From Elusimicrobiota bacterium (GTDB lineage Bacteria; Elusimicrobiota; UBA8919), in assembly GCA_028718185.1 (NCBI GenBank), contig JAQUMH010000006.1:1-64000 (forward strand): a stretch of DNA of 64,000 nucleotides, read 5' to 3'. Made by a program: the position numbers and the translations under genes. This document shows positions 1-64,000 of the stretch, in pieces. The number at the start of each line of letters is the position of its first letter. Positions within the stretch are counted from its first letter, which is position 1. Under the pieces are notes generated by a model. It was not told the DNA's origin and searched no databases. It saw nothing but the letters and a program-made list of their open reading frames with translations.

Positions 1-212
1 TGGCGGATGCAGAATTGATAGTATATGGAGCGACAGAGCCTACAGCAGCGCTAACGATAAACGGGAAAGCGGTAAAGTTGAATCCTGACGGGACATTTTC
101 TATAAGGGTAGATTTTCCTGATGGTGATAAAGTATTTGATATAAAAGCAGTCTCTGAAGATAAAGTAGAAGAACGTAAAATAAAGATAACAGCAGAAAGA
201 AAAACCAAATAG
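1..212 (+). CDS. C-terminal end of a DUF4912-type protein (5' truncated)
   Basis: The reading frame is open from base 3 and stops at 212, so only about 69 C-terminal residues are present. The tail reads ADAELIVYGATEP, then an Ig-like strand pattern with NGKAVKLNPDGTF and a lysine-rich end. This matches the C-terminus I know from DUF4912 proteins, which often lie beside GH57/DUF1957 genes, as here. The TTG at 15 is an internal codon, not a start. The role is unknown; linkage to glycogen metabolism is inferred from context only. Confidence 0.55.
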   Translation, partial: ADAELIVYGATEPTAALTINGKAVKLNPDGTFSIRVDFPDGDKVFDIKAVSEDKVEERKIKITAERKTK

Positions 213-226
213 ACAGTTAATTAATT

Positions 227-397
227 TGTAGCTGCACCATCTCATGGTGCCAATAAATAGCTTGTAGAGGCACCATCTAATGGTGCAAAATGAACTCCAG
301 GTTAAAGTTGATGTCCGGGAATTTCAATAATATCACGCCGAGAGCGTGAAACTACAATATAATTAATTTTTGTAGTTGTCGCTAGGCCCTTGGCAAG
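227..397. repeat. Cluster of TGTAG-type palindromic repeats
   Basis: Four short palindromes fill most of the gap before the GH57 gene. Two are GCACCAT/ATGGTGC hairpins (234-250 and 270-286), each preceded by TGTAG. One is CACGC/GCGTG (334-348), followed by CTACA. A degenerate copy lies near 371-397. The variable stem with constant TGTAG/CTACA edges recurs at 8725, 9083, 18012, 32296, 32982 and 49611, so this is a dispersed REP-like family. Confidence 0.8.
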
Positions 398-425
398 CTT
401 GACTTGTTATAAAGGATATTAAATT

Positions 426-2006
426 ATGGAAAAAGGTTATTTGTGTCTGGTTTTACATGCTCATCTTCCTTACATTCGCCATCCTGAACATGATGATTTT
501 TTGGAAGAGGACTGGTTGTTTGAAGGTATTACAGAAACATATATTCCTCTTCTGGATATGTTTGAACGACTTATATCGGATGGTGTTGATTTCCGTATAA
601 CAATGTCACTTACTCCGACCCTGTGCGGAATGTTTGCGGATGAACTTTTGCAGTACAGGTACAAGCGGTATCTTGGCAAACTGGTAGAGCTTTCCGAAAA
701 GGAACTTTTCAGGACCAAAAACCAGGGACAATTCTACAATACAGCACAGATGTACAACAAGAAATTAAAAAAGTGCCGTGAAATTTTTGACAAGTGCGGC
801 GGTAATTTAATAAATGCATTTAGAAGAATCCAGGATACAGGCAAACTTGAAATTATTACTTGCGGTGCTACGCACGGATTCTTACCGTTAATGATTAGTG
901 ATAATTCAAAAAGAGCACAAATAGCGGTAGGGGTTTCTGATTATAAAGAAAAATTCGGCAGGGCGCCCAAGGGTATATGGCTTCCCGAATGCGGGTATAC
1001 CCCTGGTGTAGATAATATATTAAAAGAGAACGGCTTAAGATATTTTTTTGTTGATACTCACGGTATTTTATATGGAACACCACGTCCCAGGTATGGGGTT
1101 TTTGCACCGGTCTATTGCCCGTCCGGTGTAGCTGCTTTTGGAAGGGACATGGAATCGGCACACCAGGTATGGTCTGCAGATATCGGGTATCCCGGCGATT
1201 TCAGATATAGGGAATTTTACAGGGATGTTGGTTATGACCTGGATTATGAATATATTAAATCATACTTGCATTCTGACGGTATAAGGAGAAATGTAGGTAT
1301 AAAAAATTATAAAATAACCGGAAACGTTAATCTCGCGGACAAACAACCGTATAATTATGATGAAGCGAAAGAAGCAGCAGCAAGTCATGCCGGTAATTTT
1401 ATGTTCAATCGCCAGCAGCAGGTAGATTATCTTTTAAACTTATTGAAGAGAAAGCCGATAGTCGTTTCAATGTATGATGCCGAACTTTTCGGTCACTGGT
1501 GGTATGAGGGACCTGACTTTTTAGAGTATTTATTCAGGAAAATACATTTTGACCAAAAAACTATAAAGACAATAACACCTTCGGAATATTTGCAAATTCA
1601 ACCGGATAACCAGGTACTACAGTTGTCCATGTCATCTTGGGGAGACAAAGGTTATAACGAATTCTGGCTTAATGGTACAAATGACTGGGTTTACCGGCAT
1701 CTTCATAAAGCCGCCGAGAGAATGGTTGAAATTGCACGAAAGAACCCCGATGCCCAGCAATTAAAAAAACGTGCCCTTAACCAGGCAGCAAGAGAATTAC
1801 TGCTTGCACAGGCATCCGATTGGGCGTTTATTATGACATCCGGCACTATGGTTCAGTATGCTCATAAAAGAACAAAAAACCATATTTCCCAGTTTACTAT
1901 CTTATTTGAACAAATAGAAAGAAATCAGATAGACGAAGGTTTTTTATCCGACCTTGAGAACAGGGACAATATCTTTCCGAATATTGATTACAAAAATTAC
2001 TTATAA
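426..2006 (+). CDS. GH57 1,4-alpha-glucan branching enzyme (DUF1957 type)
   Basis: 526 aa, the usual length of bacterial GH57 branching enzymes. It starts with the family signature HAHLPYIRHPE. The predicted nucleophile is Glu188 in GIWLPECGY and the acid/base is Asp351 in YDAELFGHWW; known GH57 branching enzymes have these at nearly the same positions. The C-terminal helical part carries QAARELLLAQASDWAF, typical of the substrate-binding domain. It would form alpha-1,6 branches in cytoplasmic glycogen-like glucan. No signal peptide. A paralogue lies at 4777 and a GH57 amylase at 6623. The RBS is weak (AAGGATATT); the ATG at 426 fits the family N-terminus. Confidence 0.85.
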   Translation: MEKGYLCLVLHAHLPYIRHPEHDDFLEEDWLFEGITETYIPLLDMFERLISDGVDFRITMSLTPTLCGMFADELLQYRYKRYLGKLVELSEKELFRTKNQGQFYNTAQMYNKKLKKCREIFDKCGGNLINAFRRIQDTGKLEIITCGATHGFLPLMISDNSKRAQIAVGVSDYKEKFGRAPKGIWLPECGYTPGVDNILKENGLRYFFVDTHGILYGTPRPRYGVFAPVYCPSGVAAFGRDMESAHQVWSADIGYPGDFRYREFYRDVGYDLDYEYIKSYLHSDGIRRNVGIKNYKITGNVNLADKQPYNYDEAKEAAASHAGNFMFNRQQQVDYLLNLLKRKPIVVSMYDAELFGHWWYEGPDFLEYLFRKIHFDQKTIKTITPSEYLQIQPDNQVLQLSMSSWGDKGYNEFWLNGTNDWVYRHLHKAAERMVEIARKNPDAQQLKKRALNQAARELLLAQASDWAFIMTSGTMVQYAHKRTKNHISQFTILFEQIERNQIDEGFLSDLENRDNIFPNIDYKNYL

Positions 2007-2160
2007 TGTTTTTATGTAATTGCCGAGCCTGACTGCTTCTTTTTTATCCTCTTCTGCAGAGCGAGGAAAGAGGCGAGAGGGTATATTTATATCCTACGGT
2101 GACCTTGGCAACACACATAGAATCAGTTTTAGTATAAAATTCTAACCACAAAATCTTTTC

Positions 2161-2189
2161 TTGTAAAATACACTAAAATATAATATACT
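2161..2189 (+). promoter_or_regulatory. Sigma-70-like promoter giving a leaderless TMTC-like mRNA
   Basis: TTGTAA (2161-2166), a 17-base spacer and TATACT (2184-2189) end only 7 bases before the ATG at 2197, so transcription would begin at or next to the start codon. No Shine-Dalgarno sequence precedes the ATG. The rest of the 2007-2196 gap shows nothing clear. Confidence 0.45.
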
Positions 2190-2196
2190 TTTAAAT

Positions 2197-4287
2197 ATGA
2201 AAAAACTTATTGAAAAAAAATGGTTTGCAATTAGTTTGATAATTATTGTTACAACAATTATCTACTTGCCTTCTCTTCATGCACCGTTTATATTTGATGA
2301 TATAGCAAAAATAGTAGAAAACCCCGATATAAAAAGATTAGACAATATTACAACCAGGCTTATTTATAAATATAATGAGAATAAAAATTTTAAAAGGAAT
2401 GACCCTTCCAGACCTTTAACGTATCTTACTTTCACGGTAAATTATTATTTTGGAAAATTAAACCCATTTGGTTACCATTTATTTAATCTTATTGTTCACA
2501 TATTAACATCTATATTGATATTTATTTTGACAAGGAAAATTATTTTATATGCTTATAATAAAGATTCGATTTCATTACCATTTTTTGTAGCTTTATTTTT
2601 TGCAATCCATCCTGTTAATACAAGTTCGGTATCATATGTATTCAGTCGCTCTACGGTTTTGATGGCATTTTTCTATTTATCATCTTTAATATTTTTTGTA
2701 CTAGCAATAGAAAGGAAAAAGTTGCTATATTACTGTATATCAGTATTAAGTTTTATTTTAGCATTATTTTCAAGACAGGACGCCATTACACTTCCAGTAA
2801 TTATTTTAATTTTTGACTATATATTTTTGAGTAACTTTGACATGCAAAAAGTTATTAAAAATAAATATTATTATATAATTTTCGGACTTTTAATTATTGT
2901 TTTTTTGTTATTTAGATATTTTTATTTTGGGGGAATTGGTGATTTGGAGGCAGAAAATTTATGTAAACCTTTATTGTATCTTGCTAGTCAGTGCTACGTG
3001 GTACTTAAATACTTTCTGCTTCTTCTAGTGCCTATTGATGTTTGCATATACCGTGGTGTATATTACTCTGTCAAAACGGTATATGAACCCCAGATAATAG
3101 TTTCGTTCATAGTTATTATGGCAGTTTTGATAATAAGTTGGTGGTTATATAAGAAAAGAACAAGTATGACGAAAATATTTTTGTTTTCCATTTTATGGTA
3201 TTTCATTACTTTATCACCAACATCAAGTTTTTTTTCTACTACTAGTTCCATGGTCGATAACCGTTTGTATATTTCAGGATTTGGTTTTTATTTAACGATT
3301 ATAATTCTCTACTTTTTATTGTTTTCTACCAAAACAGTATTAGGTAACAATTTAAATATTATATCTAAGTTAAAAGTTCAAGATAAAATGTTAATTAGTT
3401 TGCTACTAATACATATAGTTTTGCTATCAATATTTACATTTAGAAGAAATCAGCTTTTTCAACAACCGATTCTTTTGTGGCAAGACGTTATTTCAAAATA
3501 TCCTAATAACATACCGTCGCACATCAATCTTGGAGATCTGCTACGTGAATCAAAAAGATATAATGAAGCAGAGAAAGAATATAGGGAAGCTATAAATTTA
3601 AATCAAAATTGTGTAGATGTTCACTATAAATATGGACTTTTATTAGAAGATTTAAAAAGATATAATGAAGCGGAGAAAGAATATATAGAAGAGATAAAGA
3701 TAAAGCCAGATAATGAATATACACATAACAGTCTAGGATCTTTGTTTAAAAATTTAAAAAGATTTAAAGAAGCTGAAGATGAATATAGAGTTGCGATAAA
3801 AATAAATACGAATTATGCAGAAGCACACTTTAATCTCGGAGTTTTACTAAATGATACAAAAAGATTTGAAGGAGCTGAAAAAGAATATAGGGAAGCATTA
3901 AGGATAAATCCTAATTATATAGAGGCACGAAATAACCTAGGAACATTGCTATATAATTCAAAAAAACTTGGAGAAACAGAGAATGAGCTAAGGATCCTCA
4001 TAGAAATAAATCCGCATCTTGCACAATCACACTATAATCTTGGTTTTTTACTCCACAATTTAAAAAGATTTGATGAAGCTGTGAAAGAATACAAAGAAGC
4101 GATAAGGTTAAATCCAAATTATACAAAAGCACATAACAATTTAGGCATTTTATATTATGAGCAGAAAGAATATTTTAAATCACTTCAAGAATTTGAAATC
4201 GCTTTAAGTTTAGCACCAAATGATAAAGATATTCAAAATAAAGTAAATTTTTTAAAGCAATTAGTAACAGGCAATAAGAGTAGATAA
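2197..4287 (+). CDS. TMTC-like membrane glycosyltransferase-type protein with C-terminal TPRs
   Basis: 696 aa. Residues 1-430 hold about ten hydrophobic helices. The first loop carries FDDIAKIVENPDI, and SRPLTYLTF plus FGYHLFNLIVHI follow. These are marks of TMTC/PMT-like GT-C proteins, where the acidic pair after the first helix is catalytic. Residues about 435-690 are seven 34-residue TPRs, each with an EAEKEYREAI-like helix. The TPRs would face away from the lipid-sugar site and bind protein partners. A lipid-linked sugar donor and protein acceptor are inferred from the family. It interrupts the GH57 genes, and its codon use is even more AT-rich than theirs. Confidence 0.7.
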   Translation: MKKLIEKKWFAISLIIIVTTIIYLPSLHAPFIFDDIAKIVENPDIKRLDNITTRLIYKYNENKNFKRNDPSRPLTYLTFTVNYYFGKLNPFGYHLFNLIVHILTSILIFILTRKIILYAYNKDSISLPFFVALFFAIHPVNTSSVSYVFSRSTVLMAFFYLSSLIFFVLAIERKKLLYYCISVLSFILALFSRQDAITLPVIILIFDYIFLSNFDMQKVIKNKYYYIIFGLLIIVFLLFRYFYFGGIGDLEAENLCKPLLYLASQCYVVLKYFLLLLVPIDVCIYRGVYYSVKTVYEPQIIVSFIVIMAVLIISWWLYKKRTSMTKIFLFSILWYFITLSPTSSFFSTTSSMVDNRLYISGFGFYLTIIILYFLLFSTKTVLGNNLNIISKLKVQDKMLISLLLIHIVLLSIFTFRRNQLFQQPILLWQDVISKYPNNIPSHINLGDLLRESKRYNEAEKEYREAINLNQNCVDVHYKYGLLLEDLKRYNEAEKEYIEEIKIKPDNEYTHNSLGSLFKNLKRFKEAEDEYRVAIKINTNYAEAHFNLGVLLNDTKRFEGAEKEYREALRINPNYIEARNNLGTLLYNSKKLGETENELRILIEINPHLAQSHYNLGFLLHNLKRFDEAVKEYKEAIRLNPNYTKAHNNLGILYYEQKEYFKSLQEFEIALSLAPNDKDIQNKVNFLKQLVTGNKSR

Positions 4288-4514
4288 GATTAAGAACCAT
4301 GACCGTTTCACATTAAAAATAAAAGGGTTTTGGTTCTTGAAAGTAACCGGGCAGATATATTTTGGCGACAAGCTATTTATAAACAGTATTAGTGAATTAA
4401 TTGGAGTAAATAAGGTTGTAAAGTGATCTGCCCCCATTCATTATACCAAATGTTAATGTGTATTTGAACATAATTGACATGCCCCTGAAAGTTGAAATAT
4501 GAACGATTTATCAC

Positions 4515-4543
4515 TCGACATTATATTAAATATAGTGTATACT
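4515..4543 (+). promoter_or_regulatory. Sigma-70-like promoter upstream of the ATPase remnant
   Basis: TCGACA (4515-4520), a 17-base spacer and TATACT (4538-4543) precede GGAGGT and the ATG at 4572. The promoter and ribosome site of a lost gene seem to survive. In the same gap, GGGCAGAT (4349-4356) and ATCTGCCC (4426-4433) form an inverted repeat of unknown origin. Confidence 0.45.
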
Positions 4544-4571
4544 ACACATAGGTTTATATTTGGAGGTATTT

Positions 4572-4688
4572 ATGCAAATATTAAAAAGAGAGATAGTTAA
4601 ATACATAAAACAATTTATTGATACAAAAGATGTCATTGTCTTACATGGTGCAAGACAAGTAGGTAAGACATCAGTAATTCAATATTAA
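4572..4688 (+). pseudogene. N-terminal remnant of an AAA_14/DUF4143-type ATPase
   Basis: A 38-codon frame with a good Shine-Dalgarno (GGAGGT, 4562-4567) encodes a short lead, then VLHGARQVGKTSVIQ, a Walker A motif in the style of AAA_14/DUF4143 ATPases. It stops at 4686-4688 straight after the P-loop. Full-length members are about 370-450 aa. Nothing resembling the rest of the gene follows before the GH57 gene at 4777, so this is a deletion remnant and not a simple frameshift. Confidence 0.7.
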
Positions 4689-4738
4689 CCCACCTTGCCG
4701 GTTTTACCTATTACAAAACTAATCGTGGAAAATTTTCC

Positions 4739-4766
4739 TTGAAAAATAATATAATTGAAGTATAAT
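4739..4766 (+). promoter_or_regulatory. Sigma-70-like promoter very close to the second GH57 gene
   Basis: TTGAAA (4739-4744), a 16-base spacer and TATAAT (4761-4766) lie 10 bases before the ATG at 4777. The expected transcript would have a leader of only a few bases, and no Shine-Dalgarno is visible. Confidence 0.5.
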
Positions 4767-4776
4767 TGTAGCTGGT

Positions 4777-6408
4777 ATGAAAAATGCTAATGGGGGTTTT
4801 TGCTTTATATTACATAGTCATATACCTTATGTAAAAAAAGCTGGGACTTGGCCGTTTGGGGAAGAGTGGTTGTTAGAAGGTCTTTTAGAAACGTATATTC
4901 CGCTTCTGGATGTTTTTTATGAACTTAAAGAAAATAATATTCCCTATAAAGCAACAATAGATATTACCCCTGTTTTAATAGAACAACTGGCGGATGAATA
5001 TTTTATAAAAAGGTTTGAAGAATTTGTTTCCGAAAAAATTAAACGTGCTGAATTTGATATTGAAAAGTTTTCTGCAAGGCACCAGTCCGATTATAAGTGC
5101 CTTGCTGAATTTTATAGAAATATTTTTGTAAAGATTCTTGATAATTTCAAAAATAAATATCAACGGAATATTATAGCGGCTTTTAAAAAACTGCAGGATG
5201 ACAACAACATAGAAATTATGACATCCGCAGCAACTAACGGGTATCTGCCGCTTTTATCCTGCGATTCTTCAATTTATGCACAGTTAAAAATCGGGATTGA
5301 TACATATAAAAAACATTTTGATAGAAAACCAAAAGGTGTATGGCTTCCTGAGTGTGCCTACAGGCAGGGGAAAAATGTTCAGGCAGGCAATAAAGAATCA
5401 TACCGTAGTCCTTCTCTTGATAAATTCCTATGCGATTTAGGTGTGGAATATTTTATTGTTGATAGTTCCGGAATAGAATGCGGTCAGGCGTTTTGTGAGA
5501 ATAAAAAAATAGAACAGACGACTTTATTGCCGTATCTTACGAGAGATGGTGTTGCGGTTTTTGGAAGAGACAAAGAGACAGGGCAATTAGTGTGGTCCAG
5601 TGAACATGGGTATCCTGCTGATGGTAAATATCGTGAATTTTACAAGAATGATTATGATTCAGGTTTGCAGTATTGGCGGGTTACTTCAACAAAAGTCGAT
5701 TTAGGATTAAAAGAAATTTATAATTTAAAAAATGTTTCTGAAAAAATAAAAGAAGATGCCGGGCATTTCAGTAATGTTGTGGAAAGAAAACTTGACGAAT
5801 TTAATAAAAAAAATGGCGATTATGGAATGATTACCGCTCCGTATGATGCTGAACTTTTCGGGCACTGGTGGTTTGAGGGTATTGAATGGTTAAAACAGGT
5901 ATTAATCAAAATATCCCAAAATCCGAAAGTATCGCTTCTAACGCCATCTGAGTATTTGCAGGAACATAAACCGAAATGTGTTGCTGAAATTGCCGAGTCA
6001 TCCTGGGGTGAGGACAGCAACCATTATATGTGGCTTAACCCGGAAACAAAGTGGATGTGGCCTTATATTCATGATGCCGAGCTTCAAATGGAGGATGTTG
6101 TCCAGATATTTAAGAATAATAATATTCCGGCTAATACCTTAAGAACATTAAAACAAGCAGCACGGGAACTGCTTTTGCTACAATCATCTGATTGGGCTTT
6201 TTTAATTACAACAAAACAGGCGAAAGAATATGCTACTGAAAGATTTCTTTTACATTTTAACCGTTTTTGCCGTCTTGCTGCTGCGATAGAAGAACAAGGT
6301 ATTGAAACTAATGAGTTTCTTACATTTTTGAAAGAAACCGAAAACATAGATACTGTTTTTTCAGAAATTGATTTTAGGGATTTTGCTAAAGTAGTGATAA
6401 AAGATTAA
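4777..6408 (+). CDS. GH57 branching-enzyme-type protein, second copy
   Basis: 543 aa, paralogous to the protein at 426. It shares HSHIPYVKK, the nucleophile motif GVWLPECAY (Glu192) and the acid/base motif PYDAELFGHWWFEG (Asp357), so both catalytic residues are kept. The C-terminal QAARELLLLQSSDWAF block is also conserved. About 15 extra residues (around 196-212, NVQAGNKESYRSPS region) lie after the nucleophile loop and could change the acceptor cleft. Cytoplasmic; acts on alpha-glucans. Whether both copies are branching enzymes or one is a different GH57 transglycosylase cannot be told from sequence alone. Confidence 0.82.
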   Translation: MKNANGGFCFILHSHIPYVKKAGTWPFGEEWLLEGLLETYIPLLDVFYELKENNIPYKATIDITPVLIEQLADEYFIKRFEEFVSEKIKRAEFDIEKFSARHQSDYKCLAEFYRNIFVKILDNFKNKYQRNIIAAFKKLQDDNNIEIMTSAATNGYLPLLSCDSSIYAQLKIGIDTYKKHFDRKPKGVWLPECAYRQGKNVQAGNKESYRSPSLDKFLCDLGVEYFIVDSSGIECGQAFCENKKIEQTTLLPYLTRDGVAVFGRDKETGQLVWSSEHGYPADGKYREFYKNDYDSGLQYWRVTSTKVDLGLKEIYNLKNVSEKIKEDAGHFSNVVERKLDEFNKKNGDYGMITAPYDAELFGHWWFEGIEWLKQVLIKISQNPKVSLLTPSEYLQEHKPKCVAEIAESSWGEDSNHYMWLNPETKWMWPYIHDAELQMEDVVQIFKNNNIPANTLRTLKQAARELLLLQSSDWAFLITTKQAKEYATERFLLHFNRFCRLAAAIEEQGIETNEFLTFLKETENIDTVFSEIDFRDFAKVVIKD

Positions 6409-6470
6409 AAATAGATATTAGGAGACTGGAGGAATATATTGAAATTGGTAGAAATAAATAGAAATTAGTA

Positions 6471-6494
6471 GTCCGCCACTAAGCCATCGGCGGA
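6471..6494. repeat. TCCGCC/GGCGGA palindromic repeat
   Basis: TCCGCC (6472-6477) and GGCGGA (6489-6494) flank a loop containing ACTAAGCCAT. A related copy sits at 51655-51669. Flanking sequence (6430-6470 and 6560-6590) has GAAATTGGTAGAAAT-like runs in opposite orientations, another simple repeat. No gene is seen in 6409-6622. Confidence 0.6.
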
Positions 6495-6622
6495 TTTGAA
6501 AAAAATAAAACAACAAGTTTCCATAAATTACAATAAGTTTCGCAAAGCATATTTCTGTCAATTTCTATTTCCCTAATTTCAGAATCTACATTACACAGTC
6601 TTAAAAGAGGGGCGCTTAAAAA

Positions 6623-8722
6623 ATGAAAAAAATAAATTTTATTTTTGGAGTACACAACCATCAACCTGTAGGGAATTTTGACAATGTTTTTGAGTGGGCT
6701 GTAAAGACGGCATACGAGCCGTTTTTAAGTGTTATTGAGAAACATCCTAAGGTAAAAATAGTAATCCATTATACAGGGTGTCTTATCGATTGGCTTGAGA
6801 AGAATAGACCGGATATAATCAGCCGTCTTAAATTACTCGTAAAAAAAGGTCAGGCGGAAATGTTGACCGGCGGATATCATGAACCTATCTTACCTGTAAT
6901 TTCTGATATTGATAAGAACGGTCAAATAAAAAAACTAACCGATTATATAAAAAAAGAGTTTTTATGCACTCCGAAAGGATTGTGGCTTGCTGAACGGGTT
7001 TGGGAGCCGACACTTGCTAAGATATTAAACGAAGCAGGCGTTGAATATATTGTTCTTGATGATGCGCATTTTCTTGCTTCCGGTATTGATGAAAAAAAAC
7101 TGCGCGGCTATTTTATAACAGAGGACCAGGGAGTACCGCTTAAAATATTCCCCATATGCCAGAAATTAAGATACACTATGCCGTTTGCGCAACCGGAAGA
7201 TACGATAAATTACCTTAAGAGTGAAGCATCCGATGACCCTTCAACTTTACTTGTTATGGCTGATGACGGCGAAAAATTCGGCATTTGGCCCGAAACATAT
7301 AAAACATGTTATGAAGAAAAATGGCTTGAAAAATTTCTTGTGCTTTTAGAACAAAATTCCGATTGGATTAATATAACGACATTTTCAGAATATATTAAAA
7401 AATATCCTGCAGTAGACAGGATTTATCTTATGGCAACTTCGTATTTTGAAATGAGTGAATGGTCACTCCCTGCCAAAACACAAGTTGATTTTGAAGAAGC
7501 TATTATTAATTCGGACGACAACCTGAAAAGGTTTTTAAAAGGCGGGTTCTGGAGAAATTTCCTGACAAAATATTCAGAATCAAACAACATGCACAAAAAA
7601 ATGCTTTATATTAGTGAAAAAATAAAAGAATTAAAAAATGATACAGCTGCACAGTCGTTAAAAGAGTCAGGTTCAGATGACCCTGTAAACCTTTTGTATA
7701 AAGGTCAGTGTAATTGTGCGTATTGGCACGGAATTTTCGGGGGTTTATATCTTCCGCATTTGAGGCACGCAATTTACAAAAATCTGATAGAAGCAGAGAA
7801 TTCAATTCCGCCATCAACAGAAATCTGTGATTTTGACAAAGACGGTCAAAAAGAAATAATTGCGACTACTAAAAATATAAATGTTTATTTAAAACCATCA
7901 TATGGCGGGGCGATAACTGAACTTGACTTCAAGCCGGTTAGTTTTAATTTAACCGATGTCCTGACCCGGAGGTTTGAAGCATATCATAGAAAAGTTGACA
8001 GTGCTACTATAAAAATAGAAGGTAAAAAACTGGAAACAATTCACAATGCTTATTATACAAAGGAACTCGGATTACAGAAATATCTGAAGTACGACTGGTA
8101 TAACAGGTGTTCGCTCCTTGACCATTTTTTTCATAAGGCAACAACCTTAGAAAAATATAACGATTGTGAATACGGGGAAATCGGTGATTTTGTAAATCAG
8201 CCGTATAATATTGAATCAAAAAGCCGGAAAACAAAAACAAAGGATATCAGTTTAAAACGAGACGGCCATCTTTGGCTTGAAAGCGGTTTAATTCCAATAC
8301 AGGTTTTGAAAACGATAAACATAAAAGAGACAGCGGTAAATATAGATTATGAAATTACAAATAACCACGAAAAAGCAATGGAATTATGGTATGGCTGCGA
8401 GTTCAATCTTGCTCTTTCAAATCCGAATGATGAAAAATGCTTCTACTTAGCCGGTGAAAGAAAAGAGAATTTTTCAGCAAAAACATCTTTTGAAAAAATG
8501 AAATCGCTGATAATCAGTGACATTTACGGTGGTTTTAATTTAAAAATGGAGGCATCGGATTTATTTGATTTCTGGGTTTTCCCGATATGGACGATTTCAC
8601 TGTCCGAAGCCGGTTTTGAAAAAACATATCAAGGCTCATCAGTTACAGTTAATAAAAAGTTTTTACTGGAACCGAAAGGAAAATATAAATTTACATTAAA
8701 AATGGATATGGAACAGATTTGA
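6623..8722 (+). CDS. GH57 alpha-amylase / 4-alpha-glucanotransferase
   Basis: 699 aa, close to the length of Thermococcus 4-alpha-glucanotransferase and Dictyoglomus AmyA. The N-terminus FGVHNHQPVGNF is the first GH57 motif. The nucleophile is Glu124 in GLWLAERVWEP and the acid/base is Asp214 in ADDGEKFG, matching Glu123/Asp214 of the characterised archaeal enzyme. A linker helical region (about 310-390) includes YKGQCNCAYWHGIFGGLYLPHLR. The C-terminal half is the beta-rich DUF1925/DUF1926-type domain. No signal peptide, so it would act on cytoplasmic maltodextrins beside the branching enzymes. The RBS AGAGGGG lies upstream. Confidence 0.88.
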   Translation: MKKINFIFGVHNHQPVGNFDNVFEWAVKTAYEPFLSVIEKHPKVKIVIHYTGCLIDWLEKNRPDIISRLKLLVKKGQAEMLTGGYHEPILPVISDIDKNGQIKKLTDYIKKEFLCTPKGLWLAERVWEPTLAKILNEAGVEYIVLDDAHFLASGIDEKKLRGYFITEDQGVPLKIFPICQKLRYTMPFAQPEDTINYLKSEASDDPSTLLVMADDGEKFGIWPETYKTCYEEKWLEKFLVLLEQNSDWINITTFSEYIKKYPAVDRIYLMATSYFEMSEWSLPAKTQVDFEEAIINSDDNLKRFLKGGFWRNFLTKYSESNNMHKKMLYISEKIKELKNDTAAQSLKESGSDDPVNLLYKGQCNCAYWHGIFGGLYLPHLRHAIYKNLIEAENSIPPSTEICDFDKDGQKEIIATTKNINVYLKPSYGGAITELDFKPVSFNLTDVLTRRFEAYHRKVDSATIKIEGKKLETIHNAYYTKELGLQKYLKYDWYNRCSLLDHFFHKATTLEKYNDCEYGEIGDFVNQPYNIESKSRKTKTKDISLKRDGHLWLESGLIPIQVLKTINIKETAVNIDYEITNNHEKAMELWYGCEFNLALSNPNDEKCFYLAGERKENFSAKTSFEKMKSLIISDIYGGFNLKMEASDLFDFWVFPIWTISLSEAGFEKTYQGSSVTVNKKFLLEPKGKYKFTLKMDMEQI

Positions 8723-8724
8723 AG

Positions 8725-8789
8725 ATGTAGGCAGAGCAAGCTCTGCCACTACAATGTTGGAGTAGTTGCCGACCTTGGTCGGCACTAAC
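8725..8789. repeat. Two TGTAG-type palindromes before ptsH
   Basis: GCAGAG/CTCTGC (8731-8746) is followed by CTACA. GCCGACC/GGTCGGC (8768-8783) is preceded by GTAGTT. The second hairpin ends 12 bases before the HPr start, where it could affect initiation. In-frame translation from TTG 8766 would read through this repeat and is unlikely. Confidence 0.8.
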
Positions 8790-8795
8790 TTATTT

Positions 8796-9062
8796 ATGAT
8801 TGAAAAAACTGTAAAAATAAAAAATAAACTCGGATTGCACGCCCGCCCTGCGGCTCTTTTTGTCCAGACGACATCGAAGTTTAAGTCGTCAGTAAAGATA
8901 ATTAAAGAGGGACAAGAAGTGGATGGTAAATCTATAATGGGTTTAATGATGCTTGCAGCAGGGATGGATACTGAATTACGTATTTTAGCAAATGGTGAAG
9001 ACGAAAACGAATTAATAAAGGCAGTTGAAGCTTTAGTTGACCGAAAATTTGAAGAAGATTGA
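8796..9062 (+). CDS. ptsH: HPr phosphocarrier protein
   Basis: 88 aa when started at ATG 8796, the standard HPr length. This start places the phosphorylated histidine at position 15 (KLGLHARPA) and the regulatory serine at position 46 (VDGKSIMGLMML), exactly as in HPr of other bacteria. It relays phosphate from Enzyme I, encoded 115 bases downstream. Ser46 is conserved, but no HPr kinase or EII transporter is in the window. No clear Shine-Dalgarno; a palindromic repeat occupies the region just upstream. Confidence 0.93.
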   Translation: MIEKTVKIKNKLGLHARPAALFVQTTSKFKSSVKIIKEGQEVDGKSIMGLMMLAAGMDTELRILANGEDENELIKAVEALVDRKFEED

Positions 9063-9082
9063 TTGAGATTTGTGTTTAAAAG

Positions 9083-9150
9083 CGTAGTTGCACCGCCTTG
9101 CGGTGCTATAATTAATTTATATTTGTAGTTGCCGACCTTGGTCGGTATAA
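9083..9150. repeat. Two TGTAG-type palindromes between ptsH and ptsI
   Basis: GCACCGC/GCGGTGC (9090-9106) and GCCGACC/GGTCGG (9131-9145), each preceded by GTAGTT. The second nearly copies the hairpin at 8768. Without a T run they are more likely REP-like elements than terminators. Confidence 0.8.
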
Positions 9151-9177
9151 CTTATTTATTAATAGGAGCATAAAACT

Positions 9178-10896
9178 ATGTTATATAAAGGAATCCCGGC
9201 ATCGTCCGGTATTGCGATAGGCAAGGCATTTGTTATTGAAGATGAGGATTTTTATGTTATAAAAAGGACCATTTCAAAAGAAGAAGTGCATGGAGAAGTA
9301 GAAAAATTTAAAAAAGCAGTTGAAGATGCAAAAAATGAACTTGAAAAAACAAAAAATCAGGCGATGAAACGGCTTGGCAAAAAGTACATAAAACTTTTTG
9401 ACGCCTACCTGTTTATTGTTGAAGACCCGACACTTAAAAATGACGTCGTTTCCAAGATAACTAAAAAATTAATTAATGCCGAATATGCATTACATGAAGT
9501 GATTGAAGAAAATTCACAAGCATTTGAAAAGATAGAAGACGAGTATTTTAAAGAGCGGGGAAAGGATGTTTTTAACGTCGGCAAGAAAGTTATGAAACAC
9601 TTGATAGGGATTCACAGAAAAACACTGACTAATATTACAGAAGGCTCGATTATTTTTGCTAATAATCTTACGCCGACAGACACAATTACCATGAAAGATG
9701 AAAGTGTAATAGGGTTTGCCACGAATATCGGCGGCAAGACCTCACACACGGCGATTATGGCGCAAGCATTAGGAATACCGGCAGTTGTAGGGATGAGAGA
9801 TATTACGTCACATATTACCCATGGTGATGCTGTTATTGTTGACGGGATAGAAGGTGTTATTATTGTTAAGCCCGATGCAGATACAATGAATAACTACAAA
9901 AGAAGACAGCATCTTTATTTAACCGAACAGCAGGAACTTATCCAGTTTATTGATCTGCCGGCAATTACCATGGACGGGCAAAAAATTGTTGTTGCTTCAA
10001 ATATTGAAATTCCGGACGAAATAAAATCAGTAATTGCAAATGGTGCGGAAGGTATAGGTCTTTTCAGAACAGAGTATCTTTTTTTGAATAGAAAAGAGTT
10101 CCCAACCGAAGATGAGCAGTTTGAATCATACAGGTCTGTTGTGGAAAAGGTCTTTCCTAACCCGGTGGTAATCAGGACTATGGATTTAGGCGGCGATAAA
10201 CTTCTTCCTTTTTTTGAGATGGGCGAAGAAAGAAATCCATTTATGGGTCTGCGGGCAATAAGATTCTGCCTTAAATATCCTGAGATATTTAAGACACAAC
10301 TTAGAGCGATTTTAAGAGCGTCGGTTTTCGGTAATGTTAATATAATGTATCCGATGATTTCCGGGATAGACGAGCTTCGTGCTGCAAATGTCATACTGAA
10401 TGAAGTCAAACAAGAATTAAAAAGTAAAAACATTCAATTTGACGAGGATGTTGAGGTTGGTATAATGATCGAAATCCCGTCTGCGGCATTAACAGTAGAT
10501 ATTTTAGCAAAAGAATCCGATTTTCTATCTATCGGGACCAATGATTTGATACAATATACTCTTGCCGTTGATAGAGTCAATGAATTTGTTACCCATCTTT
10601 ACGAACCGTTGCATCTTTCCGTTTTAAGACTTTTGAAGAATATAATAGATGCCGGTCATAAAGCAGGGAAGTGGGTTTCAATGTGCGGTGAAATGGCAGG
10701 TGACCCATCATATGCCGAAATACTTTTAGGATTAGGGCTTGAACACTTTAGCGTGGCTTCTTCTTCCGTTTTAAGATTAAAAAAAGAAATAAGAAAAATA
10801 GATCTTGCAACTGCCAAAAAGATAACCGATGAAATTCTAGCCGAGTCTAACAGAGAACTTTTAATTAAAAGAGTTAAACAGCGTAAATCACACTAA
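9178..10896 (+). CDS. ptsI: Phosphoenolpyruvate-protein phosphotransferase (Enzyme I)
   Basis: 572 aa, standard length. The N-terminal domain carries the phosphohistidine loop GGKTSHTAIMAQ with His190. The PEP-binding TIM barrel follows, with GLFRTEYLF, GGDKLLPFF, NPFMGLRAIRF and the catalytic cysteine motif SMCGEMAGDP. It takes phosphate from PEP and passes it to HPr. The RBS AGGAGC precedes the ATG. With no EII genes nearby it may serve regulation or a PTS encoded elsewhere. Confidence 0.95.
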   Translation: MLYKGIPASSGIAIGKAFVIEDEDFYVIKRTISKEEVHGEVEKFKKAVEDAKNELEKTKNQAMKRLGKKYIKLFDAYLFIVEDPTLKNDVVSKITKKLINAEYALHEVIEENSQAFEKIEDEYFKERGKDVFNVGKKVMKHLIGIHRKTLTNITEGSIIFANNLTPTDTITMKDESVIGFATNIGGKTSHTAIMAQALGIPAVVGMRDITSHITHGDAVIVDGIEGVIIVKPDADTMNNYKRRQHLYLTEQQELIQFIDLPAITMDGQKIVVASNIEIPDEIKSVIANGAEGIGLFRTEYLFLNRKEFPTEDEQFESYRSVVEKVFPNPVVIRTMDLGGDKLLPFFEMGEERNPFMGLRAIRFCLKYPEIFKTQLRAILRASVFGNVNIMYPMISGIDELRAANVILNEVKQELKSKNIQFDEDVEVGIMIEIPSAALTVDILAKESDFLSIGTNDLIQYTLAVDRVNEFVTHLYEPLHLSVLRLLKNIIDAGHKAGKWVSMCGEMAGDPSYAEILLGLGLEHFSVASSSVLRLKKEIRKIDLATAKKITDEILAESNRELLIKRVKQRKSH

Positions 10897-10903
10897 ATAT
10901 TAT

Positions 10904-12757
10904 ATGAATATTCGTAATTTTTCAATCATAGCCCATATTGACCATGGTAAATCTACTCTTGCAGACAGGCTTTTGGAGTTTACATCGTCAATAACCACTT
11001 CGCACAAAGGACAAGTTTTAGATGCTATGGATTTGGAAAGAGAACGCGGGATTACAATAAAAGCGAAAGCTGTCCGGCTTAGTTATACTGCACCTGATAA
11101 CCAAACCTACCAGTTAAATCTTATTGATACGCCGGGCCATGTTGATTTCACATATGAAGTTTCCCGTGCACTTGCCGCTTGCGAAGGATGTCTATTACTT
11201 GTAGATGCCTCGCAGGGTGTTGAAGCTCAAACCCTTTCTAATTATGAACTTGCCAAACAGCATAACTTAAAAATAATTCCTGTAATTAATAAAATTGACT
11301 TAAAACAAGCTGATGTTCCAAAGACCCAGTATCAAATAGAGAAAATATTGAAAATTACAGAGCCGCCGATTCTTGTTTCAGCAAAACAAAATATTGGTAC
11401 GGATAAAATTGTAAATGCAATAATTGAGAAGATTCCGCAACCTGCCGATGATGTTAAAAAACCGCTCAAAGCGTTAGTTTTTGATTCGCATTATGATTCT
11501 TTCAGAGGGGTGATAATTTATATCCGTGTTTTTGAGGGTGAATTTGTAAATGGCAGGAAGGTGCTTTTTTTCTCAACCGGCGAAAAGTTCGACGTTGAAG
11601 AAGTCGGGTTTTTCCAGGTCCAAAATCCCTCAATACCCGCAGGCCGGCAAAAAACAGATAAGCTATCGGCAGGTGAAGTAGGTTATGTTATTCTCGGGAT
11701 AAGAGATATTCATAAAATAAAAATCGGCGATACAATTACAGACGCTGAAAATCCAACCGCTATGCAGCACCCCGGCTACAAGGAATTAAAACCATTTGTT
11801 TTTTGCGGGTTATACCCGGTAAATCCCGGAGATTATAACAATCTTACAAAAGCAATAGGGAAACTTCATCTTGAGGACTCTGCATTTTTTTACCAGCCGG
11901 AAACATCAGTTGCTCTTGGTTTTGGTTACAGGTGCGGTTTCTTGGGACTTTTGCATATGGATATTATAAAAGAACGGCTGCAACGTGAGTTTGACCTGAA
12001 TTTGATTATTACCGCACCCAATGTCCGGTATAAAATTAAATATATAGAAAATAAAACACCCTCAAGGGCGTTACAGCTTAACGATGTAGATAAATCAGCT
12101 GTAGTTGAGATAGATAACCCGTCAAAATTTCCTGAAAAACAGTTTATTGATAAGGTTTATGAACCATATATTTTAGCCACAATCATTTTACCCGCCCAAT
12201 TCGTTGGCAATGTAATGGCTCTTTGTGAAGGCAAGCGTGGCGATTTCCTGGACATGACATATATTACTGAGGACAAGGTGAAACTCACGTATGAAATGCC
12301 GCTTGCAGATGCCATTGTAGATTTTTATGATAATTTAAAGTCGGTCTCTTCCGGTTATGCATCTTTTGATTATGAAATTTGCGATTATAAAGAATCCGAG
12401 CTGGTCAAGTTAGACATCCTTGTTAATAACGAACCCGTTGATGCTCTTTCTTTTGTTATTCATAAAAATAATGCTGAATTTTATGGGAGAAAGATTGTTG
12501 AAAAATTAAGAGGACTCATTCCCCGCCAGCTATTTGAAGTACCAATCCAGGCATCAATAGCCAATAAAGTCATAGCCCGTGAAAATGTCCGTGCATTGAG
12601 GAAAGACGTCATCGCCAAATGCTACGGCGGTGATATCTCCCGCAAAAGAAAACTTCTTGAAAAGCAGAAAGAAGGCAAAAAGAAAATGAAACAATTCGGC
12701 AACGTATCAATCCCCCAGGAAGCCTTCCTGGCAGTCCTGAAACTCGATTCTGAATAA
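10904..12757 (+). CDS. lepA: Elongation factor 4 (LepA GTPase)
   Basis: 617 aa; family about 600. The G1 motif AHIDHGKST (near residue 10), DTPGHVDF and NKIDLKQAD are intact. The LepA-specific C-terminal part is present with RENVRALRKDVIAKCYGGDISRKRKL cut into clear blocks (ENVRALRKDV; CYGGDISRKRKLL). It back-translocates stalled ribosomes. It begins 7 bases after the ptsI stop and is probably co-transcribed. An extra stretch around residues 232-246 (PAGRQKTDKLSAG region) is slightly longer than usual. Confidence 0.96.
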   Translation: MNIRNFSIIAHIDHGKSTLADRLLEFTSSITTSHKGQVLDAMDLERERGITIKAKAVRLSYTAPDNQTYQLNLIDTPGHVDFTYEVSRALAACEGCLLLVDASQGVEAQTLSNYELAKQHNLKIIPVINKIDLKQADVPKTQYQIEKILKITEPPILVSAKQNIGTDKIVNAIIEKIPQPADDVKKPLKALVFDSHYDSFRGVIIYIRVFEGEFVNGRKVLFFSTGEKFDVEEVGFFQVQNPSIPAGRQKTDKLSAGEVGYVILGIRDIHKIKIGDTITDAENPTAMQHPGYKELKPFVFCGLYPVNPGDYNNLTKAIGKLHLEDSAFFYQPETSVALGFGYRCGFLGLLHMDIIKERLQREFDLNLIITAPNVRYKIKYIENKTPSRALQLNDVDKSAVVEIDNPSKFPEKQFIDKVYEPYILATIILPAQFVGNVMALCEGKRGDFLDMTYITEDKVKLTYEMPLADAIVDFYDNLKSVSSGYASFDYEICDYKESELVKLDILVNNEPVDALSFVIHKNNAEFYGRKIVEKLRGLIPRQLFEVPIQASIANKVIARENVRALRKDVIAKCYGGDISRKRKLLEKQKEGKKKMKQFGNVSIPQEAFLAVLKLDSE

Positions 12758-12791
12758 AAAAACATTTAGTAATATGATATTAAAAAGCTAG

Positions 12792-12821
12792 AAATGCCCA
12801 GCATAGTGGGCTTTTTATTTT
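12792..12821 (+). terminator. Rho-independent terminator after lepA
   Basis: GCCCA (12796-12800), loop GCATAG, TGGGC (12807-12811), then TTTTTATTTTT. It lies 40 bases after lepA and closes the ptsH-ptsI-lepA unit ahead of the sigma-54 region. Confidence 0.75.
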
Positions 12822-12938
12822 TATAAATGATATATAACTATTGATATATTGCACAGAATAATGTAAAATAAGTAAAATTAACCAAGAATTTTTCATTAAG
12901 GTGCATTGTTATGTTATATTCTTACATAATTTTTTGCT

Positions 12939-14024
12939 ATGAATTTAAAAATCAGACAAAAACAAGGTATTTTTTTTAAACAAAAGTTTAATATTACTGC
13001 TAAAATACGTTTGTCTGAAATTATAAAACTTCCTGAAAATAAATACGCTCAGTTAGTTGAAGATGTTGAAAAGGGTTTCTTATTTAAAAAGTTGTCGTCG
13101 TTTTATTATAAAAATCAAAGAATAATAAGTAATAGAAGATTCTCAAAAACTGATTTTTCTTCAGATTTCTTAGAATTTAATGAAAAAGCTAACATAAACA
13201 GAACAGATAATGTTGAAGTTGAATCGTTAATTTCTAAACGGAAAGAAACAGTTTCTATTATAAAAAAATTAGGAATAGCTAATTTAAAAAAATACTTTCT
13301 ATATAATAATGTTGAAAAATCTACTAGAGAAATAAGCTCAATATGTAAAATATCTGAAAAGGATGTAAAAAAAATATATAATTTAATCAATGAATTATCT
13401 GTTCATAATGAATTTTATTATCCTTCAGCGATACAAGGTAATTTAAATATAAATTATTATAAAATTGCTAAAATTGACGATGATGGTTCAAAAGGTTTTA
13501 TTATAAATTATTTTTCTCCAAAATACAGTCAGGGGAAATATATAATTAATTATTCCAATCTTTCAAAATTAAAAAAGCAAGGTACATTTTCAAAAGAAGA
13601 ATTAAAAGAAATAGATAGATTATTAGAAAATCTAAACCTTATTAATAATAAAAAGATGACTATTTTTCAAGTGATAAAAAAAATAACTGAAAAACAAAAA
13701 GGTTATTTATTGTCAGGTGATAAAAAGGATATAATACCGTATACTCAGATGGAATTGGCAAAAGAAATAAAGTCAGATAATAGTTTAGTTAGCCGTGCAA
13801 TTGCTAACAGAAGTATTGAGACTCCACAAAACAAGGAAGTACCATTGCAATTTTTCTTTCCGAGTAAGAAAGATATAAGAAAAGACATAATCAAAAAAAT
13901 AATTGAAAATGAAAAAAATAATCACTTGACTGATAGGGAAATTAAATGTATACTGAAAAACGAGTTTAAAATTGATGTTTCTCGCAGAACAGTTGCGGTA
14001 TGTAGAAAAGAATCAGGAGAATAA
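12939..14024 (+). CDS. rpoN: Divergent RNA polymerase sigma-54 factor
   Basis: 361 aa, shorter than the usual 430-500. The N-terminal IRLSEIIKLPENKYAQL aligns with region I, and the helical middle is poorly conserved. Near residue 270 comes TQMELAKEIKSDNSLVSRAI, then RSIETPQNKEVPLQFFFPS, the HTH and core pattern of RpoN. The RpoN box is SRRTVAVCRK (348-357), where the consensus is ARRTVAKYRE; the Lys-Tyr pair is lost. It would direct polymerase to GG/GC promoters such as those at 15538 and 25654. The gene is lysine/asparagine-rich and starts 35 bases before an NtrC-type activator, which supports the call. Confidence 0.78.
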   Translation: MNLKIRQKQGIFFKQKFNITAKIRLSEIIKLPENKYAQLVEDVEKGFLFKKLSSFYYKNQRIISNRRFSKTDFSSDFLEFNEKANINRTDNVEVESLISKRKETVSIIKKLGIANLKKYFLYNNVEKSTREISSICKISEKDVKKIYNLINELSVHNEFYYPSAIQGNLNINYYKIAKIDDDGSKGFIINYFSPKYSQGKYIINYSNLSKLKKQGTFSKEELKEIDRLLENLNLINNKKMTIFQVIKKITEKQKGYLLSGDKKDIIPYTQMELAKEIKSDNSLVSRAIANRSIETPQNKEVPLQFFFPSKKDIRKDIIKKIIENEKNNHLTDREIKCILKNEFKIDVSRRTVAVCRKESGE

Positions 14025-14058
14025 AAACTAATTATTTTAAAGAAACATAGGTGGTTAT

Positions 14059-15459
14059 ATGACAGAAGTTAAATCTACTATTTTAGTAGTTGATGATGAC
14101 CTAAGTGTAATAGAATCTTATAAGATTTTATTAGAGGATAAATATAATGTTTTAATTGCCAACGATGGTACCAAGGCATTGGAAATATTACAAAAGGAAT
14201 CTGTTAACTTAGTTCTTCTGGATATACTAATGCCTGGTATGGACGGGTTAGAAACATTAAAAAAGATAAAAGAAGATAATGAAGTTGAGGTAATAATGAT
14301 TACAGCAGTAAGGACTGTCCGTACCGCAATTCAGGCAGTGAAATTAGGCGCATATGATTATATCACCAAACCATTTGATATAGATGATTTATTGGCAACT
14401 ATAAATAAGGTTTTAGAAAAGCAGGGTTTAAACAGGCAGATAATTTATTTAAAGGCAGCGCTTAAAAATTATATATATGAAAATATGGTTGGGAAAAGTG
14501 AAAAAATAACCAAAGTGTTTAATATGATTTCAGAAGTCAGCAATAATGATTCAACAATTTTAATTACAGGGGAAAGTGGTACCGGAAAGGAACTCATAGC
14601 AAGGGCAATCCATAATAAGGGCTCAAGAAAAGATAAACCTTTTATTGCTGTTGATTGTGCTTCTATACCGGAAAATTTAGTAGAAAGCGAATTATTCGGT
14701 CATGAAAAAGGAGCATTTACAGATGCTACTACCCAAAGAATAGGTAGATTTGAGTTATCTAGTGGAGGTACTCTTTTTCTTGATGAAATCGGGAATTTAA
14801 AGTTAGATATACAAAGTAAAATATTGAGAGTGTTAGAAGAACGTGAAATCCAGAGGATAGGCAGTAGCAAAATTATAAAAATTGATTCAAGGATAATTTC
14901 TGCTACGAATGTAGATTTAAAAAAAGCTGTAAAAGCAGGACAATTTCGTGAGGATTTATATTATAGATTAAACGTTATACCGATTTTTGCACCGGCGTTA
15001 CGGGAGAGAAAAGAAGACATACCGATGTTAGTGGATTATTTCATTGACTTATATAATAAGGAATTTAATAAAAAAGTTTCCGGGGTATCAGAAGAAGCAG
15101 TAGCTTATCTTAGTAATTATGACTGGCCTGGAAATGTTAGAGAATTACGTAATGTAATGGAAAGATTAATTGCATTAAGTAAAGAAAATATTATATCTCA
15201 TAAAAGATTACCTGTAGATATTTTGCTTTCACAAGAAATAAAACCCGAGGACTATTATGCTACTGTTTCACTAAAAGCAGCAAGGTATGAATTTGAGAAA
15301 CAATTTGTATTAAAAGTTTTAGAAAAAGCTAATTGGAATCAGACAAAAGCAGCAAAACTTTTAGGTATTCACAGAAACGCGATTATCTTCAAAATAGAAG
15401 CTTTTAACCTACGCCCCATTATCAAACAAGCCAAATTAGACCTGCGTTCCAAAAAATAG
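14059..15459 (+). CDS. NtrC-family sigma-54-dependent response regulator
   Basis: 466 aa in three domains. The receiver (1-120) has the acidic pocket DDD at 12-14 and phospho-acceptor Asp55. The AAA+ domain (about 140-375) has Walker A GESGTGKE (171-178), GGTLFLDEIG and the sensor/R-finger region FREDLYYRLNV. A Fis-type HTH (about 420-455) includes NQTKAAKLLGIHRNA. The sigma-54 contact loop is GAFTDA (218-223) where the consensus is GAFTGA; this variant occurs in other activators. Linked to the divergent RpoN. It probably binds the palindromes at 15463 and 25569. RBS AGGTGG. Confidence 0.93.
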   Translation: MTEVKSTILVVDDDLSVIESYKILLEDKYNVLIANDGTKALEILQKESVNLVLLDILMPGMDGLETLKKIKEDNEVEVIMITAVRTVRTAIQAVKLGAYDYITKPFDIDDLLATINKVLEKQGLNRQIIYLKAALKNYIYENMVGKSEKITKVFNMISEVSNNDSTILITGESGTGKELIARAIHNKGSRKDKPFIAVDCASIPENLVESELFGHEKGAFTDATTQRIGRFELSSGGTLFLDEIGNLKLDIQSKILRVLEEREIQRIGSSKIIKIDSRIISATNVDLKKAVKAGQFREDLYYRLNVIPIFAPALRERKEDIPMLVDYFIDLYNKEFNKKVSGVSEEAVAYLSNYDWPGNVRELRNVMERLIALSKENIISHKRLPVDILLSQEIKPEDYYATVSLKAARYEFEKQFVLKVLEKANWNQTKAAKLLGIHRNAIIFKIEAFNLRPIIKQAKLDLRSKK

Positions 15460-15462
15460 ATT

Positions 15463-15500
15463 GCACAATAAATTGTATACCATTGCACAAATAAAGATAC
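15463..15500 (+). promoter_or_regulatory. Candidate enhancer sites for the sigma-54 activator
   Basis: GCACAA-TAAA-TTGTAT (15463-15478) is an imperfect dyad of form GCACAA-N4-TTGTGC. A second GCACAA half-site lies at 15485-15490. They sit about 50-90 bases upstream of the sigma-54 core at 15538. A perfect version of the dyad lies upstream of the other sigma-54 promoter. Confidence 0.6.
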
Positions 15501-15537
15501 ACTTTTAATTCAAATTCAAATAGGATTGATTTATTTG

Positions 15538-15554
15538 TTGGCACATAATTTGCA
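15538..15554 (+). promoter_or_regulatory. Sigma-54 promoter of the ketoacyl synthase operon
   Basis: TTGGCACATAATTTGCA matches the -24/-12 consensus TTGGCAC-N5-TTGCA at every fixed base. It is 67 bases before the GTG of the ketoacyl synthase, leaving room for the start site near 15566 and for AAGGAGG at 15607. The gene for the activator ends 79 bases upstream. Confidence 0.9.
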
Positions 15555-15620
15555 CCTCTTTCTATTAGACACCACTGACATCACTTTTGGATTTTTAAGA
15601 TTTTTGAAGGAGGTAAATTA

Positions 15621-16952
15621 GTGTCAAATCGTGCAGTAATAACAGGAGTCGGTATAATTGCCCCGAATGGTATTGGCAAAGATAGATATTGGAAAGCAAT
15701 TACATCAGGTGAATCAGGTATAAAAAAAATAAGTAGTTTTGATACCTCGCAATATCCAACCAAAATAGCCGGTGAAGTTTCAGACTTTAATCCGGCAAAT
15801 TATATGGAAAAAAGAAAGTCAAAGATGTTGAGCAGGTTTACCCAATTTGCTTTAGTGGCTACTAAAATGGCAATAGAGGATTCGGCATTAAAACCCGAGA
15901 ATGAAGATCCTTATAGAATGGGGATTTCTTTTGGTAATACACTGGGAGGAGAAGAGATTGATGAGGAGCAGCATATTGTCTTTCATGAAAAGGGTTGGGA
16001 AAATCTTGATCCCTTTTCTTCTGCAAGAGCAAGCAACAATTATGCAGTAGGAGTAATAGCATCAGAATTAAAGATTAAAGGACCAAACATTACTATATCC
16101 ACAGGATGTACTTCTGCGTTAAGTGCTATTGCGTATGCGCTTGATTTAATAAAGTCAGGTAAGACAGATATTGTTATTGCAGGAGGCAGTGAAGCGCCTT
16201 TAGTTCCGTTTGCATTTAATGCATTTTGTGCAGCAGGCGTTCTTTCAAGAAGAAATGAAAAACCGGAAAAAGTAAGCAGACCTTTTGAAAAAAATAGAGA
16301 TGGCTATGTATTAGCCGAAGGATGTGGTATTCTAATAATAGAAAGTTTGGAGCATGCCTTAAAAAGAAATGCTGACATTTATGCTGAAGTAGCAAGTTAT
16401 GGAGTTACCAACGATGGTTTTAGCATGTTAAGAATGGAACCGATGGGTAACGAAGTAGCAAAAGCAATTGAACTGGCATTAAAAAGCGGAAATTTAGAAG
16501 CAGGAGATATAGATTACATAAATGCACATGGAAGTTCTTCTCCGTTATCAGATAAAAGGGAGACGAATGCGATTAAACTATCTTTAGGTGAACATGCCTA
16601 TAAAACACCGATTAGTTCAATAAAATCAATGGTAGGACAACCATTAGCAGCAACCGGAGGAATTCAAGCCATTACTACGGCTTTAGCAATAAAAAACAGA
16701 TGTATCCCTCCGACAATAAACTATGAAGAAGAAGATCCGGATTGTGACCTTAATTACACTCCCAATAAATCACAAACTTGTGAGATAGATGCTGCATTAA
16801 TAAATGGTTTTGGACTTGGAGGTAACAATATTTCAATGATTTTGAAAAAATATGATAGTATCCCTGAAAGTGTTCCCAGAAATATTGTTACAGATTTCAA
16901 AGTAGAGATACCTCAATCATATAGTAATTTCCAAAATGCACAAAGTCGGTAA
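15621..16952 (+). CDS. Beta-ketoacyl-ACP synthase II-like condensing enzyme with altered triad
   Basis: 443 aa, slightly longer than FabF (about 412) by a C-terminal extension. The thiolase fold is clear. Active-site Cys163 lies in STGCTSA and His303 in NAHGSSSPLSD, at the same numbers as in E. coli FabF. The second catalytic histidine (FabF His340, in GHxLGA) is Gln340 here (SMVGQPLAATGG); the lysine in IKSM is kept. Loss of this histidine may change decarboxylation of malonyl-ACP. It may be a specialised or polyketide-type synthase, not the housekeeping FabF. GTG start with AAGGAGG; first gene after the sigma-54 promoter. Confidence 0.88.
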   Translation: MSNRAVITGVGIIAPNGIGKDRYWKAITSGESGIKKISSFDTSQYPTKIAGEVSDFNPANYMEKRKSKMLSRFTQFALVATKMAIEDSALKPENEDPYRMGISFGNTLGGEEIDEEQHIVFHEKGWENLDPFSSARASNNYAVGVIASELKIKGPNITISTGCTSALSAIAYALDLIKSGKTDIVIAGGSEAPLVPFAFNAFCAAGVLSRRNEKPEKVSRPFEKNRDGYVLAEGCGILIIESLEHALKRNADIYAEVASYGVTNDGFSMLRMEPMGNEVAKAIELALKSGNLEAGDIDYINAHGSSSPLSDKRETNAIKLSLGEHAYKTPISSIKSMVGQPLAATGGIQAITTALAIKNRCIPPTINYEEEDPDCDLNYTPNKSQTCEIDAALINGFGLGGNNISMILKKYDSIPESVPRNIVTDFKVEIPQSYSNFQNAQSR

Positions 16953-17038
16953 TATTTAAAATTATTGACAGTTTTTAATAAAAGGAGTAAAATTGACAGA
17001 AGATAGAATCTAAATTTTAGAAGTAGAAAAGGGGGAAA

Positions 17039-17989
17039 ATGAAAAAAGTATTTTTGTTTTTAAGTTTAATTGGGGTTGTATTGATTTTGAGTTTTAAAGA
17101 TGTTTTTGCCGGTGCGCCATGGGGTGAGGTTTTGCCGAAAGGGCGTTCTTGGCTCAAGGTGTATTATGTAAGCACCTGGGCATCTGAAAAATATAATGAA
17201 GATAGAAAAATAGTACCTTTAGTTACCGGATTTAAATCTGATGCCAGAGAAAATGTGCCGGCAATGGAGTATGGTTATGGATTAACAGATGATTTATCTG
17301 TTGGAACAATTATCCCTTATACTTATCGCTCTTATAAACTTGAGCCACAAACTATACCTGAACAGAAAGCATCCGGTATCGGGGATGTTAAATTAGGTGG
17401 GCAATATAGGTATTATAAGACGGATATTCTAACGTTAACTTTTAGAAGTACAGTAAAATTACCTACAGGTAAAGTTGATGACCCGAACGATAGGGAAGAT
17501 ATTGATATAGGAACCGGACAGACTTATATAGAATTTACCAATTATGTGGATTATTATCTGTTAGAAAAAACATGGGTAGCAAGTGGGATGTTAAGATATA
17601 ACTTGCAGCTTGAAGGAGAATATGATGCATCTAATGCACAGATAGCTCGTCTAGGCAATACCTACAAAAAGAAAATCGGTGATGAATTATGGTTAGCGGC
17701 CGGTTTAGAGAGACGGGATATCGTTGCTCAGGGATTATCAGCGAGTATGAGGATAGAAGAAAGAATTGATATGAAGGATGACTATACTTCAAATTCTCAA
17801 ACATATGATGAGTCAAAAGAAAAAAATACTTCCGGAGACTATTTATTTCTTCAGCCGGAAATAAAGTACAGCGCATATAAAATTTATAAAATCCCGGTAC
17901 GAGTTTATAGCAATTACAGAATACCCGTATCCGGCAAAAACAACTATGTTACAAACCGCCTTGAAATAGGAATAGACATTTTCTTTTAA
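17039..17989 (+). CDS. Outer-membrane beta-barrel of the phenol-pathway (PF13557-like) type
   Basis: 316 aa. A signal peptide of about 24 residues ends near VFAGAP. The mature part alternates in beta-barrel style and has the family look GIGDVKLGGQYRYY and STVKLPTGKVDDPNDRED. It ends in IDIFF, a terminal-Phe signal for barrel assembly. Such proteins are thought to pass small, often hydrophobic compounds, but the substrate is unknown. It follows the ketoacyl synthase by 86 bases with RBS GGGGG, so it could export or import that enzyme's product. Confidence 0.75.
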   Translation: MKKVFLFLSLIGVVLILSFKDVFAGAPWGEVLPKGRSWLKVYYVSTWASEKYNEDRKIVPLVTGFKSDARENVPAMEYGYGLTDDLSVGTIIPYTYRSYKLEPQTIPEQKASGIGDVKLGGQYRYYKTDILTLTFRSTVKLPTGKVDDPNDREDIDIGTGQTYIEFTNYVDYYLLEKTWVASGMLRYNLQLEGEYDASNAQIARLGNTYKKKIGDELWLAAGLERRDIVAQGLSASMRIEERIDMKDDYTSNSQTYDESKEKNTSGDYLFLQPEIKYSAYKIYKIPVRVYSNYRIPVSGKNNYVTNRLEIGIDIFF

Positions 17990-18011
17990 TCTTTTATTTA
18001 GTTTTTAATAA

Positions 18012-18040
18012 TTGTAGTCGCACGCCCTTGGCGTGCCATA
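18012..18040. repeat. TGTAG-type palindrome
   Basis: TGTAGTCG followed by CACGCC-CTT-GGCGTG (18021-18035). It lies between the barrel gene and the first radical SAM gene. It has no T run and is likely a REP-like copy, not a terminator. Confidence 0.75.
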
Positions 18041-18098
18041 TTATACGTGCTACTGCTCCGTAATTATGTAGTAGATTCTCCTTGACAGTCATATTTTT

Positions 18099-19463
18099 AT
18101 GAAAGTATTATTGATTCAACCACCACTCAACCCCAATATTATCGGCGCAGGAACCGGGTTTCTTACAGAACCACTTGCTTTGGAAATACTGGCTGCTTCA
18201 ATACCCCATCATGATGTTCATATTCTCGATATGAGAATTGATAATAATTTAACTAAAACATTAGATTCTTTCCGACCGGATATTGTCGGTATTACAAGCT
18301 TAACACCAGACGTCTATATTGCCAAAGAAATACTTTTCAAAATTAAAAAATACAATCAACAAATATTAACAGTAATAGGCGGTCATCATGCTACTATGAT
18401 ACCGGAAGATTTTAAAGAAAGCTATATTGATGTAGTTGTAATAGGAGAGGGGGAGGTAACTTTCAAAGAACTCGTAGATGCATTTGAAAAAAAAGATATT
18501 TTTTCAAATATAAAAGGAATTGCTTTTAAAAATGGAGAGAAAGATTTATTTTTTACGACTCCTCGGGAGTTGATATCTAATATGGACGATATGCCTGTTC
18601 CAAACAGAAGTTTAACAGCTAATCATCGTAATGAATATTTTCGTGGTTCCTGGCGACCTGTTGCTTCAATAATGACTTCTAAAGGCTGTCCTTTCAGATG
18701 TAATTTCTGTGCTTTATGGAAAATAAATAATGGGAAATATTTTGTACGTAGTCCCGAATCAGTTGTTGATGAGTTGGAAAACATCAAAGAACATTTTATA
18801 GATTTTGCAGAAGATAATGCTCTTCACGATATACCAAGAGCAGAAAAAATATACGAATTAATAAAAAAACGAGGAATTAAAAAAACGTATAAATTATATG
18901 CTCGGTCAGATACTATTGTCAGACATCCTGAAATTGTGGAAAAATGGAAAGAAATCGGAATGGAACTGGTCCTTATCGGATTGGAATCATTCAAAGACGA
19001 CGAACTCAAAGAGTTAAATAAACATAATACTATTAGTAACAATGAAAAAGCAGTTAGTATTTTACAAGAAAATGGGGTAGAAATAGCGGCCTATTTTATA
19101 ATCAATCCAAATTATATAAAAGAAGATTTTGACAGATTAGCGGAATATGTACAAAAACTTAACCTGAAACAACCGATTTTTACTGTTTTAACACCGCTAC
19201 CCGGTACCGATTTCTACAAAGAAAAATATAATGAGTTAACAACTCACAACTATCAAATGTATGATTTTGTCCATTCTGTTTTACCGACAAAATTACCCAC
19301 TAAGGATTTCTACAAATGTTTAATAGAATTATACCGTAAAACATATGCTTCAGCAATAACAACCATGGGCGCAAATAAAATTATGGCTCAGTTAACAAAC
19401 ATCGGGGACGGTTCTGGTTATTTGGGATATAAGAGTTCAAGTATAATAAAGGAGTATAGTTAA
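18099..19463 (+). CDS. B12-binding-domain radical SAM protein
   Basis: 454 aa. The N-terminal Rossmann-like cobalamin domain (1-140) has IGGHHATMIPEDF and VVIGEGEVTF. The radical SAM motif is C197-PFR-C-NF-C (Cys197, 201, 204) in SKGCPFRCNFC. A short C-terminal helical domain follows. Such enzymes methylate unactivated carbons or rearrange skeletons; the substrate is unknown. The last 21 codons and the stop lie inside the left end of a transposase element (from 19401), so the original C-terminus may have been replaced. The stop overlaps the transposase start (TAATG). Confidence 0.85.
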   Translation: MKVLLIQPPLNPNIIGAGTGFLTEPLALEILAASIPHHDVHILDMRIDNNLTKTLDSFRPDIVGITSLTPDVYIAKEILFKIKKYNQQILTVIGGHHATMIPEDFKESYIDVVVIGEGEVTFKELVDAFEKKDIFSNIKGIAFKNGEKDLFFTTPRELISNMDDMPVPNRSLTANHRNEYFRGSWRPVASIMTSKGCPFRCNFCALWKINNGKYFVRSPESVVDELENIKEHFIDFAEDNALHDIPRAEKIYELIKKRGIKKTYKLYARSDTIVRHPEIVEKWKEIGMELVLIGLESFKDDELKELNKHNTISNNEKAVSILQENGVEIAAYFIINPNYIKEDFDRLAEYVQKLNLKQPIFTVLTPLPGTDFYKEKYNELTTHNYQMYDFVHSVLPTKLPTKDFYKCLIELYRKTYASAITTMGANKIMAQLTNIGDGSGYLGYKSSSIIKEYS

Positions 19464-20167
19464 TGCCGAGGCGAGCACGATTTACAATTGAAGATGGAAC
19501 ATATCATGTAATGATACGAGGAAACAATCGTAATCCGATATTTCAAAATAGCGAAGATTTTAGTTATTTTATGGAGTTAATTAAAGATAATAAAGAGAAA
19601 TACAATTTGAAGGTGTATCATTATGTGTTGATGAATAATCATATCCATATAATAATAAAATCAGTCATAGGAAAGAATTTGAGTGAAGCAATGAAGCGGA
19701 TGATGGTAAGTTATATGAGATATTATCGTAAGTTGTATAAAGGTATAGGACATTTTTTCCAGGATAGATTCAAGAGTTTTTTGATACAAGATGGAAAATA
19801 TCTGCTTGAATGTGGTAGGTATGTAGAACTGAATCCCGTAAGTGCCGGTATTGTGAAATATCCTAATGAATACAAATGGAGCAGTTATAAAGTATATGCA
19901 GAGGGGGAGAAATCAAATTTAATAGATATTAATCCTGAATATATGGGATTAAGTGAGGACATAGATAATAGAAAAAAGAGATACAAAGAATATATAAACG
20001 ATGGTTTGTTTGAGCAACGGACAGAAGAACGATTTTTCAAAGAAGGGGCATATGGTTCTGTAGAATTTAAAGAGATATTGAAAAAAAGAGGACTAAAACC
20101 AATTTGGTCACATGGTGGGTGTTCTCCTAAAGTGGGAAAGAGTTAAATAACCAGAACCGTCCCCGAT
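19401..20167 (+). mobile_element. Y1 transposase element bounded by perfect 23-bp inverted repeats
   Basis: Positions 19401-19423 (core GGGGACGGTTCTGG) and 20145-20167 (core CCAGAACCGTCCCC) are perfect reverse complements over 23 bases. They enclose the RAYT-type transposase. The GGGGACGGTTCT core is often seen beside such genes in other bacteria. The left end lies in the 3' end of a radical SAM gene. The right end is 20 bases before the next one, whose RBS AAAGGAG follows directly. No target duplication is evident. Confidence 0.85.
19463..20146 (+). CDS. REP-associated tyrosine transposase (RAYT, Y1 HUH family)
   Basis: 227 aa. It begins PRRARF and has YHVMIRGNNRNPIF, the HUH motif NNHIHIIIK (near residue 65), MVSYMRYYRKLYKGIGHFFQDRFKS and YVELNPVSAGIVK, all typical of RAYTs. 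The family nicks single-stranded DNA at palindromes through a tyrosine. The start codon overlaps the stop of the upstream gene by one base, suggesting translational coupling to the operon. The last codon pair runs into the right inverted repeat. Confidence 0.92.
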   Translation: MPRRARFTIEDGTYHVMIRGNNRNPIFQNSEDFSYFMELIKDNKEKYNLKVYHYVLMNNHIHIIIKSVIGKNLSEAMKRMMVSYMRYYRKLYKGIGHFFQDRFKSFLIQDGKYLLECGRYVELNPVSAGIVKYPNEYKWSSYKVYAEGEKSNLIDINPEYMGLSEDIDNRKKRYKEYINDGLFEQRTEERFFKEGAYGSVEFKEILKKRGLKPIWSHGGCSPKVGKS

Positions 20168-20187
20168 TTTTAAAGGAGATTTGGAAA

Positions 20188-21849
20188 ATGGCAACAAATA
20201 GTTTATTAATAAATTTTGCAGGTTATCCTAATGAACCATTTAACTTTATGCCGGATAATGGGTTAGCCAATTTAGCCGGTGCTTTAATGAGGGAAAACCA
20301 TAAAACAAAAATTTGGGATTGTTCTACTGTAGATGTAGTTGAGAAATTATTTCCCTATGAATACTCTGATGAGTATCGTAATCTATCAAAAAAGATTATG
20401 CAATCTATATCTGCCGGTGATAAGCCTGTCACAAAAGATTTAGATATGTTCTACGATTTAAGTGGAAAAATTGAATCAAGGCAAACCAAAAGTATAAAAG
20501 ATATAGGTAACGAAATTAGCAAATTTGTCAAGAACGGCAACTTTGATTTTATTGGTTTTAAGTTATGGTCTGGAGCAGGTTTTGAAGGTTCAATGATTAT
20601 TGCGGAAGAACTAAAAAAGAACAATCCAAAACTTCCAATTTTTGCAGGAGGTCCTCATGTGGACTGGTTTAATGAAAGGGTGTTTGATGTGACAAATGTC
20701 TTTGATGTCCTCGTATATGGAGAAGGAGAAGAAACTCTTCCTTTACTTGCGAATTATGTTGAGGGAAAAGTGTTATTAAAAGATATACCCAACTTAATAT
20801 ATAAAGAAAACGGTAAAACAATAACTACACCAATGAAGAGAGTTGATGATTTAAATAAATTGGCATTGCCGGTATACGATGACGATGTATATCTTGCTAT
20901 GAAAGATAACCAGAAAATAAAGATTTTTTTAATTGATGAAAGTCGGGGATGTCCTAATAGCTGTAATTTTTGTATTCATCCATTAAAAAGCGGCGGACGT
21001 TGGCGGACAGTAGATGCAAAAAAGGTTGTAGATAGAATAGAATCATTAATTCATAAATATGGTGTACACGGATTTAGATTTGCCGGTTCAAACCCACCTC
21101 CGAATCACAGAAGAAATATAGCCAGTGAATTACTAAAAAGAGGGATTAATATAGTTTATTCTTCGTATGCTCATATTGGGAACTCAACTGAACAAGAATA
21201 TAAAGAATTAAAAAAATCAGGTTGTTGTGCTCTTGCTTTTGGAGTAGAATCTGGTTCTCAAGAAATATTAAGTAAGAGTTTAAATAAAAAAACAAAAGTA
21301 GAACAAATAGATGATACTATTGAAAAATGCAGGAAAGCAGGTATCTATGCTATAGCCAGCATAATTATGCCGGCACCTGGAGAAACAGAAGCAACTAAAA
21401 ATGAAACATTAAGTCGTCTGCTAAAAATAAGACCTGATTCAACAGTGGTATTTTTTCCTATAATTACATTAGGAACAGAATGGGAGAAAAATATGGATAA
21501 ATTCGGTTTTAAAATAAATAAACCAAAAGAATTTTTTGAAAAGGCTATGACTTATAAAACCAATACTCTTTGCCCGCCACCTTTATGGCCGAAAGTTGAT
21601 GATTTTTTACTTGATAGAAAATCATTTGAAAAATTAGCAGAAGAAACAGCCAATTTTGTGAAACTTCTATCACAAAACAACATGACAACGCAACTTTTTG
21701 ACCAGGTATTTCTTGTCGCAGAGTTTTCTGGAATGAGTCCAAAAGAGTTTGGAGATAAAAGCCACAATTATTTACATACTGGCGACCGCAACGCATTATA
21801 TAAAATGGTTTCAGAAATAAATGAGAATGTTAAAATTTATAAAAATTAA
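20188..21849 (+). CDS. B12-binding-domain radical SAM protein
   Basis: 553 aa. The cobalamin-binding domain (about 1-210) ends in FAGGPHVDW and VLVYGEGEETLPLLANY. The cluster motif is DESRGCPNSCNFCIHP (Cys255, 259, 262), followed by GFRFAGSNPPP and FGVESGSQEI, typical of this class. The extra N-terminal insert (about 55-110) makes it longer than its neighbours. RBS AAAGGAG. Substrate unknown; the sigma-54 operon places it with the ketoacyl synthase. Confidence 0.85.
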   Translation: MATNSLLINFAGYPNEPFNFMPDNGLANLAGALMRENHKTKIWDCSTVDVVEKLFPYEYSDEYRNLSKKIMQSISAGDKPVTKDLDMFYDLSGKIESRQTKSIKDIGNEISKFVKNGNFDFIGFKLWSGAGFEGSMIIAEELKKNNPKLPIFAGGPHVDWFNERVFDVTNVFDVLVYGEGEETLPLLANYVEGKVLLKDIPNLIYKENGKTITTPMKRVDDLNKLALPVYDDDVYLAMKDNQKIKIFLIDESRGCPNSCNFCIHPLKSGGRWRTVDAKKVVDRIESLIHKYGVHGFRFAGSNPPPNHRRNIASELLKRGINIVYSSYAHIGNSTEQEYKELKKSGCCALAFGVESGSQEILSKSLNKKTKVEQIDDTIEKCRKAGIYAIASIIMPAPGETEATKNETLSRLLKIRPDSTVVFFPIITLGTEWEKNMDKFGFKINKPKEFFEKAMTYKTNTLCPPPLWPKVDDFLLDRKSFEKLAEETANFVKLLSQNNMTTQLFDQVFLVAEFSGMSPKEFGDKSHNYLHTGDRNALYKMVSEINENVKIYKN

Positions 21850-21888
21850 ATAAGTAATATAAAATTTTTATAATTGGAGGATATTATT

Positions 21889-23268
21889 ATGAAAATAACT
21901 TTGATAGCACCACGTCAAATTGTAGAAGATGGAAATAGTGAAAAGTGGGGTACTGAATTTTCTTCTTTTCTATTTGGGAAAAAGAAATATTACTCTGCGC
22001 CTTTAGCTTTAGCAACTATAGCAGCATTGACTCCACCTAATATAGAAGTAAATATAATTGATGAAAATATTGAACAGATAGATTTTGATATAGATACTAA
22101 TTTGGTAGGAATTACAGCATCTACATTTTTAGCTCCACGAGCATATGAAATAGCAGATGAATTTCGAAAAAGAAACATAAAAGTTATTTTGGGAGGGATC
22201 CATCCTTCAATGTTACCAGATGAAGCAATTCAACATGCCGATACTGTTGTAATAGGGGAAGCAGAAGAGGTTTGGAGCAATCTTATTGATGATTGCAAAA
22301 AAAACAAGCTAAAACAATTTTATCAATCTACTCAGAAACCGGATTTGTCAAAACAGCCTATACCAAGGTGGGATTTGTTGAAGAACAATTCATATAACCT
22401 TCATACTATACAAACAACTCGTGGATGTCCTTTTGATTGCGAATTTTGTTCTGTCAAAGTATTTTGGGGTCCACAATATCGTTATAAATCTATAGAAAAA
22501 GTTTTAAAGGAAGTTGAAACAGCTATGATGTTGGAAAAAAAACGGATATTTTTTGTAGATGATAATTTTATTGGTAATAAAAAAAGAACTAAAGAGCTGC
22601 TTAATGTTTTGATTCCATTAAAAATATCTTATTATATTCAGGCATCAGTGGATTTAGCTAATGATGAAGAATTATTGGAATTACTTGCAAAAAGCGGATG
22701 TAATAGTGTATTAATTGGTTTTGAGTCTATATCTGGAAAGGTTATTGAACAAATGAATAAAAGTTATTCAAATAAAGTAGAAGGGTATGCACAGAGCATT
22801 AAAAAAATACAATCATTTGGTATAGGAATTCAAGGTTCTTTTATTTTCGGATACGATTCCGATGACGTATCCGTATTTGAAAAAACAGTAAATTTTGTTC
22901 AGAATGCCGAATTAGAAATTGCATCTCTCCACGTACTTACACCTTTCCCGGGTACAAAATTATCCGAACGATTAAATAGTGAAGGCCGTATTTTACATAA
23001 AGATTGGAATAAATATGATGGAGAAAATGTGTGTTTTCGTCCAAAACTAATGGCTCCCGAGGTATTACAAAATGGAGTAGTATGGGCACAACAGAAAGTC
23101 TATACATTCGAAAACATTTTTACAAGATTGAAAGCTATATGGGGTTTATGGAATGAAAAATCAGTAAGATTAGACGACAGAATCTCACCCATGATAAGGA
23201 ACCTTAGTTCTAATCATAGAGCATATACTTATTCATTGGCTAAACAACCGCAACATATTGAAAAATAA
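21889..23268 (+). CDS. B12-binding-domain radical SAM protein
   Basis: 459 aa from ATG 21889; GGAGG (21876-21880) decides this start over the upstream TTG. The N-terminal domain has LGGIHPSMLPDEAIQHAD and VVIGEAEEVW. The motif TTRGCPFDCEFCSVKVFWG holds Cys180, 184 and 187. The VFWG continuation and the long C-terminal region resemble the hopanoid-methylase/DUF4070-like branch, but this assignment is tentative. It ends 5 bases before the sensor kinase start, so the two are surely co-expressed. Confidence 0.85.
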   Translation: MKITLIAPRQIVEDGNSEKWGTEFSSFLFGKKKYYSAPLALATIAALTPPNIEVNIIDENIEQIDFDIDTNLVGITASTFLAPRAYEIADEFRKRNIKVILGGIHPSMLPDEAIQHADTVVIGEAEEVWSNLIDDCKKNKLKQFYQSTQKPDLSKQPIPRWDLLKNNSYNLHTIQTTRGCPFDCEFCSVKVFWGPQYRYKSIEKVLKEVETAMMLEKKRIFFVDDNFIGNKKRTKELLNVLIPLKISYYIQASVDLANDEELLELLAKSGCNSVLIGFESISGKVIEQMNKSYSNKVEGYAQSIKKIQSFGIGIQGSFIFGYDSDDVSVFEKTVNFVQNAELEIASLHVLTPFPGTKLSERLNSEGRILHKDWNKYDGENVCFRPKLMAPEVLQNGVVWAQQKVYTFENIFTRLKAIWGLWNEKSVRLDDRISPMIRNLSSNHRAYTYSLAKQPQHIEK

Positions 23269-23273
23269 GGATA

Positions 23274-25481
23274 ATGAAAAATAATTTTAGTAAAGTATTA
23301 CTGTTTTTATTATTAATACCGTTTGTGTTAGGAATTATTATTGTGATAAAGCATAATCCTCACGCTATAAGTTCTCTTATTGCCGCATTATTCAGTCTAT
23401 TTTTAACTTTCTTTGTTTATTCAAAAGATAAAAAAAATCCAATAAATATCATTTTCGCCTGTTTTTGTTTTAGCATGGGTATTTTTGAACTTGCTTTATT
23501 TGGACTCTATATTGTTCATAATATTTCTATTCTTAATTATTGGATTAAGTTTTTTAGAATAGGTTATGTTATGGTTGCACCATGTTTCCTTCATTTTGTG
23601 TTAAGGCTTGTTAAAAATGAAAATAAAACTAAAGAAAATGTACTTCGTTTTGTTTATGGAGTAGCAATAGTATTTTATGTAATTAATTGGTTTGGATTTT
23701 TTGAAAAAGGATTTATTAAAAAAGTAGAATTTAAGTATTCTCCGGAAGTAACACAAGTTTACTTTGTTTTCTTAGGATATATTATAATAGTCACAGCATA
23801 TTCATTATATGAAGTTTTCAAAGGATATAAAAAATCTAATTCAATCACAACTCGCAATCAACTGAAATATGTTTTATTAGCAGGTATAGTTGCTATAATT
23901 TTAGGTTATACTAACGCTTTGTTATATTTTGGTATGAAAATATATCCTCTTGGTTGGTTGGGTCCTATTGCTTTTACTAGTATCATTGCATATGCTATTT
24001 TAAAACATCAATTAATGGATATAAACGTTGTAATTCGTAAAGGTGTTGTTTATGGAACTTTAACCCTTTCTATTATAGGGATATATGCTTTAACGGTTGG
24101 CATTTTTACAAGTATTTTTGATATGAATAATATAACTCAAAATAAGCCATGGTTGATAATAATTAATGGTCTTACTGGTATGATTGTCGCAGTAATGTTC
24201 CTCCCTATAAAAAACAAAATTCAGTCTATTGTTGATAAACTTTTCTTTAAAGACAAATATGATTATTATGAAACTTTAAAAACTCTTAGTGGTGATTTAA
24301 CTACCATTTTTGAATTAAATAAATTGTTGGATTTACTTATAACTAAAGTAACGGAAACTATGCATATAGATAAAGGGTATATTATGTTATTCGATACTGA
24401 TAAAGATAGGTTTTTAGTAAAATTCTCAAAAGGTATAGATTCTAAAACACTAAAACAAATTAAACTTAATAAGACCGATACTCTTGTTGTTTGGTTAGAA
24501 AAAAATAAAACTATATTGATACTTGATGAATCTATAAATAATTTTGAAGAATTAAAAGCTCAAAATATATATTTGAGTATACCATTAATGAGCAAGAATA
24601 AATTAATAGGTATTTTTAATCTTGGTACTAAGTTATCCGAGGATACATATACAACCGAAGATTTAAAATTACTGACCACTATATCAAATCAGGCGGCAAT
24701 TGCAATTGAGAATGCACAGCTTTCTACAGAAATGAGAGTTTTAGAAAAAAGTCTTCTTCATACAGATAAACTTGCTGCACTCGGTGTTTTAGCATCAAGT
24801 ATAACACACGAAGTAAAAAACCCTTTAGTTTTAGTAAAAACATTTTGTCAATTGGTGCCCCGAAGGTACAATGAAATGGATTTTATTAATAGATTTAGTG
24901 ATGCTGTGCCTAAGGCGATAGAAAGAATGGAACATACTCTTGGGCAGTTGCTTGATTTTGGCAAATTGCCGGAATTAGGTTTTGGAGAGATTAATGTTAA
25001 CAATATTTTAGATAACTTACTGGATTTATTACATTATGAGATGTTTAAGCAGAATGTTAATATAATTAGACAGTATGATGACAAATTACCATTAATTATG
25101 GCTGCCGAAGAACAAATAAAGCAGGTTTTTATGAATCTTATACTCAATGCTATTCAGGCTATGCCAAATGGAGGAACGATAACGATAACGACAGAAGCGG
25201 AAAGTGGGAAGTGGGAAGTGGGAAGTGGAAATCTGGAAGCAAAAGAAGGTTCAACTACACCCTATGTTAACATTTCTGTTAAGGATAATGGATGCGGTAT
25301 ATCTGACGAATTTATGAGTAAAATATTCAAGCCATTCTATACTACTAAGGTAAGAGGAAGCGGATTAGGTCTTTCAATCTCCAGCAGAATAATTAAAGAG
25401 CACAAGGGTACAATTGAATTGAGTAGCAAATTAAACGAAGGGACCATCTTTACAGTAAAACTTCCTGTCAAGCAAATCTAA
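23274..25481 (+). CDS. Membrane sensor histidine kinase (7TM-GAF-HisKA-HATPase)
   Basis: 735 aa. Residues 1-310 hold about eight to nine hydrophobic helices in the HisKA_7TM manner. A GAF domain (about 340-485) includes ISNQAAIAIENAQL. The H-box is SSITHEVKNP with His512. The ATP domain has NAIQAMPNGG, DNGCGI and GSGLGLSI. Overall shape resembles PrsK-type kinases, whose partner regulators are sigma-54 activators; pairing with the regulator at 14059 is inferred. The loop after GGTITIT contains a GTGGGAA tandem repeat in frame. Last gene of the operon starting at 15621. Confidence 0.9.
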   Translation: MKNNFSKVLLFLLLIPFVLGIIIVIKHNPHAISSLIAALFSLFLTFFVYSKDKKNPINIIFACFCFSMGIFELALFGLYIVHNISILNYWIKFFRIGYVMVAPCFLHFVLRLVKNENKTKENVLRFVYGVAIVFYVINWFGFFEKGFIKKVEFKYSPEVTQVYFVFLGYIIIVTAYSLYEVFKGYKKSNSITTRNQLKYVLLAGIVAIILGYTNALLYFGMKIYPLGWLGPIAFTSIIAYAILKHQLMDINVVIRKGVVYGTLTLSIIGIYALTVGIFTSIFDMNNITQNKPWLIIINGLTGMIVAVMFLPIKNKIQSIVDKLFFKDKYDYYETLKTLSGDLTTIFELNKLLDLLITKVTETMHIDKGYIMLFDTDKDRFLVKFSKGIDSKTLKQIKLNKTDTLVVWLEKNKTILILDESINNFEELKAQNIYLSIPLMSKNKLIGIFNLGTKLSEDTYTTEDLKLLTTISNQAAIAIENAQLSTEMRVLEKSLLHTDKLAALGVLASSITHEVKNPLVLVKTFCQLVPRRYNEMDFINRFSDAVPKAIERMEHTLGQLLDFGKLPELGFGEINVNNILDNLLDLLHYEMFKQNVNIIRQYDDKLPLIMAAEEQIKQVFMNLILNAIQAMPNGGTITITTEAESGKWEVGSGNLEAKEGSTTPYVNISVKDNGCGISDEFMSKIFKPFYTTKVRGSGLGLSISSRIIKEHKGTIELSSKLNEGTIFTVKLPVKQI

Positions 25482-25568
25482 AAATAATACTTATCCCAGT
25501 TTATTTTACAGCTATTATATAAAATATTGGTTTAATATCTCAAATATAAACGATTTATTTTTTATAAA

Positions 25569-25608
25569 GCACAATATGTTGTGCAACAACTGTGCACTTT
25601 TTGTGCAC
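25569..25608 (+). promoter_or_regulatory. Enhancer-like palindrome and half-sites
   Basis: GCACAATATGTTGTGC (25569-25584) is a perfect 6-4-6 dyad. Two more TGTGCAC half-sites follow at 25591-25597 and 25602-25608. The sites lie about 50-90 bases upstream of the sigma-54 core, the same placement as at 15463. They probably bind the NtrC-type regulator. Confidence 0.7.
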
Positions 25609-25653
25609 TTTTTCTAAAAATATCAAAATAAATGCGTTTATTTTAGTTATTTT

Positions 25654-25670
25654 TTGGCATATTTTTTGCA
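25654..25670 (+). promoter_or_regulatory. Sigma-54 promoter of the signalling island
   Basis: TTGGCATATTTTTTGCA has -24 GG and -12 GC elements with correct spacing; only C to T at the seventh base departs from the best consensus. The predicted start site near 25682 leaves a leader of about 40 bases with AAAAGGAG before ATG 25723. It shows that translation cannot start at the TTG inside the promoter. Confidence 0.87.
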
Positions 25671-25722
25671 GTATAGATTAGTAGAAGGACAAAAATATGG
25701 AAATCTTGATAAAAGGAGATTT

Positions 25723-26271
25723 ATGAAAGAGAAAATATTGTTGGTTGATGATGATAATGGGGTTTTGGAGTCTGTTACGGAGTCGTTAAGTAGTAATTAT
25801 TTTATTACTACTGCACGTAGTGGAGAGGAAGCTATTGAAATTATTAAGAAAGAAAACCAAAATCTGGTTATCTTAGATGTGAAATTAGCCGGTATTGATG
25901 GCATTGAAACATTGGGAATTATTAAAAAAATTGATAGTACTATACCGGTTATAATGTTATCTGCAGTAGACACAATAAATACCATTACCAGGGCTATTAA
26001 ATTAGGCGCCTGTAATTATTTTGATAAACCTTTTGATATTGATGAGTTACAAAATGCTGTTAGCGAAGCTCTGGATAAAGGGCGTAGTAATTTACAATCT
26101 AAAAACCAAACATTGCCGGTAGATATTGAAGTATTTATTAAGAATAGCGTGAATGATATTTTAACTGAAGAAATGCAGCTGGAGAATGCATTAAAAAAGT
26201 TTAAGGATAAATATACAAATTTTGTTTTTAGTAAATTTATGGATAAATTTGAAAAAAAACATCACAATTGA
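25723..26271 (+). CDS. Response regulator, receiver plus C-terminal helical tail
   Basis: 182 aa from ATG 25723. The receiver (1-120) has LLVDDDNG, the phospho-Asp in LVILDVKLAGIDG and KPFDIDEL. The remaining 60 residues are charged helices with no recognisable DNA-binding or enzyme domain. The receiver resembles that of the NtrC-type protein at 14059. First gene behind the second sigma-54 promoter, so its level should follow that regulator's activity. Confidence 0.88.
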   Translation: MKEKILLVDDDNGVLESVTESLSSNYFITTARSGEEAIEIIKKENQNLVILDVKLAGIDGIETLGIIKKIDSTIPVIMLSAVDTINTITRAIKLGACNYFDKPFDIDELQNAVSEALDKGRSNLQSKNQTLPVDIEVFIKNSVNDILTEEMQLENALKKFKDKYTNFVFSKFMDKFEKKHHN

Positions 26272-26272
26272 A

Positions 26273-26371
26273 CACATTACATGCTTGCCTGCTGACCTGC
26301 CTCTGACTGCCGGTCAGGCATGTGTTTCTATACTTGCCTGTTGTCAAGCAGGTAGGCAAGCATGTAATGTG
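26273..26371. repeat. Large cruciform-forming inverted repeat
   Basis: An 18-base arm at 26273-26290 (CACATTACATGCTTGCCT) is a perfect complement of 26354-26371. Inside are smaller hairpins, including CTGACTGCCGGTCAG (26303-26317) and a CTTGCCTG/CAGGTAGGCAAG pairing. It lies directly after a stop codon and has no T run. It may be a mobile palindrome or an attenuator between the regulator and the MerR-like gene. Confidence 0.85.
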
Positions 26372-26398
26372 TGAGATATTTAACAATATGAGGTTAAA

Positions 26399-27004
26399 AT
26401 GGCAAACGTAAAAATTTCCGAAGTTGCACAAGCGGCAAAAGTTTTACCAAGTACAATCAGGCATTATACAGATTTAGGACTTTTGCAAATTTCCGAGAGA
26501 ACAGGTGGCGGACAGCGACTTTATAATGAAGAACAAACACTTTCAAAACTTGCTAAAATAAAACATCTTTTTTTTCGTGGACATTCACTTTCTCAAATAA
26601 AAGATATTTTAACAAATGGTATTAAAAAACGGATGCTTGTAATAGATGATGATCCCGATGTCCCGGAGTTAATCAAAACAATTTTAGCAGAAGACCAGTG
26701 GGAAATAAAACATGCTATGGACGGGTTTGAGGCTGGGAGATTTTTAGTAGATTATTTCCCTGATTTAGTTACTCTTGATTTGGTTATGCCGGGGATGGAT
26801 GGTTTTAAAGTATGTCAGAATATACGAAAAGATCCAATTACTAAAAATATAAAGATTATTTCAATTACAGCATATTCTGCCCCTGAGCATAAAAATAAAA
26901 TTTTAAATATGGGTGCTGACGGTTATCTTCAAAAACCATTTACTTCTGAGCAACTAAAGCTGAAAATAAAAGAAATTATGGATAAAGTTGAGGTGGCAAA
27001 ATGA
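26399..27004 (+). CDS. MerR-type HTH fused to a C-terminal receiver
   Basis: 201 aa. Residues 1-72 form a MerR-like winged helix (KISEVAQAAKVLPSTIRHYTD is split by the helix turn; GGGQRLYN marks the wing). Residues 76-197 are a receiver with VIDDDPDV, phospho-Asp127 in VTLDLVMPGMDG and KPFTSEQL. The order is the reverse of classical response regulators. The stop overlaps the next kinase by ATGA, so that kinase is the likely partner. Target sites unknown. Confidence 0.88.
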   Translation: MANVKISEVAQAAKVLPSTIRHYTDLGLLQISERTGGGQRLYNEEQTLSKLAKIKHLFFRGHSLSQIKDILTNGIKKRMLVIDDDPDVPELIKTILAEDQWEIKHAMDGFEAGRFLVDYFPDLVTLDLVMPGMDGFKVCQNIRKDPITKNIKIISITAYSAPEHKNKILNMGADGYLQKPFTSEQLKLKIKEIMDKVEVAK

Positions 27005-28305
27005 AATTAACACTTAAACATCTTTTTAGTTTTTTTGCTAATTCGAAAACTCACAAGGAACCTATTTATCTGTTTGATGTTGATAAAACAAATCAGGCAG
27101 ACAATAAGCAGTTCCCGCGATTGTTGGAGAAAACAATTGTGGAATTAAACGATACTCAAAAACAATTACAAACTACCAGGGAACAACTTATCCAATCCCA
27201 GAAACTAAATTGTATGGGGCAATTGATTGCAGGTGTAGTACATGAATTAAATAACCCCTTAACTATAATGCTTGGCAATATACAACTTATAAGGCTGGAA
27301 GATTGTTCCGAATCGCTGAAAAAGGAATTAGAGACAGTGGCAGGCAACGCACGGCGGTGTAAAAAGATAGTTGATAACTTACTAAATGCAATTAGGAAAA
27401 ACAAAAGTGAGAAAAAAAAGGTTTATATTAATCATCTTATTGAGCAGACTTTAGAAATGTTAGAGTATGAGTTTAGGGTTGAAAATATTAAGTTAGAAAG
27501 AAATCTGTCTCCCGAAATACCGGTTACTTATACAGATGAACATCAAATACAGCAGGTATTGATAAATATTTTGTGCAATGCATATCAGGCACTTAAAAAC
27601 AGAAATAATAAACTTATAAGAGTAGAGACTGTGTTTAAAGAAAATAAAATAGTTGTTTCGATTTATAATAATGGACCGCATATTCCCGATGAAAATCTAA
27701 AAAATATATTCGAACCGTTTTTCACGACTAAGTCAGATGGAGAAGGCACAGGTTTAGGGTTGTTTATAAGTAAAGGTATCGTTGAATTTCAGAAAGGGAA
27801 AATGTGGGTAAATAACCAATCGTTTCCCAGTGGGGTTATCTTTGTAATAGAATTACCGGTAATTATACCGGAAATAAGTTCTTTTTCTGAAGAATTTCAG
27901 TCAATACCGGAATCTTACGGGAAAAATATTTTATTAATTGATTATGAAACAAGTATTTTGGATCTTAATTGTAAAATATTGAAAAAAAAGAAACATAAAG
28001 TTACTACAGTTAATAATATGGATGAGGTATTAAGAGAACTCGAAGCAAAACCATATGATTTAATTATCTCTGATACAAGAAAACCTGATATGGATGGGTT
28101 ACAATTATATAAATATTTGGGGAAAAAATTTCCGCACTTAAAACAAAACTTGATTATTATTACAGGATATATTACTGATGAAGTCAGTAAAAAGTTTTTA
28201 ATAGATAACAATATACCATTTATTATAAAGCCGTACGAGGTAAAAGAATTCGAACATATGGTCAATAAGGTCCTAAATCAGCAAACAAAAGATTTACAAT
28301 CATAA
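27001..28305 (+). CDS. Soluble hybrid histidine kinase with C-terminal receiver
   Basis: 434 aa, no membrane segment. A coiled coil (about 40-65) leads to the H-box [10 protein letters not shown] with His81. The ATP domain (about 150-285) has NAYQALKN and [11 protein letters not shown]-terminal receiver (about 300-425) has the acceptor region [12 protein letters not shown] and IKPYEVKEF. No sensor domain besides the coiled coil, so input may come by protein contact. ATGA overlap with the MerR-receiver gene. Confidence 0.9.
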
Positions 28306-28317
28306 GATTCTCTTTTT

Positions 28318-28347
28318 TTGTCATTCCGTACTTGATACGGAATCTGT
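28318..28347. repeat. GTCATTCC palindromic repeat
   Basis: GTCATTCCGTA and its partner TACGGAAT form a hairpin with loop CTTGA. It belongs to the CATTCCCG/CGGGAAT family found at 39121, 46743, 49659, 52959 and 60540. It sits 4 bases before the first possible start of the next gene. Confidence 0.7.
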
Positions 28348-28351
28348 CGGT

Positions 28352-28732
28352 ATGTTAGATAAAGTTATGAAAAAAGTATTTATTATAGAAGACGACAAAT
28401 ACTTAGCCGAAATAATCAAAGAAGAACTTGAAGAATCCGGCTACGAGGTCAAAGTAGCATTGTCGGGTAATAGTGCCATTCAGTTATTACAAGCTACAAA
28501 ACCGGATTTAGTTATATTGGACATGAGATTACCTGATATAGATGGATTAATAATATTAGAATCAATAGGTATAAAATATAGTGAAGCTCAGGTAATAGTT
28601 TACACAGCATATGAAGAATATAAAAAACAACCTCCTTCCTTAAATGAAAAGAAATTCTGCAACTTCCTTCTTAAACCGCTTCCAATGGAAACCATTGTAT
28701 CAGAAGTAAAAAGAACAATTGGCGAACCTTAG
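28352..28732 (+). CDS. Single-domain response regulator
   Basis: 126 aa (121 if begun at ATG 28367, which gives the classical MKKVFIIEDD start). Acidic pocket EDD, phospho-Asp in LVILDMRLPDIDG and the conserved Lys in LLKPLPME. No output domain, so it probably works in a phosphorelay with the neighbouring hybrid kinase. Neither start has a clear Shine-Dalgarno. Confidence 0.87.
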   Translation: MLDKVMKKVFIIEDDKYLAEIIKEELEESGYEVKVALSGNSAIQLLQATKPDLVILDMRLPDIDGLIILESIGIKYSEAQVIVYTAYEEYKKQPPSLNEKKFCNFLLKPLPMETIVSEVKRTIGEP

Positions 28733-28824
28733 TTAATAATAAAATATTTAGTGATTTCAAGTATAAAAGTTAACTAAGTAAAAACAACGGCAATCATTAT
28801 AAGAGTCAAAGAAAAATATTTCGC

Positions 28825-28853
28825 TTGACAAGAGCAATAATTTACTCTATACT
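28825..28853 (+). promoter_or_regulatory. Strong sigma-70 promoter
   Basis: TTGACA (28825-28830), 17-base spacer, TATACT (28848-28853). This is the best sigma-70 match in the island. It starts a new unit with a leader of about 50 bases and AGGAG before ATG 28910. Confidence 0.8.
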
Positions 28854-28909
28854 TATATTAGGTTTATTGGGATAATAGGGATATATGGATTTTGCATGAA
28901 AGGAGCTAT

Positions 28910-29473
28910 ATGAAAATATTTACAACTTATCAAATTTCAAAGATGCTTAATGTAGACATAACCACAGTTATTGATTGGGTTAATAAAGGAATGCTTAAGG
29001 CATATAAGACGCCGGGAGGGCATAGAAGAGTACAAATTGATGACTTGGTAGATTTTCTAAAGAAATATAAAATGCCGGTTCCCGATGTAATTACCAGGGT
29101 TAAGCCTGAAGCAATCTTGAAAAAGGTTCTTATAGTTGATGATGAAAAAGGTATTTTGGATTTTATTTCGCGTGCAATCAAAAAATTTTTTAAAAATGTG
29201 GAAATTGAAACAGCGGCAGATGGTTTTGCGGCAGGTAGAAAAATTAGTGAGTTTAAACCAGACCTGCTTATTTTGGATATCCGGCTTCCTGGTATAGATG
29301 GTTTTAAAGTTTTGGAACAACTTAAAAAAGAAAAAATGAAAATTGTAGTAATTACTGCTTATCATTCAGAAGAAACAAAAGAAAAGGTTTTTAAAGCAGG
29401 TGCGGATGCTTATTTAATAAAACCATTTGATATTGAAGAATTAATTAGAAAAATAGGTGAAATATTAGATTAA
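28910..29473 (+). CDS. Excisionase/BldC-type HTH fused to a C-terminal receiver
   Basis: 187 aa from ATG 28910, chosen because AGGAG lies 6 bases upstream. Residues 1-52 are a MerR-superfamily HTH_17 domain (TYQISKMLNVDITTVIDWVN with the wing TPGGHRRVQI). Residues 68-187 are a receiver with VDDEKGI, phospho-Asp123 in LILDIRLPGIDG and KPFDIEEL. Same inverted order as the protein at 26399 but with a different HTH subfamily. It has its own sigma-70 promoter and precedes a large PAS kinase, its likely partner. Confidence 0.88.
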   Translation: MKIFTTYQISKMLNVDITTVIDWVNKGMLKAYKTPGGHRRVQIDDLVDFLKKYKMPVPDVITRVKPEAILKKVLIVDDEKGILDFISRAIKKFFKNVEIETAADGFAAGRKISEFKPDLLILDIRLPGIDGFKVLEQLKKEKMKIVVITAYHSEETKEKVFKAGADAYLIKPFDIEELIRKIGEILD

Positions 29474-29540
29474 TAAATGGACAAACTATGAAAAAATATT
29501 ACATTTGCAAACGAGAAATAGGTTCTAAGCGAGGTCTGAA

Positions 29541-32273
29541 ATGACGAAAAAAAAGGCATCATCTACAAAAAATAAAAAAAATGAGTTCATATTAAAAGTA
29601 TTTAATCAAAAAATTATAGCTGCAGAACAAGTGTTAAGTAAACAAAATATTCTGCTCAAATCCATCATAAATTCTAGGAAAGGTATTTTGATTTTTGCGC
29701 TTGATAAAAATTATTGTTACATGATTTTTAATGAGAGACATCGCAAGGAAATGAAAAAAGTCTATAATGCCAATATAAAGCTCGGTAAATGCATGCTGGA
29801 TTACATTACAATTCCTGAAGTCAAACCCATCGCAAAGGCAAGTTTTGACCGTGTACTCAATGGGGAAAGTTTTATAGAAATACAAAAACAACCGGACCTA
29901 AACATGTATTATGAATTCAATTGGAGTCCGCTTAAGTTGTCTAATGGAAATATTGTAGGAATAAATGTTTTTATACAAGATATCACCAATCGCAAGCATG
30001 CAGAAGAAGAGTTGAAAGAAAGTGAAAATAAATATCATGCGATATTTGAGAAAGCTCCTATTGGTATCACTCATTTTGATATGAATGGAGTAATTACTTC
30101 CTGTAATACTCGTTTAATCGGAATATTGGGGACTTCAATAAAAAATATTATTGGTTTTAATATGCAAACTGGTGTAAAGGATATTCAGGCGAAAGCCGCA
30201 ATCCATGAAGTCCTTTCGGGTAAGATCGGACATTTTGAAGGTGAATATGTTTCCGTTGTCAGTGGAAAGTCTATCATGATAAAAAATGTGTATTCACCAC
30301 TTTTTTCCGAAGATGGTTTGTTACTGGGAGGCATTTGTATTACCGAAGACATTACTGAACGCAAGAAGGCGAAAGAAAATATAATTGAACTTTTAAACAG
30401 CGAAACTAAATTTCGTATTCTTTTCGAGAGTTCGCAGGATGCTATAATGACTCTTGAACCGCCTTCGTGGAATTTCACTTCCGGTAATCCTGCAACAATA
30501 AAGATGTTTGGTGTTAAGAACGAAAAGGAATTTATTTCTTTCCCTCCCTGGAAACTTTCACCGGAATTCCAGCCAGATGGTCAATCTTCAAATGATAAAG
30601 CAAAGAAAATGATTGAGATAGCCGTGCTTAAAGGTTCTAACTTCTTTGAATGGACGCACAGACGACTAAGCGGAGAGGATTTTTCCGCAACCGTTTTACT
30701 AACAAAATTAGAGCATAAGGGAAAAGAACTGATTCAAGCTACAGTCAGAGATATCAGCACACAAAAAAAAGTGGAGCAGAATATGCTGGAAAGTGAAAAT
30801 AAGTATAGAAGCTTATTTGAAAATTCTAATGCTGCAATACTTATTACAGATACAGAAACCGGAATAATCCTTGACGCAAACAAAAAAGCTGAAGAATTAT
30901 TTGGAAGAAACAGACAGGAAATCATTGGAATGAATCGTTCTAAAATACATCCTTTAGATGAAGCTGAATATTATGATAAGCATTTTCGGAATCATATTGA
31001 AAAAAGAAGTGTAGATTATTCTGAAGCAACAATTATTAAGAAAAACGGAACTCAAGTCCCGGTACAAATAGGCGCTGTTGTAATGGAAATTCAAGGAAAA
31101 AAAGTAATCCAGGGTATATTCCAGGATATCACTGAACGCAAGAAAGCAGAAGAAATACTGAAAAAATCGGCAAAAGAATGGCAGGATACATTTGATTCAG
31201 CAAAGGATAGTATAACGTTAATTTCTTCTGAACAAAGATTATTAAAATTAAATAAAGCAGCGTGTAAATCTTTTGGCAAAACACAAGAAGAGCTTTTAGG
31301 TAAAAAGTGTTATGAAATTATGCACGGAACAGACAGTCCGATTAAAAACTGCCCGTGTATATCTGCATTAGAAACGGGTTTAGAATGCGAAGTGGAAATT
31401 GAAGAACATGGACGGGCATATCTGGTATCAGCATCTCCGGTGTTTGACGATAATAATAAATTAACGTTGTTTGTGCAGATAGTTAAAGATATTACCGAGC
31501 ACAAGATGGCAGAAGCAGAGAAATTAAAACTTCAGGCGCAAATTCTTCAGTCGGGTAAGATGGCAGCGATAGGGCAATTGGCATCAGGAGTGGTCCATGA
31601 AATAAATAATCCGATTGGAGTGATATTAGGATTTACTCAAAGTATAGTTAAAGATATAAAAGAGGATGACAACTTATATAAGTCATTGAAATCAATAGAA
31701 CGTGAAGCGATAAGATGTAAGGAGTTTGTGAGAAATATGCTGACATTTTCCAGGGTAGGTCAAACGGAGAAAGTGATATCTAATATCAATGAAGTAATAG
31801 AGCAATCAATATCACTGGTGGAGGCACAGACAAAGGTCAAGAATATACAGATTATAAAGAGTTATGGAGATAATTTACCACAAATACCGGTGAATAAGAG
31901 CCAGATACAGCAGGTAATAATAAATCTAAGTAATAATGCGATAGATGCAATGCCTCAAGGTGGCTCTTTAACAATCGCCACAACGCAGATTACTGCAGAT
32001 GAAAAAACACAGATGACCGCAGATAAAAAATCAGCGGTAATCTGCGATAAAAAATCAGTGGTCATCAGCGTTACCGATACGGGAAGTGGAATGACGGAAG
32101 AAGTAAAAAAGCATCTGTTTGAAGCATTTTATACGACAAAAGAAGCAGGCAAGGGGACAGGATTAGGATTAAGTTTATGTTATGAAATAATTCAAAAACA
32201 CAATGGAACAATTGAAGCAGAAAGTGAAGTAGGCAAAGGAACAACATTTAAAGTAAAGTTACCAATAGGTTAA
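29541..32273 (+). CDS. Cytoplasmic multi-PAS histidine kinase
   Basis: 910 aa, no membrane segment. About five PAS units (roughly 40-150, 165-275, 285-410, 415-535, 545-650), each ending in a DITERKKAE-like linker. The H-box is SGVVHEINNP with His686. The ATP domain has NNAIDAMPQGG and GKGTGLGLSL. The fifth PAS has CYEIMHGTDSP and NCPC, cysteines that could bind a metal, or haem as in similar PAS domains; this is an inference. The loop after SLTIATT is enlarged by repeat-like codons (TADEKTQMTADKK). The transmitter closely matches that at 36092. Confidence 0.9.
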   Translation: MTKKKASSTKNKKNEFILKVFNQKIIAAEQVLSKQNILLKSIINSRKGILIFALDKNYCYMIFNERHRKEMKKVYNANIKLGKCMLDYITIPEVKPIAKASFDRVLNGESFIEIQKQPDLNMYYEFNWSPLKLSNGNIVGINVFIQDITNRKHAEEELKESENKYHAIFEKAPIGITHFDMNGVITSCNTRLIGILGTSIKNIIGFNMQTGVKDIQAKAAIHEVLSGKIGHFEGEYVSVVSGKSIMIKNVYSPLFSEDGLLLGGICITEDITERKKAKENIIELLNSETKFRILFESSQDAIMTLEPPSWNFTSGNPATIKMFGVKNEKEFISFPPWKLSPEFQPDGQSSNDKAKKMIEIAVLKGSNFFEWTHRRLSGEDFSATVLLTKLEHKGKELIQATVRDISTQKKVEQNMLESENKYRSLFENSNAAILITDTETGIILDANKKAEELFGRNRQEIIGMNRSKIHPLDEAEYYDKHFRNHIEKRSVDYSEATIIKKNGTQVPVQIGAVVMEIQGKKVIQGIFQDITERKKAEEILKKSAKEWQDTFDSAKDSITLISSEQRLLKLNKAACKSFGKTQEELLGKKCYEIMHGTDSPIKNCPCISALETGLECEVEIEEHGRAYLVSASPVFDDNNKLTLFVQIVKDITEHKMAEAEKLKLQAQILQSGKMAAIGQLASGVVHEINNPIGVILGFTQSIVKDIKEDDNLYKSLKSIEREAIRCKEFVRNMLTFSRVGQTEKVISNINEVIEQSISLVEAQTKVKNIQIIKSYGDNLPQIPVNKSQIQQVIINLSNNAIDAMPQGGSLTIATTQITADEKTQMTADKKSAVICDKKSVVISVTDTGSGMTEEVKKHLFEAFYTTKEAGKGTGLGLSLCYEIIQKHNGTIEAESEVGKGTTFKVKLPIG

Positions 32274-32295
32274 TGTATAAAGACAGTCCGAAGCC

Positions 32296-32535
32296 TGATG
32301 TTCCAGGGTCGATGTAGTTGCTTGCCCTTGGCAAGCGAATCCTACGACGTAGTCGCACCCTTGTGGGTGCTAAAACAAGCAGAGCAAGCCTGCCTAACGG
32401 TAGTCAGGCTCTGCCACTACAATGTTGATGTAGTTGCCGACCTTGGTCGGCGTTAACTTGATGTATAGGAATTTCAATGTTATCACGCCGAGGGCGTGAA
32501 ACTACAATTTAATTATAGGTTTGTAGTTGTCGCTA
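32296..32535. repeat. Array of TGTAG-type palindromes
   Basis: At least five hairpins fill the 309-base gap: GCTTGCC/GGCAAGC, GCACCC/GGGTGC, a longer CAGAGC...GCTCTG unit, GCCGACC/GGTCGGC and CACGCC/GGCGTG. Each is joined to GTAGT or CTACA edges. The segment near 32463-32485 (TAGGAATTTCAATGTTAT) is shared with the repeats at 310, 52959 and 60540. No gene lies here. Translation of the next gene from 32496 would read through the repeat and is rejected. Confidence 0.8.
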
Positions 32536-32582
32536 GACTTGGCGTGCCTAAGTTCTCTAAACTTTTTAATAAGGATACTAAA

Positions 32583-32954
32583 ATGCAAAAGAAAATACTA
32601 ATTATTGATGATGAAAAAGGGATACAGGATTTGTTTAAATTTTTATTAGAGCCGAAAGGATTCCAGGTTTTTACAGCCAATGATGGATTAGAAGGTGTGG
32701 AAATGGTTAAAAAAGATTCATATGATGTTATTTTTCTGGATGTTCATATGCCAAGAATGACAGGACCAGAAGCACTTAAGAAAATTAAACAAATGAAACC
32801 TAATCAGGTTGTAGTAATTTTCAGTAGCAGTTCAGACCCTAATTTTACTTTCGAATCAGAAGCAAAACAACTAGGAGCATATACTTGTATTTATAAACCA
32901 GTAGATATATCAGAGATATTAGACATAATAGATAAAGCAATAAAAGCAACGTAG
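32583..32954 (+). CDS. Single-domain response regulator
   Basis: 123 aa from ATG 32583 with AAGGA upstream. Start MQKKILIIDDEKG, phospho-Asp in VIFLDVHMPRMTG, switch Ser/Thr in VIFSSSSDP and the conserved Lys in IYKPVDISE. CheY-like, no output domain. Position after the multi-PAS kinase suggests it accepts phosphate from it. Confidence 0.87.
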   Translation: MQKKILIIDDEKGIQDLFKFLLEPKGFQVFTANDGLEGVEMVKKDSYDVIFLDVHMPRMTGPEALKKIKQMKPNQVVVIFSSSSDPNFTFESEAKQLGAYTCIYKPVDISEILDIIDKAIKAT

Positions 32955-32981
32955 TTTTTTGTCGGTGTATAAGTCTTACAA

Positions 32982-33010
32982 TGTAGCTGCACCATCTTAT
33001 GGTGCTATAA
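32982..33010. repeat. TGTAG-type palindrome
   Basis: TGTAGCT followed by GCACCAT-CTT-ATGGTGC (32989-33005), nearly the same as the copy at 234. Confidence 0.75.
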
Positions 33011-33063
33011 TAAAGACTACATATTAAATTGTGTCAACGATTACAATAGAAAAAGGAGATAAC

Positions 33064-35103
33064 ATGGAAAAAGAAAACAGATTGGCAAATGATAGGTACA
33101 AAATTATTAGTAAATTTATTGAGAAAAATAGATTATTTATATTTACAGTAGGTATACTGGTAAATATTAGTCCTTTAATTATGGGAGAACAAAATTTAGA
33201 TAAATCAGAAGAGCTAATGTTTATGGACATTCCCGTAGTAATTGCATCAAAAGTTGAAACTCCTCTTCGTGAAACACCCGGAGTAGTTACCGTTGTTACA
33301 AATGATGAAATTATTAATTCAGGAGCAAGAGATTTACAGGAAGTTTTAACTTTATATGTACCGGGATACAGTTTTGTTTCAGAAGCCGAAGGAGTTATTT
33401 TACCTTCTTTCCGGGGGATCAGTATTTTGGAAGCAAAGGTGTTGTTTTTAGTCGACGGATTGCAAATAAATGAAAGGATATGGGGAGCTCCTGAGCAAGT
33501 TGGCGGACATTACCCCATAGACAGTATTGAAAAAATTGAAATTATCCGCGGTCCCGGTTCCGTAATATATGGTGATGCCGCAGAATTATCTGTCGTTAAT
33601 ATCATAACAAAAAAACCTACTACGAGCGGAAATTATTTAAGCATAAATAATTCCCAGATGAGTAAAACGTTTTCACATCGCGGATTAAGTTCCGGTTTTG
33701 GCAAGAAACTCGGAGATTTAACATTTAATTCTAACATAGAGCTTTCTTTTGGAAACCGCAGTGAAAGAAACATAACTGATTATTATGGTGATAAAGCGAG
33801 TATGTTGGGCAATTCAAAAGTTAATACAGCGAATTTTAACGGATTGGTAGAGTATAAAGATTATAGCATGAGAGTATATATAAATCAGAATAGAATAACC
33901 CAGATAGACATGTGGGGTTTTAATTATAAAAATGGACCTGCTAAAGAAAATTGGGACACTTACATCGCCGAACTTAAATATAATTATAAAATCAGCAATA
34001 ATTTTACTCTTACTCCACGAATTGAGTACAAAGTAGATTATCCCTGGATACTTAATGTTGTAGATGAAGAATACACTAATCACAAAAGAGGTGAAAGAAA
34101 ATTAGCCAATGTTACCGGAACCTGGAAAATTTCTGAAAAAAATAATTTATTAGGTGGAGTAGAGGTTTCAAGAAGCGGTGTTTACTTACCTGATAATCCC
34201 GGTCCATTTGAAGAGATGTTTAAAAATGGAACAAATAAAATAGAAAACGATAATTTTGCCGGGTTTGCACAATATATTACAAAAATTGATCTTGTAAATA
34301 TAACACTTGGTTCCCGATATGAGACCGGTAAATTGGGAACAGCATTTGTTCCCAGAGTTACAATTACCGAGGCAATGGATAAATTTCATTATAAACTCAA
34401 AGTCGGACAATCTTTTAGATCGCCTATGGGAATCCAACCTAACCGGGTCTTGCCGGGTGCACCTAAAATTGTACCGGAGATAGCTACTACTTATGAAGCT
34501 GAAATGGGTTATAAAATTACTCATTCAATGTGGTTTGTTGTTAATGGTTTTGATATAACAATCAATAATCCTATTATATACGGAGCAGACCCTGTTACCG
34601 GAGTTGGAAATTATAGAAACTATGGAGAACTTTGGACTCGCGGACTTGAGAGTGAATATCGTTTTTATGGTAATATGATTGATTTGACTATGAATTATGC
34701 TTATTATTTTGTGATGGATAATGATGTGTTAACTTCAGAAGTACCGAATAATCCAAGACTTACTATAGGTAATCCCGCACATAGAATTAATGCTATCGCC
34801 GGTATTAAATTTAATCCCAATGTTTCTTTACATCCGTCGGCTTCCTATTTCAGCAAAAAATATGCATATTTGAGATGGGACGATACATTACAAGAAGATA
34901 TTTTAAGCAAAATAGATCCTGCTACGGAAGTTAATATTAACTTAAGGATTCGTGAAGTATTTTGTAAAGGTACAGAAGTAAATCTTGGTGTCCGTGATTT
35001 ATTTAATCAGCGTATGGATATTGCCCCCGGATACAAAAGCTATAAAAATTCCACACCGGGATTATCAAGAGCATTTGTTTTAAAGTTAATGTATAATTTT
35101 TAA
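33064..35103 (+). CDS. TonB-dependent outer-membrane receptor
   Basis: 679 aa from ATG 33064 with AAAGGAG. A signal-like hydrophobic segment lies at about 25-42. A TonB-box-like DIPVVIAS is followed by the plug (about 60-190) with ETPGVVTVVTNDEI, DGLQINERIWG and IEIIRGPGSVIYGDAA. A 22-strand barrel remainder ends in LKLMYNF with terminal Phe. The substrate is unknown. The next two genes encode a periplasmic binding protein and a membrane kinase with close spacing, suggesting uptake is tied to sensing. Confidence 0.9.
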   Translation: MEKENRLANDRYKIISKFIEKNRLFIFTVGILVNISPLIMGEQNLDKSEELMFMDIPVVIASKVETPLRETPGVVTVVTNDEIINSGARDLQEVLTLYVPGYSFVSEAEGVILPSFRGISILEAKVLFLVDGLQINERIWGAPEQVGGHYPIDSIEKIEIIRGPGSVIYGDAAELSVVNIITKKPTTSGNYLSINNSQMSKTFSHRGLSSGFGKKLGDLTFNSNIELSFGNRSERNITDYYGDKASMLGNSKVNTANFNGLVEYKDYSMRVYINQNRITQIDMWGFNYKNGPAKENWDTYIAELKYNYKISNNFTLTPRIEYKVDYPWILNVVDEEYTNHKRGERKLANVTGTWKISEKNNLLGGVEVSRSGVYLPDNPGPFEEMFKNGTNKIENDNFAGFAQYITKIDLVNITLGSRYETGKLGTAFVPRVTITEAMDKFHYKLKVGQSFRSPMGIQPNRVLPGAPKIVPEIATTYEAEMGYKITHSMWFVVNGFDITINNPIIYGADPVTGVGNYRNYGELWTRGLESEYRFYGNMIDLTMNYAYYFVMDNDVLTSEVPNNPRLTIGNPAHRINAIAGIKFNPNVSLHPSASYFSKKYAYLRWDDTLQEDILSKIDPATEVNINLRIREVFCKGTEVNLGVRDLFNQRMDIAPGYKSYKNSTPGLSRAFVLKLMYNF

Positions 35104-35132
35104 GATAAAGTTATAATTAGGATGGAATTAAA

Positions 35133-36086
35133 ATGAAAAAGCTAATTAAAAATATTTGTTATGTAAAAGTGTGCTATTTGCTATTATATATAATATGTTC
35201 TTTTACACCAAACATCTTTGCATCTGGCAGATGTGTAGTTTCAGTTATCTTTTCATCTTCCCTTGAACCATATCAAGAAGCATGGAATGGATTTAATATA
35301 TTTTTTAAAGAAAAAAACATTGTTTTATTATCTTCCGAATATAACATAGAAAAAGAATCCTTTGATAAGATATCTCAGGAGATAACAGAAAAGAAGCCGG
35401 ATATAATTTTTGTTATAGGAACAAGTGCAGCGAAGTTAGCAAGAGATAAATTTCAAAACATACCTATTGTATTTTGCATGGTTCTTAATCCGGAGCCGAT
35501 AAAGGCATCAAATGTTACCGGAGTATTAATGGAAGTTCCTGTAAGTAAGAAATTAAGTATGATACGGGAGCTTATGCCTAAAGCTAACAAAATTGGAATG
35601 TTTTATTCTCCCGAATCAATAAACAAATATAAAGAAATTTCTGATGTGTGTCAACAAATGGGTTTTAATCTTTTTGAAGAAGAAATTAAATCCAAAACAG
35701 ATATTCCTACTGCTATAACAAAAATTTTACAGGAAGTCGATTGTTTTATAATAACGTCAGATTCAGATATATTTTTTTTGAAATCAGTAGAAAACTTGTT
35801 GTTAGAAGGATTAAGAAACAAAATTGCAATATTCGGGTTATCAGCTTCATTTACAAAAGCCGGTGCTCTTCTTTCTTTAGAATGTGACTATAATAGTATA
35901 GGCAAACAATCTGCAGAAATCGCTTTAAGAATAATAAATGGAGAAAAACCATCAGAAATATCAGTAGAAGACCCGATTAAAACAAGATTATCTTTGAATA
36001 TGTTAGTTGCAGAGAGATTAAGCATAGAAATTCCTTCACAAATTAAAAAAGAAACAAATAAAATATTTGGAGAAAAAGGAGAATAA
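35133..36086 (+). CDS. Periplasmic ABC-type substrate-binding protein (PF04392-like)
   Basis: 317 aa. Signal peptide about 1-31 (hydrophobic core VCYLLLYIICSF, then FASGR). Two-lobed binding fold with IIFVIGTSAAKLARDKF, IPIVFCMVLNPEP, KIGMFYSPES and GALLSLECDYNSIGKQSAEIA in short conserved blocks. No ABC permease or ATPase genes adjoin, so it is more likely a sensor component for the kinase that starts 5 bases later than a transport part. Proteins of this family near kinases often bind small aromatic or peptide ligands; ligand unknown. Confidence 0.83.
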   Translation: MKKLIKNICYVKVCYLLLYIICSFTPNIFASGRCVVSVIFSSSLEPYQEAWNGFNIFFKEKNIVLLSSEYNIEKESFDKISQEITEKKPDIIFVIGTSAAKLARDKFQNIPIVFCMVLNPEPIKASNVTGVLMEVPVSKKLSMIRELMPKANKIGMFYSPESINKYKEISDVCQQMGFNLFEEEIKSKTDIPTAITKILQEVDCFIITSDSDIFFLKSVENLLLEGLRNKIAIFGLSASFTKAGALLSLECDYNSIGKQSAEIALRIINGEKPSEISVEDPIKTRLSLNMLVAERLSIEIPSQIKKETNKIFGEKGE

Positions 36087-36091
36087 ATAAA

Positions 36092-37873
36092 ATGAAACTT
36101 AAAATAGCAACGAAAATAAATTTACTTATTGTAAGTGTTATTATAATATTTGGTTGTGTTCTCGGCTTTTATTTTATTCAAAAACAAAAAACGATGTTAA
36201 CCTTTGAAATGGATAAAAGAATAAATGCCTTGATAATGAATTTAAGTAATAATAGTGAATATCCGGTTCTTGTAAAAGATAAAATGGCAATTTCAAAATT
36301 AGTTAAAGGTCTTTTTGTCCAAAAAGATATTATATATTGCCGAATTGAAGATAAAAATGGAAATACTTTATATGAAGAAGGTTTAGATAAAGAAAAAGAT
36401 ATAAAAACTTTTGTGGCAATAATTACAACAGAAGACACTAAAAAATCATCTTTTGAAGATATTATGTTAGATTCTAACAAAAGTGAAGGTGCAAAAGAAG
36501 AGCTCGGTAAAGCAATTTTAGTTGTTTCCTTAAAAGAATTCAACCATGAACTTAACAGATTGAAAATGATTTTGGTTTTTACTATTATCTTTTTTGTTAT
36601 CCTGGCATCATTGGTAAGTTATTTATTTGTGAAGTTTGTTCTTGATGAACCTGTTAATCAATTAGTTTTTGGGACAAGGAAAATTGCTGATGGTATTCTT
36701 GATTGGACAGTCCCGGTAAAAACCCAAGATGAAATAGGTGAACTTACAGTAGCATTTAACAAAATGACCAAAGATTTATCAAATACACTTGTTTCTAAGA
36801 AGGACTTGAAACAAGCACTAGATAATACAAGAACCCTTCTGGAACAAATTCCTATAGGTTTAATGATTGTGGGGAAAGATAGAAAAATACGCAAAGTAAA
36901 CTCGGTTGCTTTAAAAATGTTTGGAGCAGAAGCAGAAGAAGAATTCCTGGGTAAGGATTGTCATAACTATCTTTGTAAAATAGGACTGGACAAATGTCCG
37001 ATATTAGACCTTGGAAATAAAGTTGATAATTCTGAAGCTATATTATTAACCAAAACAGGGCAAAAAACTCCTATACTAAAAAATGTAAGATTAATAAATC
37101 TTGAAGGAGAAGAAGTTCTACTTGAAACATTTATAGATATAAGCGAACGTAAAAAAGCAGAGGAAGAAAAAGACAAACTCCAAAAACAACTATTACAGAT
37201 GGATAAGATGGCAGCGATAGGACAATTAGCCGGAGGGGTGGCACATGAAATAAATAATCCGATGGGGGTTATATTAGGTTTTGCCCAAAGTATAGTTAGA
37301 GATATAAAAGAGGGAGACCTCTTATATATGCCGTTGAAATCAATAGAACGGGAAGCGATAAGGTGTAAGAAATTAGTAGGAGATTTACTAACATTTTCAA
37401 GGATAGGTAAAACAGAGAAAGAGATATCTAATATCAATGGAGTAATAGAGCAATCAGTATCTTTGATAGAGGCACAGGCAAAAGTGAAGAATGTACAGAT
37501 TATAAAGAGTTATGGAGATAATTTGCCGCAAATAGTTGTTAATAAAAACCAGATACAACAGGTAATAGTGAATCTGTGTAATAATGCAATGGATGCAATG
37601 CCAAAAGGTGGCTCTTTAACAATCACCACCTCGCAGATTACCGCAGATAAGAAATCAGTGGTCATCAGCGTTACCGATACAGGTGATGGAATGACAGAAG
37701 AAGTAAGAAAGCACATATTTGAGCCATTTTACACGACAAAAGAAGTAGGTAAAGGTACAGGGTTAGGGTTGTCGCTTGTATATGAAGTAATACAGAAACA
37801 CAATGGAACAATTGAAGTAGAGAGTGAAGTTGGCAAAGGAACAACATTTAGGGTAAAGTTGCCAATGTCATAA
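36092..37873 (+). CDS. Membrane histidine kinase: periplasmic sensor, HAMP, PAS, HisKA, HATPase
   Basis: 593 aa. Membrane helices at about 8-28 and 160-182 enclose a periplasmic sensor of about 130 residues. HAMP (about 183-240) is followed by a PAS (about 250-360) with cysteines in DCHNYLCKIGLDKCPILD. The H-box is GGVAHEINNP with His385, and the ATP domain has NNAMDAMPKGG and GKGTGLGLSL. The transmitter is nearly the same as in the kinase at 29541, even at DNA level. It follows the binding protein by 5 bases, its likely ligand-presenting partner. Confidence 0.92.
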   Translation: MKLKIATKINLLIVSVIIIFGCVLGFYFIQKQKTMLTFEMDKRINALIMNLSNNSEYPVLVKDKMAISKLVKGLFVQKDIIYCRIEDKNGNTLYEEGLDKEKDIKTFVAIITTEDTKKSSFEDIMLDSNKSEGAKEELGKAILVVSLKEFNHELNRLKMILVFTIIFFVILASLVSYLFVKFVLDEPVNQLVFGTRKIADGILDWTVPVKTQDEIGELTVAFNKMTKDLSNTLVSKKDLKQALDNTRTLLEQIPIGLMIVGKDRKIRKVNSVALKMFGAEAEEEFLGKDCHNYLCKIGLDKCPILDLGNKVDNSEAILLTKTGQKTPILKNVRLINLEGEEVLLETFIDISERKKAEEEKDKLQKQLLQMDKMAAIGQLAGGVAHEINNPMGVILGFAQSIVRDIKEGDLLYMPLKSIEREAIRCKKLVGDLLTFSRIGKTEKEISNINGVIEQSVSLIEAQAKVKNVQIIKSYGDNLPQIVVNKNQIQQVIVNLCNNAMDAMPKGGSLTITTSQITADKKSVVISVTDTGDGMTEEVRKHIFEPFYTTKEVGKGTGLGLSLVYEVIQKHNGTIEVESEVGKGTTFRVKLPMS

Positions 37874-37931
37874 TACACGATGACATTGCGATACAGTCTC
37901 AAAGAGTGACTACAACATAGAGGAGATTTTT

Positions 37932-39068
37932 ATGGAAAATAAACCAACAATTTTAATTATTGATGATGAACAAGGGTTAAGAGATATGCTTTCTTTTGCT
38001 TTACAAAAGGAAGGGTATATAGTACTGACTGCAGAAAATGGGATGGAAGGGCTTAAGAAAGTTACAGAACAAAAGATAGATATGGTTATTACAGATATAA
38101 AAATGCCGGAAATGGATGGCATTACAGTCCTTGGAAAAATAAAGGAAATAAAACCTGATATAGAAGTAATCGTGGCTACGGGCTATGGAACAATGGAGAC
38201 AGCAATAGAAGCTTTAAGAAAAGGTGCATACGATTTTATAAACAAACCATTTAATTTAGATGAACTGTCCGCCCTGCTATCTAAAGCTTATGAGACGAAA
38301 CAACTTAAATCTAAGCTTGTAAGCTTGGAAGAATTGGACAGATTAAAAGATGAATTTTTTTCAATGGTTACGCATGACCTTAGAACGCCTCTTATGGCAA
38401 TTTCAGGAACACTTGAGCTAATTTTGTCTGATGAACAAGTAAGTGACGAGACCAAGCTTGATTTTCAATCTGAAAGAAATAAAAAATTATTGTTGATAAT
38501 TCATAGAAATACAGAAAGAATAAGAGCACTTGTTAATAATTTGTTGGATTTTGCAAAGATGGAAGCAGGTTGTTGGCAATTGAAAAAGCAGGACATATCG
38601 GTTATTAGTATTATAAATGATTCAATAAACGGGGTGCAATCATTGGCTGACAATAAGAAGATATCAATTACTAAACATATTTCTTTAATTGGTCATACTT
38701 TCAAATCAGATGAAATTTTAGTAAATTGCGACTATGAACAGGTAGAACGTGTTCTTACAAATTTGATAGCAAATTCCATAAAATATACACGGGAAGCCGG
38801 GAGAATAAATGTGTACTTTGAAAAAATTGATAAAGAAATAAAGTTTGTAGTTGAAGACAATGGTAAAGGGATTACAAAAGAAAATTTAGGAAAAGTATTT
38901 GACAAATTTTATCGTGTTGATCCGTCTTTGAAAAAAGAAGAAAGTGGTTTTGGAATAGGACTTTCAATCTGTAAGAGAGTTGTTGAATTACATAAAGGGA
39001 AAATTTATGCAGAATCGGAAGGTTTGGCAAAAGGCAGCAGATTTATCTTCACAATACCAATAAGGTAA
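37932..39068 (+). CDS. Receiver-first soluble histidine kinase
   Basis: 378 aa. An N-terminal receiver (1-120; IIDDEQGL, Asp in MVITDIKMPEMDG, NKPFNLDEL) leads by a short coil to HisKA with SMVTHDLRTPL (His148) and a HATPase with NLIANSIKYTRE, DNGKGI and GFGIGLSICK. The kinase core is of the EnvZ/PhoR type, unlike the NtrB-like cores upstream. Receiver-first kinases act as phosphorelay relays. RBS GAGGAG. Paralogue at 41432. Confidence 0.92.
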   Translation: MENKPTILIIDDEQGLRDMLSFALQKEGYIVLTAENGMEGLKKVTEQKIDMVITDIKMPEMDGITVLGKIKEIKPDIEVIVATGYGTMETAIEALRKGAYDFINKPFNLDELSALLSKAYETKQLKSKLVSLEELDRLKDEFFSMVTHDLRTPLMAISGTLELILSDEQVSDETKLDFQSERNKKLLLIIHRNTERIRALVNNLLDFAKMEAGCWQLKKQDISVISIINDSINGVQSLADNKKISITKHISLIGHTFKSDEILVNCDYEQVERVLTNLIANSIKYTREAGRINVYFEKIDKEIKFVVEDNGKGITKENLGKVFDKFYRVDPSLKKEESGFGIGLSICKRVVELHKGKIYAESEGLAKGSRFIFTIPIR

Positions 39069-39120
39069 ATAGACAATCTATGAAAAATATTTTAACTCAT
39101 TTTTATGTTAGAACATCAAA

Positions 39121-39200
39121 TGTGTCATTCCCAAAAGTTGTTATCGGGAATCTGTGGTCGGCAAAAATTTATAGATTCCCACTTTCGTGGGAATGACAGG
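39121..39200. repeat. Pair of CATTCCC/GGGAAT palindromes
   Basis: GTCATTCCCAAAAG...CGGGAATCT (39124-39152) and ATAGATTCCCACTTTCGTGGGAATGAC (in pieces, 39170-39197) face each other. Together they form a composite element like that at 49659. The 39069-39298 gap holds no gene. Confidence 0.75.
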
Positions 39201-39298
39201 CAAAACAAAGTAGTTAATATTGTTTCACACGACGTATTATTATTTCATTACACATAACACATCGCACATCACACGTTCTTTGTAAAACGGAGGTTTTA

Positions 39299-40969
39299 AT
39301 GGAAACTAAAGGAAAAATTTTAGTTATTGACGATGAAAAGGAAATACTGGATGTGCTTTCCATTGATTTGGAAAAACGAGGTTATGCGGTAGTTGTTGCG
39401 AAAAATGGTGAAGAAGGCATTGAAAAATTTAGAAAGACTTCTTTTGATATTATTATTACCGATATGAAAATGCCGGGAATGAGCGGCATGACAGTTCTTA
39501 CCGAAGTTAAAAAAATTGATTCCGAAGTAGAAGTGATTATTATTACTGCTTACGGAACGGTCGAGACAGTTATTGAAGGAATTAGAAAAGGCGCTTTTGA
39601 CTATGTTAAGAAACCATTAAATATTGATGAGTTATTACTTGTAGTAGATAGAGCATTAGAAAAACGACGACTTAAGGAGACGATTGCACTATATGAAATA
39701 AGCAAAATTATCTTCTCAACTGTAGAAATAGAAAAACTTCTAAAAATTATTATTGATTTAACTATGAAAGTGTTAATAGCAGATGATGCTTCTCTGATGT
39801 TATTTGACGAAGGTGGAAAATTATATATTGCCGCTTCATATGGTTTAAGCGAAGAGATTCAAAAACGCACCAGATTAGCTTTAGGAGAAAGAATCGCCGG
39901 TTTTGTAGCTAAAGATAGGAAACCGCTTATTTTAATTGATGGATTGGAAGGTGATCTCCGGTTTAAAGATATTGAGAAACGAAAAGAGATAAAATCATCT
40001 ATGGTTCTTCCTCTAATAGGAAAAAGTGATATGTTTGGAGTTCTTAATATAAACAGAATAAATATCAAAGAACATTTTACCGATACTGATTTGCATAAAG
40101 CAAATATATTTACTTCCCTTGCAATTTTATCCCTTGAAAATACAAATTTATATAAAAAACTTCAATTAGTTCAGCAACAATTTGTCCATCAGTCAAGATT
40201 AGCTTCTATTGGTGAATTTTCAGCAAGTTTGGCACATGAAGTAGGGAATCCCTTACAGACAATTTTGGGTAATGCAGATTTACTTCTTATGGACACTAAA
40301 TCCGGTGAATTGCAATCAATAAAAGATGCATCAATTCGTATAAAAAAGATATTGGAAAATCTTCTGGATTTTTCAAGGCAAAAAGAAATACAATTTAGTG
40401 TTGATGATATAAATAACTTAATTGAAAGAACACTTTCCTTGTATGGAAAACAATTAGAGCTTAAAAAAATAAAAGTTGTAAAAAACTATGGTAATTTACC
40501 AAAAATAACTATTTCGCAATCACACATAGGGCAGGTTATAATGAATCTAATTACTAATGCTCAAAAAGCAATGCCTAAAGGTGGAACAATGACAATAACG
40601 ACAAAAGAAGTCCGATGTCCAATGTCTCACGATAAGATCGGGATCCAATGTCCAGAATCTAAAGTTCAAAGTAGTTCGATTTTGGACTTCGGACCTCGGA
40701 CCTCAGATGATTTTATAGAAATATCCATCAAAGATACCGGTAGCGGTATTTCAAAGGAGAATATGAATAGAGTTTTTGAACCGTTTTTTACAACCCACAA
40801 AGATGGTACAGGGTTAGGATTGTCTGTTTGTTATGGTATTGTAAAAAAACATAATGGAGAAATTGCTGTTTTTTCAGACGGTGAAGGAAAAGGTGCAGAG
40901 TTTGTTATTAAGTTGCCAATAAAATTTCTGGGGGAGATTGGGGGGGGGGGGGTAAAAACAATTAGGTGA
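39299..40969 (+). CDS. Receiver-GAF histidine kinase
   Basis: 556 aa. Receiver (1-120; VIDDEKEI, Asp in IIITDMKMPGMSG, KKPLNIDEL), GAF (about 135-280; SLMLFDEGGKLYIAAS, FGVLNINR), HisKA with SLAHEVGNPL (His313) and HATPase (NAQKAMPKGG, DTGSGI, GTGLGLSV). A 40-residue insert after MTITTK is rich in repeat-derived sequence (VRCPMSHDK to DFGPRTSDD). The natural end is near LPIKF; the last residues come from a 13-G run that sets the stop. RBS GGAGG. GTGA overlap with the transposase gene. Confidence 0.9.
   Translation: METKGKILVIDDEKEILDVLSIDLEKRGYAVVVAKNGEEGIEKFRKTSFDIIITDMKMPGMSGMTVLTEVKKIDSEVEVIIITAYGTVETVIEGIRKGAFDYVKKPLNIDELLLVVDRALEKRRLKETIALYEISKIIFSTVEIEKLLKIIIDLTMKVLIADDASLMLFDEGGKLYIAASYGLSEEIQKRTRLALGERIAGFVAKDRKPLILIDGLEGDLRFKDIEKRKEIKSSMVLPLIGKSDMFGVLNINRINIKEHFTDTDLHKANIFTSLAILSLENTNLYKKLQLVQQQFVHQSRLASIGEFSASLAHEVGNPLQTILGNADLLLMDTKSGELQSIKDASIRIKKILENLLDFSRQKEIQFSVDDINNLIERTLSLYGKQLELKKIKVVKNYGNLPKITISQSHIGQVIMNLITNAQKAMPKGGTMTITTKEVRCPMSHDKIGIQCPESKVQSSSILDFGPRTSDDFIEISIKDTGSGISKENMNRVFEPFFTTHKDGTGLGLSVCYGIVKKHNGEIAVFSDGEGKGAEFVIKLPIKFLGEIGGGGVKTIR
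40940..40952. repeat. 13-base G homopolymer
   Basis: An uninterrupted run of 13 G in very AT-rich DNA, close to the 3' end of a kinase gene and 14 bases before a transposase start. A change of length would shift the stop of the kinase and the coupling to the transposase. It could also be an assembly error. Confidence 0.85.
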
Positions 40970-41463
40970 AATTTAGAAAACATATCAGATTAAAAGATTA
41001 TGATTATAAAACAAATGGATATTATTTTGTAACACTGGTAACATGGAATAAATTACCATTATTAAAAAATTGTAGCGGTGAGTGTAAACTCGCAATAAAG
41101 GATTTACCGAAATTTATTAGTGGTTTATCAATAGATTGGTTTGTGGTAATGAATGATCATATCCATATAATTTTTGTTCTTGACGATTGTAATAAAACAT
41201 TAGGACAAGTTGTTAGAGCATTGAAATACAATATAACTAAAAATGTAGCGGTTGGATTGCCATCCAACCAAATAAAGGCGAATAGCAATTCGCCCGCTAC
41301 AATATGGCAGTGGAACTATTACGAGCATATTATTAGGAACGAAAAAGCATTATCAAAAATCCGTGAGTACATTCAGAACAATCCTGATATTGAACAATTG
41401 AATTGGGATGAATTAGAAAGAGGTATTATTTATGGAGAAAAAGAAAATTCTTGTAGTGGATGA
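40966..41463 (+). CDS. Small REP-associated tyrosine transposase (Y1 family)
   Basis: 165 aa, GTG start. It has RLKDYDYKTNGYYFVTLVTW, cut here to its ends (YDYKTNGYYFVT), the HUH motif NDHIHIIFVL and the tyrosine helix YYEHIIRNEKALSKIREYI with QNNP. It belongs to a different RAYT subgroup than the gene at 19463. Three TGTAGCGG-headed palindromes lie inside the coding region (41071 and 41244). Its start overlaps the kinase stop, and its 3' end overlaps the next kinase start by 32 bases. So it has been fitted tightly between two signalling genes. Confidence 0.88.
   Translation: MKFRKHIRLKDYDYKTNGYYFVTLVTWNKLPLLKNCSGECKLAIKDLPKFISGLSIDWFVVMNDHIHIIFVLDDCNKTLGQVVRALKYNITKNVAVGLPSNQIKANSNSPATIWQWNYYEHIIRNEKALSKIREYIQNNPDIEQLNWDELERGIIYGEKENSCSG
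41071..41095. repeat. TGTAGCGG palindrome inside the transposase gene
   Basis: TGTAGCGGTGAGT-GTAA-ACTCGCAA pairs GTGAGT/ACTCGC imperfectly. Same head as the double hairpin at 41244 and similar to the intergenic TGTAG family. Confidence 0.6.
41244..41301. repeat. Double-hairpin REPIN-like structure inside the transposase gene
   Basis: Outer arms TGTAGCG (41244-41250) and CGCTACA (41295-41301) are exact complements. They enclose two perfect 7-bp hairpins, GTTGGAT/ATCCAAC (41251-41268) and GGCGAAT/ATTCGCC (41277-41294). The whole is translated in frame as part of the transposase. Confidence 0.85.
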
Positions 41464-42547
41464 TGAAATTGGGATTTTAGCATTTGTTAAAGATGTCCTT
41501 GTTAAAAAAGAATATTTTGTCCAAACGACAATTAATCCGTTTGAAGTGGTTGATATTTTAAAATCCACCGATTTTGATATTGCCATAGTTGACCTTAGAA
41601 TGCCGGGAATGAGTGGACTAGACCTTTTAGAAACAATCAAAGAAAACCATAAAAAAATTGAAGTAATTATTATTACAGCTGACGCTACGGTTGAAACAAC
41701 GGTTGAATGTATGAAAAAGGGTGCGAGTGATTTTTTGGTAAAACCGTTTGAAATATCCGAACTCTTGGCAACCATAGAGAGAACTCTGGAAATTAGTAAC
41801 CTGAAATCACAGCTTGTAAATTTACAGGAGATGGACAAATTGAAAGATGAGTTTATCTCTACTGTATCACATGAGTTAAGAACTCCGCTTACTGCGATTT
41901 CGGGCGCAATTGAATTTCTATCAGACAAAGAGAAAATAGTAAAAGAAAAAAGAAAGATGCTGAGACGACAAGATGATAATGATACTCAAAAACTTTTAGA
42001 AATAATTGAACGACAATCAGGGAAAATGCGTATTCTTGTAAATGATTTACTGGATTTTGCAAAAATGGAAGCAGGTTTTGTGAATCCTAAAAAATCAAAA
42101 ATACAAATTATGAAAATAGTAAAAGACGCAATCAGAGAAGTCCAGTCATTGGCAGATACTAAAAAAATAGAGGTTATGGAGCGTTCTTCTTTAAATATAG
42201 ATATTAATTGCAATTATGAGGATATTAAAAGGGTTATTGTGAATCTTTTAATAAACTCTATAAAATATACACAGGAAGGTGGAATGGTATCTGTATCGTT
42301 TGAGGAGATAGATGGAGAAATAAAGTTTGTTATTGCAGATAATGGTAAAGGAATTACAAAAGAAAATATGGGAAAAGTATTTGAAAAATTTTTTAGGGTT
42401 GACCAATCATTAACAAGAGAGTCGGGTGGTTTTGGTTTAGGACTTTCCATTTGTAGGAAAATAATTGAATTGCATGGCGGTAAAATTTGGGCAGAATCGG
42501 ATGGTTTAGGCAAAGGCTCAAAGTTTATATTCACACTACCAATATGA
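41432..42547 (+). CDS. Receiver-first soluble histidine kinase, second copy
   Basis: 371 aa. Receiver (1-120; VVDDEIGI, Asp in IAIVDLRMPGMSG, VKPFEISEL), then HisKA with STVSHELRTPL (His147) and HATPase (NSIKYTQEGG, DNGKGI, GFGLGLSICRK). Close paralogue of the protein at 37932. It begins within the end of the transposase gene, with AAGAGG upstream, and ends in an ATGA overlap with the Kelch gene. It shares about 25 bases at its start with the regulator gene at 46348. Confidence 0.92.
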   Translation: MEKKKILVVDDEIGILAFVKDVLVKKEYFVQTTINPFEVVDILKSTDFDIAIVDLRMPGMSGLDLLETIKENHKKIEVIIITADATVETTVECMKKGASDFLVKPFEISELLATIERTLEISNLKSQLVNLQEMDKLKDEFISTVSHELRTPLTAISGAIEFLSDKEKIVKEKRKMLRRQDDNDTQKLLEIIERQSGKMRILVNDLLDFAKMEAGFVNPKKSKIQIMKIVKDAIREVQSLADTKKIEVMERSSLNIDINCNYEDIKRVIVNLLINSIKYTQEGGMVSVSFEEIDGEIKFVIADNGKGITKENMGKVFEKFFRVDQSLTRESGGFGLGLSICRKIIELHGGKIWAESDGLGKGSKFIFTLPI

Positions 42548-45500
42548 AAATAAAAATTAAAAAATGGTTTTTCATTTGTTTATCTGCTACCACCTACTTT
42601 CTACTACCTACTTCCTGCCTTTATGCAGGTTCTTCAACCACATATACAAATGATAATCATTTTAATGCAGGAATGTGTAACGATACAATTGTCTATGGTA
42701 CAGGAGATAGTGCATATGTTGGCTTAGCAAATAATTTTGACAATATTTCAACGGTATCTAATCCAACAGCAAGGCGATGGTCAGCGGCAGCATATAATTC
42801 ATCAGAAGATAAAATTATCTTATTCGGCGGCTATAACGATATTAGTGCGTTAAATGATACTTGGATTTATAACCCGGCGACAGAACAGTGGACACAGAAA
42901 TCACCTTCAATAGTTCCTCCGGGAAGATATGGGCATATTTTGGTTTCAGCCGGAAGTACCAAAGCGATTTTGTTTGGTGGTTGGAATGGCTCAGATTATT
43001 TAAACGATACATACGAATATGATTTTAATACGAATAACTGGACTAAAGTTGACACGATTCCGTCACCGACTGCTTGTGCTTATAGTTGTGCTGCTTATGA
43101 TTCTTTTAATAATAAAATTATACTTTTTGGCGGGCAAACTTATGAAAGTGTAAAATCATCGCAAACATGGATTTATCATATTTCAGGTTCGTCCTGGACA
43201 AGAGGTAGTTATGGTCCATCTTCAAGAAAAGGTGCTGCCGGTTGTTATGATTCCGAAAACAAAAAAATTATACTTTTTGGCGGAGAAAATGAAAGTGGTA
43301 CTTTTCTTTCCGATACTTGGGCTTATGATTGCAATACGAATATATGGTCAAATAGAAATCCATCAGCAATACCAACTGTTCGGACTGAAGCATCAATGAT
43401 TTACGATTCAAGAAACAAAAAGACTGTTTTATTCGGAGGAATTGGTATTACCAACTTGCTTAAAAATGATGTCTGGTATTATTCCTACGACAATAACAAA
43501 TGGTCCACATCAAGTCCAGCCTCACCTCCAAGTGCAAGATATGGTTTTAGTTTGAATTATATTTCATCACTTCAAAAGGCATTCCTTTTTGGAGGAAGAG
43601 ACGGTAGTGTCGGTTCCAGAGATGATTCCTATTATTATATTTGCCGTTCTTCAGGTATTTACACAACAGTATATTATGATGTTCCATTTTCAACAAAGCT
43701 CTATTGGTCCACTATAGAAGCACCGAATCAAAGCGGGATTCCATCAAATACAACTATAAAATTCCAGGTTGCATCATCAGCTGACAATAATACTTACTCA
43801 GCCTATACCGATTATTTAGATAATCCAAATGATTATTGTATATATTCGGGTAGTCCTTTTACAATAAGTTCTTCACATAACAATAGAAGATATTTAAAAA
43901 TAAGGTTTTATTTTGAAACAACTGAACCGCCTTTATCAGGACAACTCCAAAGAGCCACTGTTAGTTTCAATAGAAGTCCTAACGGACCGTCACTTTCATC
44001 GCCTTCTAACAATTTTTCGACCAATGATACAACGCCTGATTTTTCCTGGTATGCAGGTTCTGATGATGATGGCGACCCAATTACATATCAGATTGAAGTA
44101 GATAATGATGCCGATTTTTTATCACCAGTAATAACATCTTCAAATATTGTTACAACATCATACTCTACAACAACCGTAATGGGTCATGGCAAGTATTTCT
44201 GGCGGGTTTGTGCAAATGACGGTTCAAGTTATTCTCTATGGACATCCACATATACTCTTTATATAGATACAATCCCACCATCTTCTATAACATCATTTTC
44301 TGCTGTTATAGGTTCTTATAATGGTACAATAAATCTTTCATGGTCTGCCCCTGGTAATGATAGATTTTTCGGTGATATTTTATCCGGGAAATATTTTGTG
44401 AGAAAAGCAACATATCCAATTTTAACAGATGCAGACTGGCAGCAGAATTATACTAATGAAAAAATAATTTCAAAACCACTAATTAGTCCCAATGAAACAC
44501 AAACACTTACTTTTGATGGACTTGCTAATGGAACTACATATTATTTTTCTGTTAAGACCCAGGATGGAACAGACAATATTTCTGAAATTTCCGGAGTATC
44601 TCCGGTTTGCATGACCAATGCTGTTCCCATCGTAATCATAAAATCTCCTAATGGAAGTGAAGTGTATGTAGAAAATAGATATATATATTGGGAATATTCA
44701 GATGCTTATCCGCCAAACGATACACATACATTTTCAATCTATGATTCTTCGGATGGTATTAACTTTAACAGCTTGATAGTATCAGGTCTTTCTAATAATA
44801 CGACATCTTATTTATGGAATACAAAAAGTGTTAAAAATTCTTCATCTCATAAAATAAAAGTTGTTGCCTGCGATATAAGAGGTCTTGAGGGGTACGATGT
44901 ATCCGATAATATTTTTACAGTCGATAATCTTAATGTTGCTCCTATCGTTGCTTTGACAGTACCAAATGGAACTGAAAAGATTAGCGGTAATTATACAATA
45001 AGTTTTACAGTTTCAGATACTAATTTATCAGATAACCACATATACACGATTTATGCTTCAACTAATTCAGGAATTTCTTACGATGTGAAGATTGTGGAAA
45101 ATTTAACAGTAACAAATTATTTATGGGATACAACAAAATTTGTAAATTCGCCCAAATATCGCGTAAAAGTAGTTGCTACAGATAATGGTAGTCCAAATCT
45201 TTCAGGCGAAGATTATTCGGATGCTAATTTTGAAGTTAATAACAATAATAAAACACCTTCCACACCCGTACTTATTTCACCTCTTGATGATTCTTATAAT
45301 ACAATGGCTACTATAAAATTTGTTTGGCAGAAATCAGTTGACCCTAATCCGGAGGATTTTTTAACATACACAATTTATTATTCAACAGACAGTTATTTCC
45401 TCTATAAAACAATGGTAACTGGAATTACTGAAACAGAATATACTCCGTCCAATTTAGCCGAAAATATAAAATATTACTGGAAAGTTACAGCCGTTGACCC

Positions 45501-46293
45501 TTTCGGGTACAGTGCGGTTTCCAACCCGTTTAGTTTTATTGCATCGTGGAGCAGAGATGATTCTGATGACGGCAAAGTCCGTGTTGAAGTTTCTGAAGGA
45601 TTGCCTAAAGGTTATTATGTAAAAGTTGAAAATACAAATACTGATTTTGCTATTGCAATAAAGAATTCAATATCAGACCGGCTTATAAAATGCTTAAATC
45701 AGCCGGCATATAAACTGACTATTTACGATAAAAGTAATATCCCGCAAAATCTTAACATTAAAGGTACGGCAAGGTTTAAGTATAGTGATAGAAACGGAGA
45801 TGGTTATGTAGATGGAACAGATGTAAAAATTAACAATATTCGCATTGCATATTTAAATGAAAGTAAAAATAGTTGGAAATTTCCCAACGCTTTACAGGTT
45901 ATTGATAAAGCAGAAAAATATGTAAAAGTAAATATTGAGCAAAATGCATATTTTACAATGGTAGCATCGGTTATACCTACTAAAAAAGTTTCCAATATCG
46001 TAAATTTTCCTAATCCTTTTAATCCTGAGAAGGAAAATACAACTATAAAGTACGTATTAACTGAATCTGGTAAGGTGATATTAAGTATTTTTAATCTCGT
46101 TGGCGATTTAGTTTATCGCATAAATATGGATGAAGGAACCGAGGGAGCAATTGGTCAGCCTGAAGGCTATACAAATGAGGTAGTTTGGGATGGCAAAAAT
46201 GGTAACGGAACAACTGTGGCAAACGGCATATATATCATGGAAATTAAAAGAGGTAATGAAAAAGATATTAGAAAAATCGCGGTAGTAAAGTAA
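42544..46293 (+). CDS. Secreted Kelch/fibronectin-III surface protein with FlgD-like C-terminal domain
   Basis: 1249 aa from ATG 42544. The signal peptide (about 1-29) ends near CLYAGSS. Five to six Kelch-type blades (about 60-370) repeat KIILFGG and DTWIYN. Three or more FN3/Ig-like domains follow (about 480-1040), with SPSNNFSTNDTTPDFSW and SWSAPGNDR-type starts. The C-terminus (about 1165-1249) is a FlgD-like Ig domain: NFPNPFNPEKE, VWDGKNGNG, GIYIMEIKRG. That domain resembles sorting domains of surface proteins. Co-transcribed with a kinase (ATGA overlap), so it may be a surface sensor or a regulated exoprotein. Confidence 0.82.
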   Translation: MKIKIKKWFFICLSATTYFLLPTSCLYAGSSTTYTNDNHFNAGMCNDTIVYGTGDSAYVGLANNFDNISTVSNPTARRWSAAAYNSSEDKIILFGGYNDISALNDTWIYNPATEQWTQKSPSIVPPGRYGHILVSAGSTKAILFGGWNGSDYLNDTYEYDFNTNNWTKVDTIPSPTACAYSCAAYDSFNNKIILFGGQTYESVKSSQTWIYHISGSSWTRGSYGPSSRKGAAGCYDSENKKIILFGGENESGTFLSDTWAYDCNTNIWSNRNPSAIPTVRTEASMIYDSRNKKTVLFGGIGITNLLKNDVWYYSYDNNKWSTSSPASPPSARYGFSLNYISSLQKAFLFGGRDGSVGSRDDSYYYICRSSGIYTTVYYDVPFSTKLYWSTIEAPNQSGIPSNTTIKFQVASSADNNTYSAYTDYLDNPNDYCIYSGSPFTISSSHNNRRYLKIRFYFETTEPPLSGQLQRATVSFNRSPNGPSLSSPSNNFSTNDTTPDFSWYAGSDDDGDPITYQIEVDNDADFLSPVITSSNIVTTSYSTTTVMGHGKYFWRVCANDGSSYSLWTSTYTLYIDTIPPSSITSFSAVIGSYNGTINLSWSAPGNDRFFGDILSGKYFVRKATYPILTDADWQQNYTNEKIISKPLISPNETQTLTFDGLANGTTYYFSVKTQDGTDNISEISGVSPVCMTNAVPIVIIKSPNGSEVYVENRYIYWEYSDAYPPNDTHTFSIYDSSDGINFNSLIVSGLSNNTTSYLWNTKSVKNSSSHKIKVVACDIRGLEGYDVSDNIFTVDNLNVAPIVALTVPNGTEKISGNYTISFTVSDTNLSDNHIYTIYASTNSGISYDVKIVENLTVTNYLWDTTKFVNSPKYRVKVVATDNGSPNLSGEDYSDANFEVNNNNKTPSTPVLISPLDDSYNTMATIKFVWQKSVDPNPEDFLTYTIYYSTDSYFLYKTMVTGITETEYTPSNLAENIKYYWKVTAVDPFGYSAVSNPFSFIASWSRDDSDDGKVRVEVSEGLPKGYYVKVENTNTDFAIAIKNSISDRLIKCLNQPAYKLTIYDKSNIPQNLNIKGTARFKYSDRNGDGYVDGTDVKINNIRIAYLNESKNSWKFPNALQVIDKAEKYVKVNIEQNAYFTMVASVIPTKKVSNIVNFPNPFNPEKENTTIKYVLTESGKVILSIFNLVGDLVYRINMDEGTEGAIGQPEGYTNEVVWDGKNGNGTTVANGIYIMEIKRGNEKDIRKIAVVK

Positions 46294-46330
46294 ACGCGAA
46301 TATACACGAATAGTTCGCGATAATTAGCGT
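46294..46330. repeat. CGCGAAT/CACGAAT low-complexity repeat
   Basis: CGCGAATATACACGAATAG followed by TTCGCG. Same unit as around the GxxExxY gene (50713-50770, 51140-51183). Confidence 0.55.
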
Positions 46331-46347
46331 TAAGGAGCGGAGCGACT

Positions 46348-46722
46348 ATGAAAAAAATTCTTGTAGTGGATGATGAAAGGGACATTGTTGAGATTATTTC
46401 ACTTTATCTTGAAAAAGATGGGTACCAGGTAATTTGTGCATATGATGGGCTGGAAGCGCTTGCTAAAATCGGTGTGGAAAAACCGGATTTAATTGTTCTT
46501 GATATTATGATGCCTAAATTAGATGGGCATTCTCTGAACATCAGACTTAAGGAAAATCCCGAGACTAAAGATATCCCTGTTATCGTAGTTACCGGAAAAG
46601 GACATTTGAGAGAAATTATTACAGCAAGAGCAGATGTTACTATTGTTGACTATCTTGAAAAGCCATTCCAGATGAAAGAACTTTTAGAGAAAATAAATAA
46701 CGTTTTTGCCGAAAAAAAATGA
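46348..46722 (+). CDS. Single-domain response regulator
   Basis: 124 aa: VVDDERDI, phospho-Asp in LIVLDIMMPKLDG, switch Thr in VIVVTGKG and EKPFQMKEL. CheY-like. The start AAAATTCTTGTAGTGGATG is the same as in the kinase at 41432, suggesting a duplicated receiver. The stop overlaps the next ATG (ATGA). RBS GGAGCGGAG. Confidence 0.9.
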   Translation: MKKILVVDDERDIVEIISLYLEKDGYQVICAYDGLEALAKIGVEKPDLIVLDIMMPKLDGHSLNIRLKENPETKDIPVIVVTGKGHLREIITARADVTIVDYLEKPFQMKELLEKINNVFAEKK

Positions 46723-48344
46723 CTCTCATTACTATCCCATATGTCATTCCCGCGAAGGCGGGAATCTATAAAAAGATAAAGATACTACGTAAGGTTTTAC
46801 TCTGCGTAATCTTGTCTTTAATCTGTGTAATCAGCGATTGTTGTGCAAACGGTACTTCAGGTATTGCAGCCGAATATCTTTTGTCATTTTATCCGGATGC
46901 CAGGACTTCTGCACTTGCCGGGGCAGCAACGTCATTATCGGGTTCTTCATCCAGCATATATTATAATCCTGCCGGGATTGCTTCTGATTTTTACAACGAA
47001 CTTTCGTTTTTTTATACACCGCTTTTTTATGGGACAAAATTTACTTATATTAGTTATTCATATCCGTTGGCGCCTAAAGAAACGATAGCAGGTTCTATTG
47101 GAGTTCTTTCAACCGGTGATATAGAAAAAACAAATTCCGTTGGTGAAACACTTTATGATTTTTCATCACAAGACACGGTATTTAATTTAGATTATGCTGT
47201 AAATCTGGGTGGACCAATTGATGGAGGAATTAATATAAAGTTTCTGACTCAAAGCATAGATGATTTTTCTGCACATGCTTTTTCTGCTGATGCCGGAGTT
47301 GTATCTACGGAAGAGGATACTAAATATGGAATTGCTGTGAAAAATGTTATTCCGCTTAAACTTGGAAACGATAAACTTCCTATGTCGTTGCGATTGGGGC
47401 TTGCACAACGAATTTATGATAAACTTTATTTTAGCGGTGATTTAGCTTTTGATAACATATTACAGAAATCGATAAGTAAATTATTTTTTGGTGCGGAGTA
47501 TCAGTATAAAGTATATTTTTTTAGAGTAGGTACGAATTATAAAGAAACAACATGTGGCATTGGTGTTGCAGAAGATAAATTTTCACTTGATTATGCCGTT
47601 TCATTTCACACACTTGACATAACACATAGGTTTTCAATTGCTTTAAGATTTGGAGTTGAATCAACAGAGGCAGAGAAGCATGCTATTAAGCTCCTTGAAG
47701 AAAACAAGTTAAAAGTTGACGAGGAGGAGGTACGGATTTCGCAGAAAAGGAAAGACTTGGCAAAAGACATAGAAGTGTTTAATGTTGAAAAAGAAAAAGT
47801 TGAAAAACTTTTGATGAATGATGCAAACTTGAAGAAAGAATGGCAAAAAATTCAGTCAGAAAAAGAACAGATATCTTTCGAACTGGAAAATGCGAGAAAG
47901 AAACAGCAGTTTTCTCAAATGCTTTTGAATGCTCAGAAATATTTTGACAAAAAAGAATACGAAAATGCATCAGATATTACGAACCAAATACTCAAAGAAG
48001 ACCCTCAGAACGAACAAGGGCTGACACTTCTAAGAAAGATTTCAGAGATGTCCACTTCTACCTTTGCAAAAGAAAAATATCTAAAAGCGGTAGATTTTTA
48101 CGAGCAGGGAAGGTTTTCAGATGCTGCATTAAAAGCAGGAGAAGTTATTCAAATTGACGGTGGTTATATTGATGCGCAAGTCCTGATACATAAATCCAAA
48201 GCCCAGAATTATATTATACAGAAAAGATATCAAGATGCAAAGTATGAACTTGTTGAAGCGATAAAAATTAACCCAAACGATAAAAGTATCTTGGAATTTT
48301 TACAAAGAGTTCAAACAATATTAGATGTGATGGAGGGCAAATGA
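46719..48344 (+). CDS. PorV/UPF0164-like outer-membrane protein with C-terminal TPRs
   Basis: 541 aa. The N-terminus includes a repeat-encoded VIPAKAGI, then a hydrophobic core (VLLCVILSLICVI) and a mature start near CANGTSG. Residues 45-300 are PorV/PorQ-like: DARTSALAGAATSLSG, SSIYYNPAGIAS and FFYTPLFYGTKF. A coiled coil (about 315-395) and TPRs (about 395-535) follow. ATGA overlaps on both sides fix it in the regulator-barrel-TPR set. In other bacteria PorV carries surface proteins with C-terminal sorting domains; the Kelch protein upstream is a candidate client. Confidence 0.8.
   Translation: MTLITIPYVIPAKAGIYKKIKILRKVLLCVILSLICVISDCCANGTSGIAAEYLLSFYPDARTSALAGAATSLSGSSSSIYYNPAGIASDFYNELSFFYTPLFYGTKFTYISYSYPLAPKETIAGSIGVLSTGDIEKTNSVGETLYDFSSQDTVFNLDYAVNLGGPIDGGINIKFLTQSIDDFSAHAFSADAGVVSTEEDTKYGIAVKNVIPLKLGNDKLPMSLRLGLAQRIYDKLYFSGDLAFDNILQKSISKLFFGAEYQYKVYFFRVGTNYKETTCGIGVAEDKFSLDYAVSFHTLDITHRFSIALRFGVESTEAEKHAIKLLEENKLKVDEEEVRISQKRKDLAKDIEVFNVEKEKVEKLLMNDANLKKEWQKIQSEKEQISFELENARKKQQFSQMLLNAQKYFDKKEYENASDITNQILKEDPQNEQGLTLLRKISEMSTSTFAKEKYLKAVDFYEQGRFSDAALKAGEVIQIDGGYIDAQVLIHKSKAQNYIIQKRYQDAKYELVEAIKINPNDKSILEFLQRVQTILDVMEGK
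46743..46771. repeat. CATTCCCGCG palindrome within a signal peptide
   Basis: GTCATTCCCGCG-AAG-GCGGGAATC (46743-46766) lies in the coding sequence of the PorV-like gene and encodes YVIPAKAGI. Just after it (46797-46843), CTGCGTAATC...TCTGTGTAATCAGCG repeats code for the hydrophobic core. Confidence 0.75.
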
Positions 48345-49591
48345 AAATAATAAACAGGAAATATAGAATAAAAGGTGTGAAGTGGGCACTAATGCTTTTT
48401 CTACTCACTACTTCCTACTTACTACTTCCTACTCCCTGTTTTTCTCAAGTCAATCCCGAGGTTTACTTTAATTCCGCTATTGATAAATACATAAAAGGTG
48501 ATTATGACAGTGCTATAGAATTATTTGAAAAATTACTTGCTGAAAATCCACAGCATCAAAAATCTAAGGAGTTTTTAATAAAAGTTTTAATTGAAGCAGC
48601 AGAAAAACAAGTTATGCTAAGTAATTATACAAAAGCAAAGACATATATCGAAAAAGCAAAAACAATTGCTCCGGATAATGCCAAAATAAATGAATTGCAA
48701 AATATAATAATGGGGACTCCAATTAAAAAAGAAAAGGAAGTCATTCAACAATCCGCTCAAACAATAAAAGAGCCTGAAATAAAGATGGGCAAACCGAAAT
48801 CTACTGAAAAAAAAATCGAAAAACCACAAGTTACGGAAAAGATTAAAACACCTGTTTTTGATGAATTTAGTAAACAAGAAAAGCTTCAGCCTAAATCCTA
48901 CAAAGAAATATTTTTAGTTATAGGTATAAGTTTAATTGTTATTATATTGTTATGTTTGGTCTTTTATGTGTGGATTAAGAAAAAAACTATAGATAATTAT
49001 AAAAGAATGGAGGAGTTGAAAAACCAAATTCGTGCTGAAGCAGAAAAAAAATTCGGACAGGAACTTGAAAAAATCAAGAAAGCCGAAGAGGAAAGATTGA
49101 AAAAGGAAATATCTGAAAAATTGAAACTTCAGATAGCAGATAAAAAAGCAGTAAATGAGAAAGACGGTGAAATTGCTCGCCGGCAATTTGAAGCAACAAT
49201 CGAAGAAAGCAAGCTTCTGGATACTATATCGGATAATATAAAAAGAGAAGAATACTCAGAACAAGTCACAAAAAAAATGATAGATTCGCTTAAAACCATT
49301 ATCCTTGTAAACAAAAGTGTAGCTCTCGAGAATATTTTACGGCTTTCTAAAAGTAACCAGGTGCGGCTAAGATATGACTGTGTTAAAATCATCGACAGTA
49401 TTTTAATTGCTGATACATTCAAAATTCTTTTTGATATGTTGGGTGATTCTGACAATAATGTTAAAAAAGCAGTGATAATTTCTCTTAATAATATTTGTAA
49501 AGTCCATCCCTCTGAAATCCCTTCCGATATGATTTCAAAAGCCCAGCACCAAATCACCGAAGAAAAAATAAAAAACGGCTGGATAATTTAA
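48341..49591 (+). CDS. TPR protein with membrane anchor, coiled coil and HEAT-like tail
   Basis: 416 aa. Signal-like segment (about 17-37, SYLLLPTPCFSQ). TPRs at about 40-125 (YDSAIELFEKLLAENPQH). A lysine-rich linker and a membrane helix (about 189-211, IFLVIGISLIVIILLCLV) precede a charged coiled coil (about 215-280). HEAT-like repeats (about 320-410) follow. The coiled-coil part would be cytoplasmic if the TPRs are periplasmic, linking the two sides. ATGA overlap with the PorV-like gene. Function unknown; it may be a scaffold for that barrel. Confidence 0.72.
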   Translation: MKIINRKYRIKGVKWALMLFLLTTSYLLLPTPCFSQVNPEVYFNSAIDKYIKGDYDSAIELFEKLLAENPQHQKSKEFLIKVLIEAAEKQVMLSNYTKAKTYIEKAKTIAPDNAKINELQNIIMGTPIKKEKEVIQQSAQTIKEPEIKMGKPKSTEKKIEKPQVTEKIKTPVFDEFSKQEKLQPKSYKEIFLVIGISLIVIILLCLVFYVWIKKKTIDNYKRMEELKNQIRAEAEKKFGQELEKIKKAEEERLKKEISEKLKLQIADKKAVNEKDGEIARRQFEATIEESKLLDTISDNIKREEYSEQVTKKMIDSLKTIILVNKSVALENILRLSKSNQVRLRYDCVKIIDSILIADTFKILFDMLGDSDNNVKKAVIISLNNICKVHPSEIPSDMISKAQHQITEEKIKNGWII

Positions 49592-49610
49592 AATCAGAGA
49601 TTATTTTTTT

Positions 49611-49844
49611 GTAGTCGCACCGCTTTGAAACTGTGTCATAATTACTGTTTTTGGTTTTGTCATTCCCGAATGCTTTAACCGGGAATCCAGTCTCTGATGA
49701 TAACACAACTTTATAGATTCCCGTTTTCACGGGAATGACAGGCTTTTTGACAATTATGACACAGTCTCCTTGCGGTGCCATAATGTTAATTGATGTATTT
49801 ATCTTTGTTTACACCAATGCATGCCAAGGGCATGCAACTACAAT
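49611..49844. repeat. TGTAG palindrome interrupted by a MITE-like element, plus a further palindrome
   Basis: GTAGTCGCACCGC (49611-49623) and GCGGTGCC (49772-49779) are the two halves of one TGTAG palindrome. Between them is an insert of about 140 bases with terminal inverted repeats ACTGTGTCATAATT (49630-49643) and AATTATGACACAGT (49752-49765). It carries two CATTCCCG/CGGGAATG palindromes (49659-49742). A separate GCATGCC/GGCATGC hairpin follows (49819-49835). This explains most of the 317-base gap before lepB. Confidence 0.85.
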
Positions 49845-49872
49845 TAAACTGGGTATAACAAGCATTATTTTA

Positions 49873-49900
49873 TTGACTTTTCGTGTTTTTTTGATATAAT
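49873..49900 (+). promoter_or_regulatory. Sigma-70 promoter giving a leaderless lepB mRNA
   Basis: TTGACT (49873-49878), 16-base spacer, TATAAT (49895-49900). The ATG at 49909 starts 8 bases after the -10 box, so the transcript should begin at or within two bases of the start codon. Confidence 0.65.
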
Positions 49901-49908
49901 TGCAATCT

Positions 49909-50712
49909 ATGAATTTTATATTATTTTTGATATTTTCGTTAGCTGGTATTGGCTCGGTGGGATATGTGTTTTTTAAGATGCAGGAATATCCTATGGAATA
50001 TAGACTTGGCATTGTGCTCGTCATATCTATAATTGATGCGATTATTTTCCGGAAAATAAGGAAAAAATCCAAGGGGTTTTTAAAAAAAGCGGTTGAAGAA
50101 GCGATTGAATGGGCAGATACCTTGATATGGGCAGGTGTTTTTGCGTTTTTAATAATGTATTTTTTCCTGCAGGCGTTTAAAATTCCTTCCGGTTCCATGA
50201 GAAACACGCTATTAGAAGGTGACCATCTTTTCGTTAACAAATTTGTTTATGGAACCCGGCTTTATTATCCCGATTTCTCAAGCGGTATAAAGGTTAATAT
50301 GAAACGAGTTTTAGTATTGAAGAAACCCAAGCGGGGCGATATAGTGGTTTTTGCCGCACCGCCTGAAGCGCTTGAACCTTATGAGAGAGAAGCAGGTATA
50401 AAAAAAGATTTTGTTAAAAGGTGTATCGGTGTTGCCGGTGACAAAATTGAAGTCAAAAAGAAAAAATTATATGTAAATGATGTTCTTCAGAAAGAGCCAT
50501 ATGTAATTATTTCAGATGTCTATAATGATAATATCCCACAGAGGGATAATTTTGGTCCAATTACGGTACCTACGGGAAATTATTTTATGATGGGAGACAA
50601 CAGGGACAATAGCAAAGACTCAAGGTTTTGGGGAACTCTTGATGAAAAGTATATTAAAGGCAAACCGCTTCTAATTTTCTGGCCCCCAAAACGAGTTAAA
50701 CTAATTAAATAA
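49909..50712 (+). CDS. lepB: Signal peptidase I
   Basis: 267 aa from ATG 49909. Two N-terminal membrane segments (about 4-20 and 66-88). Catalytic Ser96 in IPSGSMRNTLLEGD and catalytic Lys170 in FVKRCIGVAGD. The final box MMGDNRDNSKDSRFWG is complete. It cleaves exported preproteins at the membrane. The first lysine-rich region between helices is usual. TTG 49900 overlaps the -10 box and cannot be the start. Confidence 0.95.
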   Translation: MNFILFLIFSLAGIGSVGYVFFKMQEYPMEYRLGIVLVISIIDAIIFRKIRKKSKGFLKKAVEEAIEWADTLIWAGVFAFLIMYFFLQAFKIPSGSMRNTLLEGDHLFVNKFVYGTRLYYPDFSSGIKVNMKRVLVLKKPKRGDIVVFAAPPEALEPYEREAGIKKDFVKRCIGVAGDKIEVKKKKLYVNDVLQKEPYVIISDVYNDNIPQRDNFGPITVPTGNYFMMGDNRDNSKDSRFWGTLDEKYIKGKPLLIFWPPKRVKLIK

Positions 50713-50737
50713 TTCACGAATAGAGACATGCGAATAA

Positions 50738-51157
50738 ATGCAAACATCACGAATAAGCACGAATAAAAGAATTATCGAGTCAGAATTAAGCTATAAAATT
50801 ATGGGGATATTATTTGATGTTCATACAACAATGGGGAATAGATATCAGGAGAAATATTATCAACGTGCGGTTAAAACAGCATTTCGGGAAGCAGAATTAT
50901 TTTGCAAGGAACAGATTGCTGTTAATTTAATGTACAAAGGTAGTAAAATTGGGAAATATATTCTTGATTTTATTGTGGAGAATAAAATAGTTGTGGAACT
51001 CAAAACTGTTGTTCAATTTCACAGGGATGATATAAAACAAGTTCTTTCATATTTAAAGGAAGTAAAATTACCATTAGGTATTTTAGTAAATTTTCGCTCA
51101 GAGAGATTAACTTACCAACGGATATTAAACCCTGAAGTTATTCGTGCCAATTCGTGA
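50738..51157 (+). CDS. GxxExxY family protein (PD-(D/E)xK-like)
   Basis: 139 aa. It has the family motif GNRYQEKYYQRAV, then KEQIAVNLMYKG, and the nuclease-like core LDFIVENKIVVELKTV (Asp...Glu-x-Lys), ending in LVNFRSERLTYQRIL. The family function is not established; the fold suggests a nuclease. The first 12 residues come from CACGAATAAG-type repeats, which also flank the gene downstream in inverted orientation. The start is therefore uncertain, and the unit may have arrived with these repeats. Confidence 0.88.
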   Translation: MQTSRISTNKRIIESELSYKIMGILFDVHTTMGNRYQEKYYQRAVKTAFREAELFCKEQIAVNLMYKGSKIGKYILDFIVENKIVVELKTVVQFHRDDIKQVLSYLKEVKLPLGILVNFRSERLTYQRILNPEVIRANS

Positions 51158-51183
51158 GAATATTCGTGATATTTTATTCGTGA
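51140..51183. repeat. ATTCGTG repeat cluster downstream of the GxxExxY gene
   Basis: Four ATTCGTG units in 44 bases, the reverse complement of the CACGAAT units at 50713-50760. Together they bracket the gene. Confidence 0.7.
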
Positions 51184-51196
51184 CTAAGGAGTTGAT

Positions 51197-51622
51197 ATGT
51201 TTGAAAATTGGCTTACGTGGGCAGTAATTGCAGTTGTTCTTTTTATTGTTGAAATGGTTTCTCCGACTGTTTTTTTCTTTGCTTGTTTGGGATTAGGTGC
51301 GGTTTTCGCTGCAGTTGCAACTATATTTAATTTGATGTGGCTTGACTGGACAGTTTTTTTTATTGTCTCATTTTCGGCGATAATTCTTTCACGACCTCTC
51401 GTTAACAAACTAATGAAAACCCCGTCCCGTCCTGCCAATGTCGATGCACTTATAAATAAGAACGCTTTTGTTTTGGAAGAAATAAAACCGTCAAAATACG
51501 GCAGAGTGAAAGTTGAGGGCGAAGAATGGCTTGCCGGATCATCTGAAGAAATTCCGAAAGGTATCTGGGTAAAAATTATTGAAGTAAAAGGTGCGCGATT
51601 AATAGTGAAAAAAGAAAATTAA
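51197..51622 (+). CDS. NfeD-like membrane protein
   Basis: 141 aa. Two to three membrane helices (about 5-25, 28-45, 50-66) and a C-terminal OB-fold domain (about 80-139; NAFVLEEIKPSKYGRVKVEGEEW in parts). Short NfeD proteins pair with SPFH/band-7 proteins, and one follows at 51739. They are thought to organise membrane microdomains or support protein quality control. AAGGAG precedes the ATG. Confidence 0.88.
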   Translation: MFENWLTWAVIAVVLFIVEMVSPTVFFFACLGLGAVFAAVATIFNLMWLDWTVFFIVSFSAIILSRPLVNKLMKTPSRPANVDALINKNAFVLEEIKPSKYGRVKVEGEEWLAGSSEEIPKGIWVKIIEVKGARLIVKKEN

Positions 51623-51654
51623 AAGATTCAAAGATTAAAAGATTGTTCGCCACT

Positions 51655-51669
51655 GAGTCGTCGGCGGAT
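51655..51669. repeat. Second copy of the GCCAC...CGGCGGA repeat
   Basis: GTTCGCCACTGAGTCGTCGG followed by CGGA resembles the repeat at 6471-6494. It is flanked by AAGATTAAAAGATT simple repeats in 51623-51738. Confidence 0.55.
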
Positions 51670-51738
51670 TAAAGACCAAAAGATTAGAGAACTTAAGAAC
51701 ATTAGAGCATAAGAACAAAGTTATATAGGAGGGTATTT

Positions 51739-52635
51739 ATGCAGCAAATTCCGGTTCCGTTATTGATTGTTGGAATAATTTTATTGTTTATTTTTGCAAA
51801 GATGGCGCTTCGTATAATTAGGCCATTTGAAAAAGGACTTGTAGAATTTTTAGGTAAGTTTAATAGAACTGCAGATTCAGGGCTTGCTTTTGTAATCCCG
51901 ATGTTTGAAACTATCAGAAAGGTTGATATGCGTGAACAGGTTCTGGATGTCCCGCCGCAGGATGTTATCACGAAAGATAATGTCGCTGTTACAGTTGATG
52001 CTATCATTTACTTTAAGGTAACAGACCCGTTTAAGGTTCTTTATAATGTTGCAAATTTTATTCAGGCAGCAATAAATCTTGCCCAGACTAACCTGAGAAA
52101 CGTTATCGGAGAACTTGCTCTGGATGAAACGCTAACTTCCCGTGAAAAAATAAACACACAGTTACGTATGGTTTTAGACGAAGCAACTGATGCATGGGGA
52201 GTAAAGGTTACACGTGTTGAACTGCGGAAAATTGACCCTCCTGCCGATATTACACAGGCAATGTCAAAGCAGATGAAAGCAGAAAGAGAAAAACGTGCAA
52301 ACATACTTGAAGCGGAAGGGTTTCGTCAGGCAGCAATTTTAAAAGCTGAAGGCTCAAAACTTTCGGCGATATTGGAAGCAGAAGGCAAAGCCGAAGCAAT
52401 AAAACGTGTTGCAGACGCAGAAAAATATCAGATTGAGATTGTATATAATGCGATTCATTCCGGTCGTCCGACAACTGACCTTATCGCAATAAAATATCTT
52501 GAGACCCTTGAAAAAGTTGCAAATGGTCAGGCAACAAAAATATTCCTGCCGTTAGAAACCTCGGGTGTTCTCGGGTCAATAGCGGGAATTTCCGAACTCT
52601 TCAAAGAAAAAGATAAAAAGGAAGAGAAGAAATAA
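51739..52635 (+). CDS. SPFH/Band 7 (stomatin-like, QmcA-type) protein
   Basis: 298 aa. One N-terminal membrane helix (about 5-22), the band-7 domain (about 25-200) with [32 protein letters not shown] and [15 protein letters not shown], then an Ala/Glu-rich coiled coil (about 185-235). It oligomerises at the membrane and works with NfeD, encoded just upstream. RBS GGAGGG. Confidence 0.93.
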
Positions 52636-52649
52636 CATAGATTACGCTG

Positions 52650-53903
52650 ATGAATACTGCAGATTTAACCAATACAACGGCAGGGTTTATTCCTGCCGTT
52701 TATATTCATATACCATTTTGCAGAAAAAAATGCAACTACTGTGATTTTGTGAGCGCTGATTACGCGGAAAAAACTGCAGATTACACAGATAAGTACTTAA
52801 ATATTCTCGTCAATGAATTCACTTCCCGCTTGCCCGCCAAAGATTCAGTGGAGGGAGTGGAGGGTTTCCCACTTACTGTTTATATCGGAGGCGGAACACC
52901 GTCACTGCTTTCGGAAAAACAAATCATTTTTTTATTTGAAAAAATAGTTTCTAATTTAATGTATAGGGATTTCAATATTATAGATTCCCGATTGAGGCAC
53001 TCGGGAATGACAATCTCTCCAGATGTGTCATTCCCGCCCCGCATCGGAGTGCGGGGTAAACTCCAGCGGGAATCTAACTTGCCTAAATGTGAGATAACTT
53101 TTGAAATTAATCCCGAATCAATTACAGAAAGTAAATTAAAACTTCTGAAAAGTTACGGTGTTAACCGTTTAAGTTTTGGGCTTCAATCTTTGGACGACGA
53201 GATATTAAAATATTTAGGCAGGGTTCACACAGTTGATGATTTCAAGAAAAGTTATGAATTAGCAAAAAAAACGGGTTTTGATAATATAAATATTGATTTA
53301 ATTTTTGGAGTTCCCGGTCAAACGATGAAAACATGGGAAGATACTCTTGTTAATGTCTTACAGCTAAATCCACAGCATATTTCTGTTTATTCTCTTACTG
53401 TCGAAGAAGGAACAAATTTTTTCCGGCAGAATGTGGTAAAAGATGATGATCTGGATGCAGATATGTATAAGTTTGCCATAGGATTTCTTAAAAAAAATGA
53501 TTTTCAACAGTATGAAATATCAAATTTTTCAAAACCGGGTTTCGAATGTAAACATAATATAAACTATTGGCAGAACGGTCAGTATTTAGGTTTGGGTTTA
53601 GGCGCAGTTTCATACATTGACGGTAAAAGAATCAAGAATACGGAAGATATCAAAGAATATTTTAATGAAGAATTTCAGTATTGCGTTGAAGAACTTAGCG
53701 ACCACAAAAAAGTATCGGAAAGTTTAATGTTGGGTTTGCGGCTTATAAAAGGGATTACTGTATCCGATGAAGTTAAAAAAAAATATTCCTATAAGATTAA
53801 CAATTTGAAGAGTATGGGATTGTTAAGTGAGCAGGATAACCTTATAAAGTTAAGCAGTAAAGGTGTGATGTTTGCAAATCACGTATTCAGAGAATTCTTG
53901 TAA
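52650..53903 (+). CDS. hemW: HemW-like radical SAM protein with a repeat-encoded insert
   Basis: 417 aa; HemW is usually about 380. AVYIHIPFCRKKCNYCDF holds the cluster cysteines 24, 28 and 31. GGGTPSLL, LGRVH, NIDLIFGVPGQT and YWQNGQYLGLGLGAVSY are all present. Residues 104-142 (MYRDFNIIDSRL to GKLQRES) do not belong to the family. They are encoded exactly by a 117-base repeat (52959-53075) also found at 60540. HemW is a haem chaperone related to HemN. The N-terminal lead and residues 33-45 also contain GATTACGC-type repeat sequence. Confidence 0.88.
   Translation: MNTADLTNTTAGFIPAVYIHIPFCRKKCNYCDFVSADYAEKTADYTDKYLNILVNEFTSRLPAKDSVEGVEGFPLTVYIGGGTPSLLSEKQIIFLFEKIVSNLMYRDFNIIDSRLRHSGMTISPDVSFPPRIGVRGKLQRESNLPKCEITFEINPESITESKLKLLKSYGVNRLSFGLQSLDDEILKYLGRVHTVDDFKKSYELAKKTGFDNINIDLIFGVPGQTMKTWEDTLVNVLQLNPQHISVYSLTVEEGTNFFRQNVVKDDDLDADMYKFAIGFLKKNDFQQYEISNFSKPGFECKHNINYWQNGQYLGLGLGAVSYIDGKRIKNTEDIKEYFNEEFQYCVEELSDHKKVSESLMLGLRLIKGITVSDEVKKKYSYKINNLKSMGLLSEQDNLIKLSSKGVMFANHVFREFL
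52959..53075. repeat. 117-base palindromic element inserted in frame in hemW
   Basis: The segment matches 60540-60656 at 108 of 117 positions by eye, without gaps. It contains GATTCCCGA...TCGGGAATG, then CATTCCCGCCCCGC...GCGGGAATC arms. It has 39 codons in frame with hemW and no stop. Confidence 0.9.
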
Positions 53904-53917
53904 TATAAGAATTTTTC

Positions 53918-54016
53918 GCAGGGGACGCAAAATAATCATAGATTACGCAAAAAGGGGAGACTTTTTCTGCGGCTTTTGCGGAATTTCTGCGGTCTCTGCG
54001 GAATGCCGAGCGTAAC
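53918..54016. repeat. GATTACGC / TCTGCGG low-complexity repeats
   Basis: The gap between hemW and the next gene holds TCGCAGGGGACGCAAAAT, ATAGATTACGCAAAAAGG and four TGCGG units (53967-54002). Similar GATTACGC words occur at 52641, 52759 and, inverted, at 46805 and 46830. No gene or clear terminator is seen. Confidence 0.55.
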
Positions 54017-54028
54017 GAGGCTTAGTTT

Positions 54029-55405
54029 ATGAAAATATTATTAGTCAAGCCATATAACGTTTCAGACCATATTCAGCCGTCACTCGGGTTGGGTTATCTT
54101 GCTAATTCAATACGAAAAGAACACGATGTTGAGATTCTTGATTGTATAAAAGAAAATATCAAAATAGAAGGTCTTGTAAAATATATTGAAAATAAATTGC
54201 CGGATGTTATAGGTTTTCAATTTTATACTTACGATTTCAATTTTATCAAAGAAGCGATTGAAAAAATTAAAGAAAGATTTCCTGCTATCACTATTGTTGT
54301 TGGCGGTCCTCATCCATCTTCTTGCGGCATAGAAGTGCTTGAACAGATGAAAAATATTGATTTTGCATTTCAGGGTGAAGCTGAAAAAAGTTTTCCGGAG
54401 TTTTTATCAGGTTTTTCTAAAAAAAGCAACGATTTTTCAAAAGTAAGCGGACTTTTATGGAGAAAGAACGGGCAGGTAATAGCTAATTCCTCCGTAGTTT
54501 GTGATAATATAGATGAATTAGGTTTCCCGGCATGGGATTTGATTCATCCGGAAACATATCCGGAAGCACAGCACGGGGCTTTCTTTAAAAATTTTCCGAT
54601 TGCGCCGATAATAACAACCCGCGGTTGTCCGTTTGGGTGTACTTTCTGCGCTGCGCATAAAACAACCGGCAGGAAACTGAGAATGCGGAGTGCAGAAAGT
54701 GTTGTCAGCGAAATAAAGCTGCTTTATGATAAATTTAATATAAGGGAAATTCATATTGTTGATGATAATTTTACGTTAAATAAAGAACATGCTAAATCAA
54801 TTTTAAAAAAATTAAAACAAAGCAACCTGAAGATTTCTCTGGCAGTACCAAACGGGATACGGCTTGGCACACTTGATACGGAACTGCTTTCGCTTATGAA
54901 AGAAGTAGGTTGTTATCTTGTTTCAGTTGGAATAGAATCTGGTTCGGACAGGATTCTAAAACTAATGAAGAAAAACTTAACCGTAGATGTTATTAAGAAA
55001 GAAGTGAATTTTATAAAATCTTTCGGTTTCGATATTGCCGGTTTTTTTATTATGGGATTTCCTGATGAAACGGAAGAAGATATTAGAAAAACAATATCAC
55101 TTGCAAAGAAGCTTCCGTTAGTCCGCGCTAATTTTTTTACATTTCTTCCATTACCGGGAACAGAAATATACAGTGAACTTGAAAAAACCGGTGAATTAAA
55201 AAATATTGACTGGGGAAAATTTTTATTTACAGCTGCTTCTTATGTCCCGAAAGGATTGACAAGAAATAAACTCAAAAAACTTCAGCGGGAAGCATTTTTA
55301 AGTTTCTTTTTAAGACCCAAAATAATAATAAAGAATATTATGGCAATAAAATCGTTTAAACATTTTAAATTTCTTTTAAGGAGGGCTCTACATTGGCTGG
55401 GTTAA
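54029..55405 (+). CDS. B12-binding-domain radical SAM protein
   Basis: 458 aa. Cobalamin-binding domain (1-150; VVGGPHPSSCG, FAFQGEAEKSF), then TTRGCPFGCTFCAAHKTTG with Cys200, 204 and 207, then IHIVDDNFTL and VGIESGSDRILKLM. It opens the surface-glycan cluster and overlaps the following glycosyltransferase by 13 bases. The substrate is unknown; sugar or lipid methylation is an inference from neighbours. Confidence 0.86.
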   Translation: MKILLVKPYNVSDHIQPSLGLGYLANSIRKEHDVEILDCIKENIKIEGLVKYIENKLPDVIGFQFYTYDFNFIKEAIEKIKERFPAITIVVGGPHPSSCGIEVLEQMKNIDFAFQGEAEKSFPEFLSGFSKKSNDFSKVSGLLWRKNGQVIANSSVVCDNIDELGFPAWDLIHPETYPEAQHGAFFKNFPIAPIITTRGCPFGCTFCAAHKTTGRKLRMRSAESVVSEIKLLYDKFNIREIHIVDDNFTLNKEHAKSILKKLKQSNLKISLAVPNGIRLGTLDTELLSLMKEVGCYLVSVGIESGSDRILKLMKKNLTVDVIKKEVNFIKSFGFDIAGFFIMGFPDETEEDIRKTISLAKKLPLVRANFFTFLPLPGTEIYSELEKTGELKNIDWGKFLFTAASYVPKGLTRNKLKKLQREAFLSFFLRPKIIIKNIMAIKSFKHFKFLLRRALHWLG

Positions 55406-56079
55406 ATTCAGTATCAATCATAATTCCTGTTTATAATGAAAAAAATACAATTGAAAAGGTTATCAGAAAAATGATTTCTCTTGAACCGGCAGAAATTGTA
55501 GTAGTCAATGACGGTTCCTCTGACGGGACTAAAGAGATACTTGAAAAATTAAAGATTGAAAACGGGAAAATAAAGGTAATACATCACGAAAAGAATCAAG
55601 GAAAAGGTGCAGCCATAAGAACTGCAATAGAATGTATAAACGACGGGATTATAGTTATACAGGATGCGGATTTGGAATATAATCCTGATGAAATTCAGAA
55701 TCTTATAAAACCAATAGAAGAAAACTACACATCAGTTGTTTACGGGTCCAGGTTTTTAAAAAAACCTATAATAAATATTTACAAGAGATACAAAATAGGC
55801 AATTGGTTGCTAAGCAAAATAATCAGTATTTTATATGGTCAGATGATAACAGATTCATATACCTGTTATAAAATTTTCAAAGCAGAAACGATAAAAAGTA
55901 TTGATTTGAAATCGAAAGGATTTGAATTTGAAGCAGAGGTTACTGTGAAGTTTTTGAAAAAAGGTATAAAAATATTGGAACTCCCGATCAGTTACAGCCC
56001 TCGCCGTCTTGAAGAGGGCAAGAAAATCGGCTGGAAAGACGGGATTGCCGGATTATGGACTATATGGAGGTATTTATGA
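55393..56079 (+). CDS. Family 2 glycosyltransferase (dolichol-phosphate-mannose-synthase-like)
   Basis: 228 aa, TTG start with AAGGAGG upstream, inside the end of the previous gene. GT-A fold: SIIIPVYNEKNTIEKV, VVNDGSSDGT, KNQGKGAAIRTA and the metal motif IQDADLEYNPDE. No C-terminal membrane helices, so it is a short DPM1-type enzyme that loads a sugar on polyprenyl phosphate. The GT-C protein at 60698 could use that product. ATGA overlap with the epimerase gene. Confidence 0.9.
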   Translation: MAGLNSVSIIIPVYNEKNTIEKVIRKMISLEPAEIVVVNDGSSDGTKEILEKLKIENGKIKVIHHEKNQGKGAAIRTAIECINDGIIVIQDADLEYNPDEIQNLIKPIEENYTSVVYGSRFLKKPIINIYKRYKIGNWLLSKIISILYGQMITDSYTCYKIFKAETIKSIDLKSKGFEFEAEVTVKFLKKGIKILELPISYSPRRLEEGKKIGWKDGIAGLWTIWRYL

Positions 56080-57116
56080 AAGTTTTGGTTACAGGCGGTG
56101 CAGGGTTAATAGGCAGTCATTGCGCGGAATATTACGCAAAGAAAAATTGCGAAGTAATTGTTCTTGATAACCTTATGCGTTCTCATCTTTTCGGTTATGA
56201 TAAAGAAAGCGTGGAATATAACTGGAATTATCTGAGTAATTTTAAAAATATTAAAAGAGTAAAAGGCGATGTTCGCAATGAAGAAGATGTTAAAAAGGCT
56301 CTCGGTGACGGTGTAGATGCCGTAGTTCATACTGCTGGACAACCGGGAGTTCCCCTTTCGGTAAGGATTCCGCGCGAGGATTTTTCCATAAATGCTTATG
56401 GAACTTTAAATGTTCTTGAATGTGTCAGAAATATATGTCCATCGGCCGCTTTTGTTTATTGTTCAACAAATAAAGTTTATGGCGAAAATGTAGATGAAAT
56501 TCAGCTTGAGGAAGAAAAAACACGATATGTTTACAAAAAAGTAAAAGGTGTTACGGAAAAATTGTCTATTGACCATACCGGGCATACGCCATACGGGGCA
56601 AGCAAATATGTAGGAGATTTATATACCCAGGAATATGCACATATTTATGGAATGAAAACAGCTGTATTCAGGATGTCCTGTATTTACGGAACCAGACAAT
56701 TCGGTTTTGAGGACCAGGGTTGGGTAGCCTGGTTTATTATAGCTAATTTAACCTCACAGCCGTTAACAATATATGGTGACGGCAAACAGGTAAGGGATCT
56801 TTTATATGCTGATGACGTAGTTGCTGCGTATGATGCATTTATTAAATCTGACATAAAACATTGTGTGTGGAATATCGGCGGTGGTCCGGATAATACTATA
56901 TCGCTAATCGAGTTTCTTACTTTACTTAAAAAGGAAATGGGTAGTCACCCGCCTGTTACATACACCAATTGGCGGCCTTCCGACCAAAAAGTATATATTT
57001 CGGATATAAGCAAAGTTCAGAAAGATTTAAAGTGGAAGCCGCTGATTTCTCCTGCCAAAGGAATTTCGAATTTAATAGAATGGGCAAAAGGACAAAAGGA
57101 TATTTTTAAAAGATGA
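56076..57116 (+). CDS. NAD-dependent sugar epimerase, CDP-paratose 2-epimerase-like
   Basis: 346 aa from ATG 56076 with GGAGG. Rossmann motif VTGGAGLIGSHCAEYY. The catalytic Ser/Tyr/Lys are in CSTNKVYG and TPYGASKYVGDLY (YxxxK). RMSCIYGTRQFGFEDQGW is typical of CDP-paratose/tyvelose epimerases in my recollection. The exact nucleotide sugar cannot be fixed. ATGA overlaps on both sides tie it to the GT2 and the next radical SAM gene. Confidence 0.85.
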   Translation: MKVLVTGGAGLIGSHCAEYYAKKNCEVIVLDNLMRSHLFGYDKESVEYNWNYLSNFKNIKRVKGDVRNEEDVKKALGDGVDAVVHTAGQPGVPLSVRIPREDFSINAYGTLNVLECVRNICPSAAFVYCSTNKVYGENVDEIQLEEEKTRYVYKKVKGVTEKLSIDHTGHTPYGASKYVGDLYTQEYAHIYGMKTAVFRMSCIYGTRQFGFEDQGWVAWFIIANLTSQPLTIYGDGKQVRDLLYADDVVAAYDAFIKSDIKHCVWNIGGGPDNTISLIEFLTLLKKEMGSHPPVTYTNWRPSDQKVYISDISKVQKDLKWKPLISPAKGISNLIEWAKGQKDIFKR

Positions 57117-58621
57117 AAGTTTTATTAGCAAATCCTCCTTGCAAGTATGAAATAAACAGTAAATATGAGAAATATTTCATACGGGCCGGTTCCCGCTGGC
57201 CGCATTCAGGAGTAAAAAAAAAGAAAGATATCCCGCACTATCTTCCTTTTCCGTTTTATCTTGCTTATAGTGCTGCTTTGCTGAGAAATTCCGGTTTTGA
57301 GGTTTATGTTATTGACGCTATAGCCTTGGATATCTCAGAGTCGGAGTTTATTCAAAGAATCAAAAACATAAAACCCGAAATAATACTTTTTGAAGTCACC
57401 ACTCCTACAATTGATTACGATTTGCAGCTGGTAGAAAAGATAAAAGTTGCAGGTGTTCCGAATATTGTTATTGCCGGTGCGCATGCTACTACTTATGCCC
57501 GCGAAATATTACAAAATTCTAAAAATATCGATTTCATACTTAAAGGTGAATATGAATTTTCTCTCCTGACTTTGGCAAAATCTTTACGGGAAGGCAGATT
57601 TTCAGGTTGCCCGGGGATAGTGATGAGAAAAAACGGCGGAGTTGAGGACAACGGGTTTGCACCGCTTACAGAACCATTGAATAATTTACCTCCTCCGGCA
57701 AGAGATTTATTTCCTTCTAACGACAAAAGTGACCCGACTATTTATTGGGACGGGTTTTGCCAAAAACGTCCTGCAATACAGATGCATGCTTCCCGCGGTT
57801 GCCCTTATAAATGTTCTTTCTGCCTGTGGAATCAGGTAATGTATAGAAATGGAAAATATAGAACGTTTACTTCAGACAGGGTAGTAGAAGAAATGGCAGA
57901 TGTTGTACAAAAATATAATGCCCGGGAAATTTACTTTGATGATGATGATTTTACAATAAATAAAAGATTTGTTCTGGAAATATGCAATAAAATAATGGAC
58001 CGGCACCTGAAAGTAAGCTGGAGTTGTATGGGGGATGCCATTAACCTTGATGAAGAAATTATAAAAACAATGGCACAAAGTGGCTGCATCGGAATAAAAT
58101 TCGGAGTTGAAAGCGGTAGTGAGGAAATGCTGAAAAATCTGGGTAAACCGATAAATCTCAAAAAAGTATATGATGTAGCTAAAATGTGTGCTAAGTATGG
58201 AATAAAGAGTCATGCTACTTTTAGTCTCGGACTTCCAGGCGAGACAGAGAAAACTATAAAAGAGACGATAAAGTTTGCAAATAAATTAGACGTGGATACT
58301 ATTCAGTTATCTATTTGCACTCCTTTTCCGGGGACAAAATTTTTTGAAGAGGTAAAAAATCAAGGTCTATTAAAAAGTAAAGATTGGCAGAAATACGACG
58401 GTAAAGCATCTGAGGTCGTATCATATCCAGAATTAGATTTAATGATGGTTGAGAAGATTATGAAAAAAAGCCTGTTAAGATGGTTTGTTTATAAGTTTTT
58501 TTCGTTTTCCTGGTTTTTTCGGCAACTGCGTAATGTTTACCGCAGCATTAAAGGACTTGGGATAAAATTCTTTTTTAAACAAATAAATTCAATTATTATT
58601 GATGAAATGAGGAATGTGTAG
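57113..58621 (+). CDS. B12-binding-domain radical SAM protein
   Basis: 502 aa. The N-terminus LLANPPCKYEINSKYEKYF begins the cobalamin-binding domain, with IAGAHATTYAREIL and FILKGEYEFSLL. Motif ASRGCPYKCSFCLWNQ (Cys230, 234, 237), then IYFDDDDFTINK and FGVESGSEEML. The C-terminal 70 residues are basic and hydrophobic and may touch the membrane. Members of this branch occur often in O-antigen-type clusters. ATGA start overlap; the stop abuts the next ATG. Confidence 0.87.
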   Translation: MKVLLANPPCKYEINSKYEKYFIRAGSRWPHSGVKKKKDIPHYLPFPFYLAYSAALLRNSGFEVYVIDAIALDISESEFIQRIKNIKPEIILFEVTTPTIDYDLQLVEKIKVAGVPNIVIAGAHATTYAREILQNSKNIDFILKGEYEFSLLTLAKSLREGRFSGCPGIVMRKNGGVEDNGFAPLTEPLNNLPPPARDLFPSNDKSDPTIYWDGFCQKRPAIQMHASRGCPYKCSFCLWNQVMYRNGKYRTFTSDRVVEEMADVVQKYNAREIYFDDDDFTINKRFVLEICNKIMDRHLKVSWSCMGDAINLDEEIIKTMAQSGCIGIKFGVESGSEEMLKNLGKPINLKKVYDVAKMCAKYGIKSHATFSLGLPGETEKTIKETIKFANKLDVDTIQLSICTPFPGTKFFEEVKNQGLLKSKDWQKYDGKASEVVSYPELDLMMVEKIMKKSLLRWFVYKFFSFSWFFRQLRNVYRSIKGLGIKFFFKQINSIIIDEMRNV

Positions 58622-59761
58622 ATGGCTAAAAATATTATTGTTTCAACTCATGACCCGCTTCATCCTATAATAGGCGGAGGTGCTTTAAGAACACTTAAAG
58701 CAGCAGAGGAATTCAAGAAAAGAGGTCATAATGTAAAAATTGTCGCTCCTACCGACGGCAAAAATATGCTTTCCGGGATAGAAACGCACTGGCTTCACGC
58801 TCCCCGAAAGCAGAGGTCCTCGATATTAAGTTCAATTAAATTTAATACACGGCTTCTCATAAAATTTATAAAATTTGCTAAAAAAACCGATATTTTTTTT
58901 ATTCATAATACAATTGCTGCAATGACAATCCCGTTTTTGAAAAAAATATATCCGTTCAAGTTTGCGCTTGATATTACAGACATTCATGCTGAATATTTGC
59001 TGGTTGGAAAAAGGAATATGTTTGAGAAAATTTTAACCCCGATTATTTTAATGGTTGAATATTGGGTAATAAATTGTGCCGATTCTATAACAGTAGCGAC
59101 AAAGGAGATGAAAAATCTGCTTGTAGAAAAAGGCATAGATGCTAAAAAAATAGAAGTTGTCTATGACGGGGCAGAAATTGACCACTTGTCTACGGAAAAA
59201 GAGCCGGGCTCTAATTTTAATATAATTCATTTGGGGTCAGTAGACAGGCAACACGGCGTTGAAATATTTATTCATGCAATACCGGGGGTTGTTAAAAAAA
59301 TGCCAAATGTAAAGTTTTTCATAGTTGGAGGAGGCAGGGAGCTCCCTAATATAAAAAAACTCGCAGATGAACTGGGTATATCTAAAAATTGTATATTTAC
59401 TGATTATTTACCTTGCCAGCAGGCGCGTGAATATTTGAAAAAAGCGAAAATCGGCATAATTCCCCGTGAAGATACTTTACCTAACAGGATAATTACTACC
59501 CTGAAATTATATGAATACTGGGCGTCTGCTACAGCGATAATTTCATCGCGATTAGCGGGAATCGAGGAAATAGCACAGGATAAGAAAGACATTCTTTTTT
59601 TCACATCGGGTGATTCAAAAGATTTGTCAGAAAAAATAATTTTTTTGTTGGAATCGCCTGAAATGTTGGAAAAAATAAGGAATGAAGGTTCGTCTACTGT
59701 AAAAAAGTTTAGTTGGAACATTCAGATACCAAAGATAGTCGACTTTGTGTTTAAAGAATAA
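58622..59761 (+). CDS. Family 4 glycosyltransferase
   Basis: 379 aa. GT-B fold: N-terminal GGGALRTLKAAEEFKKRGH and the C-terminal nucleotide-sugar site with IIHLGSVDRQHGVEIFI, FFIVGGGREL and LKLYEYWASATAIISS. The expected EX7E-like region is KLYEYWAS...RLAGIEEI. Cytoplasmic or peripheral; adds a sugar to the growing lipid-linked glycan. The start immediately follows the radical SAM stop. Confidence 0.9.
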   Translation: MAKNIIVSTHDPLHPIIGGGALRTLKAAEEFKKRGHNVKIVAPTDGKNMLSGIETHWLHAPRKQRSSILSSIKFNTRLLIKFIKFAKKTDIFFIHNTIAAMTIPFLKKIYPFKFALDITDIHAEYLLVGKRNMFEKILTPIILMVEYWVINCADSITVATKEMKNLLVEKGIDAKKIEVVYDGAEIDHLSTEKEPGSNFNIIHLGSVDRQHGVEIFIHAIPGVVKKMPNVKFFIVGGGRELPNIKKLADELGISKNCIFTDYLPCQQAREYLKKAKIGIIPREDTLPNRIITTLKLYEYWASATAIISSRLAGIEEIAQDKKDILFFTSGDSKDLSEKIIFLLESPEMLEKIRNEGSSTVKKFSWNIQIPKIVDFVFKE

Positions 59762-59767
59762 TAATTT

Positions 59768-60511
59768 ATGATAGAGCAGGATAAGGTAAAAGAAAGAGAA
59801 TATCACGATTGGGAAGTAACGCAAAAACCTGAAATTTCTGAAGAAGATTTAGAACGCGTTAAAAATATTATTGAATATTGTGATATCCTGCATAAAGGTA
59901 ATTTCAATATTTTAGAAGTAGGTTGCGGTAAGGGTTCTTTCGGAAAATTAATCAGTAATTACGGCAATAATGTTACAGGAATTGATTTATCGACAAAGAC
60001 AATAGAAGTTGCAAAAAAAATGGAATCAGAACATTATAAAGTTTCTGTTGGTGATATTGATGATATAAAATTGTTTAAAAATAATACTTTTGAAATAATA
60101 TTATGTCCTTTTGTTTTGCATCACATTCCCGATATTAGCAATGCAATACATAATTTCAGTTACTGGGTATCTTCAAAAGGTAAATTGATTATTATCGAGC
60201 CGAATGGCTCTAATATTACCTGGAAAATAAGTAATTTTGTCGGGCACAATTTAAGGAAAATAACCGGGTGGCACCTAAATGGTACTATTAACGAAAAAAT
60301 ACATAATATGAAATATTACAGGACTGAGTTAGCGAAAAAGGGATTTTCAATTAAGAAAATAAAATATATTTTGGATGTAAGGCAGGGAAGTGATAATATA
60401 CTAATTAATATATTGTTTGGAATACGCTATATTTTAGCGTATATACTTTGGAACACAATGCCTGAGGGGTACGGGGGTCAGCAGGTAATTATTTACGCTG
60501 AAAAAAATTAG
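59768..60511 (+). CDS. SAM-dependent methyltransferase (class I)
   Basis: 247 aa. Motif I is LEVGCGKGSFGKLI (about 56-69), then GIDLSTKTIEVAKKM and CPFVLHHIPDI, as in Methyltransf_11. The C-terminal part has a hydrophobic stretch (about 218-232, LINILFGIRYILAYIL) that may touch the membrane. It lies 6 bases after the glycosyltransferase. Acceptor unknown, probably a glycan or lipid intermediate. Confidence 0.87.
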   Translation: MIEQDKVKEREYHDWEVTQKPEISEEDLERVKNIIEYCDILHKGNFNILEVGCGKGSFGKLISNYGNNVTGIDLSTKTIEVAKKMESEHYKVSVGDIDDIKLFKNNTFEIILCPFVLHHIPDISNAIHNFSYWVSSKGKLIIIEPNGSNITWKISNFVGHNLRKITGWHLNGTINEKIHNMKYYRTELAKKGFSIKKIKYILDVRQGSDNILINILFGIRYILAYILWNTMPEGYGGQQVIIYAEKN

Positions 60512-60539
60512 TAATTAAAAATCAGTTTTAATTATGTTT

Positions 60540-60656
60540 ATGTCTAGGAATTTCAATGTTATAGATTCCCGATTAAAACACTCGGGAATGACAATCTCTT
60601 CAGATGTGTCATTCCCGCCCCGCATCAGAGTGCGGGATAAACTCCAGCGGGAATCT
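60540..60656. repeat. 117-base palindromic element, intergenic copy
   Basis: Gap-free match to the element inside hemW (52959-53075). It contains CATTCCCG/CGGGAATG arms and starts with TAGGAATTTCAATGTTAT, the sequence that also borders the TGTAG repeats near 310 and 32463. Confidence 0.9.
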
Positions 60657-60697
60657 AAATTAATCTGTTTATCAATTGGCAGTCCGGAGATTAATAA

Positions 60698-62992
60698 ATG
60701 GTAAATAAAAACAAGAAACAAAAACAACCGTCCTATATTGAATCACTGAGATTACCTGTTTGGGTTATTATAATAGGTTTAATATTCTGGTTTTATATAG
60801 TAGCGAAAAATTATTATTCTATACATCCTGTTGCATGGCCATTTAGAGATATTTCAAGCTTAATAACAATTATATCGGATTTTGTATTAGTATTGATAAA
60901 AGACATTATAATTATTTTGATGTTTGCCTCGGTATCTGTAATTGCGTATAGAATAGGACAGCAAATAATTAAATGGCTTAATCTTCAGATATCGGGTTTG
61001 GAATATATAATTTTCTGTATAGGTACCGGTTTAAGCATAATAATATTTTTAATGTTCGGGTTAGGTGTTTTAGGTTTACTTTACAGAATGCCATTTCAGA
61101 TAGGACTGGTAATTTGTCTGGCAATTTCAATCTGGAAAATAAAGCTCCCGTCTTTAAAAAATGATATACCGGAAAAACTGGATTTTGGTTGGTGGTTTTT
61201 AATAGGTATTATTACGCTATTTGTGTTATTGAATATCGGAATGGTATTCATGCCTGAAATATTCTATGATTCGCTGGTTTATCATCTTGCCTGCCCCAAC
61301 TTCTACCTTATACATCATAAAATAATGCCTATGGAATTTTTAATGCATTCAAATATTCCTTCTAATATGCAAATGCTGTATTTACTTGCCATTACATTAA
61401 AAGATGAAATACTCGCTAAAATGTTTCATTTTGGTACCGGGCTTTTTATTATGCTTCTTGTATATTCCACTTGTAAAAATATATTTTCTACAAAAACAGG
61501 AATAATTTCAGCTGCAATTTTTTATTCTATACCAATGGTTGCAATGAATAGCTGGACTTGCGGTAATGATATCGGTCTTTCATTCTTTTTCACGTTAGCT
61601 TTTTGTTCTTTTCTTAACTGGCTGCATAAAAAAAATAACGGATTTTTATTTTTATCGGCATTTTTCTCCGGTATGACACTTGGTGCGAAATATACCGGGA
61701 TATTTCCAGTCATAGGTCTTGGTATTGCAGTAGCGACAGTCCTTTTTATTAACGAACCTTTCTGGAAAGCAACAAAAAAAATAATTATATGGGGATTGGT
61801 CGTTTTTGCCTTGGTAGCTCCATGGTTGATAAAAAATTATGTATTTACAGGCAATCCTGTCCAGCCGTTTTTATATAAAACATTTGGGGGACAGAATATG
61901 AAGATTGACGGGGGCGGGAAAGGTGTAGCGACTTTTCCCCTTAAAATATTTAATTTTAACGTTAAAGAATTTATTCTTTTCCCCTGGAGAAACACGATAG
62001 AAGGTAATGATTCTCAGTCATATATGGGCGCTCTTTTACTTTTTATGTTACCGTTACTTGTCCTGCCAAAAAAGGTTGATTCAAAAATTAAATACTCGTT
62101 AGTCTGTTTCATAGCAGCATATGTATTTTGGTTTTTAGGTGCTCCGGTATACAGGCATTTATTAGCTTCTTTAGTTTGTCTGGCAATCGTAGTGGGGTGG
62201 GCAACAACAGCAGTATCAGCTTTTATTCCGTTTATAAAATGGATAGTTTCTGCTGTTTGTATAACGAATCTTTTGGCGCTATACAGCATAGCTTTTTCAA
62301 TGACGAGGTTTTATAAACCCTTCGGGGGGAATGAAACAAAAGATGAATTCCTGTCAAAAACAAAACCAACTTACCCTAACCCGCCGTATAGTGTAATATT
62401 ATGGCTGAATAAGAATATCCCGGCTGATTCCAAAGTGTTGTTTGTCGGAGAAAGCAAGTCTTATTATATGCAAAGAGATTTTATTTCTTATTCGGTAGAA
62501 ACGAATTTGCAGCCGTTAATGGAATTTTTAAAAGCATCAAAGGATGCAAATGCTTTTAGAACGCTTTTACAGGAAAAAAGAGTAACCCACTTTTTAATAA
62601 ATTATAGAGAAGCAGTCAGGGTCAATTCCTCGTATAAGACATTTTACTGGACTGAGAGTGAAAGAAAAATATTTGATGAATTTTGGAAAAAATATATTAA
62701 ATTTGAATATTTTGATGAAGGGGTATATCTTTACAGCGTTTTGCCGGTCGGCAGTCAAAATAATCCCAAAGAAGCATGTTTAAATATCCTGGAAGAACTT
62801 GAGAAAAAAAATTGGGCTAACAACAGTTTATTAATGGTGTTTACAGAGAATAAAATGTGGGATAGCGTAATAGATGAATATGAAACATATCTTTATTACG
62901 GGTATGACGTTAAAAAGCAGCTCGAATATTTATATCAACTGAGAGGGCAGAAATCCACCGGTGTCCCAGGCTTAAGAAATGAAAATAAATAA
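60698..62992 (+). CDS. GT-C (PMT_2/ArnT-like) membrane glycosyltransferase
   Basis: 764 aa. About 12 membrane helices in residues 15-550. The first large loop after helix five carries FYDSLVYHLACPNFYLIHHK, with the Asp and His typical of this superfamily; LGAKYTGIFPVIGLG resembles the ArnT helix. A soluble C-terminal part (about 555-764) includes SKVLFVGESKSYYMQ. It would transfer a polyprenyl-linked sugar outside the inner membrane. RBS GGAG. Its end overlaps the next gene by 14 bases. Confidence 0.8.
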   Translation: MVNKNKKQKQPSYIESLRLPVWVIIIGLIFWFYIVAKNYYSIHPVAWPFRDISSLITIISDFVLVLIKDIIIILMFASVSVIAYRIGQQIIKWLNLQISGLEYIIFCIGTGLSIIIFLMFGLGVLGLLYRMPFQIGLVICLAISIWKIKLPSLKNDIPEKLDFGWWFLIGIITLFVLLNIGMVFMPEIFYDSLVYHLACPNFYLIHHKIMPMEFLMHSNIPSNMQMLYLLAITLKDEILAKMFHFGTGLFIMLLVYSTCKNIFSTKTGIISAAIFYSIPMVAMNSWTCGNDIGLSFFFTLAFCSFLNWLHKKNNGFLFLSAFFSGMTLGAKYTGIFPVIGLGIAVATVLFINEPFWKATKKIIIWGLVVFALVAPWLIKNYVFTGNPVQPFLYKTFGGQNMKIDGGGKGVATFPLKIFNFNVKEFILFPWRNTIEGNDSQSYMGALLLFMLPLLVLPKKVDSKIKYSLVCFIAAYVFWFLGAPVYRHLLASLVCLAIVVGWATTAVSAFIPFIKWIVSAVCITNLLALYSIAFSMTRFYKPFGGNETKDEFLSKTKPTYPNPPYSVILWLNKNIPADSKVLFVGESKSYYMQRDFISYSVETNLQPLMEFLKASKDANAFRTLLQEKRVTHFLINYREAVRVNSSYKTFYWTESERKIFDEFWKKYIKFEYFDEGVYLYSVLPVGSQNNPKEACLNILEELEKKNWANNSLLMVFTENKMWDSVIDEYETYLYYGYDVKKQLEYLYQLRGQKSTGVPGLRNENK

Positions 62993-64000
62993 AATACTTC
63001 TTATACATACATCTTTCAGGGAAGGTTTTTATCTGAATAGTGTAGCTGTTCCGTTGGGTTTGTCTTATATTGGTGCAGTTTTAGAGAATAACGGTTTTAA
63101 GGTTAAAGGTATTAATTTAGAAGTAGAGGAATTGAGAAAAGATATTTTTAAAGAATTTGATTTAGTAGGCATTTATGCGACTTCAAAAACTTTCAATGAG
63201 ACTTTAAGTGTTGCTGAGATAGCTAAAAGGGAAAATCCGAATATATTTGTTGTTGTCGGCGGTCCTCATGCGACTGTATTCCCGGAAGATTTTTTTAATA
63301 CAAAAAAAGATGTAGTTGACGCTGTTGTTGTAGGTGAAGGTGAATATATCATGCAGGAATTGGTAAACGCCTGGAATAAAGGAAATGATATATCCAGAAT
63401 TCCGGGAGTAGTTTGCAGAAAAGACGGTAAAGTTATTTTAAACCCGCAAAAACCGACAAATAAAGATATTGATGAATTGCCTCTTCCTGCCAAACATATT
63501 TTTAATATGGATTGTTATCCTGATAGAGAAACAGCTTATAGCAGGATTATTGCCAGCCGCGGCTGCCCGTTTAGGTGCGCTAATTGCCAGCCTTGTCTGG
63601 ATAATATCGGGAAATACAGGCGCCGTTCACCGGAAAAAGTGGTGGATGAACTGGAATATTTGGTTAAAAAATATAAGGTTAGACATTTTGTTTTTTCTGA
63701 CTCCGAGTTGACAGGACCAAAATCGTGGACTTCCGAGTTCTGTGACCGGATAAAAAAGAAAAAACTTTCTATAACTTTTAATTGTAATGCACGGGTAGAT
63801 CAATTAGATAAAGCTTTGCTGAAAAAATTTTATTCTGCCGGGTGTATATACATAAGTTATGGGATAGAGTCCGGTTCGCAACGCGTAATTGATGAAGTCC
63901 TTCATAAAAATATTTCACTGAATAGTGCACGTGAAATTATAGCCGAAACCGTTAAAGCAGGAATCCATGTCGGGGTATGGTTTATGGTTGGTATGCCGGG
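62979..64000 (+). CDS. B12-binding-domain radical SAM protein (3' end beyond the window)
   Basis: 340 codons are visible from ATG 62979, which lies inside the end of the preceding gene. Cobalamin domain with LIHTSFREGFYLNSVAV, VVGGPHATVFPEDF and VVVGEGEYIM. Motif ASRGCPFRCANCQPC with Cys196, 200 and 203, then FVFSDSELTGPKSW and YGIESGSQRV. Two more cysteines closely follow the motif. It continues past 64000 after FMVGMPG. Sixth enzyme of this type in the window. Confidence 0.87.
   Translation, partial: MKINKILLIHTSFREGFYLNSVAVPLGLSYIGAVLENNGFKVKGINLEVEELRKDIFKEFDLVGIYATSKTFNETLSVAEIAKRENPNIFVVVGGPHATVFPEDFFNTKKDVVDAVVVGEGEYIMQELVNAWNKGNDISRIPGVVCRKDGKVILNPQKPTNKDIDELPLPAKHIFNMDCYPDRETAYSRIIASRGCPFRCANCQPCLDNIGKYRRRSPEKVVDELEYLVKKYKVRHFVFSDSELTGPKSWTSEFCDRIKKKKLSITFNCNARVDQLDKALLKKFYSAGCIYISYGIESGSQRVIDEVLHKNISLNSAREIIAETVKAGIHVGVWFMVGMP

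Follow-up and report, generated by a model that had tools for sequence, protein, structure and literature searches.

A conserved sigma-54-linked operon in Elusimicrobiota combines a divergent FabF-like ketosynthase with B12-binding radical SAM enzymes and a PrsK-like histidine kinase

The window, a stretch of 64,000 nucleotides from an Elusimicrobiota bacterium, carries at positions 15621-25481 a sigma-54 promoter followed by genes for a FabF-like ketosynthase (KS), an exported protein, three B12-binding radical SAM enzymes (rSAM1 to rSAM3) and a 7TM-GAF histidine kinase. Every part named in the initial annotation is found at the position given there. The functional unit begins further upstream, with an RpoN-like gene and a sigma-54 response regulator gene that the annotation had overlooked. 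The features are the following:

12939-14024, plus strand: divergent short RpoN (sigma-54) homologue of 361 aa (Sigma54_DBD 3.1e-18; rpoN_sigma 72.9 bits, C-terminal half)
14059-15459, plus strand: sigma-54-activating response regulator, PrsR/AtoC-like, REC-AAA+-Fis HTH (profile matches)
15462-15490, no strand: putative enhancer (UAS), TGCACAATAAATTGTATA...TGCACA
15539-15553, plus strand: sigma-54 -24/-12 promoter TGGCAC-N5-TTGC, TGGCACATAATTTGC
15621-16952, plus strand: FabF-like ketosynthase, assigned to a clade of its own, KS2; key residues Cys163-His303-Lys335-Gln340 and Leu400 (ketoacyl-synt 3.8e-48)
17039-17989, plus strand: exported protein, probable outer-membrane barrel, accessory (signal peptide, C-terminal Phe)
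18099-19463, plus strand: rSAM1, HpnR-like B12-binding radical SAM enzyme, constant in the unit; an insertion has replaced its native tail
19402-20167, plus strand: RAYT/IS200-type mobile element, its ends marked by inverted repeats, not a functional member (NF047646 5.3e-21, Y1_Tnp 2.1e-14)
20188-21849, plus strand: rSAM2, B12-binding radical SAM enzyme, accessory (orthologues in genomes G002, G087 and G067)
21874-23268, plus strand: rSAM3, B12-binding radical SAM enzyme, accessory (orthologue in G067)
23274-25481, plus strand: membrane histidine kinase, PrsK-like (HisKA_7TM, GAF, HisKA and HATPase; Pfam and profile matches)
25569-25608, no strand: second UAS cluster, AGCACAATATGTTGTGCA with TGTGCAC repeats, one of which can also be read as a terminator hairpin
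25654-25670, plus strand: second sigma-54 promoter, TTGGCATATTTTTTGCA
25723-26271, plus strand: response regulator under the second promoter (Response_reg 6e-26; ORF listed from 25654, start likely at MKEKIL)

The single sigma-54 promoter that had been placed ahead of the KS gene shows no mismatch to the -24/-12 consensus. Searching the whole genome with the strict pattern TTGGCAYN5TTGCA yielded three matches, against none for the reversed pattern used as control. Two of them flank the operon, before KS and before the adjacent regulator cascade, and the third lies upstream of giant secreted repeat proteins. This third site shares the UAS in a near-identical form, TGCACAATAAGTTGTGTA, and its target begins about 430 bp downstream of the promoter. 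Two good sigma-70-like boxes are located inside the unit (16965 and 18082), the overall box count being at chance level, and an Rfam search of positions 12000-30000 gave no match.

The gene order in relatives, proposed as a check of the operon, is kept: the unit recurs in nine genomes belonging to eight genera and six families of the phylum, with a patchy distribution. The operon of a condensing enzyme, B12-radical SAM enzymes and a kinase is thus real and conserved, and it is apparently undescribed, a literature search having found no description of it. KS and rSAM1 are present in 9/9 loci, the kinase wherever the contig reaches (those of G005 and G067 end earlier) and the regulator in eight of nine, so that the coupling of KS and B12-radical SAM enzyme to a dedicated kinase/regulator pair is kept across families. 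Pairwise identities of KS, rSAM1 and the regulator correlate (r 0.77-0.85). The barrel (2/9), rSAM2 (4/9) and rSAM3 (2/9) are accessory members, and the extra genes that vary by lineage encode an ICMT-like methyltransferase, ThiF and HUP proteins as well as rSAM2/3. A sigma-54 site with 0-2 mismatches precedes KS in 8/9 loci, and none is visible before KS in G149. Upstream of the nine KS genes, 18 GCACA/TGTGC half-sites were observed, compared to 4.2 expected from shuffled sequences.

An rpoN gene is present in all nine operon genomes, versus 144 of the 341 genomes of the phylum; an orthologue of the RpoN-like protein described here adjoins the regulator or KS in G002, G005, G087, G011 and G149, and in G087 and G149 this operon-linked gene is the only copy found. 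Orthologues of the regulator (54-71% identical) stand immediately before KS in eight of the nine loci, this one counted, and an adjacent regulator was not seen at the G087 locus. The kinase orthologue is the last operon gene in G001, G002, G087, G011, G040 and G149. With 32-50% identity it is the least conserved of the constant members, which would agree as well with a generic sensor as with a ligand that diverges. A 50% relative of the regulator at 25723-26271 was found downstream of the operon in G001.

The membrane kinase, correctly recognised at first reading, matches the PrsK profile over its full length, as the regulator does the PrsR profile, with scores below the cut-offs (TIGR02916, 160 of 300 bits; TIGR02915, 407.9 of 502.6 bits). 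The PrsK-PrsR system, which acts with RpoN in XrtA/PEP-CTERM regulation, likewise has -24/-12 promoters with an upstream enhancer and secreted-protein targets. However, exopolysaccharide genes are linked to it there and KS and B12-radical SAM genes here, and the proteins of the third target, judged by eye, have no PEP-CTERM ending. In other bacteria PrsK-PrsR and RpoN are associated with secreted proteins, and the stimulus of PrsK, open when the kinase was named, is unknown (PMC1569441, PMC9850573).

The KS belongs to the FabF (KAS II) sequence family and retains Cys163, His303 and Lys335, but the Cys-His-His triad is altered: the catalytic His340, present in 74/74 FabF relatives compared, is replaced by Gln in 9/9 KS2 orthologues, and Phe400 by Leu, Ala or Val. 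KS2 branches as a clade of its own, apart from the canonical FabF that these genomes also carry, the operon genomes in the family having two KS each. The score stays below the NCBIfam fabF equivalog cut-off (466.5 of 493.75 bits). KS2 orthologues are 57-75% identical, a range that the patterns used to scan named genomes would miss; that scan returned only KS genes of 39-46% identity, which served for comparison. In FabB-type enzymes His298 and His333 serve decarboxylation (PMC2649909), and the F400A mutant of a FabF yields triacetic acid lactone (PMC7138838). With Gln invariably in place of the second catalytic His, and with the gate residue Phe400 lost in every case, KS2 is unlikely, judged from these residues, to be a normal chain-elongating FabF.

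An ordinary duplicate FabF grouped by chance with unrelated radical SAM genes in one strain would agree with the score of the KS above the cut-off of the broader, generic FabF subfamily (PRK07314, 452 vs 387 bits). Such a grouping is vanishingly improbable, being refuted by the conservation of the same order in nine genomes, together with the distinct clade and the invariant His-to-Gln change. The signal made by PpyS, another ketosynthase with an altered triad, is sensed by a LuxR-type receptor. PpyS and DarB act in photopyrone and dialkylresorcinol signalling, and PpyS, with a C-H-N triad, makes a cell-cell signal (PMC4578411); it is FabH-derived, whereas the KS described here is FabF-derived and accompanied by radical SAM tailoring enzymes and a membrane kinase.

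Each of the three radical SAM enzymes combines, as first proposed, an N-terminal B12-binding domain with a Radical_SAM domain and a CX3CX2C core (CPFRCNFC, CPNSCNFC and CPFDCEFC), which is the class B architecture. For rSAM3, an ATG lies five codons downstream of the listed TTG start. As a defining set the three do not hold, rSAM1 alone being constant. The rSAM1 fold is closest to OxsB, TsrM, AprD4, MgmA, CysS and TokK, mostly B12-radical SAM methylases, two of them solved with pantetheine-bound substrates. Distant relatives lie in polyketide or AMP-ligase neighbourhoods. In 384 Omnitrophota genomes, rSAM1 relatives reach only 35-37% identity and stand beside AMP-ligase, ThiF or rSAM3-like genes, in one case a 39% relative of rSAM3; no KS2-kinase unit was seen in the flanks read. 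The folds, the pantetheine-bound substrates and these neighbourhoods fit the modified lipid or polyketide-like product suggested initially. That no acyl carrier protein (ACP), reductase or precursor lies nearby was also correct, since the one ACP of the genome is on another contig and the largest gap within the unit is 109 bp. A RiPP cluster was rejected, as a precursor gene could hardly be accommodated in such gaps and the relatives' loci showed no conserved small ORF of at least 60 aa.

The best named family for rSAM1 is HpnR, the hopanoid C-3 methylase, which shares its architecture with CysS, TokK, OxsB-like enzymes, TsrM and MgmA; its score lies below the equivalog level (252.4 of 650 bits). 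Hopanoid methylation was rejected because squalene-hopene cyclase was found in none of the nine operon genomes, with working controls. In the anammox ladderane clusters, divergent FabF paralogues whose catalytic His is lost adjoin radical SAM/B12 enzymes (PMC2649909). The present unit, in contrast, lacks an ACP, a desaturase and a reductase and has a kinase/regulator pair instead, and a ladderane cluster was rejected with all three enzymes far below the TIGR04072 cut-off (71.5, 105.5 and 92.1 of 360 bits). The HpnR and ladderane likenesses, together with the surface proteins in the regulon, would also suit remodelling of envelope lipids under stress, with a kinase that responds to some external or membrane condition and a radical-modified, for instance methylated, membrane lipid that is structural and not a signal. 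We consider this doubtful: besides the lack of hopene cyclase, no acyltransferase or glycerolipid gene is kept in the unit, and three strict promoters genome-wide are few for a stress regulon.

The exported protein had been read as an outer-membrane barrel that would act as exporter. The barrel fold is only a likely reading of its signal peptide and C-terminal Phe, because the protein has no Pfam or PDB match and its structure model (pLDDT 28.5) is meaningless. A general exporter role finds no support, the protein being present in only two of nine loci and a homologue (65-71%) being found only in G001 among 150 relatives. Inside the gene run lies a further element that had escaped notice, a RAYT insertion, which replaced the tail of rSAM1. 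Its ORF (19463-20146) encodes a REP-associated tyrosine (Y1) transposase and is flanked by inverted repeats of about 20 bp, with GGGGACGGTTCT arms at 19404 and 20164. The patchy distribution and the lineage-variable decorating genes (ICMT-like, ThiF, HUP, rSAM2/3) resemble a diversifying natural product family, and a secreted antibiotic or metal-binding metabolite with its own regulator, its kinase sensing nutrient or competitor cues, could be envisaged. Such a metabolite appears unlikely, as no transporter or resistance gene is kept, kinase and regulator are nearly constant, and the enhancer is common to surface-protein and regulator genes.

Taken together, the observed gene content, conservation, residue changes, promoter conservation and single ACP are best explained, with reasonable probability, by a sigma-54-driven, self-regulated biosynthetic operon with PrsK/PrsR-like feedback and a methylated acyl or polyketide-type product; the enzyme reactions, the regulator-DNA pairing and the kinase ligand are what we infer. 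The 7TM kinase would phosphorylate the PrsR-like regulator encoded upstream, which would bind the TGCACAA/TTGTGCA elements and open the sigma-54 promoter ahead of the KS, rSAM and kinase genes. The kinase gene would thereby belong to the unit that it controls, a genetic layout of positive feedback. Further targets of this regulator would be the neighbouring response-regulator cascade and the giant secreted proteins elsewhere. The KS may receive its acyl chain from the only fatty-acid ACP of the cell and either form a condensed product of a non-standard kind, in the manner of Cys-His-Asn synthases, or pass the chain on to a different acceptor. The HpnR-like rSAM1, constant in the unit, would then modify the product, most likely by C-methylation, and rSAM2, rSAM3, the ICMT-like methyltransferase, ThiF or HUP could decorate it differently by lineage. 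Most likely the product would in turn act on the kinase, either as an autoinducer, by a direct route, or as a lipid of the envelope, by an indirect one. Counted against this explanation are the loci of G149, without a visible sigma-54 site, and G087, without an adjacent regulator, as well as the internal sigma-70-like boxes, the low kinase identity and the distance of the third target from its promoter.

The invariant His-to-Gln change makes KS2 a candidate new variant of FabF catalysis, and the operon links a catalytically altered ketosynthase and B12 radical enzymes with a dedicated loop of kinase, regulator and sigma-54, in a lineage of which little is known. That the product is the ligand of the kinase is plausible, and the cell may make and sense its own lipid-like signal. 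More tentatively, the Cys-His-Gln KS and the B12-radical SAM enzymes could together make a lipid-type autoinducer recognised by the PrsK-like 7TM kinase, which through sigma-54 would drive its own synthesis and that of surface proteins. If true, this circuit would represent a class new to bacterial signalling and would provide PrsK-type kinases with their first candidate class of ligands; a PrsK-related kinase gene in fixed association with biosynthetic genes offers a concrete, testable ligand pathway.

The genome spans 3.03 Mb in 27 contigs, and the window is the initial 64 kb of one of them. Every gene between positions 12939 and 25481 lies on the forward strand, in the following order.

Features of the operon and its upstream region (coordinates, strand, description)
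12939-14024, +, short divergent RpoN
14059-15459, +, sigma-54-activating response regulator
15539-15553, +, perfect -24/-12 promoter
15621-16952, +, FabF-like ketosynthase (KS2)
17039-17989, +, exported protein with no Pfam or PDB match
18099-19463, +, B12-radical SAM enzyme (rSAM1)
19463-20146, +, Y1 transposase ORF
20188-21849, +, B12-radical SAM enzyme (rSAM2)
21874-23268, +, B12-radical SAM enzyme (rSAM3)
23274-25481, +, 7TM-GAF histidine kinase

No terminator-like site occurs in the intergenic gaps from ketosynthase to kinase, and a clear one lies 3' of the kinase gene. The exported protein is a putative barrel, judging from the appearance of its sequence. Elsewhere in the window, three GH57-type genes and a TPR protein (426-8722) are probably involved in glycogen metabolism.

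Gene order in related genomes, which the initial annotation had proposed to check, supports a conserved unit. Within a search covering 341 genomes of the phylum and 384 Omnitrophota genomes, rSAM1 orthologues were found in nine of the 341, including the genome under study (G000), with 54-75% identity to its copy; a tenth match, at 41%, has another gene context. The ketosynthase (56-75% identity) accompanies rSAM1 in all nine loci, the regulator lies 5' of the ketosynthase in eight, a divergent RpoN is located just upstream in six, and the kinase is the last gene in all seven loci where the contig extends far enough. The identities of ketosynthase, rSAM1 and regulator correlate (r 0.77-0.85), as expected of a jointly inherited unit. 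The accessory genes vary: the barrel is found in G000 and G001, rSAM2 in G000, G002, G087 and G067, and rSAM3 in G000 and G067, while rSAM1 is duplicated in G001, G002 and G005. An ICMT-like membrane methyltransferase occurs in G002, G011, G040, G149 and G067, ThiF in G001 and G040, and a HUP-type protein in G001; for the proteins outside a scanned subset, the ICMT-like and ThiF calls were made by alignment or sequence start. The kinase of G002 (L107:17049-19997, 982 aa) has a duplicated 7TM-like N-terminal region.

The ORF at 19463-20146 encodes a REP-associated tyrosine transposase bracketed by inverted arms, with GGGGACGGTTCT at 19404 and its reverse copy at 20164, part of ~20 matching bases, and from the start of the left arm onward the C-terminal residues of rSAM1 are unlike those of every relative. 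It is best treated as a mobile element carried within the operon. This RAYT/IS200-type element covers 19402-20167, with terminal inverted repeats of ~20 bp. The GGGGACGGTTCT repeat is also present at the equivalent place in G002 (L107:14541), and G005 has a different Y1 transposase after its second rSAM1 copy (L108:14372-15376).

Each operon-bearing genome of the family has two ketosynthase genes, KS2 and a canonical fabF that adjoins an ACP gene. In a tree of 87 ketosynthases, the second copies group in a clade separate from the canonical ones (99/100 support). Judged by the neighbours of its FabF, the organism probably belongs to Elusimicrobiota. All nine KS2 orthologues retain Cys163, His303 and Lys335, carry Gln in place of His340, and replace the gate residue Phe400 by Leu, Ala or Val; His340 is present in 74/74 FabF relatives compared. 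In FabF, His303 and His340 are the residues that hold the carbonyl of the substrate (PMC7138838), and their counterparts in FabB are described as essential for the decarboxylation of malonyl groups (PMC2649909), which makes it doubtful that KS2 would act as an ordinary elongating enzyme. A different sort of condensation is possible, given the Cys-His-Asn arrangement of PpyS (PMC4578411); ketosynthases acting as acyltransferases are known from the cervimycin, xenocyloin and nonactin pathways (cited in PMC4578411). As the whole genome contains a single ACP, KS2 most likely draws its acyl groups from the general fatty-acid pool.

For rSAM1, HpnR is the nearest named family, yet it scores only 252 of 650 bits, and no squalene-hopene cyclase was found in the nine operon genomes. 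The rSAM1 model (pLDDT 74) matches the folds of OxsB, TsrM, AprD4, MgmA, CysS and TokK. Most of these are methylases, and two of the structures contain pantetheine-bound substrates. A distant relative in G051 belongs to a type II polyketide-like cluster, as judged from sequence starts, and those in Omnitrophota adjoin AMP-ligase-like, ThiF-like or rSAM3-like genes. These folds and contexts favour a putative role of rSAM1 in C-methylating an acyl or polyketide chain. The G051 cluster (L128, in a 1.3 Mb genome) comprises an ACP, an SDR, a degenerate and an intact ketosynthase, the rSAM1-like B12 enzyme and a CoA/AMP ligase-like gene. The genome under study has 22 matches to the B12-binding domain, many clustered, and a second B12-radical SAM cluster lies at 52650-64000 of the window amid glycosyltransferases, an epimerase and a methyltransferase.

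A sigma-54 site with 0-2 mismatches precedes the ketosynthase in eight of nine loci (shuffle p 0-0.02 each). In the regions upstream of the nine ketosynthase genes, there are 18 copies of the half-site GCACA/TGTGC against 4.2 expected. The strict pattern TTGGCAYN5TTGCA has three matches across the genome and none in the reversed control: one 5' of KS2, one at 25654, 5' of a response regulator that heads a series of regulators and kinases (from 25723 on), and one at C1:948316, 5' of genes for a glycine-rich secreted protein (1330 residues), an exported protein (424 residues) and a surface protein (1612 residues). Similar TGCACAA-N4-TTGTGYA-like elements, putative upstream enhancers (UAS), accompany all three. 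The second stretch (25654-32273) encodes single-domain response regulators, MerR-type HTH-receiver fusions and kinases, and two of its regulators have relatives 3' of the operon in G001. At the third sigma-54/UAS site (C1:938001-948332; L149, L151), one giant secreted protein contains three near-identical glycine-rich repeats, and another has a C-terminal tail resembling a FlgD/T9SS-type sorting domain. All nine operon genomes have rpoN versus 144/341 in the phylum; in G087 and G149 no copy was found besides the operon-linked one. Short divergent RpoN paralogues (~350-400 aa) occur phylum-wide, up to five per genome; in genus g30, many of the matches contain in-frame stop codons. The kinase gene sits inside the unit that its regulator would be expected to activate, a layout that would amount to positive feedback, with position and conservation suggesting the pairing of regulator and sites.

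The kinase and regulator resemble PrsK and PrsR over their full length but fall below the curated cut-offs; the pair is thus PrsK/PrsR-like and does not belong to that system itself. In Proteobacteria, PrsK/PrsR and RpoN are linked both to secreted PEP-CTERM proteins and to floc formation (PMC1569441, PMC9850573), and the PrsK stimulus was unknown at the time of naming (PMC1569441). On balance, we would read the operon as self-regulated biosynthesis; the stronger proposal, that its product is an autoinducer, is tentative and rather unlikely. In this operon, a PrsK-like sensor is retained with a small biosynthetic core of KS2 and rSAM1, while the decorating enzymes vary. Such a pattern would fit a receptor paired with a lineage-specific signal molecule; it would also fit a lipid whose state is sensed.
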